From Phoenix dactylifera (Eukaryota; Streptophyta; Magnoliopsida; Arecales; Arecaceae): a stretch of DNA of 64,000 nucleotides. Location: positions 248,001 to 312,000 of the forward strand of contig NW_024067782.1 in assembly GCF_009389715.1 (NCBI RefSeq). The letters are read 5' to 3'. The notes under the pieces were generated by a model. It did no database searches. It had not been told where the DNA came from and worked only from the letters and a program-made list of their open reading frames with translations. Position 1 is the first letter of the stretch. Each line of letters starts with the position of its first letter. Below, one piece after another: positions 1-64,000 of this stretch. Made by a program: the position numbers and the translations under genes.

Positions 1-535
1 ATTATAAATAGAATATGGATAGACAACTATTCAATCCGATTCATATTCATATCTATTTTTTTTTTAAGAATATGGATATGAATACAGATATTAACTGGAT
101 GCTTAAATTTTTATTAGATTTGGATACAAAAATAGTTCTAGATGGATCTATTTTCAACCCTATATGCAGGATTCTAGTAAAAGAAGCTGAATGAATGCAT
201 ATCAGGAGATCTGCACCGGCAGAATTACAACAAAGCAAAACTGCACGAGTTGCTGCGATAGTAATTTCACAGACCAAGGAAAACCCAAGTACACTGGGTC
301 TGTGGCCATGTCATTGTTCTAATACTAAATAGGTTCCCCAATAAAAGAAAAAAGAAAAAGGTAAACATGCGCTGCATAGATATCAAAAGCCCACAAAAAA
401 GTAGTAATTTGTGGGAACTTCTCATTTTAGAAAGCCAAATGTTGATACTTAATCAAAACTATGTGCCTAAAAATGTTATTAGCATTTAACAGAATCGCTG
501 TATCACTTTTCAAACACAGTGGTTTCTTCAACATG
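1..535. repeat. AT-rich flank with a decayed dispersed repeat
   Basis: About 45-170 carries a phrase (AATATGGATATGAAT, then GGATGCTTAAATTT) that recurs near 21770-21945, so both are copies of one AT-rich dispersed repeat of unknown class. The remainder, to the stop codon of the methyltransferase gene at 536, shows no gene. Part of it is presumably the 3' UTR of that minus-strand gene. Confidence 0.4.
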
Positions 536-3500
536 CTAAAGTTCTTCAAATCCTTCTTCATCCCCCTCTTCTTCCATCCTTTCAAAGTGCATCCACCAGC
601 TCTCCATCTATGATAACAGGAAAGAGAAATGCAAGGAAATATTCACGTCAGCTCAGTGCTTGCACTTAACAAATGAATATCTAAATTCATTTGAGCTAAA
701 ATCCCACATCAACATAGCGAACGAGCTTTTGCTAGAGGAAGGCACCCTCGGTATCAACTCATGATTATAAACATTGATACGCACATAAAGCAATCAAATT
801 TAAAGGCAACCTACATATACCAGTTTAATAGGGTTACAAGATCAGTATTTTCAAAAAGCTTCTTTTTCAAAAAAAAAAAAGAAAAAGAATTATTCACACT
901 AAATACACTGCAATGCTGGTGCTAGCCTGCATTTACAGGGTGTTTGGAAACCTCATTTCTGCCACCCAAGAGTCGAAACTATCCAATCATATCTCATAAG
1001 TTAATGGGCGACTTTCCGGCATAGTTAAAAGGAGACAGGATAAGAGAAAAAGCCTCAACAGGGGATAGAAACAGTCTCTCCGACTGATACCCCTATCAAA
1101 TCGGGATACCATAGATCACCAATCATTGCTTTATGATAAAATTTGATCTTGTTAAGGTTCTAGACTACGATCACCAAGAAAGTAATTAAGGACTCCATCT
1201 TAGGAAAACATGAGGATGAATAAGCATACACGTAAGCTTTCATTTATTTGCTAGCTTCAGGTAGATTAATTAGTCTATGAATGGAAAACCTTCTGGGCAT
1301 CCTTGTTATCCAATTGCTGGATCATCCCGCACACTTGCCAGCACTCCCTCTAATAGTTCTGGGTTAAAATATTATTTAAGCTAATAAAAAATGAAATGGA
1401 ATAGAACAATAAGAGCTTAGATTCATCCAAGTTTGATCACCTGAGAATCAGATAGCCGCAACTGTTCTGCAATGAAAAGGACATTCTTGTAAGCTCCTGA
1501 TGGAGGTTCCAAGAGCATGTTTTTTGCAATTTCACCATAGTCAAATGCATCAGCTCTGAAACCATGACTTATAAAAAGTTTTTCCATATACTTCTGCGCT
1601 GCAGGCTGCCATAAGAAAAGAAGAAAAATGCCAAGCAACTATCACAAGTGAAACTGAATGGTAGAAGAAAAGAGAGAGAGATTGACAGTAGAATAATGAA
1701 TCAACCATGTCTCCAATTTCAGTCCCCAGAAAACAGAGGGGCAATTCTCCAATTAAAAAGCTTCCTTTCATGGCTAAATTGCTGATGGCAAACAAAATGT
1801 CATTCAAGCCTGTTGAAGTCAACAGCGGTAGCCCCTGCAAGGAACATAAATGCTGGTATTTACCCTCGTAAGCATCTTAGCATAGTAATTGTTAAAGCAG
1901 GTCAGGGCTATCTAGACTATATCGGGGACCTCTTTGACACCAGAAGAAGCTGCAAATTGGTAGCTTAAGGAACTCAATCAACCATCAATCATTATTTCAA
2001 CTGGGACAAGAAATGTACAACTTGTTGATTGCTCTAAAACAAGAACTAGGAAACTGGAATAAACATGCAAGGTGGTGATAAAGTGTCAAGTTAAACAATT
2101 TACATGGCTGTAATGATCTTGTTAAGAAATAGTTGTATTGTAAATTCCATGTTTCACCTGAAGCACCCATAAACTTGGTTTGTCACCTTTAAAGCCTTTC
2201 TCACACAAAATTGCCTGTAAATCAGAAGACTCCAGAGGAACATGGACTAGCATGCAGTTTCTTGAAATTTTAGCTCCAGCACCTATTATATCCAAGGAAA
2301 AAAGGGCATGAGGCACGTCATAAGTCCAAAATTTATGACATCATGCATGCATATGAGCTAGAATTTATATGAGAAGGAACACAAGGTAATGGCGAAGAGA
2401 ATATTCTGAGTTGGCATTGCATCAGTTCAATCATAACCATGACCAATTAGCTCTTATGAAAAAAAGGGAAAAGCGGGCAAAAAAATAGCATGATCCCTAA
2501 TGCACTGATTTGAGATAGATTGACCATACATTCCTATCAAATGTCATGCTCTTCATAACAGGGTTTACCAAGTCCCTGCTGCAACCTCTTTTAAAGCTGT
2601 CTCCCACTCCTTTTAAGGCTTTCCTCCTTCTTCTCTATCAAGATCATGGATTCCTTCATTAAAAAAACAACTTGTGTGATCTCTATTGCCACTTTGTCAA
2701 GGCTTCACCACTTCCAGTTATAAATGTATTCAAACTTCTTGATCCAAATTAAACCATCTTAATCTATTTTCCACCATTTATGTTTTCCTAAATTCTTTCA
2801 ATATGATTTTTTTGAGAGATACAGTAACCAGCTTATTGATAAAGACTGAAAAATTGTACTAGGATAAGATCAAAACTGAAGCAGCTCAATATATGGAAAG
2901 ATTGTTCTATAATCCTCTAAAAAAACTATTAGCAAAATTATTGGCTTACACATATATATATGATCAATCAGATATGTTTAACATCACATAATCTATGGAG
3001 ATTTAGATATAGGACAATTGTGACATAGAGGTTAGTTTCCCATAGATGTTTATTAAGTAACCTCCAAAAGGCCCCTTCCACCTCCATTTCATGTTTAACT
3101 TGTTAATACTGTAAGCTAAGCAAACCAAAACACCTAGTATCTTCAGTGACATATAATTATCACCACTCTCATAGGTACAGATTGCATGAAGATTTTCATA
3201 ACATTGTTGCTGGATACATAGGTAAAGATTCCTAAAGGAAAAGACAGCCCAATCTTAACCTACCCCCACCCCCCTCGTACAATGCATGTATGTTCACATA
3301 GTATGATCATGAAATAGGGGGCTTACGCATCAAGGATACAGCAATAGAAGCAATAGCAAAATCAAGCCATTGCCTTTGACATGGGCAAATGAGATAATAA
3401 GGAGGTGGTCATCTTTGTCTGAATTACAAGACCTTCCACACAAGGGATTTACACAATTTGGTAATTGTACGGTCCCCCCCTCATGAAAAACCCAAGCTAA

Positions 3501-6500
3501 TCTTTTCTTATATTGGATCAGTCACATGAGCCTCTAGGTTTAGCATTCCCTATAAAATGTTGATAGGGCTCTCACCAATGTCTCGACCTTCTTTTTTTGT
3601 GTATTCTTGCAAGTGATCCTCATTCTACTCAGTCACTCAATGAGCCACCTATGTTAGCCAACTAGATCCCCTATGTTAGCCAACTAGATCTCCTCCCATC
3701 CCCTATTTGAACAGTACTCCATTAGCTGAACCAACAAGACCAGGGGATACAATCTGCATGTGCAAGTGGCTAATCAGGTGATAACAATCTTAAGAAGTGA
3801 AAAGATAATAACAAGATAGGGACATTGTTTTCAGTTGCTGAGACACAGCAGTTTGTCATTAACTGAGATTTGCTTGGGATAAATTTTCTTGGCCATTAAA
3901 AAATGAAATATCCAAAAAAAAATGGGTACAAGATAAATACATTAACTGAGATTTGCTTGGCATTCGAGAGATGAGGGAAATTTATGTCTAACAGTTGCTG
4001 GAGAAAAGAGGGTTCAAGTAGATAGGAAGTGGTGAAGAATGGTAGCAGCTTTCTTAATGACATAGATGTTGAGCATCATGCTCCAATAAGTTCCAGTCAA
4101 CTCTAGCACTTTGGTCAGATGGGAGGTGGGCAGTCTTCATTTTCCCATGCTCAATAGCTGGCCATGAGAGCTATAGGATAGGATCTTAGCTTGGCCAAGA
4201 AGGGTTTTAGTCAAGGTCTGCAAAACTAGTACCAAGAAGCACACCGATATGTTACTAGTTCGGAATGGTACAATCGGTATGGTAGGGTACGATATGTACC
4301 CCGAACTAAGACTTCTCACTCCTAACAAAGGTACAGCCTGAAACAGTGTGATATAGGTTAATATCGGGCAGCATGGGCAGTTCCTCTCTATTAGAATTAA
4401 TACAAACCAATTCAGCTAATATACCAGACCAAACCTCGACAACATGCTGGCACTTTATTGGTATGGTATGATACGATCACTACAGAGTGATACAGGTCGG
4501 TACAGTAGACCTTGGTTTCAGCCTTCCAACCGGAATAAGATCTAACAATCAAAACAAGCAAAACCATTATGGAGGAAAGATGGATGAGGTGGATGGTGTT
4601 TATAGCCATTATAGAAAACAATGGATCCACCATAGTCCAGGAGGGGGGTTTTGAAGGGGAGGGAACATGAAGATTAAATGGGGGGAGGGTACATGTTGAA
4701 GGCTTGCTATGGCATTTCAATGTGCAAGGATGAGGGTGATTAGGGGAAGGAGCAGATGGAGAATTTAATCATCGAATATTGATATCAACATTTAAAATGG
4801 ATAGTTGTCCAATTTTTGCTATTATAACTAATTTCTCAAAGATCTTTCTATATGTATCCTTGTTAAAGTAAATTTTGGATATTTCTCTAAATCTATTGTA
4901 ACAACCCAGGACCTCACCCAAAAATGGCTAGCTAGAAAGTATTATTTGGGTTCCTTAGTTCTATATAAGTACCCAAGATTTTCTTGGTGAATTTCCGATG
5001 TGGGGCTAAACACACGCCCGCACGGATCCTTACATACTCCCCCCGTTTAAGCTCTGACGTCCTCATCAAACCAAGGGTTCAAATCCATTTCATTTTGTCC
5101 GAGATAAATCAATGATATCTTTGCTCATTTCAATATTGTTCCTTATTTAGATGATTTGCCATCAAAGCTTTAAAAGCTAGACTTTACCATTATCAATCTT
5201 TTCCCTCGTGATCACCAAAATATCCAACACCAACTTGATTGGGTGATTATGCAAGTTATGCATAGATAAAGAGAAATTTCATCGAGTTATTTTCGCATCT
5301 TTTAGATGTTCACAAGTTTATTAAAGATAATTTTTCATACTCCTCAACATTTTCTCTTTTTTTCTCAAGGATCCCTCTTTGAACTAAAAATAGAAGACAT
5401 TTCTTACAATGTACATCATGTTATAAAGGCATAATGCAAACCAATTCCAAGATTCATTTAGTAAGTACACAATAATATTAAAGCTTGGTTTTATGTGCTA
5501 GCTCAGCTTCTTTTCATTTTTTGAGGTTAGCAGCGCAAAAATAATTTTAGTTACGCAGTCAAACTTTGTACTTAAGGTTCTTAAATCAAGAACGTGACAT
5601 TGAGCTTTTGGGATTAGGAATATCCATATGTCAAGTTAGGACTACATTTGCTATTTGCTTAACCAAGGAAACCTACAATAAACTAGAAAAAAGAAAATAG
5701 GACGGGGGAAGCAATTCCAAAATGTCAATTTAACTCCCTCAGTTTGTCATAATTATCTAGAAAGTCAAACTTTCAATTCATGGGTAAAGAGCACTCACCA
5801 CTCTCACAATGGCTCGCAATCTCTAGAAATTAAAATAGAATTTTCCCCTAGTATGACAAAAGATGGTTTCTATAGTTCTAGTATTCAACGAAATCATGAA
5901 GTTAAATAACAAAGCAAGCAAAAGAAAAGTATGAGACTCCTTCCAGGGTGAGTAGCAGAGAAATTTCACAATTATGAAAATTTTATTTGAGAGAGCTCAC
6001 TTACCTTTAAGCCTTTGAGATGCTACCTTGAAGACACTTTCTGGAGAGACATCATATATAATGGATGGCTGAGGCCAACTCAGCCTATATGGGCGGGTGT
6101 CCATACCATCTGTCAACAAAACAATCTATGTAGTATAAGAGAACCTTAATCCAACAGTGATAACAAGGAATGCTTACAAATTTTAAATTATCAAATACCT
6201 GCCTCACTTTGTCCATACTGCTCGCCAAACTAAGCAATTTGTCATCAAGGAATTTTGTTGCTAACCTATAGTGACATGGAGATAGTGTAGTTGTTAAAAC
6301 TGGAGGTTGTTCCTCCATATCCCAATGACCACTGATAGGGGAAAGAAGGCAGCAGGCATATGGATCAACGAAAAGAGGATCTGTTGTTCAGAATATCAAA
6401 CCAATACCAATATATGAATGAATTGACCAATCATATCAACCAATTTTTCTAGAGTAACCATTCCCAACTATTAATGGCAAACTATGAGAATTGTTTGAAA

Positions 6501-7787
6501 ATAACTAGAATCCTACTGATAAAATGGAAACTGAAAGAAAGAGAAGAAATCTACATGAAATATGAATATGTAGCCTAAAAATTTACAAAATCATTAGCTG
6601 TTTTTGCTCAAAATAGGATAATTTATGCCTCTCACTTACTATGTTCAGTTCTACAAATTGTGGGTGAATGATACTTCCAAGGATTAAAAAAAAAACAAAA
6701 CATCGTTGTCAATCCGCATTCATTAGTACAATCATATCAAGCTTACATTATTTCTGACTCAAAACTCACAACAATAAAAATATTAACATGTACGCATGAG
6801 TGCAATAAAAAAACTTCGAGATTCACATCAATATGAAATGGAAAACACACGCAAGTGCATAATTAAAAAAAAAGAAAAAAGCTTTCTTTTATCCAACTTC
6901 AACAGTCACATCAATTAAAAAAAAAGCAAGTATGAGAATACCACAATACCACAATCAAGAATCCATACATGCACAAAAATATAGAATAAAACAATAATCT
7001 CTTTTCCAAATTACTCAACAAAGTGAACTTGATTTTCTCAAGGGGTACCACAACTTTTTAATTCTCAGCATCTTTCAGGAGAAAACTAAAGCAAAAGACT
7101 CCCGCTTTTAAAGCTTGCTAAGATAGACCATACATAAAATTAAGCAAATTTCCCCCCATCCAAATAATATAAATTCTTCTCCATTAATTCGAGATTGGGC
7201 CTTTCTCTTCCAAGTATTCTGTCAAGATTATGGCGAAAACACACAAGTAGGCAAGGAATTAAGGAAAAAATTAAGGCTAAAAAAAGGTTTTGTCCCCTAA
7301 TCTCACCCGATAGTTGAGAAGAGCATGCTTATTTTCTGCTCCTCCTAGAGGGATTTTCACCACAAAATGATCGTTTTACCTTCTATATTTGCTCTATATT
7401 TGCAAGGAATTGGGTAGTTTTACCTTCTATATTTGCTAGAAAGATCGTTTAAGGGAAGCATTCCTTCAAATAGGTTCGGTGCTTCTGGACCTCATTGTTC
7501 GAATAACATAAAACACCAGAAACAAGAAAGCACAGAAACTCAGAGCGATCTACACCTGGTCGAAGGGTCTCTTGGAATCGAAGGGACGCGGCCCTGAGAG
7601 CTGCTCGGAGGAGCAAATCGGGGTCCTCGCGGCCAAGCCTGGCAGCGATAGCAAGGGTCATTCGGCCGGCTTTCCCCCACTTCCTTCCCCGAGCGAAGCC
7701 GGCGGCCGGCAGAGAGGGGAAGATGGAGCGCTTCGCCACCGCGCCGCATCGCATCGGCGGGCGGATGAGGTTCTCGAGCCGAGCCAT
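536..7787 (-). CDS. LCMT-family SAM-dependent methyltransferase, seven exons
   Basis: Exons in transcript order: 7556-7787, 6199-6380, 6005-6125, 2158-2282, 1706-1834, 1441-1605, 536-607. All introns are GT-AG, phases agree throughout, and the lengths sum to 1026 nt (341 residues plus stop), the usual size for this plant family. Seen: LFVDPYACCL in exon 2; the SAM-binding stretch IVLLTDGMDTRPYRL followed by YDVSPESVFK in exon 3, matching the DTRxxR signature of leucine carboxyl methyltransferase-like proteins (TIGR00027 type); GELPLCFLGTEIGDM in exon 5; an acidic tail ending EEEGDEEGFEEL. The Arg-rich N-terminus (about residues 1-50) could be an organelle transit peptide (inference). The family transfers methyl groups from SAM to small molecules or protein carboxyls, but the substrate of the plant members is not evident here. 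Intron 3 is 3.7 kb and holds old repeats. Function class is firm, substrate unknown. Confidence 0.9.
4230..4520. repeat. GGTAC-rich dispersed repeat in intron 3
   Basis: Rich in short palindromic GGTATGGTA / CGGTACAG phrases. Similar sequence occurs at 48600-48790 and, more decayed, at 60630-60745. It looks like an old non-autonomous element. Ends and class were not resolved. Confidence 0.4.
4893..5070. repeat. Dispersed LTR-like repeat, best-preserved copy
   Basis: It begins near TGTAACAACCCAGGACC, has a TATATAAG motif in the middle and continues into GATGTGGGGCTAAACACACG and a GTTTAAGCTCTGACGTCC phrase. Two C-to-T decayed relatives lie at about 25632-25790 and 27713-27900. It could be an LTR end or a short LTR derivative; the family was not identified. 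Confidence 0.45.
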
Positions 7788-9525
7788 TTTCTCCGCCTCT
7801 CTGTGGCTATGATCTCCCGGACTCTCTTTGTGGAACTTGTGGACTTGGATCCGAATGGTTGTTTTCGGCGATTTAACGGTCGTTACAACAGTTTTGGGTT
7901 CCGTCCGCCATAAGTTGCGTTTTGCAGAAACGAGGAAATGCCGCCAAGGTTACTCCGCTCGTTTATCACCTATGACATTGTCTTATTATGCGTGAATAAA
8001 GATCCCCCAGTATGTCCGAAAACCTTGTGGACTCATCTGCTTCGCCTATGTATATATAATTTTGGCATATTTAGTTGACCAAATATGACTATTTCAGAGT
8101 AGATTATATTTGGTTGAACATCTTTTTTTTTCTGAAAAAGTTATGTAAAATATCTATTATACTCTTAATAAAGAAAGAGATTTTGGCTAAAAAGTAGTTT
8201 TGAAAAAAAAAGTATTACAATTTCCAATCAGTTTCTATGTTTCTTATTAATTTTCTTTTTTTTATAGAAATCTTATTTTCATAGGAATGCTATTTTCTTA
8301 TCTCTTTTCTTTGAAAACTTCAATGAAACAAGAAGCAATTGACCATATTTTTCTCCTTCTTTTCCCGCGAACTAAACTAATCCTTTATTCTTTTTTGTTA
8401 ACGAAGGCCCTTCTATCTACATGATTTCGAGGGATGCCGTCTGTCCATAGCTCCCCATCTATCTCTCTTCTTTCTTCTCCTTCCATAGTTCCCATCCCCA
8501 AGCGATCAACTGGCCACAATTTGAATACTAACGAACATCATGTTCTGAAAACTATTTATTAATATTGTTGGAGATATGCATTGGGTCATGTGCTATATAT
8601 TAAAGGATATTATGAAAAACTATATATCGATAGTTTGATGCTACTAGAGATATATATTAGATCATTATTGCATCTATATCGAAGAAGCTTATGGTATATA
8701 TAAAAAAATTGTTAAGGGTATATTGGCTTTACATAAATGATGCATCGCTGAACTCCAAGTTCCATATTTGCAAAGGCATGCAAAAATGAGAAAGAGACTC
8801 ATCATCGTCCCTAGCAATTGGCAAGATTCGGAGGGGGAAAAAAAAAAAGGGATACGACAGAAGAGACTCTGAGGAGGATATGGTGGCTGCTGCAGACGGA
8901 CGGATGGTGAAGGTCACGACGGAGAGAGTGGAAGATCAAAGAAGACAGAAGCTACAAATGGACTTGAAAAGAAAGAGACCGAGATCCTTTCACATATTTT
9001 CCCCCCCTTTTTCGAGGCATAACGTAGATGGAAGGAACTCCGTTGGTAGGGCTTCCATTCCTCTTGGTCTCTTTAATTTCAACTTCAAGACCTGTGCAGA
9101 TCGGTACGTGGTGAAAGATAAAAGAAACTCTAGGCGATCTCTTCCGGTGCACTCAACCAAAGAACTTTTGTTCAAAATATTCATTATGTTAAGAGGATCG
9201 GAGTTCGAACTCAGAATCTCTGCTCTGATACCATATTAAAATTACCATTTATCCCAAAAACTAAGTAGTCGAGCTTCGACTTATAAATAAATTATCTTTA
9301 CTTATTTTTAAAGCTTTACCTAGCGATCTTCACAATTCCGAGCCCAAACACATAGAATATGACAAATCTCCCATTTGCAGAGGCGCAGCTTTCTGAGCTC
9401 ACCTAGTCCTGCCAATGGAAGACTTCGGACCAAGGGCGTGATGGTTGCACCTTGCCACCCTCAGACCGACAGGAAGAGCGATGTAGGACAATCTAGGGTT
9501 GGTTTCCCACACGCAAGCATGTCTG
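7788..9525. other. Intergenic: methyltransferase upstream region and no clear gene
   Basis: Upstream flank of the minus-strand methyltransferase gene. The short open frames near 8729-9239 show no recognisable domain. At about 9219-9230 the string GCTCTGATACCA is the complement of an initiator-tRNA-Met primer-binding site, so a scrap of an old retroelement leader may lie here. Nothing else is supported. Confidence 0.4.
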
Positions 9526-9530
9526 AAAAT
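9526..9530. repeat. Target site duplication AAAAT, left copy
   Basis: AAAAT directly precedes the TGTCACG terminus and recurs at 18969-18973 directly after the mirrored terminus CGTGACA. A 5-bp duplication is normal for Ty3/gypsy integration. Confidence 0.9.
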
Positions 9531-12424
9531 TGTCACGCCCCGGATCCGGATCCGTGACACGGCCGTGCTATTGCCGACTATCGCCCACATTAGCACGCAG
9601 CATCATACAGGGGTAACAGGTAGCCAAAAAGGATTCATCCTTATATATATATTAAAAGTTTGCAGTACAACCTTCAAGTTTGAAACCAAAAATACAGAAC
9701 TTCTATGCTATTCAAATGTACAGAAGTATATAAGCTTCTCCAAAAATACGAAGCTCTGTAACAAAATAAAAACATATCTGATGGCGATCACTGGTGAGGA
9801 TCTGAAAGAAAACGAAACATAAACAGATGTGAGCTACACGGCTCAGTAAGTAATCCTGCATAATCCTACCGGATCAACCAGTAGACTAAACATGTAAATC
9901 AGGGTTTTGAGAAGCTGACATGCATGTTTATCTAATAATCATCCTGGCATAATAAGTATGCAATTTAAACAAAGCAGTAGTGCAAATCACAAAATTTTCA
10001 TATTATATGCATATGAAACCGTGCCCCCCGGCATGCCGTGGTCCTTTTACTCTCGGATGCTACTGCGAAGTCAGACTCGGCCACTGGCGGGGCCAGCTCA
10101 GTTACTATTCAGCCACTGGCGGGGCAAGCTCAGTTACTATTCAGCCACTGGCGGGGCAGGCCCAATTCCAATTCAGCCACTGGCGGGGCAGGCTCAGTTA
10201 CTATTCAGCCACTGGCGGGGCAGCTCAGTTACTATTCAGCCATTGGCGGGGCAGCTCAGTTACTATTCAGCCACTGGCGGCTCAGTCATTCTCAGTAGCA
10301 TCTTTGAGCCCATTATAGTGCCTCTGGGCTAGCTAAGACTTTATAAACTTACATGCATGATTATAATATCAGTATCATCATGTTGCATACATAGCCATAG
10401 CTTCTGGGATCATTAAAGTTACTTATGCATTGTAACATATCATGTATGAAACATATATACTTAAAATAAATGCTTAGGAAACATTAATAACATAACATGA
10501 TCCATAACAGGATTAGGACAGGTTACTTACAGTGATTCGTTTTCTCCCAAGTTTCTTACGTCCTGGTGACGGATCCTGAGTCACCTAAAATCACATTATA
10601 ATGAGCATATTATTTCCTTTTACTTGTTTGGATTCTACCCGAAATTTAGCCCAAGTCTAATGTGTTCATATTGGAGCCTTGATTGGGTCCATATAGTTTA
10701 ATTGGCCTTCTAATTGGTCATTAGGCTTAATCCCAAGTTTAATTTGGGTTTAATTTTGGTTAAATTTATAGTCTGGCTTGTCCAGACTTAGCCCAATTTG
10801 ATTGGGCTCGGGTTTAGTCAAATTTGGCTAAACCCTTTCCCCCTTTTTTTTTCTCTTTTTCTTTTTCTTTTTCTTTTTCTTTTTCTTTTTCTTTTTCTTT
10901 GGGCTTAACGGGTTGCGGGTTCGGATTCGGATCCGACCCGCGAACCCGTTATCAGGTTTTCTTCCCCCCTTCCAGAGGCTTCCGCCTCTTCATCTCCCGC
11001 TTTCCTCTCTCTCCTCTCTTTTCTCCTTCGTCTCCACCGAAACCCACGCCTCCGGCCGGTCCTCCGGCCCCCTCCTTCTCCTCCGGCCAGATCTGTGGCC
11101 TTCTCCCTCTCGGTCACTCCCTCTCCTTCTCTCTCTCTTTCTCTTTCTTTCTTCTTTGTTTTCGCCGAGACCCTAGCCTCCGGCCGAGCCCTCGGCTTTC
11201 TTCTTCTCCTCCGGCCGGATCTACGGCCTCCTCTCTCTCTCCTTTCCTCCCTTGCTCTCTCTTTCTTCTTTTTTTTTTTTCTTTATTTTCACCGAAACCC
11301 TGACTTCCGGCCCACCGAAACCCTCCTCTTCTTCCTTTTTCTTCCCTTGCAGGCGGCCGGGGAGACGAGGCTCCCCCCGATCTACCAACCGAGGTGGAGT
11401 TTCCCCCCCGGAGCGCCGGCGGAAGGGAAGGCCAGCCCTTCCTCCCTCCGAATTAATGCCGGAGAGGGGAAGGGCTCGGAGATGGGTCGGGATCCGGCTA
11501 TAAACGAGAGCCTCCACCCGCTCCGTCCACGGCAAGGCATGGCCGGAGGGGATGAAGCCTCAAGGTCCGGTGAGTTCTTTTTTTTTTTTTTTTTTCTTTC
11601 TTCTTTTTCTTTTCTTCGGTCCTTCCTTCCGGCACCACCACCCCTTGCCGGAGAAGAGGTGGTGGTCCGGCCGGGGCTGGCGGCCCTGTGGCCGCCTCTG
11701 TTGTCGTCCCGGCCAGATATGGCGGCCTGGGTTGCCCCCCCCCCGAACCCCAAGGTACCCGCGGCCGAGGCCGCGGTGTCCGGTTCGTCAACAGGCCGAA
11801 CCCGGTTGGGTTCGGTCCGGATGGTCGCGGCCTGTGAGTCCGGCCCGACCCAGGGATTGTGGGTTTTTCTCCCTCTCCTGTGCCGGCCTCCTCCCCTCTA
11901 TGTCCCTGTTGACACAGAGGGGAAGAGCACCCCACAGAGGGGTTTCTCCATGCTTTATAATTTTATTAACAGGGAGTCTATACCTGGTTTTAGTCGGGTG
12001 TAGTCGGGCAGTGCTTCCTCCCTGGTAGTCCCCCCTTCTTCAGAGCTTCAGGGCTCCTTGGCCTTAGGTTCCAGGGCTTCGGCTCCCTCTCTCTTTCTCT
12101 CGTTCGGTGTTTAGGGGGGTCTGTGATTTGGGGTTGCCGGCAGAGGCTTAAATATTTGTTTAGAGGATGAAACCCCCCTCTGAGAGGTCCCATCCTCTCC
12201 TTTCCTCCATACTTCGGGACTGGCCGCCGCCCCCCCTTGTCTCCGGCGCGCCGGCATCGGCTGCCAGCAGGGGGTGCGGTAACCCCTCCCTGTCGGTCTT
12301 ATCCCTTCGTTTTTTTTTTTTTATTCCTGATAATAATTATGCTGGCTACAGTGAAATTTGGGCCCAACCCTTAACTGGGCCTATTTCTTATTGGGCCTAG
12401 TAGGTTGTGGGCCCGGACATTACA
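9531..12424 (-). repeat. 3' LTR of the chromovirus, about 2.9 kb
   Basis: On the minus strand it runs from TGTAATGTCC to GGCGTGACA. The inner boundary abuts a polypurine tract and the outer boundary abuts the AAAAT duplication. Long LTRs of 2-4 kb are usual in Del/Tekay elements. It contains a minisatellite (10076-10290), a (CTTTTT)n run (about 10855-10900) and pyrimidine-rich GC-rich blocks (10960-11650). These blocks give long but meaningless open frames. Confidence 0.9.
10076..10290. repeat. Minisatellite in LTR, about 32-bp unit, seven units
   Basis: Units have the form GCCACTGGCGGGGC, then AGCTCAGTTACTATTCA, with one variant unit reading CCAATTCCAATTCA. The second LTR copy (17581-17820) has eight units and the inverted fragment (18215-18425) has seven. 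Confidence 0.95.
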
Positions 12425-15400
12425 TCCTTCCCCCCTTAAATAAATTTCGTCCTCGAAATTAAACATACCTCGGTTCTCGAAGAGCTGAGGGTAGCGTTGT
12501 CGCATCTCTTCCTCCAATTCCCAGGTAGCTTCCCTTTCAGTGTGGTTGGTCCACTGGACTTTAACGTAGGGAATGGTGCGCCTTCGGAGAATTTGCTCTT
12601 TTCTGTCTATGATGCGCAGGGGAGCCTCCTCATAGGTTAAATCTTTATTTAATTGCAGAGGCTCATGTGGTACCACATGGCTGGGATCCGGAACGTACCT
12701 CCGTAACAAAGAGACGTGAAAGACGTTGTGTACGCCTGATAGCTCTGAAGGTAGGGCCAATTTGTAGGCAACTTTGCCTATTCTAGCAAGAACCTCAAAT
12801 GGGCCAATGTAGCGAGGACTTAATTTGCCGTGTCTTCCGAATCGGGTAATACCCTTTGATGGTGAAATTTTTAGGAAGACAAAGTTCCCCTCCAAAAATT
12901 CCAAGGCCCTTCTTCCTCTGTCAGCCCATCTTTTCTGTCTATCCTGGGCAGCCTGAAGCCTTTGCTTAATTAGTAGTACCTTGTCTCTGGTGTGCTGGGC
13001 CAGTTCGGGGCCTAGCATTTTCCGCTCCCCGACATCATCCCAGTGTAAGGGGGATCGGCATCTTCTCCCATAGAGAGCTTCGTATGGGGCCATCTGGATA
13101 CTGGAATGGTAGCTATTGTTATAAGCAAATTCCACCAGTGGTATGTGACTATCCCAGTTTCCACCTAGGTCCACAGTGCAAGCCCTCAGCATGTCTTCCA
13201 GAGTTTGGATTGTCCGCTCTGACTGGCCGTCAGTCTGGGGGTGGTATGCTGTACTGAGCCTCAGTCCGGTACCCATGGCCTTCTGAAAGCTTTCCCAGAA
13301 TCTGGACACGAATCGGGGGTCACGATCAGAAATGATACTCACTGGTACTCCGTGCAGGCGTACAATCTCATCGATGTATAATTGGGCCAGCTTGTCTAAA
13401 GGAGTACCAATTCTGAATGGCAGAAAATGAGCTGATTTTGTAAGGCGATCAACAATCACCCACACTGCATCATTCTTTCTCACCGTTTTGGGGAGTCCTG
13501 TAACAAAATCCATCGTGATGTGCTCCCACTTCCATTCAGGAATTTCTATTGGTTCCAGCAACCCTGCTGGCCTCTGGTGCTCTGCTTTTACTAGCTGACA
13601 GGTCAAGCATCGGGCCACAAACTCAGCTATTTCTCTCTTCATCCCCTTCCACCAGTAATGTTCCCGAAGGTCCCGGTACATTTTAGTACTGCCTGGATGA
13701 ATAGAGAAACGGGATTGGTGGGCTTCTTCCATGATTTCCCTTTTTAGGTCAACATTTGCCGGTACACACAGTCGGTGGCCAAACCTTAGAGTGCCATCTG
13801 GGTGCATTTGGAGTTCGGGTCGCAACCCTTTCTCCACTTCATCCTTGAGCTGGCAAATGTGCTCATCAGACTGCTGGGCAACCTTTATTCTATCGATCAA
13901 GGTTGGTTGTATACTCAAGGCGGCCAGCAAAATTTTTGTAGTTTGGGTAACCACCTCAACCTGTATTTTATCGAGATCCTTCTGAATCTGTGGTTGAGTG
14001 GTGAGTAAAGCGGCGGAGCTTATAACTGACTTTCTGCTTAGGGCATCCGCCACCACGTTGGCCTTTCCTGGGTGGTATTTAATACTCAGGTCATAATCCT
14101 TCAAGAGTTCCAACCACCTTCTTTGCCTCATATTCAATTCCTTCTGGGTGAATATATACTTCAGGCTCTTGTGGTCGGTGTACACATCACAGTGTTCGCC
14201 ATACAAATAATGTCTCCAAAGTTTCAAGGCGAACACTACTGCGGCCAACTCTAGGTCATGTGTCGGGTAGTTCTGTTCATAGGGTTTCAGCTGTCTCGAG
14301 GCATAGGCTACCACCTTGCCATCTTGCATCAGCACACAGCCTAGCCCGTTCTTGGAAGCATCACTGTAGATGGTAAATTCTCCAGTTAAGGACGGTAATG
14401 TCAAAATTGGGGCAGAAACTAACCTTTGTTTAAGCTCCTGGAAGCTCCTCTCACACTTGCCGTCCCAGATAAACTTGGCCCGTTTCTTAGTCAACTGGGT
14501 CAAGGGGGTAGCTATTTTGGAGAACCCTTCCGCAAATCGCCGGTAATACCCGGCTAATCCCAAAAAGCTTCTTATTTCCTTGGCGTTGGTGGGACGAGGC
14601 CAATCCACCACCGCTTCTATCTTCTTGGGGTCCACTGACACTCCTTCCTTGGAGATTATATGGCCGAGGAACGCCACACTGTCCAGCCAGAACTCACATT
14701 TGTTCAGCTTGGCGTACAGCCTCTTCTCTCGAAGGATTTGTAGCACCACCCTCAAATGGTCTTCATGTTCCTTCCGGCTCTTTGAGTATATCAAAATGTC
14801 ATCGATAAAAACTACCACGAACTGATCCAAATATTGTTTAAAGACTCTGTTCATCAAGTCCATAAATGCAGCCGGGGCATTGGTCAATCCAAAAGGCATA
14901 ACCAGAAATTCATAATGCCCATATCTGGTTCGAAATGCAGTTTTTGGCACATCCTCAGATTTGATCTTCAGCTGATGGTAGCCTGACCTCAAATCTATCT
15001 TGGAGAAGACTTGGGCGCCTTGCAGCTGATCAAACAGGTCATCGATCCGAGGTAGGGGATATTTGTTCTTTATGGTTATCTTGTTCAATTCCCGGTAATC
15101 GATGCATAGCCGCATACTCCCGTCTTTCTTTTTCACAAATAGGACAGGAGCTCCCCATGGCGACGCACTGGGCTGGATGAACTTTTTATCCAGGAGTTCT
15201 TGTAGTTGTACCTTCAATTCCCTTAACTCAGCAGGGGCCATCCGGTAAGGAGCCTTGGAGACTGGCCCCTCTCCTGGTGCGAGGTCGATTGTGAATTCGA
15301 TCTCTCGGTCTGGGGGTAATCCTGGTAATTCCTCCGGAAAGACATCCGGATATTCTCTGACTACTGGAATATCTTCCAGTTTGGTCTCTTTCTGGATATC

Positions 15401-15900
15401 CATTACACAGGCCAGATAGGCCATACACCCTTTTCTCACAGCCTTTCCAGCTTTCAAGGCAGAAATAAAGTGTAGTGTAGGAGCGTCTTGAAGGGGTATA
15501 TCGCCCTGAAAGAAAAATTCTTGCTCCCCAGGTATCCGAAATACCACCTTCTTGTGGTAACAATCAATGTGGGCGTGATACTGTGACATCCAGTCCATGC
15601 CCAAGATAATATCAAAGTTTTGCATGTCAAGCTGTAAAAGATTTGTCTCTAATTCTTTTTCCCTATCTGAATTATGCAATTTTTATATTTAGTGTCAACA
15701 ATTGCGGTTTTCTGAAGGGGTGTAGCAACATGCCATGGTTCCACTAATTTCTCAGATGTGCTATGTAATTGTCTGGAAAAGCTAACCGACACGAAAGAAT
15801 GCGTAGAACCAGAATCAAATAGAATGAGGGCAGGAACCAAGTTGACCAGAAGTGTACCTGTTGCCACTTGATCGCTAGCACTGGCATCCTGTCGAGTCAG
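12371..15900 (-). CDS. Chromovirus pol region: RT, RNase H, integrase, chromodomain
   Basis: Domains in order on the minus strand: end of protease (IILGMDW); reverse transcriptase, about 15150-14640, with catalytic FIDD; RNase H, about 14390-14030, with YSDAS and TDHKS; integrase zinc finger ([10 protein letters not shown] to CLTC) and core, about 13725-13000, with MDF, SDRD and the HPQTDGQSE motif; and a C-terminal chromodomain, about 12640-12480 ([17 protein letters not shown]), which defines chromoviruses and is thought to guide integration to marked chromatin. The reading frame runs past the polypurine tract and ends inside the 3' LTR. This is a fossil copy with nearly complete domains. 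Confidence 0.9.
12425..12437 (-). other. Polypurine tract of the chromovirus
   Basis: On the minus strand AAGGGGGGAAGGA lies immediately before the LTR start TGTAATG. This is the plus-strand primer site of LTR elements. Confidence 0.85.
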
Positions 15901-16872
15901 TGCGAAAACCCGAGGGTTACCCCTCGATCTCTGGTCCTCTGGTGCAGTATGTCTGGGCTCGTCCTTCTTTCGGCTAGGGCAGTTGCGGGCGATGTGTCCT
16001 GTCTGCCCGCAAGAATAACAAGCTCCGCTCTTCTTCATGCAGGTACCCCTGTGGTTTCCGCCACAGGTGGGGCAGCCTCTGCTCTGTCTCTTCTTGGGCA
16101 CAGACCCCTTGTTGCCTCCAGCCCCACTACTCGGTGCTCCTGATGACCGGGTCCTCTTCAGGTCCTCCCTCTCTCTCCCGGACCGTATCAGGTCAGCCTC
16201 AACCTTCAAGGCTCGGTCCAGTACATCTTTGTAGCTTGAGAATAAATGGGAGGATATTCGGGACCGAATCCCGTACCTCAATCCCTGCTCAAACCGGTTC
16301 ACCTTACTTCTCTCATCCTCCATGAACTGGGGGCAAAATCGTCCCAGTTCGTTAAATTTATTGGCGTACTCCAGAACGGACATCTGGTCAGTCTGGGTTA
16401 GTGTCAAAAACTCATTCTGCTTCGCCAGGTGCACTGAGTCCGGAAAGTATTGATTGTAAAACATCCTCTTAAAGTCCCTCCAGGTGAGTCTGTCAACGGC
16501 ATAAGCCGTCTCCATGGCCGTCCACCAGTATTCGGCGTTTCCTGTCAGCATAGAGGTCGCCAGCCGGACTGTCACCTCATCAGGAAAGTGGAGGGCTCGG
16601 AACATCTTCTCTATCTCCCGGATCCATGTTTCAGCCGCCATAGGGTCAGACCCACCCTCAAAGGTCGGGGGGTTCAGTCGGCGGAACCTCTCATAGCAGG
16701 AGTCTGCTGATGGCATAGCGGCCAACTGCATCATCTGCTGCTGTTGCAGCACTTGCGCCATAAGCTGATACACTCCGGCTAGGCCTGCCTGACCTGCTGC
16801 AGACCGTGGAGTATCCGGGGAAACTGACCGCTCGCTGGGCTCCGGGGAGGGTGGTCTCCGGTCGTCATCCAT
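15900..16872 (-). CDS. Chromovirus gag region and start of protease
   Basis: Gag on the minus strand from ATG at 16872. It has a Ser/Pro-rich N-terminus, the retrotransposon gag core (PPTFEGGSDPMAAETWIREI; LTWRDFKRMFYNQYFPDS) and a CCHC zinc knuckle (CYSCGQTGHIARNC). The protease motif [11 protein letters not shown] follows a little downstream. In this lineage gag and pol are normally one polyprotein. Family assignment is firm. Confidence 0.9.
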
Positions 16873-17017
16873 ATCTTCCTAATGATCACCTAGCAGTCAA
16901 AAATTTTTAAAGTGAGGTTATGATAAACTAGCATATTATAACATTTTCTATGACGGTGACATTCTTAACTATCCTTTTCCTCAGGCATTTTATGGTTATT
17001 CTATTGTTTAACCTAAG

Positions 17018-17029
17018 GCTCTGATACCA
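17018..17029 (-). other. Primer-binding site, initiator tRNA-Met
   Basis: On the minus strand TGGTATCAGAGC lies a few bases inside the end of the 5' LTR. This is the standard primer site complementary to the 3' end of plant initiator tRNA-Met, and it fixes the element's orientation as minus. Confidence 0.93.
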
Positions 17030-17034
17030 CTAGA

Positions 17035-18139
17035 TGTCACGCCCCGGATCCGGATCCGTGACACGGCCGTGCTATTGCCGACTATCGCCCACATTAGCAC
17101 GCAGCCTCATACAGGGGTAACAGGTAGCCAAAAAGGATTCATCCTTATATATATATTAAAAGTTTGCAGTACAACCTTCAAGTTTGAAACCAAAAATACA
17201 GAACTTCTATGCTATTCAAATGTACAGAAGTATATAAGCTTCTCCAAAAATACGAAGCTGTGTAACAAAATAAAAACATATCTGATGGCGATCACTGGTG
17301 AGGATCTGAAAGAAAACGAAACATAAACAGATGTGAGCTACACGGCTCAGTAAGTAATCCTGCATAATCCTACCGGATCAACCAGTAGACTAAACATGTA
17401 AATCAGGGTTTTGAGAAGCTGACATGCATGTTTATCTAATAATCATCCTGGCATAATAAGTATGCAATTTAAACAAAGCAGTAGTGCAAATCACAAAATT
17501 TTCATATTATATGCACATGAAACCGTGCCCCCCGGCATGCCGTGGTCCTTTTACTCTCGGATGCTACTGCGAAGTCAGACTCGGCCACTGGCGGGGCCAG
17601 CTCAGTTACTATTCAGCCACTGGCGGGGCAAGCTCAGTTACTATTCAGCCACTGGCGGGGCAGGCCCAATTCCAATTCAGCCACTGGCGGGGCAGGCCCA
17701 GTTACTATTCAGCCACTGGCGGGGCAGGCCCAGTTACTATTCAGCCACTGGCGGGGCAGGCTCAGTTACTATTCAGCCACTGGCGGGGCAGCTCAGTTAC
17801 TATTCAGCCACTGGCGGCTCAGTCATTCTCAGTAGCATCTTTGAGCCCATTGTAGTGCCTCTGGGCTAGCTAAGACTTTATAAACTTACATGCATGATTA
17901 TAATATCAGTATCATCATGTTGCATACATAGCCATAGCTTCTGGGATCATTAAAGTTACTTATGCATTGTAACATATCATGTATGAAACATATATACTTA
18001 AAATAAATGCTTAGGGAACAGTAATAACATAACATGATCCATAACAGGATTAGGACAGGTTACTTACAGTGATTCGTTTTCTCCCAAGTTTCTTACGTCC
18101 TGGTGACGGATCCTGAGTCACCTAAAATCACATTATAAT
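17035..18139 (-). repeat. 5' LTR, only its last 1.1 kb
   Basis: Direct copy of 9531-10602 of the other LTR, with eight instead of seven minisatellite units. It stops at the 8-mer ATTATAAT (18132-18139), where the sequence turns into the inverted fragment. The first 1.8 kb of the LTR is absent at this end. Confidence 0.92.
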
Positions 18140-18968
18140 CATGCATGTAAGTTTATAAAGTCTTAGCTAGCCCAGAGGCACTATAATGGGCTCAAAGATG
18201 CTACTGAGAATGACTGAGCCGCCAGTGGCTGAATAGTAACTGAGCTGCCCCGCCAGTGGCTGAATAGTAACTGAGCTGCCCCGCCAGTGGCTGAATAGTA
18301 ACTGAGCCTGCCCCGCCAGTGGCTGAATTGGAATTGGGCCTGCCCCGCCAGTGGCTGAATAGTAACTGAGCTTGCCCCGCCAGTGGCTGAATAGTAACTG
18401 AGCTGGCCCCGCCAGTGGCCGAGTCTAACTTCGCAGTAGCATCCGAGAGTAAAAGGACCACGGCATGCCGGGGGGCACGGTTTCATATGCATATAATATG
18501 AAAATTTTGTGATTTGCACTACTGCTTTGTTTAAATTGCATACTTATTATGCCAGGATGATTATTAGATAAACATGCATGTCAGCTTCTCAAAACCCTGA
18601 TTTACATGTTTAGTCTACTGGTTGATCCGGTAGGATTATGCAGGATTACTTACTGAGCCGTGTAGCTCACATCTGTTTATGTTTCGTTTTCTTTCAGATC
18701 CTCACCAGTGATCGCCATCAGATATGTTTTTATTTTGTTACAGAGCTTCGTATTTTTGGAGAAGCTTATATACTTCTGTACATTTAAATAGCATAGAAGT
18801 TCTGTATTTTTGGTTTCAAACTTGAAGGTTGTACTGCAAACTTTTAATATATATATAAGGATGAATCCTTTTTGGCTACCTGTTACCCATGTATGAGGCT
18901 GCGTGCTAATGTGGGCGATAGTCGGCAATAGCACGGCCGTGTCACGGATCCGGATCCGGGGCGTGACA
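18132..18968 (+). repeat. Inverted LTR fragment forming the right terminus
   Basis: Reverse complement of 9531-10367, ending CGTGACA at 18968 and followed by the AAAAT duplication. With 17035-17904 it forms an inverted repeat with arms of about 0.85 kb and a 227-bp spacer (17905-18131). It shares the 8-mer ATTATAAT with the preceding LTR piece. Confidence 0.92.
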
Positions 18969-18973
18969 AAAAT
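18969..18973. repeat. Target site duplication AAAAT, right copy
   Basis: AAAAT directly after the mirrored terminus. It matches 9526-9530. Confidence 0.9.
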
Positions 18974-19879
18974 AAGGTTGGATTGAGAGTTATAAGCACT
19001 TCTATTACTTGCTGTCAAGAATCTGATAGCAGGACAGCCGATAACAGAGCTTAAAAGTAAGGCCAATGGCTGTTAGAGGAGAAGGATGAGCTGGGTAAAA
19101 ATCTAGAGCCTTTAGGTCTTAATTTAGAAATCCAAAAATAGAGAAAGTAATGTATAAATATGAATGGAGACTTTAAAAAATCAAAAGCAGCAGATTCCAG
19201 TTAGCAAGCAAGTATTAATGGAACAGAAGAATGGACATCTGATGCTAATCAGGTATCTAGCAGCTAATAGTCAACATAATAAGCAGCAGAGAGAACAGAA
19301 TGAGTGGTGAAAGAAGAGGGAATACTCAAAGACAGGAGAGAACAAAGTTAAAATCCTATTATGTTTTCCGAGCAAAGATTTGAGTCCTTTCGGACTCTTA
19401 CAATTATGGAATAAGTTCTCCTTGAAATCCCATTGATTGACCCTTGTCAAGATTACTGATACCCACAGCAACTGCAGTGCATACTATTCATGCTACATCA
19501 ACATGACTACCTGGTCTCTTCATAATTCTAAAACTAACTTTATACTGCTTTAAAGGCGACATTCAATAAAATCAAGGCCGTTGGATGAAGTTGTGGTGGC
19601 CTGTTGCCTTATGGCTGTTCATCACATCAGAATGGTGCCCTAAAATGCCTAGCTTGCTTGCCATTCGATCTTGCGGTCACAGCCCTTCGGTTATGATGTT
19701 TATGGGTCGAAGTTTGTGCCCTCTGTGTCCACCTGTGGGCGATAAAATCCTTTCTTCAATAGCCATTGTATCACAGAGGATCCTAAACTGCTCAAGCTTG
19801 CAACCTCGAGAAGATATACGGGCTGTTCCTATCGAGCCTTTGAGAGCTTTATTGCATGTCTGTGATTGTTGGGAACAAT
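18974..19879. other. Intergenic, no gene recognised
   Basis: AT-rich sequence between the chromovirus and the CACTA element. The open frames at 19585-19896 (plus) and 19677-20000 (minus) cover the same interval and neither resembles a known protein. Nothing is supported. Confidence 0.4.
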
Positions 19880-20184
19880 CACTACAGGAAAAATAGGTAA
19901 ATTCCTGACACCCAACTACCGACGCTAGGAAGAAGCATCGGTAATTTGGCTGGTGCGCCAAAATTTGCTGATGTGTGCCAATAGCGTCAGAAGATACCAA
20001 AATAAATACGACATTTTAGAAAGCATCGTCCGAGGCCGATTCCCAACGACGACGCTTTCTAAAGCGTCTGTCGGAGGCATTCCCAAAAAAAAAAAAAAAT
20101 CCACACCATTCTCCCCATCTCCCCAACTCCTCCAACCGCTCCCTCCCTACAAAACCCTAACCCCCTCCCCTTCTCTCTCAGTCG

Positions 20185-20185
<1 letters not shown>

Positions 20186-20219
<34 letters not shown>
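20186..20219 (+). repeat. (TC)n microsatellite
   Basis: Uninterrupted TC run in the cargo of the CACTA element. A second run lies at about 20738-20768. CT-rich tracts are common in plant 5' UTRs. Confidence 0.9.
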
Positions 20220-20223
<4 letters not shown>

Positions 20224-20272
20224 CAATCGATCTATGACTTTGATCTCGGGGAAGGCGATCGCCACCTCTGCT

Positions 20273-20539
20273 TGACCTCTATTTGCCGCAAGGGCTCAGG
20301 TATTAATCTCTCCGAGCTCCCTTCTCATTCGAGATCTACTGTTCGTTTCTTTTTCTTTGCTCAGCCTCTATTTGCCGTACGGGCTCAGGTATTGATCTCT
20401 CCGAGCTCCCTTCTCGTTCGAGATCTGCTCTTCGTTTTTTTTCTCTGCTCGGCCTCTATTTGCCGTGCGGGCTCAGGTATTGATCTCTCCAAGCTCCCAT
20501 CTCGTTCAAGATCTGCTCTTCGTTTCTTTTTGTCTGCTC
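20273..20539 (+). repeat. Three tandem 88-bp repeats inside the CACTA element
   Basis: Each unit starts CCTCTATTTGCCG, contains GGGCTCAGGTATT and ends near CTTCGTTTC. Units begin at about 20275, 20364 and 20451. Every unit repeats CAG/GTATT, which resembles a splice donor, so the first intron boundary of a captured gene may have been amplified (inference). Confidence 0.85.
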
Positions 20540-20732
20540 GGATCTGTTATTGTGGATGAGATTTAAGTTATTCATCTTCGATTTTAAACGTTTTGGCATG
20601 CTATAGTGGCAATCTGTTGATGGATTAGGGTTTTATTGCTCATTTCACTGTTTTAAATTTGTTATGCTCTTCTTTCTGAATTTTGGAGATTTTTCCGTTG
20701 ATTATGTTTAGGAAGCTGATCATTGTTCGATC

Positions 20733-20770
<38 letters not shown>

Positions 20771-21456
20771 GGTCAAGGGGTTCTTTTTGATGATCAATCA
20801 CCTGGCAAATCTATGATAGCTTTTCTTCTCATGGTGGTTGGTGGGTATATCAAATACTTTTGATGATAGCTTTTAAATTTTTCTTTCTATTTTCTGAGAT
20901 ATGATATTTATTTGGCAATGAACCACTTTTTATACTTCTGAGGCTTATATCATTTAGATGAAAAGTAGAAGCACTGATGACCCAGATGGAAAGTAGAATC
21001 ACCAAATGCTTGCTGTTGTTCATGGAGGAAGGTTTGAACAGGACTAATATTCTTGTTGCAGAGGACTAAAAAAGCAAGAATGGAAGATTATAGTAGTTAT
21101 CAAAAATTTATATGGAGACCAGGAGAATGACCTCTGACCTTTAAAAAAAAAATTCTTTTCAAATATTTTTTTAAAAAATAATTATAATGACGCTTTAAAA
21201 AAATAAGCAGTTAAAAGTAGACGCTTTCAAGCGTCGCTAACTGCTCGACACGTAAAAGCGTCGGCTTTTAGCGATGCTTTTAAGTGTTGCTAAAAACCGC
21301 CCTCTAGTGACGCTTTTCAAAAGTGTCGGCAAATTTTTTTTCCACCCTCACCTATCCGATGCTTTAGAAAGCGCTGATGGAAAAAATATCGACATTTATA
21401 AGCGTCGATATAGGCTTTAAAAAGTGTCGGAAAAAATAAGTTTTTTTATAGTGAAT

Positions 21457-24400
21457 TATATCCTACACCATATGCACCATGTGGCGCTGCACCACGCCAA
21501 TCTCAGACACTTGTTCTTGTGGGCCAATCATTGAGATGAGTACTTGATGAATGAATCAATCACACCAAAGTAGCTTCATGAAGAGAAAGCAGGAGTACCA
21601 TGGTGTGATTGATTCCTTGTATGATGCTTGTGTGAAGCTGCTTTGGAGTTCCTTTTTTTTTTTAAGGCTTAGAAAGAAGACGAGGCATTTTGCAACATGT
21701 GTAAATGTTTTTTGGCAAATGCAGTCGCTAGACTCCTTTATGGGTGCTATATATATTATTAGATAGGATTATAACCACAATTAGATATTTGGATATGAAT
21801 TTGATAATTGTCTATCCATATTTGTATCTGTTTCTGTGATAAATATGGATATGGATATGAATATTAGTCGGATCCTTAAATTTATATCTATATATTTCGA
21901 ATATTAAAATGAATCTAAATGGATATTATCTATCTACTTTCACTTTCACTCCTAAAAGTACATACGGTATATTTGGTACTTCATAATAATGAATTTATTC
22001 TTGATGTGAACCTAACCAAACCAGCTATCAGATCATGGAAAAATATGGATGATGGCAGCCAGTTGGGCTTATTTGTTTTTTTTTTTATTTGATGAAATAT
22101 GGAGGAAGCGAGAAACTCCCCCCCATTATTTATTAGAAAAATAGAGTTGAAAAATACAGAGCAAATTACATAGGGGATGGAAGGATGGATTGAGGTTGAT
22201 TACAAAGAGGGGGTAGGGCTTATAAAAATGAGTACAGGCTCTACAAGAAGCTCCGGGGACCTGTTCGCAGATTCCTCTTCCCCAATCTGAGCCCCATTAC
22301 CTAAATTTCTATCTGGAATTGAAGTCAGTTTGTTTGTTAGTGGAATATATGTAGGTGCTGAGAAGCTGATCAGTGTGGATTCTTAAACGTTTGTTTCTAG
22401 GAGAGTGATGTGGACTTTAATGCTTTGATATGCTCAGACAAAATAATGCATGGTTTTTTTTTTTGGAATCTCTCTATTTAATAATTTATCTTCAGATTAG
22501 AAAATATTGTTCATGCGTGTACTAGATTTTTTTTTTGTTGGTTGTAATGTATTTATAGATTAGATAGATTGTCGCATTAACTTTTCTGATTTAGCACATA
22601 CAATGCTTCTGAATTCTTTCATAACTTCTTTATGAAGGTTTTATTTATTAATATCCTAGATGAAGATTCCTTTTGTACTACAATTATAAATAGAAAAGGT
22701 TCCAATCATTGCTTCCTTATGTAATTTGTGAGAAAAATGTTAGAACAGGGGGTTCGAGATAGTTTCATTCATATGCCATCAATTATTAAATTGGTCTTGT
22801 ACCCTAAAAAATCCTGTTATTGAATTGATCATTGTCATGCTGCCAAGGCAGCCTAAATTGATTAGCATATTGCCTAAGAATCTAAAACTATATTATAACT
22901 CTGTTGCTCTGTCGCGATTCTTATTAATGATAGAACTTTAAATATCAACATTAGATGTCTTATGCTGGAAGACGTACTATATAGATCGCTTGTTTCCCTT
23001 TTGTTTTCTTTTTGAATCTATATTTTACCTTTTGAACCTGAACTAGTTGATCCCAAAGTCCATATACAATTCTTCTCGTTGCAAATTTTGTCGATATTAT
23101 TTGTAAAAGTGCGGCCATTATCCGAAAAAAGTTAGCAATAGAAGGGCCTTTACCAGCAAGCTCCAAGGATTAGCAGGAAAGAGACTATTTAATCTCAGAA
23201 TGTGTACATGACACCCCCTGATTTGCAGCCAAACATGATCATGCTGCCAATCTTTTTTACTTTACAATCAGGGGCAAGTCCAATGCATAAGGCTGACATT
23301 TTGAGATTGGCTAGTCTCCTCCCACAAGAGGGAATCACATCTCATCTGAATCCAAATAATTTGGGTTCAATTCATACTGTTATTCTTAACCACAACTTTC
23401 TTTTTTTCTCACTAAACCAGCATCTGCAACTCTATATAGATTTCTTTTCGTTTCCGTTTTCCATTCTCATCTGGTAGTTGCATTCTTAGTTGACTATATT
23501 CACTCACTTTATGCTCATAAATTGCCATCATCCCCAAAACAGCATCACAAATTAGGTAGAAATATTGCAAGCAATTATGGCCATATTGACACCCTTGTTG
23601 CTTTATGATCTGGTCTCCACCGAAAACCCCCACTAATAGAGAGAGAAAGGGATGTCTGATGTTCTCAGAAGCCTCCTCCTTGAGAAATTTTTTCTATGTT
23701 AATCAACCAAGGAAAATGCTACTATGAGGCTCCCATTGCATGCACAAAAAAGTTCTTTGGATCCAGTTATACTCATTTGGCAACTTAGTATTCAACAATT
23801 ACATCTTATGCACTAATTTCTATGATTTAGACTAATCCCCTATCACAACATAGCAAGTGAGCTTGTCATGTGCATGAAATATCGGAGCCCCCTATCATGA
23901 CTATGTAGAGATTTGCTATTGTCTACTTTCGGACTACGCTCAAGTCCCCCGCTTTGAGGGCAAGGCCAAGTGACAATGGCTCTCATGAATCAGTAGTTGC
24001 AGGCATAGGTAAGAACAGTGACCACCACTTTCTTTTCCATTGGTAATTTACCAAATCCATTCTATCCACTAACTATAATCACTGTAGTGCTTACAGTGGG
24101 TTAGAGTCTACATATATGGGCATGTCGGTCAATAACCAATTCACCATTGAAGAATCCCATTGCTACAATTTCCACTCTGACTAAACAAAAAACCTAACCT
24201 AGCATTAGTTTTTTGAGCAGACCTAACCTAATATTATTTTTCAGGCCATAACAAAAGTTAGGGCACCAACTAGTCTAAATTATTTGTTGTTAAAGATCTT
24301 TGAAGCAAGACTCACCAGCAAAAGAGACCCAAAACAAGCCTCTACTACAGGGGAAGTTTAAATATAACATCAATGCTTAACTACAATAACCCTCACAGCA

Positions 24401-25630
24401 TCCTCCCTGAAACAAGGTCTAGGTGCTTGAAATCTCTGCCCATAATTTACTGCAGCTCACTCAGGCACAAGGCCTTTCAAACACACTTTTTAAAGATCTA
24501 ATGCTTCTTTTTCGGTTGTTTGTAAAAATCATTTGGGTTAATAACATTTCGGCTTAATTATAATCGTCTTATGATGAGCTGCATCTAGATGGGTGCATAA
24601 AACTCTTCTTTCTACTCTTCTGGTCATTTATGTCTGCATACGCTTGCATAGAATGCACATGTCAGATGTTTTGGATGAAAGTAGGAGCATTCCAAACAAA
24701 GAGAATATTAAAAGTTATCATCTTTTCTAGAAATCCAAAAGTTTTGCATAATCCAACTTGTCATGATTGATGTCGACTATACTAATATGAAGCCAATAAT
24801 CAAGATGTGTTGGAAACAACATTACGGAGGATAATCATGTGTAATAGCCAATATTGGAATTTATTGTATGAGGAAAATGCTTGATGAACTCAAATTCAAG
24901 ACAAATTTAGAAATAGCTAATGTGTAATCAAATTTCTCATTGACATAGCATCAATTCGATGCATCGATACCATTCTATTGAAAAAGTGTAAACAATGTTA
25001 GCTCTCTCAATATATCCTTTTCTTGAGTTTCAATAGCATTATTCTACTAAGTGTACCTTTCTAGTATTACAAAAAATTCCACCCATCCTCTGACGTGATA
25101 GCATTGGTTCAATTTTGCAGAAGCTGGAGCAATAAATCAAAATTAATCATATCATGAGTTGTTAATTGTGCAACATAAGCTTGACGAGTTGCCATATCGT
25201 GTTACATAAACTTAAAAAAATGCTATGCTAAAAACCAGTTGCTATACTGTGCCACATGTAAGCATGAGAATGATGTACTACTAATGCAAAGCATTTTTAC
25301 AAGCTATCATTATCTTATCTTGAATTCGACACAAAATGCAGAATTTAAAAACTTATATAAATTTTTCAACGATATTCTTCACAATCCAAAATAATCAATT
25401 TGATGAGGCTTAGATTTTTTTCTTTTTTTTTTTTTATTTGAGTGATGGGTGTGAATTTGCATGCATGTGTTTTTGCATGCTTAACAAAATTGTGTCAAAC
25501 ATATATGTCCGAAGATAGTTGATGTATTATCAAAATTTTTATCACTACAATCAGTTCATGGTCAACTCTAATGTATTTGTGCTGCAATGTCTCTTAATTC
25601 ATAGATATTATGAGCTGGATATTCTCTGAT
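21457..25630. other. 4.2 kb AT-rich intergenic region, no gene recognised
   Basis: It holds a fold-back (21553-21646) and a second copy of the repeat at 45-170 (about 21765-21945). Otherwise only short open frames without homology that I recognise. The frames at 22960-23166, 23202-23477 and 23412-23633 overlap and show no coding character. Confidence 0.4.
21553..21646. repeat. Fold-back with two overlapping inverted repeats
   Basis: GAATCAATCACACCA (21553-21567) is perfectly complementary to 21601-21615. CCAAAGTAGCTTCA (21565-21578) pairs with 21633-21646 at 13 of 14 positions. The two stems share the bases CCA, so they compete. Confidence 0.8.
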
Positions 25631-25631
25631 A

Positions 25632-25790
25632 TTATTTATAACAATTCAGAGCCCCACCAAAAATAATCAGCCAAAAAATATTATTTAAATTTTTTAATAC
25701 TATATAAGTATTCAGGATCCATAGATGAATAACTGATATCTGATTAAAGACATATATGTACGGCTTCTTATAACAATAAATAAAAGCTAA
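25632..25790. repeat. Decayed copy of the 4893 repeat
   Basis: It follows the order of the copy at 4893-5070 (TATAACAATTCAGAG, ATATTATTTAAA, CTATATAAGTATTCAG), with many C-to-T and G-to-A changes. It lies upstream of the DRM/ARP gene. Confidence 0.45.
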
Positions 25791-25949
25791 TAAAGAAAGG
25801 GTTAAAAAAAAATTGAAGTAGAGTGGAAGGCACGAACCTTGAACCCGGACCAGCCGGTAAGATTCAGAAGACTCCAAATTTTACCGCTGGCGGTATAAAA
25901 AGCGACAGGGCCCTTCCATGTGACGCAATCCACCCGTCGGAATAACAAA

Positions 25950-25957
25950 CACGTGGC
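25950..25957 (+). promoter_or_regulatory. G-box / ABRE-like element
   Basis: CACGTGGC about 150 bp upstream of the TATA box of the DRM/ARP gene, with a further CACGTCA at about 26018. G-boxes bind bZIP and bHLH factors. DRM/ARP genes are known to respond to dormancy, sugar and stress cues, so a role is plausible but inferred. Confidence 0.5.
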
Positions 25958-26104
25958 GCCATCTTACTTTATGATCAAGCTGCCCCTTCCAATCTTACCT
26001 TGTGCTCCGTGTACCTTTCACGTCACTTATTCCCGATCCCATCCAACGGCCAGGCTTCTCCGATCCGACGCAGACCTGCTCGGCCTTTAAGGCCCCCATC
26101 CCTC

Positions 26105-26113
26105 TTTATAAAT
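26105..26113 (+). promoter_or_regulatory. TATA box of the DRM/ARP gene
   Basis: TTTATAAAT lies 98 bp before the ATG at 26203. Transcription would start near 26135 with a 5' leader of about 65 nt. Confidence 0.65.
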
Positions 26114-26202
26114 GCCTTTCCAGGCACCGACTTCCTCCTCCTCTTTCGACTCTCCAAAGATATCTGAAACCCTTCTTGTTGGCTTTTTCCGTACCTAACT
26201 CC

Positions 26203-27043
26203 ATGAGCCTTCTCGACAAGCTTTGGGACGACACCCTCGCCGGCCCCCAACCCGACGCCGGTCTCGGGCGCCTTCGGAAGCCCTTCTCCCTATCTATCCG
26301 CCCGCCCTCCGCCCGAGGTCCGGCGAACTTTTACAGTTCTTTTCTTTCCTTTTCTCTTTCTTTTTTCTGACGTTGTTTTGAGATAGATCGGGGATCGAGA
26401 TGCTGAGATCTGATTCGTGGTTGTGATGGTGACAGAAGAGGCGGCGGCCGGCGGCGGGGGCGGTGGAGGGAGATCGTACGGCGAGGAGGAGGAGCCGAGG
26501 GTTTCGAGGGCCATCATGATAAAGAGGCCGACAGGGCGCCCGTCTCCGGCGAGCGGGACTCCGCCATCGTCCCCGGCCGGATTTACTCCTCCGGTCTCCC
26601 CCTTCGCCGGTAAGAGCTTTGGGTTTTTTAAGTAGCAGAATAACGTAGTCCCTACTCCTAGTCCTTGGTAGTATACCATAAAAGCATCTGGGGATCTCGA
26701 GGGTATTTTGGTCACTTGAGCATTTGTGAAACGCAATGGGAAACGACTTCCTTTTTTGCTTCTGCTCGCTCGCGTTTGTGGACGGATTATCTGGAAACGC
26801 GTTTCTTCTTTTCGAAAGATCTAGAAGAGCCTGCTTTGTCGTTCTTTTGATCGCATTTAGGGCAATTTGGTCATTTGCTTTTTTGTTTTAAATTTATGTG
26901 ATCTCTTTTATCTGACCATGCGATGGTGATCAGGTGGTGGAAGAGGGAAGGAGTGGAACCGCTTTAGGAGGAAATACGAGAGAAGAGGAGGAGAGACGGT
27001 GGGGGTGGAAGAGGAGAGTTCTTTTCCTCCGTTTGAGATGTGA
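26203..27043 (+). CDS. Dormancy-associated / auxin-repressed (DRM/ARP) family protein
   Basis: Three exons, 26203-26317, 26436-26609 and 26934-27043, with GT-AG introns both in phase 1. They give 132 residues, normal for this small plant family (Pfam PF05564). Seen: the family N-terminus MSLLDKLWDDTLAGPQPD followed by GLGRLRKP (residues 1-27); a Gly-rich stretch; the Pro/Ser core IMIKRPTGRPSPASGTPP; a basic then acidic tail (GKEWNRFRRK to FPPFEM). The IM(I/K)RP core and the tail resemble the DRM-homologue 4 branch more than classical DRM1. Family members are small, largely disordered proteins whose transcripts rise in dormancy and fall with auxin. Their biochemical role is unknown. A TATA box and a G-box lie upstream. 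Confidence 0.88.
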
Positions 27044-28405
27044 GCTCTCCATGGGAGCTCTGGACCTACGCCCACTCTCATGAGGGGAAGACTCTGTAGC
27101 TCATCATGGGACATATATGATATATATATATATAGAGAGAGAGAGGGGGGGTGGGATGTTTCTGGAAATTGAACCGAGCAAAGAGCAAGTGACAAGTCGG
27201 ACTGTAGTTGTCCTATGTAATTATGTTTGGTTGGAGAGCTATGTTACTATGTATGTGTCTTGTTTGTTTTTTTTTCCCCTCTAATTTTAGAGAAAACTAT
27301 CTATATTGAGTTTGGGTTTTGAATTATGGACTATTTTATTTTATTCTTAATGCGGTGAAGGTGCAAGCTGTTCGCAGGCTAGCCCGAGTCTAGCTTGTTT
27401 GATAACGAAACAAACCAAGCCTTGTTCAACCTGGACTCGAGTCAGCTTGGAATATCGATATATAAATAATTTATATATACACATTATTTTAATTATTATT
27501 ATCATTAGAAGATTAAAATATAATTATGATTATTATTTTGAAGCATATAAATGAAAGTTTCAGATGATCTTAAATCCTTATTAGCTCTTCTAAACAGGCT
27601 GTTCTCAATAAAATTAATGAGCCAGTTGAGCTCCAATTGTAGCTGTGTCCATGATTGGTGCAATGATATGCGATCCAATTTCATATGGTTATTGTTTGTA
27701 TCCTTGTATTTTATAATAATTTAGGATTTTATCCAAAAAGACTAGCTGGAATATAATTTTTTGAGCTTTTTATATAAGTAGTACTCAAGATTTATTTAGC
27801 GAATAATCGATATGGAACTAAATATACGTTCGCAGGAATGCTGATAATTTTACATAGAGCCCATTGAATTACTATCGTCATGACAACTATGAATTGGAGA
27901 GGTCTGACTTCTAATCACAGCCCTTCTGCATATCATAAACAATAGTGATCGAAAGAAAAGTCCTTATTGGCCCCTCGAATCCTTGCAGAATCCTCTCCGC
28001 CAAGCCATCCGGGTCGTACTATTGTTTATGTTTGGATGCCGAGTAACTAACTATCCCTTGAATAACTTTAATTATTGGTATTTACCTCCTAACCATTGAA
28101 TAATTTTATTCACTATTTAGTTGATGTTCTCATAGTTAGTGAGATATAGCTACCGAAAAAGGGCAAAAATAGTGTTGGAGAGAGAGCCTTGGATAGTTAA
28201 AATTATTCACCCTTCTCCTGAAATATCCTTAATCTAGCTAAATACCTTTTCCACTTATTAACCAAATAAATTTATTCACTATTTTTTGAGTGATGTTTGA
28301 TTGATTAGTAATTTTATCCACCCTTTAATGAACTTCCAAATGCATGCCTGAACTTCAACATCCAAAACTTTCGGTTGGCCCGGCCTTGGAAAGATCGTGG
28401 TCATC
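27044..28405. other. Intergenic, with a decayed repeat
   Basis: 3' flank of the DRM/ARP gene. It has (TA)n(GA)n at about 27119-27146. At 27713-27900 there is a strongly C-to-T decayed relative of the 4893 repeat (GACTAGCTGGAATATAAT, CGATATGGAACTAAATATACG). No gene seen. Confidence 0.4.
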
Positions 28406-28408
28406 TTA

Positions 28409-28888
28409 GGGCTCGTTTGGTTCGCGGGAAAAGAAGGGGGGAAAGTATGGTCAACGGGAAAGTAATGAGATGCCTCTTGTTTGGTTGGAGTTTTCAAAGG
28501 AGAGAGAAGGGAAAGTTATATTCCCATGGGAATGTGATTCCCACATTTCATGGGAAAGTCTTTCCCATGAGAAACATGGGAAAGTTACTTTCCCATGAGG
28601 CGGGAATCACTCCATTTTTACTTTTTCCTAAAAAGTCCTTTCAGCATTAAAGAAGCATTAAAGAGGCATTAAAAACCTAATTTTTATTAAGGGCATAATA
28701 GAAATTATATATAACTTTCCTAGGAAAGTGGATGGCCAACCAAACATAAGCACCTTGGAAATTTGTCACTTTCCCATGATCAACCAAACGAACCAAAAGT
28801 ACTTTCCTAGGCATCCTCTTCCTAGGAATTTGTTTCCCAGAAATCATATTCCTAGGAAGGAAAATGCTTCCCGCGAACCAAGAGAGCT
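28409..28888. mobile_element. Harbinger/Tourist-like MITE, 480 bp
   Basis: Terminal inverted repeats: GGGCTCGTTTGGTTCGCGGG at the left; the complement of the right end reads AGCTCTCTTGGTTCGCGGG. The 3-bp duplication TTA flanks it (28406-28408 and 28889-28891), as in PIF/Harbinger elements. The interior is full of TTTCCCATG / CATGGGAAA palindromes and encodes nothing. Confidence 0.75.
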
Positions 28889-29169
28889 TTAGGGATACAA
28901 AGGAGTACTTTGCGAGGGCAAATCTATTGCTCCAGGCCAACTTAGGGATATTTTACTGTTTGACTCCTTTTTGGGTTATCATGATTCATCCGGTTCACCA
29001 AAAGGAAAAAATAAAAAAAATTGCAACTGTTGGTATTTCCGAGAGTAAGCTGAGGGACACGGGTGCGAGGGACTACCAACTCCCTGAGACAGCATAGCAC
29101 TTTCATGCCTATCGATTTAATAAACTTGAACCGGGTCTGGGTTGACCCAGAAACACAGCTACAGGAATT

Positions 29170-32100
29170 TTGCTCCTCCATCCCTTTCCAAAGCTCTCTC
29201 CACCGGCAATCTCTCGCTGCCTCCAAACCGCCGCCAAATCTCTCCTGGAAGAGCAAAACGCTGCGACCGCCGCCGTCCCCCCCTCATTCCTCCGCCCCCG
29301 CCCACCTTTCCCCGCCGCCTCCCATTCTCCTCCCATCTCCGGCGCCCAACTCACCAAGTCGGGCCTCCCCTCTGCCGTCCCGTCCTACCGCTTTGGTCCA
29401 ATCCAGCTCCCCAACAGCGCCCGCAAGGTCTTCGACGTAATCCCCCACTCGGACCTTGTCTCATGGTCTGCCCCTCATATCCAACTACGTCCGCAGCGGC
29501 CTCACCCGCGAGGCCCTCCTGGCCTTCAAAAAGATGCGATCTTTAGGCATCCGGAGCCACGAGTTCGCCCTCCGGACCCTCCTCAAGGCCTGCTCGGACT
29601 TCACTGCTGGCACCCAAACCCATGCTGTCGCGATCGTCGCTGCGTTCGACTCGACGTCTATGTCGCCAACACCCTCGTTGTAATGTACGCTGGCTTCTGT
29701 CACGCCCCGGACCCGGATCCGTGACACGGCCGTGCTATTGCCGACTATCGCCCACAGTAGCACGCAGCCTCATACAGGGGTAACAGGTAGCCAAAAGGAT
29801 TCAAACTTATATATATATATTGCCGACTATCTTTTTCTTTCCCTTTTTCTTTCCTTTTCTTCTCTTCTCCTTTTTCTTTTCTTCTCCTTCCCGAAGCTTC
29901 CTCTCCTCCCTTCTTCTTCTTCACCGAGACCCCCTATCCCACTGAAGAAGGAGGGAATGGGGCTCCGGCCGACTGCAGCCCCCTGCCGAGAGCCAGCAGC
30001 GACTGCGTCCGAGAACCGTGTACGGAGTCCCTCCTCTATTTTATTTTGGAACAGGAAAAATAAAGAAGAAACAGGATGATCAGGGAGCTTACCTGGGGAT
30101 GAACTACGGTGCCTCCTGCTCCGATGCTTCAGCCATCGTCCTAGAAAGTCTTTGGGGAGGAAGGAGAGCGGTAAGGCTCTTTTAGCTGGGGTGAGGTGTC
30201 ACCCCCAGCTTTCTCCTGTGAAGGATCTAACACCTGGGCCTTCCTCTGATCCCCACCTGGCCCTAGTCAAATCCAAGCATAAGGCAGGAGGTGGCAGCCA
30301 TCAAACGGGCTGCCAACCATGGGCCCAGTTAGCCTATTAGATGTCATGGCCCAATGTTCAAATATGGGCCCAAAAAGAAGTAATTGGGCCCAGTTGATTT
30401 TTGGGCCCAGGTATTACAGCTTCGGCCTCCTCTCGGACTCCCGAAAGCTGTTCGACGGCATTGCCGGCCAGAATGTGGCTTCATGGACTGCAATGCTTGC
30501 GGGGTATGTTAAGAATGATCAGTGTGAGGAGGCAGTTGGGTTGTTTAGTGAGATGGTGATGAGTGGAATCTCGTATGTTTTGAATGCTTGCACGGGCTCG
30601 CAGGATTTGCGCCACGGGAGAGAAGTTCATGGTTACGTCACTAGGCTTCGCTATGACTCAGGCCCATTTACCGTCAATGCACTGGTGGATATGTTTGCAA
30701 AGTTAGAAGATATCGAGGCCGCAGCTACAGTTTTTAAAGGGATATTTCGGCCTGATATTGTTTCATGGAATGCTTTCATTGCTGGGTGTGTTCTTTGTGG
30801 ACATGATAACTGGGCTTTGAGGTTGTTTTTGGATTTGAAGCACTGTGGAATGCTTCCAAATGTGTTCAATTTGTCTAAGGCTTGTGCTGGGATGGGGAAT
30901 GTTATATCTGGGACAGCAGATACATAGTACTCTGATCAAGGCTGGCTCTGATTCAGACATGTTCGTGGGTGTTGCGATTGTTGATATGTATGCCTAATGT
31001 GATCGTCTAGGACATGCGAGGAAAGCCTTTTAACTTGATCCCTGTGCAGGATTTGATTTCGCGGAATGCTTTGATCTCGGGATGTTTAGGAGGCTTTGAT
31101 TTTCTTCTCTAAGATGAGGATGGAGGGTTTGAGCATTAATCTGACCAGCAGTTCTTAAATCTATTGCAAGCTTTCAGGCTCCTAATTGGAGTAAAGAAGT
31201 TCATGCCACTTGCTTTCAATGCAGAATTTTTATCAGATCCGCATGTTGTAAATGGTGATGCATATGGGAAGTGTAATTGCATAGAGGAGGCAGCAGGAGT
31301 TTTCCGGGAATGCCCATTTGGAGATGTGGTGGCCTTCACATCCATTATCACAGCTTACTCGTCTGAGTGGGCAATGGGAGGAAGCTATGAAACTTTTCTG
31401 TGAGATGCTAAACCAGGAGCTTAAGCCAGGTTCATTTGCCTTAAGTAGCCTGCTCAATGCTTGTGCTGGTTTATCTGCTTATTGAGCAAGAGAAACAAAT
31501 ACATGTTCATGTGCTGAAGATGGGGTTCATGTCTGATGTTTTTTCTGGGAATGCACTTGTCAGCATGTATGCGGTATGTCAAGTGTGGGGAGCATCGAGA
31601 ATGCATCCTTAGCTTTTTCTGAGATACCTGAGAGGGGGATTGTCTCTTGGTCTACGATGATTGGAGGGCTTGGACAACATGGGCACGGGAAGGAGGCATT
31701 AGATTTGTTCCAAAGGATGCTTGAAGAGGGTGTTGCTCTGAACCATATAACCTTGACTTGTGTTCTTTGTGCTTGTAACATGCTGGTCTCATTCATGAGG
31801 CATAACGATATTTTGAATCAATGGTAGAGCTGTTTGGCATTGAACGGAATCACGAGCATTATGCCTGCATGGTTGGCCTTCTTGGCCATGCTGGAAGACC
31901 AAACGAGGCAATGGAGCTTGTAGATAGCATCCCTTTTGAAGCCAATGCTTCAGTATGGGTAGCACTCCTAAGGTCATCCAAAGTCCATAGGAATATAGAA
32001 TTGGGTAGGAAAGCAGATGAGATGCTCTTTGCTCTGGAGCCAGATAAGTCAGGAACCCATGCGCTTCTCACTCATATATATGCTTTGGCTGGTATGTGGG

Positions 32101-32561
32101 ATGATGTTGCCAAGGTGAGAAGGTTGATGAAAGCTAGCAGGGTGAAGGAGGAGCCTGGCATGAGTTGGATGGAGATGAAGGGCAGAGCGCACACTTTCTT
32201 TGTGGGTGATAGAAGCCATGAGAGGACACCAAAAATATATGCTGAGTTAGAAGACTGGGTGAATTGATGAACAAAGCTGGGTATGTTCCTACTGTAGATA
32301 TCGACCTCCATGACATGGAGCAGGGTCAAAAACAGGCGCTTCTTTCTCACCGTAATGAGAAGCTTGCTGTTGCATTTGGGTTGATTAGTACACCAGCTGG
32401 AGCCCCCATCAGAGTGAAGGAAAATCTTCATGTGTGTGAGTATTGCCACACAGCATTCAAGTTCATCAGCAAAATTGGTCTCAAAGGAGATTATCATAAG
32501 GGATACCAATCGTTTCCATCATTTCAGGGATGGGTCATGTTCTTGTGGTGATTATTGGTAA
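29170..32561 (+). pseudogene. Decayed DYW-class PPR gene, split by a solo LTR
   Basis: PLS-type PPR protein of the E/E+/DYW subgroup, normally an organelle RNA-editing factor. Seen: PPR motifs (RKVFDVIPHSDLVSW; RKLFDGIAGQNVASWTAML; FRPDIVSWNAFIAGC); the E/E+ region (ANASVWVALLRSSKVHRNIELG; EEPGMSWMEM) at 31930-32270; and a DYW domain ending [14 protein letters not shown] before TAA at 32559-32561. The CxxCH zinc motif CEYCH is kept, but the HxE motif of the deaminase reads RNE. Coding pieces lie in different frames, with at least six frame changes or stops (for example near 29465, 29650, 30920, 31010 and 32490). It is therefore a pseudogene unless much of this is assembly error. The LTR at 29698-30418 separates VVMYAGF from the next helix. 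The start is uncertain. Confidence 0.85.
29698..30418 (-). mobile_element. Solo LTR, shorter relative of the chromovirus LTR
   Basis: On the plus strand it runs from TGTCACGCCCCGG to GGTATTACA, with the 5-bp duplication GCTTC on both sides (29693-29697 and 30419-30423). The first 100 bp nearly match the chromovirus LTR end, and the last bases match its start (GGGCCC then ATTACA). It is only 721 bp against 2.9 kb, so it is a short subfamily or an internally deleted LTR. No internal element parts are present. Confidence 0.9.
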
Positions 32562-34274
32562 TGTGTGAAGGAATAAGGACTGTTTCTCATATGAAGAGAT
32601 TGCATTCTATTTATGCAAAGACTAGCAGGAACATGGAAATTAACTAAGGGTGAGATTTGTAGCTTGGTGTGATATGATTATTTTAGCATGACACTGTTTT
32701 TTTTTTTGGCAGGAATTGGGAATTTATTCAGTTTGGTTGAATAAAGTTGTGAAGACTCTTATTTGGTTTGATTCATAGGACTCAGAGCCCAGGTGAATGA
32801 AGAGATTTTAGAAACATCCATAATTTACCCTCTGATGTGGCTGTACAACAGATCATGTCTCTTGTATATTTAATTGACATGATCTATTACTATATTGGCA
32901 AGAGTATAATTCCTTGGGAAGGGCAATTCTCCTCCAATTTTTTTTTATTGTTTTAACCAATGGGTTGCCATATATTTTACCCCATTTGATAACTGATTAC
33001 AAGATAAGAATGTACCCAGTTTGTTTTGTATACTGAAAATCTCATTTATTTAGTAGTTTCATTATAAAGATTCAGTGATACATGTTATGCTGTATAGTTT
33101 ATTGCATCTTGCTGCTCCCACCTTCATAGGTTTCAGACTGCTTATTTCTACAGAATTCTGCTGCTCCTGCTGACATTGCTTAAAATTTTCAGTGGACAGT
33201 CATGGAGAGTGATCTCTGTCCGATTATTTTTAGCGGACACTTATATTTTTGGAGTGGATGTTATGAATCCAAGTTCAGCTTGAATTTGATTAAGATCTAG
33301 AACTGGGACTCACAAATCAAGATCCACCATTAACCGTACAAATTGGTTCAGCTCGAGCATAAATCGTCATATCTAAGCCTGGTGTGTTCTTCTAGCACTC
33401 TATTTTGTTTATAGGTGTTATGGATCCATCAACAATAACAATATTCCATGAAATAGTAATATTCCCTGATTTTCTTGTTACCACCTTTATTCCTCAACAA
33501 TCTTGTATTCGTAATCAATAGATATGGTCTTTGATTGAACTGCAGCGATTAACACTCCCTTAAGGGACAGTCAATAAATATGACCAATATGGTCTTGTTT
33601 TCATTACATTGCAGCACAAAAGGTGTTGGAGGAACATCACCAATTCTCAAGAGATGATGTTCCTTTCTGGTTCAAGCTTACTTCTAGCAGGTCCGAAAGC
33701 TTCCTAATATCTAAATATACTCTCGCTATGTAATACTTTTTGCTGATATTATTAGTTGAACCATATGGAACATATACAAATGCATCTGCATGCACACACA
33801 CATGCATGCATGTATGCAGTTCCTTTTTTACTTTTTCCTTCATTTTTGTGCTAACCCAAAAATATGTAGGAGCATGCCTGTAAATGAATAGTATGTGTGT
33901 ATGTAGTTCCTTTTTAACTTTTTCTTTTGTGCCAACCCAAGAATATATAGAAGCTTACCTGCAAATGAATAGAATGAATGAATTGGTTTCTCAACAATAT
34001 TCCATTTTTCAACCTTTGTCAACACCTCACCTTCACCTGTCCATCTTACCAACATGAACTTTGTCGAAGTCCAGCTTATCCAACATGTACTTAGTCAGCT
34101 GAAAAGGTGAAATGGGGCTCGAGCTAGTCCTCGTGTACGGTCATAAAAAACAGGTCCAGGATTTATTAGAGCTAGTGCAATATGGCTATGATTCAGTATG
34201 GTTCACCAAGAGGGAAATGAGATGGCTTATTCTAGTGAGGTTGGGAGTTCATCAGAAACTATGTATATATATAT
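32562..34274. other. Intergenic, no gene recognised
   Basis: AT-rich flank between the PPR pseudogene and the Retand-like element. It has a local duplication (33812-33891 / 33899-33972) and a CA-rich stretch at about 33790. The short minus frame over the duplication is not convincing as a gene. Confidence 0.4.
33812..33972. repeat. Tandem duplication of about 80 bp
   Basis: Two copies, 33812-33891 and 33899-33972, each from GTATG(C/T)AGTTCCTTTTT to (G)CAAATGAATAG or TAAATGAATAG. They differ at several sites, so the duplication is not recent. Confidence 0.8.
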
Positions 34275-35056
34275 TGTTGCTGTGGTCCAAACCGAGAACG
34301 ATTGGCACTGCGGTGTGAACGGGGTTCCGTCTGAGTTGTCTTGGTTGGTGTTGGTTGCGCTCCAGCTTCCGCCAAGAAACCTGCAAACAAGCCTTGCACC
34401 ACCAGGGTGGTGATGGCCCTCCGACGGTCAAGTCAGAGGAGATTGGAGGAGGAGGAGAGGTGATAATCGCAAGTAAGAGAGTGCTCTGGGAGATATTGCT
34501 CCACCTCCCCCCTTTCTCCCCCCAGCCGCATATATACCTGGCTTGGGGGTCTCTCAGGGGGGTTTCGTTATCGTGGGGCACGATGGTGTGGCCATGACAT
34601 GGCCGTTACAGGGCGTCGTGGAGCAGCACCGGGTACGGCCACGTCAGGGCATAGTGGGGCTTCCGCTTTGTACGGCTGATGCAGGAGATCGTGGAGCCAG
34701 CATCGGATACAGCCGTTGCAGGGAGTAGTGGAGCAGGAGGCCGCGGCGTGCCTCTGGGGAATAGCCTGTCGTTATCAAGAGATCTCCGACTCGGGGTCGG
34801 AGCGCTGGATCAAAGGGCAGCCGACTCGGGGTCGGGCTGCGGAGCCGAGGATGTCCGACTCGGGGTCGGATTGCTGGATCAAAGGGCCAGCCGACTCGGG
34901 GTCGGGCTGCGAAGCCGAGGATGTCCGACTCGGGGTCGGGCTGCGGGGCCGAGGATGTCCGACTCGGGTCGGATTGCTGGATCAAAAGGGCAGCCGTAGT
35001 CTTCCTGGGCGCGCGTGCCGGTCACGTGGGGCATGGCGGCTTATTCCCCCGTAACA
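34275..35056 (-). repeat. 3' LTR of the Retand-like element
   Basis: 782 bp, TG...CA ends. The interior holds short subrepeats around GACTCGGGGTCGG and GAGCCGAGGATGTCC (34780-34985), whose copy arrangement differs from that of the other LTR. Confidence 0.92.
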
Positions 35057-35597
35057 GTAGCCCCCCCACTTCCGAGACTGGAACCAGAAGGGGAACAGGT
35101 GAAGGGAGTGATGTTTCGGGATTGCCGCCGTTCCTCGGAGAGGCGCGCGCGCTTCGAGCTCCCCGCCTTTTAATGGCGTATGGCGGTTATTGCTGACCCT
35201 GGCAGTCTGAGGATTTCGGCCGGACACTCCTTCCTTAATGGTGTCGATTCGCCTTTGGGGCGCGAGCGACCCTTCGGCAGCCAGGCGTCCTCTAGCGTCA
35301 TCGAGGCGTCCACTTGCCTTTCCGCCTATTTAATTCGCGGGGCCTTTCCCCGTCCGTCTCTTCTTTACAGATATTTTCCAAGTTTCCCCTTTGCCTGCTG
35401 TTGCTGCCTGTCGGACTGTTCACTTGTTTCTCCTTTGGCGCTCTCCGGAGCCGTTTTACCTCTTTTCCGGTGAGTTTTTCCCATTCTTCTACTTAGGGCT
35501 CTCCATAACTTTCTCCTCTTATACTAGTGTACTCCAGTCGCTCGCGGTCTTTCCCCTTCCTGTCCCGTCCTGACCGTAGGTTTATTGGCCATTAGGA

Positions 35598-37978
35598 ATG
35601 GGCGAAGTGAGAGCAGACCAAATTAAGTCGGAGCTGGTCGCCACACGACTTAGACAGACTTGTGGCTCGGTACCACTTCCCGAGGCCTGCAACGCCACGC
35701 TCCCGGGGGCCTGAGGAGAGGATGTCCCATCCTCCTCCGGGGAAGATCGCCATCAATGAGGGCATTCTCCAGGCCGGGTTCCGCTTTCCCCATTCGAACT
35801 TGGTCATGCAGGTGCTACGGGGTTTTAAGAGTGGCCACGACGCAACTGGTGCCGAACTCGTGGCGGGCCCTGACGGTCTTCCAGGTTCTCTGCCGTATGC
35901 ACGAGATTCCCCGCCACCCCTGAATGTTTTTTGGGAGTTCTACAGCCTGAGCGGCCCACCCCCAGGAACAAAGGGTGGTGGTGCTTCGCAGCCGCGGCGA
36001 GGATGCGGCCTTGTCAAGGAGGCTCCCTACCTCCATTCACAAATGGAAGGAGCGCTTCTTTTTTGTTGATGCAGATCCCTCTTGGGAAATCAGGGCGACC
36101 TGGGAGACCCGATGAAGTCTCCGATCGGCCTATCGAGACTGTCAAGGGAGGAGTCCGATGGCTTGGCCGCCTTGAAGGGGTTGGTTGCCGAGGGCCAGCT
36201 CCCCCGGTGGCCCGCTTAATTTCCGAGGATACTTTGGTGAATGTCGGTCTGAGCTCGGTCCCCACCGACCGTGAGTCCGCCACCGATTCTTTCTTGACTT
36301 TTTCCCTTCTTTCGTCCCGTTCTTTCCCTTTGGTTCTCTCGTCTCCCGACCTATCCCGTCCTTTTTGCAGAAGATCGACGACGTCATGGCGGTCGGCTGA
36401 AGACAAAGCTGTTGGTTAGGGCGTCCCTGCTGGAGCAGCCCCAGAGGAGGAACGAGCTCTTCCCGAGCGGGGCCCCACCCCGGCGAAGAAGTCGTAAGGA
36501 GGTGCCCTCGGACGCCGACCGACGAGTCCGGGCCCCACCGATCAGGGAGTCGTGGGCACGGACCGGCAGCTGACGCTGTATCAACCCTCCGGTGGTAGAT
36601 TGCGCTACTTCCGGAGTATCATCCGAGCCTGCCCGAGACGGACGGGTCGGGCGTGATCGGTCCCCGACCCGGCCCTTCGACTCGGTCGGGCTCCTGATGA
36701 CTCGAGGAGGGACGCGCCGAGGCCCCGACCGAGCGGGACCCTATCAATTCCTGGGGTGACCCCCGCCCCGAGCGCGATCGGCCGGACTCTTCCCCAGGCG
36801 ATGGATAGGGGTAAGGCTGCAGAACACCCGTCCGGCTCTGGGGAGAAATCGGGGTCTGCCTTCACTACCGATGGCGCCCGATAATCTCATCGAAACAGTG
36901 CTGCTGGAGAAGGACCGTCGGCGGGTCCGAGAGTTGGAGGTCTCTGACGTTGGGGCTGCCAGCTGTGTCTGTCTCATGTCGGTGAGTGTTCTTCTGGCCG
37001 CTTTTCACCATTTATTGGCTCTGTTGTTCTCCGCCTGACTCCCTTATTTTTTCCTATTTCTTAGCTCGCCCAGTACATGATCGTCTGGAGGAGTGCTACA
37101 GGAACAGGCGGGGCTTTCTGGCGAAGGCCGAGGACCGGTGAAAGCAGTGGAAAAGGGAGGCCAGGCTGTGGCAGGCAGGACGACCGGGGACTTCGAGGCG
37201 AGGCTCCGGGAGGCCGAAGAGCGGGCACTCGGCTTTGCTGCCCTCGAGAAGCAACTGTTGGAGGCTCAGGAGCAGGCTCAAGGTTGCCTCGGGTCTCGAG
37301 GGCGAGGTCAAGAAGGCGGATGAGCGGGCCGAGAAGCAGTCCCGGAAGGCTGCCGACTACCGGGAGAGGTGGGAGAAGGCCCAGCGGTCAGCCGACAACG
37401 CCCGCAACCGAATCCGGTCTCTTGAAGCTAAGCTGGGCGAATTGGAGTCGGCCTTGGAGAAGTCCCGTGCGAGCGATCAGGAGCTTCATTCGCGCCTGAC
37501 GGAGGCTGAGGCTGCTCGCATTGCTGCCGAAGCGAAGCACAAGGAGGCTCGGGCTGAGCTGCTGAGGGTCTCCACCGAGGCGGAAGGCCGGATTGTGGCG
37601 AAGGTCTTGGAGGCGAAAGCCCAGATTATGGAGCGGGCAGAGGCGGCGCTGGCCGAGAGGAGTGCGGAAATCGGGCGTCAGGCGGTAGAGGCTTATCGCC
37701 AGTCCGCCGAGTTCGCTCATGATATGTCGGAGGCAGTACAGACCTATCGTCAGTCCGACGAGTTTGTCCGTGACGCGTCGGACGCGGGGGCCGAAGCCTT
37801 TATCTTAGGCTTCGAGGAGGGCCTGGCAAGGGTGTCGGCTAAGTACCCCGAAGTTGACCTGAGCGAGATTTCCCTTCTCGACTCCTCTCCGGCGCCATTG
37901 CCTGCTGGTTCTCCTGCTGCTTCCCTACCTCCTGCGGACGAGCCCGACGTTCCCGACCCGGGAGTTCCTCCAAGCTGA
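35598..37978 (+). pseudogene. Antisense gene of the Retand-like element (Transposase_28 type)
   Basis: It lies on the plus strand, opposite to gag-pol. Recognisable phrases (EERMSHPPPGKIAINEGILQ; GCGLVKEAPYLHS; ISEDTLVNVGLSSVPTD) match the plant family annotated in Pfam as putative gypsy-type transposon (PF04195), the known antisense ORF of Tat-lineage elements. The 3' part (37235-37978) is a long charged coiled coil rich in Glu, Ala and Arg (AEKQSRKAADYRERWEKAQR and on) with a Pro-rich tail. GTGAGT...CAG intervals at about 36270-36370 and 36980-37064 fit the splicing reported for such ORFs. The copy is broken in several places. Its function in the element is unknown. Confidence 0.7.
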
Positions 37979-38159
37979 CCTCTTGTACCTTTCGTTGTCT
38001 TCTCTTTTTTTTTTGTATACCGGGGTTTTGCCAAATTGTATGGGCCTCGGCCCTGAAACAATGAAATTAATGCAAGTTGAATGTTTCTTCATCTCGCCTT
38101 CGTCCTTCTTTTTCTTTTAACTCTCGGTAGCGTCTTGCTGACTCCTGGCTCCCGAAATT

Positions 38160-38620
38160 CTTCCGGCGCTAGCCAGGCATCCGAGGTTAGGCTCAGAACT
38201 CTTCCGCTAAGCCAGGCATCCGAGGGTTAGGCCTCAGGAAATTCTTCCGGCGCTAAGCCAGGCATCCGAGGGTTAGGCCTCAGGAAATTCTTCCGGCGCT
38301 AAGCCAGGCATCCGAGGGTTAGGCCTCAGGAAACTCTTCCGGCGCTAAGCCAGGCATCCGAGGGTTAGGCCTCAGGAAACTCTTCCGGCGCTAAGCCAGG
38401 CATCCGAGGGTTAGGCCTCAGGAAACTCTTCCGGCGCTAAGCCAGGCATCCGAGGGTTAGGCCTCAGGAAATTCTTCCGGCGCTAAGCCAGGCATCCGAG
38501 GGTTAGGGCCTCCAGGAAATTCTTCCGGCGCTAAGCCAGGCATCCGAGGGTTAGGCCTCAGGAAATTCTTCCGGCCCGGCTCAAAGGCCAGGGCATCCGA
38601 GGGTTAGGCCTCAGGAAATT
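38160..38620. repeat. 46-bp tandem array, about ten units
   Basis: Unit phrases: GGCGCTAAGCCAGGCATCCG, then AGGGTTAGGCCTCAGGAA. Units are highly alike, with a few one-base differences. It lies between the antisense gene and the 124-bp array. Confidence 0.93.
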
Positions 38621-40450
38621 CCACTCGTTGGTCGACCAAGGCTGGCGCATGCCGAGGCAACTGGTCGGGGCTTCAGGCTAGTCTGCTCCCGGGATGGTCA
38701 TCGGGTTAGCCTGGCATCCGAGGGCCGAGCCTCGGGACCTTCCACTCGTTGGTCGGCCAAGGCTGGCGCAAGCCGAGGCGACCGGTCGGGGCTTCCGGCT
38801 AGTCTGCTCCCGGGATGATCATCGGGCTAGCCAGGCATCCGAGGGCCGTCAAGCCTCAGGAAATTCCGCTCGTTGGTCGGCCAAGGCTGGCGCAAGCCGA
38901 GGCGACCGGTCGGGGCTTCAGGCTAGTCTGCTCCCGGGATGATCGTCGGGTTAGCCTGGCATCCGAGGGTTGTCAAGCCTCAGGAAATTCCGCTCGTTGG
39001 TCGGCCAAGGCTGGCGCAAGCCGAGGCGACCGGTCGGGGCTTCAGGCTAGTCTGCTCCCGGGATGATCGTCGGGTTAGCCTGGCATCCGAGGGTTGTCAA
39101 GCCTCAGGAAATTCCACTCGTTGGTCGGCCAAGGCTGGCGCAAGCCGAGGCGACCGGTCGGGGCTTCAGGCTAGTCTGCTCCCGGGATGATCGTCGGGTA
39201 GCCTGGCATCCGAGGGCCGAGCCTCGGACATTCCACTCGTTGGTCGGCCAAGGCTGGCGCAAGCCGAGGCGACCGGTCGGGGCTTCAGGCTAGTCTGCTC
39301 CCGGGATGATCGTCGGGTTAGCCTGGCATCCGAGGGCCGAGCCTCAGGACATTCCGCTCGTTGGTCGGCCAAGGCTGGCGCAAGCCGAGGCGACCGGTCG
39401 GGGCTTCAGGCTAGTCTGCTCCCGGGATGATCGTCGGGTTAGCCTGGCATCCGAGGGTTGTCAAGCCTCGGACATTCCGCTCGTTGGTCGGCCAAGGCTG
39501 GCGCAAGCCGAGGCGACCGGTCGGGGCTTCAGGCTAGTCTGCTCCCGGGATGATCATCGGGTTAGCCTGGCATCCGAGGGCCGAGCCTCGGGACATTCCG
39601 CTCGTTGGTCGGCCAAGGCTGGCGCAAGCCGAGGCGACCGGTCGGGGCTTCAGGCTAGTCTGCTCCCGGGATGATCATCGGGTTAGCCTGGCATCCGAGG
39701 GCCGAGCCTCGGGACATTCCGCTCGTTGGTCGGCCAAGGCTGGCGCAAGCCGAGGCGACCGGTCGGGGCTTCCGGCTAGTCTGCTCCCGGGATGATCATC
39801 GGGCTAGCCAGGCATCCGAGGGCCGAGCCTCGGGACATTCCACTCGTTGGTCGGCCAAGGCTGGCGCAAGCCGAGGCGACCGGTCGGGGCTTCAGGCTAG
39901 TCTGCTCCCGGGATGATCGTCGGGTTAGCCTGGCATCCGAGGGGTCAAGCCTCGGGACATTCCGCTCGTTGGTCGGCCAAGGCTGGCGCAAGCCGAGGCG
40001 ACCGGTCGGGGCTTCAGGCTAGTCTGCTCCCGGGATGATCGTCGGGTTAGCCTGGCATCCGAGGGGCCGAGCCTCGGGACATTCCGCTCGTTGGTCGGCC
40101 AAGGCTGGCGCAAGCCGAGGCGACCGGTCGGGGCTTCCGGCTAGTCTGCTCCCGGGATGATCATCGGGCTAGCCAGGCATCCGAGGGCCGAGCCTCGGGA
40201 CATTCCACTCGTTGGTCGGCCAAGGCTGGCGCAAGCCGAGGCGACCGGTCGGGGCTTCCGGCTAGTCTGCTCCCGGGATGATCATCGGGCTAGCCAGGCA
40301 TCCGAGGGCCGAGCCTCGGACATTCACCGTTGTCGGCCAAGGCTGGCGCAAGCCGAGGGCGACCGGTCGGGGCTCCGGCTAGTCTGCTCCGGGAATGATC
40401 ATCGGGCTAGCCAGGCATCCGAGGGGCGAGCCTCGGGGAAATTCGCTCGC
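38620..40450. repeat. 121-124-bp tandem array, about fifteen units
   Basis: Unit phrases in order: CGTTGGTCGGCCAAGGCTGG, CGACCGGTCGGGGCTTC, CTGCTCCCGGGATGATC, then TTAGCCTGGCATCCGAGGG. The last phrase is the core of the 46-bp unit. The final two or three units (40300-40450) are more divergent. The array gives repeated short open frames in all units, and these are not genes. Confidence 0.93.
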
Positions 40451-40864
40451 TGGTCGTAGGCGCTTGTCGCTCGCTTGCCCGACGGGGGTTTCTCCGTGGC
40501 CAGCCGCGATCATGTTTCTCCTTTTCTCTAAGCGTTGCCTGGGGGAACACGAGAAGGGCATAAACGCTAATTAATGCGTTACCTGGGAATCGGATCGCCA
40601 GCTGCTGCTTGCGAGGAGTGTTGATTGAGCGGCCGCGATACGCGGGTTCTTCGAGAGGGATACGGCCTGGGCCGCGAGCGGAGATATGTGGACCTAGGGG
40701 TACATGACACCCGGATTGTCCTTGCGCAAAGAATGCGGTTTAAGGAGAATGACGCTTAGGAAAATCGCGGGGAGATACGCGTCGGGAGCCGGAACGGCTC
40801 CGGTTTCAATGCGCCTGCATTTATTGGAGCCACCCGCATCGGAACGACCAGGGGGCGCAGTTTG

Positions 40865-40873
40865 GCTATAAAT
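40865..40873 (+). promoter_or_regulatory. TATA box on the antisense strand of the Retand-like element
   Basis: CTATAAATA on the plus strand between the tandem array and integrase. It is followed by about 640 bp that end in AATTATTGAAATGAAAAG near 41490, which resembles a plant polyadenylation region. A second plus-strand transcript is possible. No convincing protein lies in it. Confidence 0.4.
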
Positions 40874-41639
40874 ACAGGTGCAGGTACGATGGAGTTTGCC
40901 AAGCCGGAGCTGTTCAGGTTGCCATGGATCGCGGACCTCCTCCTTGGGCAATAGACTGAGAGACTCCTGTTGAAGGAAAGGGGAGACGCTCCCCTTGCGA
41001 CTTCAGCCAACTAGCCGTTTCATCTGGGATCAACAAGGGAGGGTCTTCCCGGCGGAACTCCGCTCTAGGCGTTTTCATCCGGGGATCACATCTCCCCTCC
41101 TTGAAGTTCAGCCTCCCGATCGAGCTCTGCACCAGACGGCTCAGTCCGGGACCAGCGCCTCCATATGCTCTTCCCCCTCGTAATTCCTTCTCTTTCCTAC
41201 CACTGGGGAGGATGGGAATATCCTTTGAGCGGCGTTCCCCTGGGGGCAGCGGGAGCTTTCTTCTGCGCGGGCTCCTCGTCTTTTTGGTGAAGTGCTGGAA
41301 TGGCGCCTCCGGTTTAGAAGCACCCACTTCCCGGTGGGATTGCAGCTGCTTTGGGTTGAGGGTTTGGGATCCTCGGTCCTCAGCTCCACGGATTCTCCAC
41401 CTCTTCTTTGCTTTCTTTACTCCCTAATTCCCCTCTGGGAATTCCTTGTAATCACACACGAGCACGCCATTGTAACCAGAAATTATTGAAATGAAAAGTG
41501 TATGCACCTTTTTCAAATTGTCTTTCTGGCCTTGTTGTTCTACTGGTAATACATCCGCAGGTTAGCGGAATTCCAGCCCCTTGGAATTTCTCGGCCATCT
41601 AGGGCTTCCAACCTGGTAGGAGCCAGGTCGGTTTACCCA

Positions 41640-44600
41640 ACGAACTTTATACGGGCGCTTCCCAATTCGGCGCTAGCTTCCCACCTCCGGTAGGTTGAGA
41701 TCCTTAGCTCGCCTCTAGCACCAGATCTCCAATTCTGAAAAGCTTTCGGTCGGACTTTTGGAGTTTGTAATATCGGGCCACCCTCCGCTGATACATGGCC
41801 ATCCGAACCTGCGCCATTTCCCTTGCTTCTTCCAAGAGATCCAGGTTCCCTCGGAGTTGCTCCGAGTTGGCCCTCGGGTCGGTGTGCGGCTACCCGAGGT
41901 GAGGAAGTCCGAGCTCTACGGGGACAACGGCTTCCGTGCCATAGGTTAGGCTGAAAGGCGTCTCCCGGTAGGAGTCCGATGCGTGGTCCGATACGCCCAA
42001 AGGCATTCTCGAGTTCCTCGACCCAAGCTTGCCCCGTCCGTCCCGATCCGCGCTTTGATACCCTTGAGAGGATTGTCCGATTTGTGACCTCGGCCTCGCC
42101 GTTGGTTTGGGGATGCGACACGGACGGTGAACCGATGTTCGATCCCGAACTCCTCGCAGAAGTTCGGAAATGCTTGTTATCAAACTGTCGACCGTTATCC
42201 GAGATGAGGACCCGAGGTACCCCAAATCGGACAATGATGTTCTTCTTTACGAACTTCCGGACTTGCGCCTCCGTGATGGTGGCCAGTGGCTCTGCCTCCA
42301 CCCACTTGGTGAAGTAGTCGATGGCGACAATCAAAAATTTCCGCTGGGCCGAAGCGATGGGGAATGGTCCGAGGATATCCATTCCCCACTGTGCAAAGGG
42401 CCAGGGGCGGTGATTGGCGCCAAGGGAACAGAGGGGACTCTCTGGATGTTGGCGTGGCGCTGGCAGGCGTCGCATTTCCCGTACGTGATCCTTTGAGTCT
42501 TCCAATAAGGTCGGCCAATAGTAGCCTTGCCTCATGATCTTATGTGCCAGGGACCCTAGCCCCCAGGTGCGATCCGCAGATGCCTTCGTGGACTTCGCCG
42601 AGGGGGTAAGCCGCTTCCGAAGGGCGGAGGCACCTTAAGAGGGGGGCGGTGAACGAGGTCCGGTACAGCCTCCCTTCGTAGAGTACGTAGTGGGCGGACT
42701 TTCATAACAAGTTCGCCGAGCTTGATCTTCATCTTCGGGGAGGATCCCTTCGGCGAGGTAAGCTACAGCGGGTCCATCCAAGATGGTTCCGGATCAATTG
42801 GCCATTACCGCTTCAGCTTCGCCGATGCTCGGGGCATCTAGGGTCTCCAGGTATATCGCCCTTGACAAGTTGTGTGCCTCAGCGCCCACCAAGCGGGACA
42901 ACCTGTCGGCCCTAGCATTTTCGCTCCTTGGGACCTTGCTGAATGTCAATACTGCCGAGGTCGGGAATGAGTGCTTGCACCTTCCCGGACGTAGCTCTGC
43001 ATGGTCGGGGCTCCGTGCCTCGAACTCCCCTCGAACCTGCCCGACCACCAGCTGGGAGTCGGTGAAGACCTTCCAGACGCCGGATGCCGAGCTCCCTTTG
43101 GCGAGTTTGAGTCCCGTGACTAGGGCCTCGTACTCCGCCTCATTGTTGGTCACTGGAAATCCGAACCTCAAGGCATACTCGGCTATCACTCCATCGGGAT
43201 TGGTAAGGACCAGCCCAGCCCCTCCACCTTCAGGGTTCGACGACCCGTCAATGTGGAGCGTCCAGATCGGGAGATCGAGGCTGGGTGTTTCCGGCGGCCT
43301 AGGTTCCGCCTCCTGCACAGTGCACTCAGCGAGAAAGTCCGCGAGCACCTGGGCCTTGATGGCGGGCCGGGGCTGGTAGCGGATGTCGAACTCACCAAGT
43401 TCTACTGCCCACTTCACCAGCCGTCCCGCATTCTCAGGATTGCTGAGGATCTGCCGCAGTGGTTGATCGGTCAAAAGGGTGACAGAATGAGCCTGGAAAT
43501 AGGGGCGAAGCCTCCTGGTCGCAGTCAGCAGCGCGAAGGCGATCTTTTCAGCCTTCGTGTACCGCGTCTCGGCATCCCGGAGGACTCGGCTGGTGTAGTA
43601 CACGGGCTTCTGAAGTTTGCCTCTTCCCGAACCAGTACTGCGCTGACTGCGGTTGGGGAGACCGCTAGGTAAAGGTAGAGCATCTCCCCCTCTTGCGGCT
43701 TGGACAGCAGGGGAGGAGACGCCATGTACTCCTTGAGCTGGTCGAACGCCACTTGACATTCAGCCGTCCAGAGGAAGTCTTTCGGGCGCTTCAACACCTT
43801 GAAGAACGGTTGGCAGCGTTCGGCCGATTTTGCCACAAATCGTCCGAGCGCGGCGACCCTCCCAGCGAGCTCCTGAACCTCCTTCACTTTGGTCGGAGGG
43901 ACATATCTTGGATGGCCTTGATTTTGTCCGGGTTGGCCTCGATCCCCCGCTGGTTGACAATGAAGCCGAGGAACCTCCCGGCCGAAGCACCAAAGGCGCA
44001 CTTCGCTGGGTTTAGCTTCATACGAAACTTCCACAAGGTGGCGAAGGTCTCCTCCAGATCCGCAATGTGCTGATCCGCATGGCGGCTCTTTACCAGCATA
44101 TCGTCCACGTACACCTCCATGTTCCGGCCGATCTGCTCCTTGAAGATTTTATTGACGAGGCGCTGGTAAGTAGCGCCAGCGTTCTTCAGACCGAAGGGCA
44201 TTACCTTGTAACAGTACAGCCCCCTGTCTGTTATGAAGGCCGTTTTCTCCTCGTCCTGTGGAGCCATCATTATTTGGTTGTAGCCGGAGAAGGCGTCCAT
44301 GAAAGACAGCAGCTGATATCCGGAAGTCGCGTCGACCAGTTGGTCTATTCGCGGAAGCGGAAAGCTATCCTTGGGGCACGCCTTGTTCAGGTCGGTGTAG
44401 TCGACGCACATCCTCCACTTCCCGCTCGCCTTCCGGACAAGTACGACGTTTGCCAGGCCACTCGGGGTAGCTCACTTCCCTTATGAAACCTGCCTCCAAG
44501 AGTTTGTCTACCTCCTGGTCGACCACCGGATCCGATCCGGGGCACAGTGTCTCTTCTTTTGCTTTACTGGTCGGTGGGTCGGGTCGACGTTGAGGGCGTG

Positions 44601-46000
44601 AGAAATGACCTCCGGGTCGATCCCAGGTACATCGGCCGCCGACCAGGCAAACACATCAGCATTGGCTCGGAGGAATTCCACTAACCGGAGCCGAGCTTCC
44701 AAGTCGAGGTTGGCACCGACCCGGACCGTGCGGTCCGGGCGGCCTTCTTTGAGGGGAACTTCGATTACGCCCTCGGCAGGCTCCCCGTGCCGCAAGGCCA
44801 CTTCGTCTCTGGCGTCAAGGGACTCGACGCTTAGGGCTTCCATGGGCTTCTTCCCTTTGAGAGTTGCTAGGAAACACTGCCGTGCGGTTGGTTGGTCACC
44901 TCGGACCTCTCCAATCCCGGCCGCCGTGGGGAACCGCATGAGCAAATGGTAGGTAGAAACCACCGCGCGAAGGGCGTTCAGTCCGGGTCGTCCGAGGATA
45001 GCGTTGTAGGCCGAGGGGACACGGACGACCAAGAACCCGAGTCGCACCGTGGCTTCTGCGGGTGCAACGCCCGCAGTCACAGGCAGCTCAATGACACCTT
45101 CGGCCGAGATAGCGTCTCCAGTGAATCCTATGAGGGGGGTGGATGTTTTGTGCAACAATTGTCGGGACAAGCTCATCTTTTGGAAGGCCTCGTAATACAA
45201 AATATCAGCTGAGCTTCCACTATCCACAAGAACACGCCTTACATCATAGTTCACCATAGTGAGAGAGATCACCATGGCGTCATCGTGGGGAGTCTGAACC
45301 CCCTTTACATCTTCATCACAAAAAGTGATTACATTTCCGACCCGCTGCCTCTTCGCGACGGCCACTCCTGATGCTTCCGCCGAGCCCCCTGCGTTCCTCA
45401 CGGGCCGAGAGCAGCCCCCAGTGATGGTGTGGATCACTCCCGCAACGGGTCGATTCTGCTCCCGAGGCTCCTGAGGGGCCGGGTCGGCCGGACGCGGGTC
45501 TGCCGGGGGACGTCGGTCGTTTACATATCGACCGAGACGCCCTCGGCGAATGAGAGCCTCGATCTCGTCCCGAAGCTGGAAGCAGTCTTCGGTATCGTGG
45601 CCGTGGTCTCGGTGGTACTCACAGTACGCCCGAGAAGGCCTCCTCCCAGGGATCTTCTTCATCTGCCTCGGGACCGGGAGGTCCTCCCGCCCCTTGACCT
45701 CCATGAGGATCTGGGCCCGGGGGGCCAGGAGTGGGGTGTACCGGTTGAAGCGTCGGTGCGGAGAACGAGGGCGTGTGGCGCCGTGGTTCCTTGCTGGTGA
45801 CGGGCTTCTGCGCCGGCGTTGAGGCGTCGGGCTCCTCCTTTGGGGTGCCTCTTTTCGCCTTTCTTCCCGGGCTTTAGAGGGGCCTCGGCGGCCTCCTTGT
45901 TCCGGTGGGAGGCTGCCTCCTCGGCGTCTGCATACTGGTTTGCCCGAGATAACAGCTCCGGGAAGCTCCGCGGCAGGCGTTTGTCCAGGGAGAAGGTGAG
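41640..46000 (-). pseudogene. Retand-like pol region: PR, RT, RNase H, second RNase H, integrase
   Basis: In transcript order: protease (VLVDSGSSADILYYEAF, about 45240); RT with MCVDYTDLNKACPKDSFP and catalytic YVDDMLVKS (about 44410-44080); RNase H (about 43960-43330); a second RNase H with WTLHIDGSSNPEGGGAG and NNEAEYEAL (about 43280-42850), typical of the Tat branch; and integrase with WGMDILGPFP and LISDNGRQFD (about 42535-41900). It is broken at about half a dozen points, and all domains are still readable. Confidence 0.85.
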
Positions 46001-47020
46001 TCTGCCCTTCCAGAAGCCACGCTTCAGGGCTGAGAGAGCCACTTCCTGGCTCAGGTTCCGGACCTCCAGTGTAGCCTTGTTGAAGCGGGTGAGATAATCC
46101 CACAGGCTTTCTCCCTCGTTTTGCCGGACATCAAAGAGGGAGTCGGAGACCAGTCGCCGCCTGCTACTGACGGCGAAATGGCTGATGAAGAAGCGGGTGA
46201 ACTGGTCGAAGGACTGGATGGAGTTAGCCTCCAGGCCGGCGAACCATGCCCTTGCCGGGCCACGGAGGGTCGCCGGGAAGGCCTTGCAGAGGAGCGGATC
46301 CGATGCTCCATGGAGGAGCATAAGAGTCCTGAAACTCTCCACGTGGTCCCGCGGGTCCGCCGCCCCGTCGTAGGGTTCGATCGCCGGCATTTTGAACCCC
46401 GGCGGGTTCGGGGTCCGCAGGATCCTCGAGGCAAGCGCCGGCTGGGAGGAGATCTCCAAGTCAGCGAAGGGATCTTTGGAGTGGCCCTTCAGGACCTGGA
46501 GTTGTCTGTGGAGATCGTCCACCCGCCGGTCCAGGGAGCGCGACCGGTGGGTGGGGGACAAGGAGCGGCGCGAGTGGGACCGACTGGAGTGCGGGCCCCT
46601 CGAGGACTGGGGTGTCTGAGAACGCGCCCGGGTCCGCCTCTCGTACCCCGCACAGCTCCGATGAGAAGGTCCTGGCAGAATGGACCGCACTCGAGAATCC
46701 TCCTCGCGCCGGCGCTCCTCTCCATGGGAGAGGAAGGAGCGCGGGTTGTGAGGAAGAGGCGAGTGCTCGGGGGGCAGCGGCTCCTGAGCTCGTTGCGGCA
46801 CCCGAGAGATCACACCCTGCAGATTCTGCACTGCCTCCGCGAGGGTGCGAACCTGCTGGGCTAGCTGGTCGAACTGAGCAGCTTCGACCGTCTGAATGGG
46901 AGAAGGGGCGGTGGAGTGCTGCTGAGAGTGCGTTGGGGACGCAGCAGCCTCTCGGCCGGAGGCGCGAGAGGCTCCGCGACCGGAAGCATTGGAAGCTCCA
47001 CGACCACCTCGCCGTGCCAT
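46000..47020 (-). CDS. Retand-like gag
   Basis: Minus strand from ATG at 47020, only about 40 nt inside the 5' LTR. The N-terminus is Gly/Arg/Ala-rich with repeated GRGAS. A Ser/Arg-rich stretch follows (RSHSRRSLSPTHRSRSLDRR), then the retrotransposon gag core (YDGAADPRDHVESFRTLM; FDQFTRFFISHFAVSSRRR). A minus-strand leader beginning TTGGCGCTAGAGGAAGGG next to the LTR is the likely primer-binding site. Its tRNA was not identified. Confidence 0.85.
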
Positions 47021-47061
47021 TACGATCGTTCTAAGATTCGTTCCCTTCCTCTAGCGCCAAC

Positions 47062-47831
47062 TGTTGCTGGTGGTCCAAACCGAGAACGATTGGCACTGCG
47101 GTGTGAACGGGGTTCCGTCTGAGTTGTCTTGGTTGGTGTTGGTTGCGCTCCACCTTCCGCCAAGAAACCTGCAAACAAGCCTTGCACCACCACCAGGGTG
47201 GTGATGGCCCTCCGACGGTCAAGTCAGAGGAGATTGGAGGAGGAGGAGAGGTGATAATCGCAAGTAAGAGAGTGCTCTGGGAGATATTGCTCACCTCCCC
47301 CCTTTCTCCCCCCAGCCGCATATATACCTGGCTGGGGGGTCTCTCAGGGGGGTTCGTTATCGTGGGGCACGATGGTGTGGCCACTGACATGGCCGTTACA
47401 GGGCGTCGTGGAGCAGCACCGGGTACGGCCACGTCAGGGCATAGTGGGGCTCCGCTTTGTACGGCTGATGCAGGAGATCGTGGAGCAGCATCGGATACAG
47501 CCGTTGCAGGGAGTAGTGGAGCAGGAGGCCGCGGCGTGCCTCTGGGGAATAGCCTGTCGTTATCAAGAGATCTCCGACTCGGGGTCGGAGCGCTGGATCA
47601 AAGGGCAGCCGACTCGGGGTCGGGCTGCGGAGCCGAGGATGTCCGACTCGGGGTCGGATTGCTGGATCAAAGGGCAGCCGACTCGGGGTCGGGCTGCGGA
47701 GCCGAGGATGTCCGACTCGGGGTCGGATTGATCCATCCGACTCGGGGTCGGATTGCTGGATCAAAGGGCAGCCGTAGTCTTCCTGGGCGCGCGTGCCGGT
47801 CACGTGGGGCATGGCGGCTTATTTCCCCCGT

Positions 47832-47835
<4 letters not shown>
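47062..47835 (-). repeat. 5' LTR of the Retand-like element
   Basis: 774 bp, TGTTGCTGG to CCCGTAACA. Its inner end abuts the leader of gag. Confidence 0.92.

Positions 47836-47924
<89 letters not shown>
47836..47924. repeat. (TA)n microsatellite at the insertion site
   Basis: Pure TA run of about 89 bp directly beyond the 5' LTR. Only about 10 bp of TA sequence remain on the other side (34264-34274), so the element entered one end of the tract or the tract grew later. Confidence 0.95.
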
Positions 47925-47926
<2 letters not shown>

Positions 47927-49436
47927 GTCTCCTAGGGATTGTGTCTGAAAAGTTGTTTTAATGCACAAGTTAGGACTCCAAATGAAGTTTGATCTTTGCA
48001 CATTTATACAATGAGGCCTCCTCTATCAAGATGACCAAAAATAATAAAAAGAAAAATAAGAAGAAAAAAAAGCTAGAGGACCTGCCTATTGTCAAGTATT
48101 TTCCTACATGGCACATGTGATGTCACTGGACCAATCCCATCAATTGCACTGCACCAATATCCATGTGCCACATGGCATGTTATGCTGCAGGGAAGACTTG
48201 TTGGAGAACTAGTGCTCCTCCAAATGGAAGAGGTTATTCTGGGTCTGAGACTGTGCAGTGTTTACCAAGTATACAAACGTGGTTAATTCCATCAAGCAGG
48301 TCTTCCTCCCTTTCACAGAAAAGAGCAGAAGAAACAAGGAAATGTAGTTGAGAGGAAGAAGGGAAAGAAGAAAAAGTTGTCCTCAACCTCTGTGACCTCA
48401 TAATGCTTCAGGCCTTATGGCACTTTTCAGCCACACCTGAAGTCCCTTGTGACTTCATAATGCTTCAGGCCTTATGGCACTTTCTCTATCACCATCATAG
48501 GAATAAGTATCCACAATTAGCTTCCTCATGCCTCATAGCTGCATGAAAGGAGCTAAAATTAGCTTCTCAGTGCCCCCTCATTACTACACCATAGATTTCT
48601 TCAACTATGGTATGTTGTATCGGTCCAAACCAAACGGTACGCGGCGTACCATACCGGTTCGGTACTGGTATCCGGTATGGATGGAGTATCGATATTCAAT
48701 ACGCCAGAAAAAATTTCGTACCATATCAACCGACGTTGTGCTAGTGTGGCATTGGTACGGGATCCAGTACCGAGACGACGAATCTTGTCTTGAACCATTA
48801 GATGTCATGTGTTGATGATGGTAGAGATGTGTCTCCCCACTGCATCACACCCGGTGGCCGGTGGCCCTACACACCCACATACTGAATGAAAGCAGTTGAG
48901 AGAGGCTATGTTCTTTTGTACACGGCATTCAAAGGTTTTCATGCGACTTCTGCTAAGTTGGCCTTCGCCCTACCACTATAATTTAGGTGGAAGTGCAACA
49001 CTCTTATGTTTTACCCTGCTTTCAACTTGCACTCGTCAGTTTCATCCAGCCTTTTGAACCTAACATCACAAAAGACCGAAATAACCCAATTCATTCAAAT
49101 TTTTTAAAAATGAGGTTGCATTGCATTTCTTTCATTAGCAATCTTGTTTTCCTTTCTTTCATTAATAGTCTTGATGACGATAGGATGGCAGGTAACATGA
49201 GTTATAACCAGCTGCAACTATGGTGACCAGAGAGAGAGAGAGTTGACCACTTGTGCATCCACTGGAGAAACCAGAGTCTTGGGGTGTTTCTGCTCCTTGT
49301 CAAACTTAGCCTAGTGTATTACTTAAGTTTCAACTATATGTTAGTGCATCAATATCTCAAAGTGCTCATGTTATTGCCTCTTGTCTAATGGCAATCTTGA
49401 ACAAGGGAAACCACCTTATACATTTGGACTGCTCAA
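47925..49436. other. Intergenic with small repeats, no gene
   Basis: A 38-bp phrase (TTCATAATGCTTCAGGCC region) is duplicated at about 48391-48430 and 48447-48485. About 48600-48790 is a palindrome-rich GGTACCATACCGG repeat, related to the one at 4230-4520. The rest is AT-rich without a recognisable gene. It includes the presumed 3' UTR of the LURP-one gene near 49400. Confidence 0.45.
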
Positions 49437-52021
49437 TCATCTCATTGAGTTGGTGATCATGACCATAGCCATTGCTATAGCTTGATCCATCCAAGGCTGC
49501 ACCCCTCAGGGTCAGAACATCTTTATTGAGTAATATCTTCGGGGAAGCACCATATTTTCTACTAACCTGCCAAAAAGATTGATAGTCTTTTTAGAGAAAA
49601 TTAAAATTATGACCTTAATTTATTCACAAATACGAAACATAATCATCTATTTATACATCTTGTTGATAGTAGACCAAACCAACCCATCTAACTTGTCCCA
49701 TGAAACATACAATATGGTTTGGTATGAGTAGTTTTACTCATTTTTTGGAAAACTGTGACAAAGGAAGTTGTGTTGGTATATTTTTGTTGTTACCTCAGCG
49801 ACAAGTGGTGCATTGGCCGCCGATTGATAAATCTTGGACCATTCATTTTGTCGTGACCAGCTCATTCGGTAACCTAATGGCTCCATTCCAGTCATGGACA
49901 CCATTGATACGGTGCAACGAGGATTGCCCAAGTCCTTTGTAGCCTTAAATAGAGGCTTCTGTTGCCCAACCATACCTACAACATCCTTATCACCCTTGTA
50001 GACCTCCCAACTGTCCATTAGGTTTAAAATCTGTGAAAACATCAAGCTTCCCCGGAGTTAGTAAAACTTGTCCTCAATGACAAAGTTCTGCATGATTTCT
50101 TATGCTTCTATCCTGATTGGATGTGCGACACATTTACTCGAAGGTATTAATCAATCGCATGCAAAATAATAACATATATTCAATTGATGTAAGAGCAAAA
50201 AGTGTAAGTCAGGATGTCTCGTGCATCGGAATTGCCTCGAAACAGAAGTATCACAAACCCAACTTGTTATTAGTATTGATGTTGTTGTTAAGATCATACC
50301 TAACATGGTCCCTTCTTAAGATTATATATATATAAAAAAAAAATTAGGGAAAACAACCAGACAACCTCTCAATTTGCAGACAATTAGTAAATGAAGTAAG
50401 AGATACAAAAACAGACCTCAAGAAAAATCTGCAGAGATATAGCTAGCCTTTACAAATTGAAAGAGCAAATAGGGATCAGAGGCAGAAGTGGATGACTGCA
50501 GTCATTATTATGCTCTTCCAAGTTGCATAATGGAATAGATGATTGTGAAAGGGTTTTCCATTGCGTGCTTGGATTGGCCTCTTCTTGTGGACCAATTGAC
50601 ATGGACCAACTAATAGCTGTAGATCACTTAGCAAGTATGTTTCAAGATAAAATGTAGAACGATCTTCGACCGTAGAATTAGTATACATACAACCTTCTTT
50701 GAAATGATACATCACATGAGAGAAATCAAAAACCGCTTGTTAGACTCTAGAGTTTCCATCTACCAAAGAATTTGTCCCTTTTCTAACAGCAGTCAAGGAG
50801 AAAGGTGGTGGATGCGAATTGGAAGCCAACCTAAACAATGCTTGATGGAGAATGATGGTGGAAAAATTTGGTTGGTGCAGTGCATTTGCCACGGAGCCTG
50901 GCCTACTTGGTAGAGACACCCCCTTCAAGAAGTAGCAAATAGAAAGAGTCATATGACTTGAAAGTCCATCAAGCATTACTCACCTTAATTCTCCGAAATT
51001 TGGTTAGGTTTTATTGCTAACATCAATGGGTATATGCTGGACTTGTATTATGCACCTCACCATGCATAATAATTCATTTAGAATCTGAAAAATATTATTT
51101 CATGTGCCGGCTCTCGATTGGCAGGCCTAATGGAACAAATTTATATCCATGATAAACTGATCGATCGATCCATCGATCTCTTTATCTAGCATCCTATATA
51201 TAATTCCCTAGAAATTTTATGAATTTTGCAAAACATCTTTTAAACAAATTCAAAGTGATGAGCTATTTTATTTCTTCTCCATATATGTAGCTTTAGTACT
51301 ATAGACAAATATCGAGATATTACATTATATATGACTCATCATGCATGACATTAGTTAAATCAAATTGAAAATACCTTAGCGAAAGGGGAAAAAAATGGAA
51401 CAAATTGACAATCTCAACATATGGATGCAGCACTTCTGTTATTTTCATTTTGATACTGGATTTTTTTCGCCTTATTTGTCTAGCTTGATTTTATATCCAA
51501 AAATTTTATAACTGGAAGAAAACCAGAACTTAGTTCAAATTTCTCGAGAATTTCTTTTGCTAATGAAAACCAGAACTTAGGTTTCAATCATCTAACTCAT
51601 TCTACTTTCTACTTTGACACTAGGATTTAATTACAGAGAACATCCAAGGAACATGAAACATATGGAAAATTATAACGAATTTATGAGTAAGGAGTTTCCA
51701 TAAGATGAAGATAATTTTTCTCTTCACCTTTCGACACCACCGGATGGTGAGGAGGACATTCCCAGCCTGGTCCATGAGCACCGTCTCCTGCCTCCAATTA
51801 TGGGCATAGTTATCAACCCGGAAGACCATTCGACCATCGGAATCATCGAACACTGTGTAGCCATGGCCATTGAAGAGCAGTGACTTGCACCACACGGTCA
51901 GCCGGACTGGAGATGGAGAACACAGCTCAGGGAAGACTCCTCTTGGAGAGCCGGCTGGTTTTCCGGTGCCGTCGGTCCGATCCTCCATTGGAGTAGTCTC
52001 CTTGCCTTTGGGGATCTCCAT
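49437..52021 (-). CDS. LURP-one-related (LOR) protein, last exon out of frame by one base
   Basis: Three exons in transcript order: 51728-52021, 49794-50030, 49437-49566, with GT-AG introns all in phase 0. Exon 1 has the LOR start (SPVRLTVWCKSLLFNGHGYT; VFDDSDGRMVFRVDNY; MDQAGNVLLTIRWCRK). Exon 2 continues LMDSWEVYKGDK, QKPLFKATKDLGNPRC and NAPLVAE. Exon 3 has VSRKYGASPKILLNKDVLTL and, in the next frame, MDQAIAMAMVMITNSMR before TGA. Between LTL and MDQ stand 16 bases where 15 would keep frame (GVQP survives in one reading). So exon 3 holds a one-base insertion, either a real lesion or an assembly error. LOR proteins (Pfam PF04525) adopt a tubby-like fold, and some act in defence against oomycetes. 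Intron 1 is 1.7 kb. Confidence 0.85.
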
Positions 52022-52858
52022 GGCAGCAGGAGAGTTGGAAGCTTTGGAGAACTCTTTGCAAGCTGCCTAATGTTTTTAGAGTACAGGCTTTTGGAGTGTT
52101 ACGTGGAAGATGCATGGACTTTTCCTATCTTATGGGTGACTAAGCAGCATGGCTAATTTGCAATAATGGTTTTCCTTGTTATCTCACACGTACGTACGTA
52201 TAAATCCACTTATATGAACGGGCTTGGCAACTTTTATATGATACAAACGATGACTGGTTAATTATATATGGAGATTGATGAAGTCTTGAACAACATACCA
52301 ACCTATGAAGGCTTCTGAAAGTAGCAAAGGTGAAGGTTGAGTGGTTGACCAGCCTCCATTGATGACTTCCTACAATCTTATATATCTAGTCTCATGCTGC
52401 TGCTGGACATTGATCGTACGGCTACAACGGTGTTGTAACGTGTACCAGACTACCACCCAACCATTTGATAAGAGTTCCAAATTCATGGTAAAGTGATCTT
52501 CTAGTCTTCTCCAATATTCCCTTCTCATTTTTAGCTCATTCAGTTTTTCTCATGCCACATTTTCCTGCCTAACAATATTGAATGGTGACAGTTTAGAAAT
52601 GTTGACGAGTGTGGAATTTTTAGCACTATGAACAAATCAACAAATGGACTGGTTGATTGATTGCTTTATGATTGTGAGATATCATGATTGTAAGAAGAGT
52701 AAGGAAGCTGGCTTTCTTTTTTATTTTGGGGTAGCCACAAAAAGCTCCGGGAAAAGCACGCAAACCAGAGAAGTGGTAATCATGGTTCCAACTTCATCCA
52801 TCACGTTATTTTGTCGTATCAAAAAAAATTCTTACTTAATTTATTACGAACTTTCTAT
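52022..52858. other. Upstream region of the LOR gene
   Basis: A minus-strand TTCATATAAG at about 52208-52220, roughly 190 bp before the ATG, is a possible TATA box. The rest is AT-rich with no gene. Confidence 0.35.
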
Positions 52859-53022
52859 CACTACAGAAAAAACTAGCATTGCCGACACGTTTTTAATGCA
52901 TTTGCCGATGTGAACACGTGCTGTCTAACAGATCCTCGATGCTTTCTAAAGCATCACAGAAGCGTCGGCAGTACAACCATGAAAAAATATTTATACGACG
53001 CTCTCCTATTTTTCCTACAGTG
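52859..53022. mobile_element. CACTA-type MITE, 164 bp
   Basis: It begins CACTACAGAAAAAAC and ends TTTTTCCTACAGTG, with the 3-bp duplication TAT on both sides (52856-52858 and 53023-53025). It shares termini and the GATGCTTTCTAAAGCATC / GCGTCGG motifs with the element at 19880-21453, so it is a deletion derivative of the same family. Confidence 0.85.
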
Positions 53023-53241
53023 TATGGATGGTTGCGTTATTTTTTTTAAAAAAAATCATGGATTATAGATGTCGTAATCAAGTGAATGAAGCCAAATATA
53101 ATTAAATAAATATAAATATTGTTTCTGTTATAATAATCATCATTGGCCATCGCTGTTCATATAGCACTTTGAAACCATGACATAACACCTTGCTAACAAC
53201 TGACAACATCTAATGAATGATAAATTACAAAGAAAGCATGC

Positions 53242-53314
<73 letters not shown>
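53242..53314. repeat. (TA)n(GA)n microsatellite
   Basis: TA run 53242-53268 passing directly into a GA run to 53314. Confidence 0.93.
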
Positions 53315-53318
<4 letters not shown>

Positions 53319-54361
53319 AATATATAGAGACATCTCCATCTTACATTTTAGAGAATGAGACAAGTATAAAGTTTTTGGCAAAAATCTAGTCCAAGATAAT
53401 GAGATAGCAACCATTCATGAAATATTCCTTTTGGAATCAAAGCTGTCATAGAATAGTACTCCTCATTAGACAATGGAATGAAAAATGCCTTTCATATGCT
53501 GTTTCTCTTAAATCAGCCAAATTTTATAGCATGTCTCCAGTATCAATATCTCCCTGATTTCCAACGAAATCATACTTGTCTGCAAATTAATCCCTCTTCT
53601 TGAAGAAATCATATGCATTATGCTGGTAATATACTAATATTCCCTTGGCTTTGAGAGAATGGAATTATTCTACCAATTGGCGCTTGTCGAACTAATATCT
53701 TGTATCACACATGCTAATTATATGGATAGGATTATTGTTGTCCATCCAACACTTGCTCCTCTTAAAACAAGCACACCGGCGATTATAATTTTCTATAACA
53801 TCTCCAATATGTTTATAGCCGATTTTCTATAACCAATAGAGAAGGAGGCATGATGAAGAACACTACCCTAATCTTCCGATGATTAACTCCTAGTTCTATT
53901 ATTGGTCGAAGAATTACATAATCGCAATTGATGGTAGATTTTGCCTGCAAATATGCAGCATTTTGGGCTCAACATGATTCTCAGGGTTTGTGTATTTGTA
54001 ATATGATAGGTTTCACGAGTGTAAATTGCAAAAAAATCCTATTTGCTACCAAATGGTGGAATTATCATGGTTAATTGACAGGTTCCCAAGTTGACGGGGC
54101 AAATGTGGCATGGCGTATGGGCAAGAGAAGGGAAGGAGGTAAGCTCATGATGTTGCTTACCCAATTCACATCAACAGAGTTGCAACATTTGTTAGGCCCA
54201 ATAAAACTAGTCCTGCTCAAGCCCGGCCTCACAGCTTCCATGACGATTTTCTTATAGAATATGCTAGTCCTTAAAAAACATATGTGCCGATTTGGATAAC
54301 TTTTTGCTCTTTGATCTTTTTGAATATATTTGTACTAAAACTATATGAATGATCTACTGTA

Positions 54362-54363
<2 letters not shown>

Positions 54364-54431
<68 letters not shown>
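54364..54431. repeat. (TA)n microsatellite
   Basis: Pure TA run of 68 bp. Confidence 0.95.
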
Positions 54432-54435
<4 letters not shown>

Positions 54436-55239
54436 CAACTTTTTATGCAGCAACCTTGGCATTCCCAAAATACATCTCTCTCAAAATACCCCTATGACCA
54501 TTTTCTTCCTAAAACACCTCTATAAAATTTGACACTTTTTTTTTTCCAAAATATGCTTATACTTCAAATATACCACATATATATTTCTAGCAAAAAAAAA
54601 CACTCTTAAATCGCCTAATTTTTGTGGCTCAATCTCTTGAAAGTCCTACTTTTTGTTTCATTTAGAAAGCCATCAAAACAAGGATTATCAAGAAAAGGAA
54701 AGAAATAAAAGGAAACAAGTTTAAATAGTAGTCCTATTCCATGCTCGTGTTTAGTTTCCGACTTCTTTCTTGGTTGGAATCCCCTTTCCATCCCTAAAAT
54801 AGACCACCTACCACCTATCAGATTTGATAGCAAAAAATAAAAATAAAAAATCTAGTGCACAAAACTATCATCAGAATTTAGGAAGGGTTAAATGTTCATA
54901 GTTTTATCCTGCGTAAGAAAAGGCAAATTATAATGGACAACCTTAGATTTGTGCCAGGCACGCCCTATAACTTATTTGATTAAAGATTCTCTAATTTCCT
55001 TCAATATATGCATTTATACTTAAAGTAATCGAAATAAGTAAATTCTTATCATACGCTTTTCTATAAGGAGCTAGATTCGGCTACATTTGGGTGGATTTTG
55101 GTACGAAAGCAATTAAGGAATAGTACGTCACATCCAATATCTTGGATCATCGATGTGTGAATTCTATTGTCTATTGTAGATTTGATTAGATTTAAGTGGA
55201 GTTCCACTTGAGGATGCATTTGGTTCTTGACTGAAGTCA

Positions 55240-55790
55240 GAATTAGAATCGAAATCGGAATGGATTAAAATAAGAATCGGAATAGCTATATCCTCCGACG
55301 TATTTGGTTTAGAACTAAAATCATAATCATAATGGAATTTGAATACTAGATAAAGCCGATCATGAGCCAGACCTCGGGTCAAAACTCTTTTCATTCTTAA
55401 TCGGACTTCGGGTTGGGCCTATATAAACTTTGACATTTTCTATGCCCAACTTGGCCCATGATCAACTTTAATACTAGAAGAATGTAGGAATTGAATTTTA
55501 GGGGATTGGAGCATTCCTATTTCCCCTTGAATCAAATGGGAATTGGAATACCTATATCCTCCAACGTATTTGGTTTGTGACCGAAATCGAAATCGGAATG
55601 GTATTTAAATATTAGGTAGAGCTGATTATAAGCCCGGTCTCGAGCCTAAACTCTATTCAATTTTAATTGAGCTTCAGGCCGGGCGTATGTAAAATTTGAT
55701 ATTTTCTATGCTCAAGCCCAGCCCATAATCATATTAAATATTAGAAAAAAAAGTAAAGATTGTATTTTGGAGGACTGAGGCCTCTCGAAT
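55240..55790. repeat. Tandem duplication, period about 267 bp
   Basis: Both copies share CTATATCCTCC(G/A)ACGTA, TTTGGTTT, then (C)CGAAATCGGAATGG, a GGGCC-rich stretch and TTGA(C/T)ATTTTCTATGC. They have diverged strongly, so the event is old. It may be two MITE-like units. Confidence 0.75.
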
Positions 55791-56387
55791 CAAAATGGGA
55801 ATGAGACTTCCCCAACCAAGGTTTAGGTTGTATCTTTGGTGCAAAAGGATGAATAATCTTCTTTCACAATGTAGACTATTAGATCACACTCCGCACAAAT
55901 CTCCAAGCCTATCAAACCCTTCATTCATTCATCTACATAGATCCCAAAGCGACTGTTACATGTTCTAAGGATGGATTTATATGAAGGAAGATAAATCCTT
56001 CTTTTGCATGACAGATACAGCTCCAGCCCTTCTAACTAAATAGCTTTCTTTCTATTTTCATTTCAGAACCCAACTCACTCTGCTCGAATATACCCTGGAT
56101 GTAGCCAAGCAAGCCATATATATCCTGAATGTAGCCAAGCAAGCCATATTATAAAGAGTTACTTCAAGGAATCCGAAGATCTCTTTCGCGTGTTTCCCAA
56201 GGGAAAAAAGTTCCGGTCCGTCGGTAGATGGAAACATCAAGGCAAAATTATTTCGAAGCCCCAACCGGGACAGTTAATTATTTTCTAGATCCGCCATTTA
56301 TTTACGTTGCGAACTTGAATCGAACGGTTGCGTCTTATCTCAGTCCACTCTCGTTCCACCGTTTACGAAGTTCCCTGCGTCGGGAAA

Positions 56388-59300
56388 ATGGTAAGCTATA
56401 ACCCCTTTTAGGATTCCCCAACAAAAAAACTCCTAATTTCTCATGATGACACCTGAATTCTTGCGATAATCTAGGTAGATCTATGCCCTTGTAATATCCA
56501 GAGACTCGGTTTCCCGTGTTTTGATCTCTAGATTATCTGATCTGAGAATTTATGTGCTTTTCTGCTGTAAATTTTCGATCGTTTCATGAATTCAGAAGAA
56601 ACATCTCGGTCTCTGGAAATGTAGATGTATCTTTCTAAAGTTATTGTTCTAAATTTTGTATTGGATCAGCTCTTCCACAAGCGTGGATGGTTTTGCATCT
56701 ATAATGCATCTAGTGATGTAGATGTTTAGATAAGTTGTTGTTATTATTATTATTATTATTATTCATTTTTGTATAGTTTTGTTTTCACTGGCTCATTGTT
56801 GAAGTAGCTAACATCTACTTAGGTATTATCATGGAAAGAAGAAAGCAATTCCATCATAGCAGTAGTCGTGAAAATTTGCTGTTGTAATACCTAACATCCC
56901 AAACTTAAGCTAGTTTTTTTGTTCAAATCCGACAAAAACCAGGCTCTTTGATCAAATCTTGCAAAAGGATCTTTAACTAGTGGGGCATATCTCTTACATA
57001 TCAAGCATCGACTAACATTTCATATTGTGGAAAGTAGTTCCCTCATATTAATGCAGTCAGTGGCTGTCTAAAATGATAAGAAATAGTGAAAAAACACCAG
57101 TCTGGAACCAAAAGACACAAGAATATGATTGTAAAGATGAATCCATTTGATAACACAGAAACTGCATCATATCACATTAATGTTGGTTATATAGAAAAAG
57201 GAAAAAACAATTTACAGTTTAAGTGATAAAACAGAGACTCAGATCTTTGAAAGAACTTAATCTACCATGCATGAATCCCTTCTGTAGACTGATCAATCCA
57301 TTGCCACCAAAGCAAGTCATCTGGATCTCAAAAACATCAGTACATGGACTGAAGAGCCCTAAGCCTGAATGAGGAACTAGAGAGTACTGAAGAATAGTGT
57401 GAAATAATTTGATATGGTGAAAACTCTTTGCTAATTATATAGAGAACAGGCCACCTTTCTGTTTCTTTGTGTTCTCTTTCACTTCCTTTGAGCTTTCTTC
57501 TTTTACAGAGACCGGTCCTCCTAGGAGGAAACAAGGAGAAGTAAACAATAAACTGGTGTCATGCCTAGTTCTCATGAATAAGAGTCCATTTGGAGAACTA
57601 AATACTTTACCACAAATTGGCGCCACAACAAGTAGTAAATAAAGCCTTTTGGTCTTTCTTCCATACAGACCAATATTAGGGTGAACCTAGTAAGATTGAA
57701 CTGATTTTAACAAGTAAATGCTTGTTTGACTCCAAAACATTCTGCTCAATAGAACCATGTGATGCGGCTCTTTCCTGCAAGTTCCTGCCTATTAGTTCCT
57801 ATTTACTTATCAGGCCTCAACTAATAAAAATGTGCTATTATTAACAGGGCCCCTTTGCATAGTCTTAACATGGAATGTAACCAGCAATACTCTGCTGAGT
57901 AATCTTATGACGATGTGAAAAATCGCATGATATAATCTTCATCACTGCCTAAATAAACCACATTTCAGATGAAGGCTCATATGACTTGTCATTTGTGAGG
58001 CATTCTAATTACATACTGATTTACTAAATATCAATTCTATTTCAATGTCACAAGGATCCAAGTCTCCTTTCCCTCCCAACTATGGTCAAAATTTGTCTTG
58101 CCATTGTGTTTGGCAAGTTTGCACGGGCGCAGAGTGGCTCTTTCTCTTTCAATGGCACCTCGACCCTTTGTGGCATCATTGTTCTAATTCACCATGTCAG
58201 ACTCATGACAAAGCTTAATCTTGGATGGCCCTGCATTGAAAATCTCATGTGAATGCCCCATCATTGCCCCTACAGGCATCACTTGAGTGGCACAGAAGCT
58301 TCTTTGTTTTCACTTTATCTCCCTATTCGGGGTTTTTGGCAAGTAAGATATGAATATCCTCATCGCACTTACAGTAATGGATCATTGTGGGTTGTAGCTC
58401 ACCACCCTTGACTTAAGCTGTGGGTAAATGTGGTTTGAAGGCTCAATCTTTACAGAAATTTTGGCTATTGGGTAGAGTTGAATATGTTGCATATTTCTTT
58501 TGCATATAACATATTCTGATGTGCCCTTTTCTCCTGATGATTTAATCTTTGTGCAGAAACAGGGATTTTCTTCGTTTTATTACTTGCTAATAGTTCCCTC
58601 TTCTTTTGCCTTTTCCAGATCCACTTCGTCCTTCTAATTAGCCGACAAGGAAAAGTGAGGCTGACAAAGTGGTATTCTCCATATTCACAGAAGGAAAGAT
58701 CCAAGGTGCATAATTCTATGAAACACTAGTGATTTTGTTTTTCACATATTGGTCTATCCTTATTCTTGTGCTGTATATATCAACTTATCTTGTCTCTTGC
58801 TCTCTTGATATGGAAAGTCTGTTCACCTGTAAACCATACAGTGCTTATGGTCTCTTATGACTAGAAAGATATTGTTTCTCAGGGCTAACTGAATTTATTT
58901 GCTTAGGAAAATCTTAAGTGCTTTTCCTTGCCCAGGATGGATTTGGGGCAACTAGAAATCTTTCTTGATATAACATTTCTTACTACATTGCCTCAGCTTT
59001 TGTTTTATTTTATTTTGTGTTTAGTTGAATAAACATTTATCTTCTGCACCCTTTGGAATTTAAAAAAAAAATCCCAATGAGGAGTAACAAAATTATTTTG
59101 CACTACTATGAGATGCTTATGCCTGATGGATGCTTCTGGTATATATTTTGGAACCATTACTGAAACAGGATTGTTGTAGCGGACGTCGAACAGATGGGAT
59201 AAGGCTTTTACATTTATGGTGACTGATGGGCGTCCTTGCCTCCCAATCGAAGATCTGTTCTAACCTTAATACACACACACACACACGCATGTATATATAG

Positions 59301-61032
59301 GTAGCTCTAAGTGTAGCTTTTCTGGTTGTTCCAATTGCCAAGGAGACACTTTCCATGTTGAGAAGAGTGTATATCAATTCTTGGTTCTTCTTCGATATTG
59401 TTGCAGAATATTTTCCTCATTTCCCAAAATAACTGATTTAAAAGAGGAAGAGAAATTTTAAGATTTTCTTATGACGGGTGATTGTTTAAAATTTTGTTTA
59501 TAATGTACATCTTATATATATTCTTTATCTCGAAAAGGTCATCCGAGAGCTTGGCAGAATCATTCTCACAAGGGCACCAAAGCTCTGCAATTTTGTTGAA
59601 TGGAGAGGGTACAAAGTTGTATACAGAAGGTAATATGGTGAGGTAGTAATTTCAGCGCACTGTTCTGACTGCTGGTGACATTTGTTCCATCTGTACAGAA
59701 GGCAGATTTATATTCCTTCCGAGCTGGCGATAATTTCTTTTATTGTACTATTACTTACAGATATGCCAGCCTTTACTTCTGTGCGTGCATTGATCCAGAT
59801 GACAACGAACTGGAGATCCTCGAGATCATTCATCATTATGTTGAGATATTGGACCGTTATTTTGGCAGTGTGAGTAAAGGTTTCTAATCATACATTCATT
59901 GACTACTCGTGAATCATATTTAGGCTTATTCTTTCAATCTCTATTTCGAGATTTTCAGGTTTGTGAGCTGGATTTGATATTCAATTTCCACAAGGTACTT
60001 TTGTGTGTCTCATTGCAATGAGCATGTTACTCTTGTCTGATTTCGACATCTTTTTGTTGGCCGCAAAATTTACAGGCATATTATATACTGGATGAGATTC
60101 TGATTGCCGGTGAACTTCAAGAGTCAAGCAAGAAAAATGTTGCACGGCTTGTAGCTGCACAGGTAGTAAAACTTGGAGCTGTCTGCAGCTAATCTCCTGA
60201 TGTCAATTATTGTTGCAACCTGTATATAGTGATAATCCCACCCATATTTTGTTTGACCTCTGAAAAGTGATGGAAAATTCTTCTCATAGTGGAAATTACA
60301 AAGAAACAAATGGGGTGGAGTATTAATTCTCTTGAATTTCTTTTGGGAAAAATAGTACTCTTCTCTTTATCAATCACTGAAGTATGTTATTCCTTGTCGT
60401 GCTGCCTTTTCTCGGTATCTCTGAAGAAGATGAATAAGAATACTACCAAGTTTTTCAAAAATCTTGATATACCAGTTTTCTTAGTGAGTGGCTGGGAATG
60501 AGATGAACCATGTTGGCTTATCTTGGACGATATTGAAAATCCCAGATTAAGAACTATATTTAAGCATTGATTTCAAGATTTATTAATTAAAATTTATTTA
60601 AGGAAGTAAAAAAGTAATTGAAAAGTATCGACCGGTATCTCGGAGTTTATCAGTTCTTATCAGCCGAAATACTTTACAATATCATATCGGGAGCTGCTCA
60701 ATACTGATATAAACTGAGATCTCGGCCAAGATGAAAACCTTGAATACTACCTCTAAAATGTTTAATAGGTAATAAAAGAAAAATAATTGGACTGGAAACA
60801 TGTGATTCCACAATCCACATGTAACTGCCAGTTATATGGAGCATTGATGTAAAGAAGCACCCAAAGGATGAAGTAGTTACATGTGGATGTTGTTTGGGAA
60901 CCAATTGATATTACTCGCAGAGAAATAACTGTTCTTGAGCAATCTTATTTTGCCTTGCAGGATGCACTGGTGGAAACAGCAAAAGAACAGACTGGTTCGA
61001 CAAGCAATATGATTGCACAGGCTACCAAGTAG
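56388..61032 (+). CDS. AP19: AP-1 clathrin adaptor complex, sigma subunit
   Basis: Seven coding exons: 56388-56390, 58619-58705, 59538-59629, 59761-59869, 59959-59994, 60076-60162, 60961-61032. All have GT-AG borders and consistent phases, totalling 486 nt (161 residues), exactly the usual AP-1 sigma length. Exon 1 holds only the ATG, followed at once by the donor GTAAGC; the next exon opens [20 protein letters not shown]. Further landmarks are [40 protein letters not shown] and the C-terminus SNMIAQATK. The sequence [14 protein letters not shown] and the extended tail separate it from AP-2 sigma (142 residues). The protein is the small longin-fold subunit of AP-1, which sorts cargo into clathrin vesicles at the trans-Golgi network and early endosome and helps read dileucine signals. 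Identification is firm. Confidence 0.95.
60630..60745. repeat. Decayed GGTA-type repeat in the last intron
   Basis: Phrases such as GACCGGTATCTCGGAGT and ATCTCGGCCAAGATGAAAAC resemble the elements at 4230-4520 and 48600-48790. Boundaries unclear. Confidence 0.3.
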
Positions 61033-62400
61033 ACAATCTTATGGTTTTGTGATGTTCGAATTTTTGCACCCTTTCTCACCTCATTTAAATGGGACACATT
61101 TGTGTTGCCTCTATATTTCATGTTTTGTGCTATTTTTTTTATTTCTGTTCTTTTTTTTTTTTTTTGCCTGGCATGTTTGAAGTAACAATTATGTTATTTC
61201 ATTAATTCTTCTTATCATTTATCTCGAATCTTCGTGCCAAGGCCTGCACTAATCTGGGGCTTCTGTTCTATGTGCAAAACCTGTTCAAGTCCGACATGAA
61301 AACCTTTTGCAGCATTCATTTCAGTAGCAAGAGGAAGAAAATAAAGAAAACAAATGGGACTTAACAGGGAAACTGAGGACTTGATGATGTCTTTCCATTG
61401 ATTTAATTGAGCTAGGTTAGCACTACTTTGCACTAATTTTATTGGTAAACGACTGATAAAATCTTCAAAATGCTCATACTGATGTTTTCTGCACGACTCT
61501 TCCCTTTGGGGAATCTGAACTTACTCTTCTTAACTAAATGGGAAGTTTTAAAGTGGCCAGTGTCTTCTTCTAGTAACCAGGCTATAAACACAGGTGGTTT
61601 GTGCAGCACTTAGTTCAGCTGTGGCTGCTACCATGTCAATGCGGCATGTTTTGAGCTAATGCTTTAGATATTATCACAAGTTCTTACCATGAAATTGTTC
61701 CTACTACTGCAATAATTCAAGACTTCATCTTGTGCATTGAGGCCCAGTCATGTTTTGTTCACTCATATCTCTAACTATGATGTATTCTACAAAGTCACCT
61801 ATTTTAACTAAAGCAATGGATAAAATTGAGAGTTCATAGTCATCATTGCATTAATCAAGTACATCACGCATGCTGCAATTGTATCTAATTACTTTAAGCA
61901 AAGTTACATCACATAGCTTCTTAAGTCTTTTTTGTAATTAGACTATAAGAGACATGGACAACTGCATCATGTACTGCAATTTAGAATGATTGATGTAACA
62001 AATTTGCAGGAAGAATGTGCCATACCTAACAAGTTACCTGAACAATAAAAAAAATTAATCAGACGCAAATCACAAGCGATCCTTGCTTCCACTCTGATAT
62101 CCCTGCGGTCCCACCGGTTCAAATTAGGTTCGCCGCTCACCTACCTATCCACTCCGCTCCGGGGCCACCGGTCTGGGTTGGTTAGACCCACTCGCTCGGA
62201 GTCGGATCCGTCCGCCACGTGCGTGCCCACTGCCGAACTGGCGACAGCCGACCAGGGGCAATTTGGTCATATTCTTTCCAAAAGTCTCCGTATCTTCAAA
62301 GCAAGTTGCCTTTCTTCGACGAGAGCCTAATTAAGTCTCCTCCGTCGAAACCGCCGTTTTGTAGACGTCGGATTCCTCGGCGAGCAAGCGATCGAAAGAG
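61033..62400. other. Intergenic between AP-1 sigma and SEC15B
   Basis: It starts with the 3' UTR of the AP-1 sigma gene. The last 300 bp are GC-richer and should be promoter and leader of SEC15B. A G-box CACGTG lies at 62216-62221 and no TATA box is obvious. No gene in between. Confidence 0.45.
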
Positions 62401-64000
62401 ATGCGGCGGAAGGTGGCCCCGGATTCCTCGGATGCCACCGGCGGCGAGGCGGGGCGGCAGGACCTCCTCCAGCTTTCCTCGGCGATCTGCAATGGCGAGG
62501 ACCTGGGCCCCTTCGTCCGCAAGGCCTTCGCCTCCGGCCGCCCCGAATCCCTCCTCCACTCTCTCCGCCACTTCGCCCGCTCCAAAGAATCCGAGATCGA
62601 AGAAGTCTGCAAGGCCCACTACCAGGACTTCATCCGCGCCGTCGACGACCTCCGGTCCCTCCTGTCCGACGTCGATTCCCTCAAATCCGCCCTCTCCGAC
62701 TCCAACGCCGCCCTCCAGTCGGCCGCCGGCCCCCTTCTTTCTTCCCTCGATGCCTACTTAGAAGACCGCGCCGTCGCCCGCAACCTCTCAGCCGCCCTTG
62801 CTGCCTCCCGCCTCTGCGCGCGCCTCCTCGACCTCCTCGCCCGCGCCAACGCCCACCTAGCCGCTGACGACCTCTACCTCTCCCTCCGCGCCATCGACGC
62901 CGTGGAGCGGGACTTCCTGGACGCCGCTCCCCACCCCACCATCCGCCGAATGCTCCTCCGCCTCATCCCCGCCGTCCGCTCCCACGCCGAGCGCAAGATC
63001 GCGAAGGAATTCTCTGACTGGATGGTCCAGATCCGCGTCGCCAGCCGCCACCTCGGCCAGATCGCCATCGGCCGCGCCTCCGCCGCCCGCCAGCGCGAAG
63101 AGGAGCTCCGCATCAAACAGCGCCAAGCCGAGGAGCAGTCCCGCCTCTCGCTCCGCGAAGCCAATTCCTCCTCCATCTACTCCCTCGAAGACGACGACGA
63201 CGACGACGACGACGACCTCGCAGCCGCCCTTGCCGCTGCAGGCGGCGGAGGTAGCACCGGCTCCGCCGTCGACGGCATTCTTCGCTTCGACCTCACACCA
63301 CTCTACCGCGCCTACCACATCCACCAGACCCTCGGCCTCCAGGATCGATTCAAGAAATACTATTTCGAGAACCGGAAGCTCCAGCTCACCTCCGACTTCC
63401 AGGTCTCCTCCATGACCCCATTTCTCGAGTCTCACCAGACCTTCTTCGCCCAGATCGCCGGATTCTTCATCGTCGAGGACCGGATCCTCCGCACCGGCGG
63501 CGGACTGATCTCCCGGTCCGACGTCGACGCGCTTTGGGAGACCGCCATTGCCAAGATGGTCTCCGTCCTCGAGGACCAGTTCTCTCGGATGCAGACCGCC
63601 AACCACTTGCTCTTGATCAAAGATTATGTGAGTCTTCTTGGTGTTACTCTCCAGCGATACGGCTACACCGTCGATCCGCTCCTCGATGTCCTGTCGAAGC
63701 ACCGGGACAAGTACCATGACCTCCTGTTATCCGACTGCCGCCTCCAGGTGTCTGAGGCCCTTGCCGCCGACAAGTTCGAGCAAATGCTCATGAAGAAGGA
63801 GTATGAGTACTCGATGAATGTGCTGTCATTCCAGATCCAGACCTCCGACATCATCCCTGCATTCCCTTATGTCGCTCCGTTCTCCTCTACTGTCCCTGAC
63901 CTATGTCGAATTGTCCGGTCGTTCATTGAGGACTCGGTCAGTTTCATGTCGCACGGCGGCCAGTTTGATTTCTACCCCATTGTCAAGAAGTATCTCGACC
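62401..64000 (+). CDS. SEC15B: Exocyst complex subunit SEC15B, partial at window edge
   Basis: Uninterrupted frame from ATG at 62401 to the window end: 533 codons, about two thirds of the usual protein of nearly 800 residues. No intron is seen, as in Arabidopsis SEC15B. Landmarks: MRRKVAPDSSDATGG start; YQDFIRAVDDLRSLLSDVDS and the following helical N-terminal region; ERDFLDAAPHPTIRRMLLRL; RFDLTPLYRAYHIHQTLGL; SSMTPFLESHQTFFAQIAGF; FEQMLMKKEYEYSMNVLSFQ. The exocyst tethers secretory vesicles to the plasma membrane, and Sec15 links the complex to Rab GTPases on the vesicle. A run of nine Asp at about 63190-63216 is encoded by a GAC repeat. The 5' part has very high GC at third positions. Confidence 0.95.
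   Translation, partial: MRRKVAPDSSDATGGEAGRQDLLQLSSAICNGEDLGPFVRKAFASGRPESLLHSLRHFARSKESEIEEVCKAHYQDFIRAVDDLRSLLSDVDSLKSALSDSNAALQSAAGPLLSSLDAYLEDRAVARNLSAALAASRLCARLLDLLARANAHLAADDLYLSLRAIDAVERDFLDAAPHPTIRRMLLRLIPAVRSHAERKIAKEFSDWMVQIRVASRHLGQIAIGRASAARQREEELRIKQRQAEEQSRLSLREANSSSIYSLEDDDDDDDDDLAAALAAAGGGGSTGSAVDGILRFDLTPLYRAYHIHQTLGLQDRFKKYYFENRKLQLTSDFQVSSMTPFLESHQTFFAQIAGFFIVEDRILRTGGGLISRSDVDALWETAIAKMVSVLEDQFSRMQTANHLLLIKDYVSLLGVTLQRYGYTVDPLLDVLSKHRDKYHDLLLSDCRLQVSEALAADKFEQMLMKKEYEYSMNVLSFQIQTSDIIPAFPYVAPFSSTVPDLCRIVRSFIEDSVSFMSHGGQFDFYPIVKKYLD

Follow-up and report, generated by a model that had tools for sequence, protein, structure and literature searches.

A retrotransposon insertion in Phoenix dactylifera with U5 LTR ends at both borders

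Introduction

To our knowledge, natural integration of a retroelement is taken to require one U3 and one U5 end. Earlier work exists on rearranged retroviral DNA in the unintegrated state. In the literature searched, which lay mostly outside subscription papers, we found no description of an LTR retrotransposon integrated with a U5 end on each outer side.

Some described systems resemble parts of the locus reported here. For HIV-1, a passage in PMC4668388 citing Guo et al. 1997 states that minus-strand strong-stop DNA self-primes and yields aberrant cDNA. Of the palm insertions described below, the LTR-only palindrome C3 comes closest to this account; the HIV-1 molecule in that passage is an aberrant viral product, whereas the palm products are integrated in the genome with duplications. 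An excerpt of PMC3623958 describes in vitro complexes of HIV-1 integrase with two U5 duplexes. Integrase can hold two U5 ends there, in complexes with oligonucleotides and not in a natural insertion. DIRS-1, as portrayed in an extract of PMC5633606, shares inverted terminal LTR sequence with our element. It uses a tyrosine recombinase and its inverted LTRs are normal, whereas the palm element is an integrase element in which inverted LTRs are exceptional.

Here we analyze a retrotransposon insertion within a window of 64,000 nucleotides from Phoenix dactylifera (G000:C135:248001-312000), which lies in a 773-Mb assembly of 2391 contigs that we searched for related copies.

Structure of the insertion

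The set of domains running from gag to the chromodomain sits in two long minus-strand frames, and on these predictions the minus-oriented unit is a Ty3/gypsy chromovirus (Table 1). A Pfam scan assigned gag, a zinc knuckle and the first part of the protease to the gag frame. Further protease sequence, reverse transcriptase (RT), RNase H, an integrase zinc finger, SH3_Tf2-1 and a weak Chromo match fall in the pol frame, the protease profile being divided between the two. The order gag-protease-RT-RNase H-integrase with a C-terminal chromodomain is thus present, with the Chromo match below threshold (19.6 bits against a Pfam gathering score of 25.1). Of the integrase, the scan reported the zinc-binding domain only and not the rve core. 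Two direct LTRs, a primer binding site (PBS) and a polypurine tract accompany the frames, though the 5' LTR is incomplete. The same scan found no tyrosine recombinase in either long frame, which sets the unit apart from DIRS-like elements. From its long LTR we take the unit to be Tekay/Del-like, within the Metaviridae. A protein search gave 7936 relatives; among the 120 listed, identity reaches at most 72% and many come from named plants. Rfam at gathering scores and viral-contig scans (3 of 8) gave no match.

Table 1 Features of the insertion and of a control insertion in the window (positions of the window).
Feature	Position	Strand	Remark
Left target-site duplication AAAAT	9526..9530	.	read from sequence
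Retrotransposon unit	9531-18968	minus-oriented	assigned to Ty3/gypsy chromoviruses
3' LTR, whole, 2894 bp	9531..12424	-	termini same as in relatives
32-bp tandem repeat array in 3' LTR	10080..10280	.	counterparts 17584-17817, 18219-18419
pol reading frame, stop to stop	12371..15682	-	Pfam scan
Polypurine tract adjoining 3' LTR	12425..12435	-	assigned by position
gag reading frame, stop to stop	15649..16878	-	Pfam scan
PBS TGGTATCAGAGC, 5 nt off 5' LTR end	17018..17029	-	sequence
Truncated 5' LTR, PBS-side 1105 bp	17035..18139	-	LTR positions 1823-2894 plus enlarged repeat array
Turn-back junction, 8-nt palindromic microhomology ATTATAAT	18132..18139	.	common to LTR positions 1823 and 2058
Inverted arm, LTR positions 2058-2894 (837 bp)	18132..18968	+	ends at U5 terminus CGTGACA
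Right target-site duplication AAAAT	18969..18973	.	read from sequence
Control: 721-bp LTR-like insertion, related family	29698..30418	-	normal U3 and U5 ends; duplication GCTTC

In its domains (gag, protease, RT, RNase H, integrase zinc finger, SH3 and weak chromodomain), as in its PBS, polypurine tract and 5-bp duplication, the unit is like a normal plant Ty3/gypsy chromovirus. It differs in that the 5' LTR is shortened and carries an inverted extension, which leaves the element without an outer U3 end. The 3' LTR reads TGTAATG...CGTGACA with the polypurine tract adjacent, so that TGTCACG, its U5 end, lies outermost on the left and TGTAATG lies inside. On the other side of the interior, the PBS is presumably of the initiator-Met type, and the same word follows the U5 end in the inner LTRs of relatives. 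The 5' LTR begins correctly at 17035 and ends at 18139, which corresponds to LTR position 1823 of 2894. The arm that follows is an inverted LTR copy running to the U5 terminus at 18968, so that the unit has a U5 end on each outer side; the normal pair of one U3 and one U5 end is absent. The inverted arms (9531-10367 and 18132-18968) are 99.4% identical.

AAAAT stands on both sides of the unit. This word is found at 160 of the 54500 non-element positions of the window, and two random 5-mers would agree with a probability of 0.0012. No open frame or repeat in the flanks visibly spans the insertion site. The earlier note, made from the letters of the window, had described an insertion at 9526..18973 with two U5 outer ends and a clean AAAAT duplication. 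This is confirmed by TGTCACG at 9531 and CGTGACA ending at 18968; the span includes the duplications and the unit itself occupies 9531-18968.

Outer ends of related insertions

For comparison we examined the outer ends of 14 relatives, which were picked for having at least two LTRs in one orientation. The U3 end was located in 13 of them and lies outside the stretch for C8:13.3M. An exact 5-bp duplication enclosing a U3 end and a U5 end was found in 12 of these 13, with C6 as the exception, and the 12 duplications are all mutually different. Seven single-LTR places were excluded, one of which (C10) is a U5-U5 unit, and the control is therefore no measure of how frequent U5-U5 insertions are. 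The window itself holds a further control, the 721-bp insertion of Table 1, which sits between two PPR-like coding pieces; the left piece is sub-threshold, scoring 22.5 bits against a Pfam cut-off of 25.

The turn-back junction

The 5' LTR piece and the arm overlap in the 8 nt of ATTATAAT, which is its own reverse complement. When random inverted joins were simulated within the LTR of the unit, homology of at least 8 nt arose in 123 of 400000. Compared with shuffled sequences, the strand at the turn-back forms a much more stable fold (z -6.6), as is expected of any inverted repeat. A genome search with positions 17700-18500 gave at least 122 matches (40 of 900 candidates scored), and among these the unit itself was the only full-length match. 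Three loci (L002, L009 and L015) match for 15 nt beyond the junction, and their LTRs continue in the normal direction. The same holds more widely: all 28 other LTR loci analyzed (30 loci minus L001 and L016, the unit's own) pass LTR position 1823 in the normal direction, these 28 being best matches of which several come from one element, and so not 28 independent insertions. We also considered whether the turn-back point, position 1823, might be the 5' end of the RNA; the TATA-like words of the LTR do not fall about 30 bp upstream of it.

Probable shared origin and similar age of the unit's LTR copies

Near the U5 end, the 3' LTR, the 5' LTR and the arm of the unit all carry an A where 28 of 28 other copies have a C. 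A 50-mer containing this private A occurs at 3 places in the genome, namely these three copies, against 188 places for the same 50-mer with C. The search was exact, and copies with the A plus another change in those 50 bases would escape it. In the alignment with the 28 other copies, two of which have a gap at one column, the differences among the three copies are each private to one of them and no pair shares a derived base. The 3' LTR has 2 such changes, the 5' LTR 4 (plus 2 outside the arm) and the arm 3. Divergence among the three copies is 0.60-0.84%, within the 0.10-0.87% seen for 11 LTR pairs of relatives, some of which are neighbors in three-LTR runs. Because the private A is common to all three copies and the changes are otherwise private, the arm would have been made together with the LTRs and not imported later from another element. 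Most likely, as judged from these substitutions, it and both LTRs go back to one molecule and have had a similar time to change.

Further insertions with U5 ends on both sides

The earlier note had also proposed a genome-wide search for other U5-U5 members with 5-bp duplications. A survey of the first 100 of the 188 places of the C-form 50-mer, judged by eye, brought up at least two, C10 (GTTAC) and C3 (ACCTG). Neighboring pairs less than 15 kb apart among these 100 comprised 4 outward-facing and 0 inward-facing ones.

C10:11236053-11244852 is built like the window unit, with a 3' LTR, the interior, the PBS, a cut 5' LTR and an arm in this order, and GTTAC on both flanks. Its 5' LTR is cut at about LTR position 2558 and its arm runs from position 1895 to the U5 end, with an 8-nt homology, GTAAGTAA, at the junction. 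The loci compared for C10 cover its ends and 5' side, not the whole interior. Its arm departs from its 3' LTR at two positions over about 1000 bp; 4 more differing columns at the edge of the 5' LTR piece reflect a piece cut 6 bases past the junction. We saw no base exclusive to the copies of C10, so that the case for their common origin is their near identity.

C3:9967451-9969956 consists of LTR sequence only, in the form of a 2506-bp palindrome that is 98.4% self-inverse over its full length. It has U5 ends on both sides, an ACCTG duplication and an unpaired center of some two dozen nt, as estimated by eye. Another copy of the flank word lies just past the right duplication.

Including the window unit, at least three U5-U5 insertions with matching duplications are thus established. 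Their turn-back points are all different, which agrees with independent origins. Three results go beyond what the earlier note contained: that such insertions recur, that there is microhomology where the LTR turns back, and that the copies of the unit have a private base in common.

Two other rearranged copies were set aside. C11:9831147, a member of the same family, resembles the window unit in its head-to-head LTR pieces and perfect duplication (GAACC), but it has an inverted interior and its outer ends are U5 on the left and U3 on the right, and it was rejected as a U5-U5 copy. C13:1419166 has a left end of the U5-U5 kind, in which the arm measures 122 bp and the 5' LTR piece before the PBS 131 bp. 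No right end turned up in the stretch examined, and we left C13 uncounted.

Proposed origin of the U5-U5 insertions

We consider it likely, with a probability of roughly 0.85, that a growing cDNA end turned back onto minus-strand LTR DNA and copied it to the U5 tip, and that integrase joined the resulting two U5 ends. The 5' end of the cDNA would already have been abnormal before it entered the chromosome, presumably through a template switch or fold-back during reverse transcription. The growing strand would run from the PBS by way of U5 and R into the 5' LTR and halt at LTR position 1823. Its 3' end, ATTATAAT, could then pair with the identical 8 nt that minus-strand LTR DNA has at LTR position 2058. 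Copying would then proceed to the 5' tip of the template, the U5 terminus at which reverse transcription starts, and the product would be a linear cDNA with a U5 end on each side. We infer that the element's own integrase would trim both ends to CA and join them to target positions 5 bp apart, giving the AAAAT duplication. The earlier note had proposed that two U5 ends were integrated, the cDNA having an inverted repeat where upstream 5' LTR sequence would normally lie. This proposal gains support from the private A, from the rule of one U3 and one U5 end among relatives, and from the two further U5-U5 insertions with perfect 5-bp duplications.

Minus-strand DNA starts at the U5 tip, next to the tRNA primer. 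Since the minus strand begins there, a switch onto minus-strand LTR DNA would lead to a U5 terminus without extra assumption. In all three U5-U5 insertions the arm reaches exactly to the U5 tip, and neither the window unit nor C10 displays run-on copying through the PBS into the interior. A strand folded back on itself beside the PBS would be copied on into the interior, so the probable template is the 5' tip of minus-strand DNA. This tip could be the other end of the strand itself or belong to strong-stop DNA of the same particle. The C3 palindrome agrees with self-priming, whether by strong-stop or by early minus-strand DNA. It is plausible that the integrase complex accepts two U5 tips, given that the U3 and U5 tips of the family (TGTAATG and TGTCACG) agree in 5 of their 7 terminal bases. 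The scheme does not account for synthesis of the complementary strand of the arm.

A close variant keeps the U5-U5 integration and has the cDNA arise by microhomology end-joining of two cDNAs in one particle, so the odds of the two readings overlap. Retroelement particles carry two RNAs, which counts for this variant, as does the 8-nt homology at both resolved junctions, those of the window unit and C10. The tightly looped, LTR-only palindrome C3, on the other hand, resembles self-primed synthesis, and end-joining alone gives no preference for arms that reach the U5 tip, though integrase needs intact tips. We regard end-joining as possible but rather unlikely. Far less probable is a normal insertion that was altered afterwards by inversion or gene conversion, so that a U5 end came to lie at the right border. 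Other inversions do exist in the family, as C11 with its inverted interior demonstrates; the outer ends of C11 are still U5 and U3, however, just as an internal inversion predicts. In the window unit the event would have had to stop exactly at the LTR terminus despite the differing termini (TGTAATG against TGTCACG), and the arm shares with either LTR no derived base beyond the one common to all three.

Head-to-head LTR pieces would also be explained if two neighboring family elements in opposite orientation had been fused by a deletion that joined the middle of one element's 5' LTR to the other's 3' LTR, and the 8-nt homology would suit a microhomology-mediated deletion. Against this, the flanking 5-mers would match by chance in about 0.1-0.3% of cases, the 12 duplications of relatives all being different, and the same coincidence would have to be repeated at two other loci. 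The arm moreover contains the base exclusive to the unit (exact 50-mer, 3 against 188 places), and we find such a deletion scarcely credible. Equally slight is the chance of an assembly or library artefact in the form of a fold-back read or misjoined LTRs. Inverted repeats are a frequent source of misassembly and the evidence here comes from one assembly, which speaks for this reading. The arm, however, has three bases of its own and is a copy of neither LTR, and the right border lies at the exact CA with the matching duplication behind it. C10 repeats the architecture with a different junction, C3 is palindromic throughout, and both have a duplication of their own.

Implications

The insertions suggest that in a plant genome integrase joined two U5 ends with correct duplication, and they preserve failed reverse-transcription products that are usually lost. 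Each of them records a turn-back point and its homology, so that a census could gauge the sites and frequency of fold-back in living plants. Copies of this type could be misread by annotation programs, which expect LTRs to be direct.

We put at about even odds that this chromovirus family regularly yields palindromic U5-U5 cDNA as a by-product, making these a recurrent class of insertions. If so, the class would comprise full elements with a hairpin-forming 5' end together with LTR-only palindromes, and such insertions could supply hairpin RNA against the family. By the standard scheme of reverse transcription, a copy transcribed from inside its 5' LTR would receive U3 from the intact 3' LTR and could leave offspring free of the defect.

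Variation in the LTR repeat array

The 32-bp tandem repeat array has the order 1-3-D-D-4-5-6 in the 5' LTR against 1-1-3-4-5-6 in the 3' LTR and the arm, a difference that the simplest turn-back scheme does not predict. We considered two source RNAs, one for the 5' LTR and another for the 3' LTR and arm, and dropped the idea: the private bases of the 5' LTR are found in 0 of 28 other copies and array length also varies within pairs of relatives. As one-unit length differences occur in 3 of the 11 LTR pairs of relatives, the odd array of the 5' LTR is probably due to slippage.

Related loci elsewhere in the genome

The loci that match the LTR of the U5-U5 chromovirus unit (9531-18968) include a rearranged relative on contig C11, formed by L067 and L071. 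Its duplicated target enclosed one U5 and one U3 outer end, while the interior was inverted and so were LTR pieces, and it is possibly the product of an internal inversion or autointegration. At L070 the near-palindrome is made from the final 122-131 bp of this LTR and turns back within a TA repeat. Past the interior of the L070 element we found no match to the chromovirus LTR and no right end.

Three related elements at different places (L044, L050 and L056) had the U5-side flank ATTAGTACTAAC in common and the one on contig C6 had no matching duplication; recombination between elements or locus duplication is therefore possible. L009 and L010 represent an identical insertion with an identical U5-side flank, in opposite orientation, on two small contigs (C2271 and C1207), possibly two haplotypes or one duplicated locus. 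Runs of three LTRs in a single orientation, spaced about 7.4-10.6 kb apart, occur at three places, a pattern that unequal exchange between LTRs would be expected to give.

Features of related loci and of the window (bare coordinates are window positions; G000 is the window's own assembly)
Feature	Location	Details
Rearranged relative, L067 + L071	G000:C11:9831147 to about 9838145	Duplication GAACC
L070	G000:C13:1419166-1419426	5' end of element, 261-bp near-palindrome
Three-LTR run	C42	L018/L017/L014
Three-LTR run	C11 6.3M	L027/L021/L020
Three-LTR run	C14	L004/L026/L007
LTR-like insertion, 721 bp	29698-30418	Ends TGTAATACC...CGTGACA; duplication GCTTC
Second gypsy-type element	34275-47835	gag, RNase H and integrase frames, minus strand
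Its LTRs	34275-35056 and 47062-47835	
121-bp tandem array	38592-40456	Within second gypsy-type element

Other elements in the window

The LTR-like insertion has its last 122 bp in common with the chromovirus (95%), and outside these only short stretches. PPR-like coding pieces lie on either side of it, the left one scoring under Pfam's cut-off. The second gypsy-type element is inserted in an AT microsatellite. In the left flank of the chromovirus, a PBS-like word, CTCTGATACCAT (9223-9234), may belong to another small LTR element.
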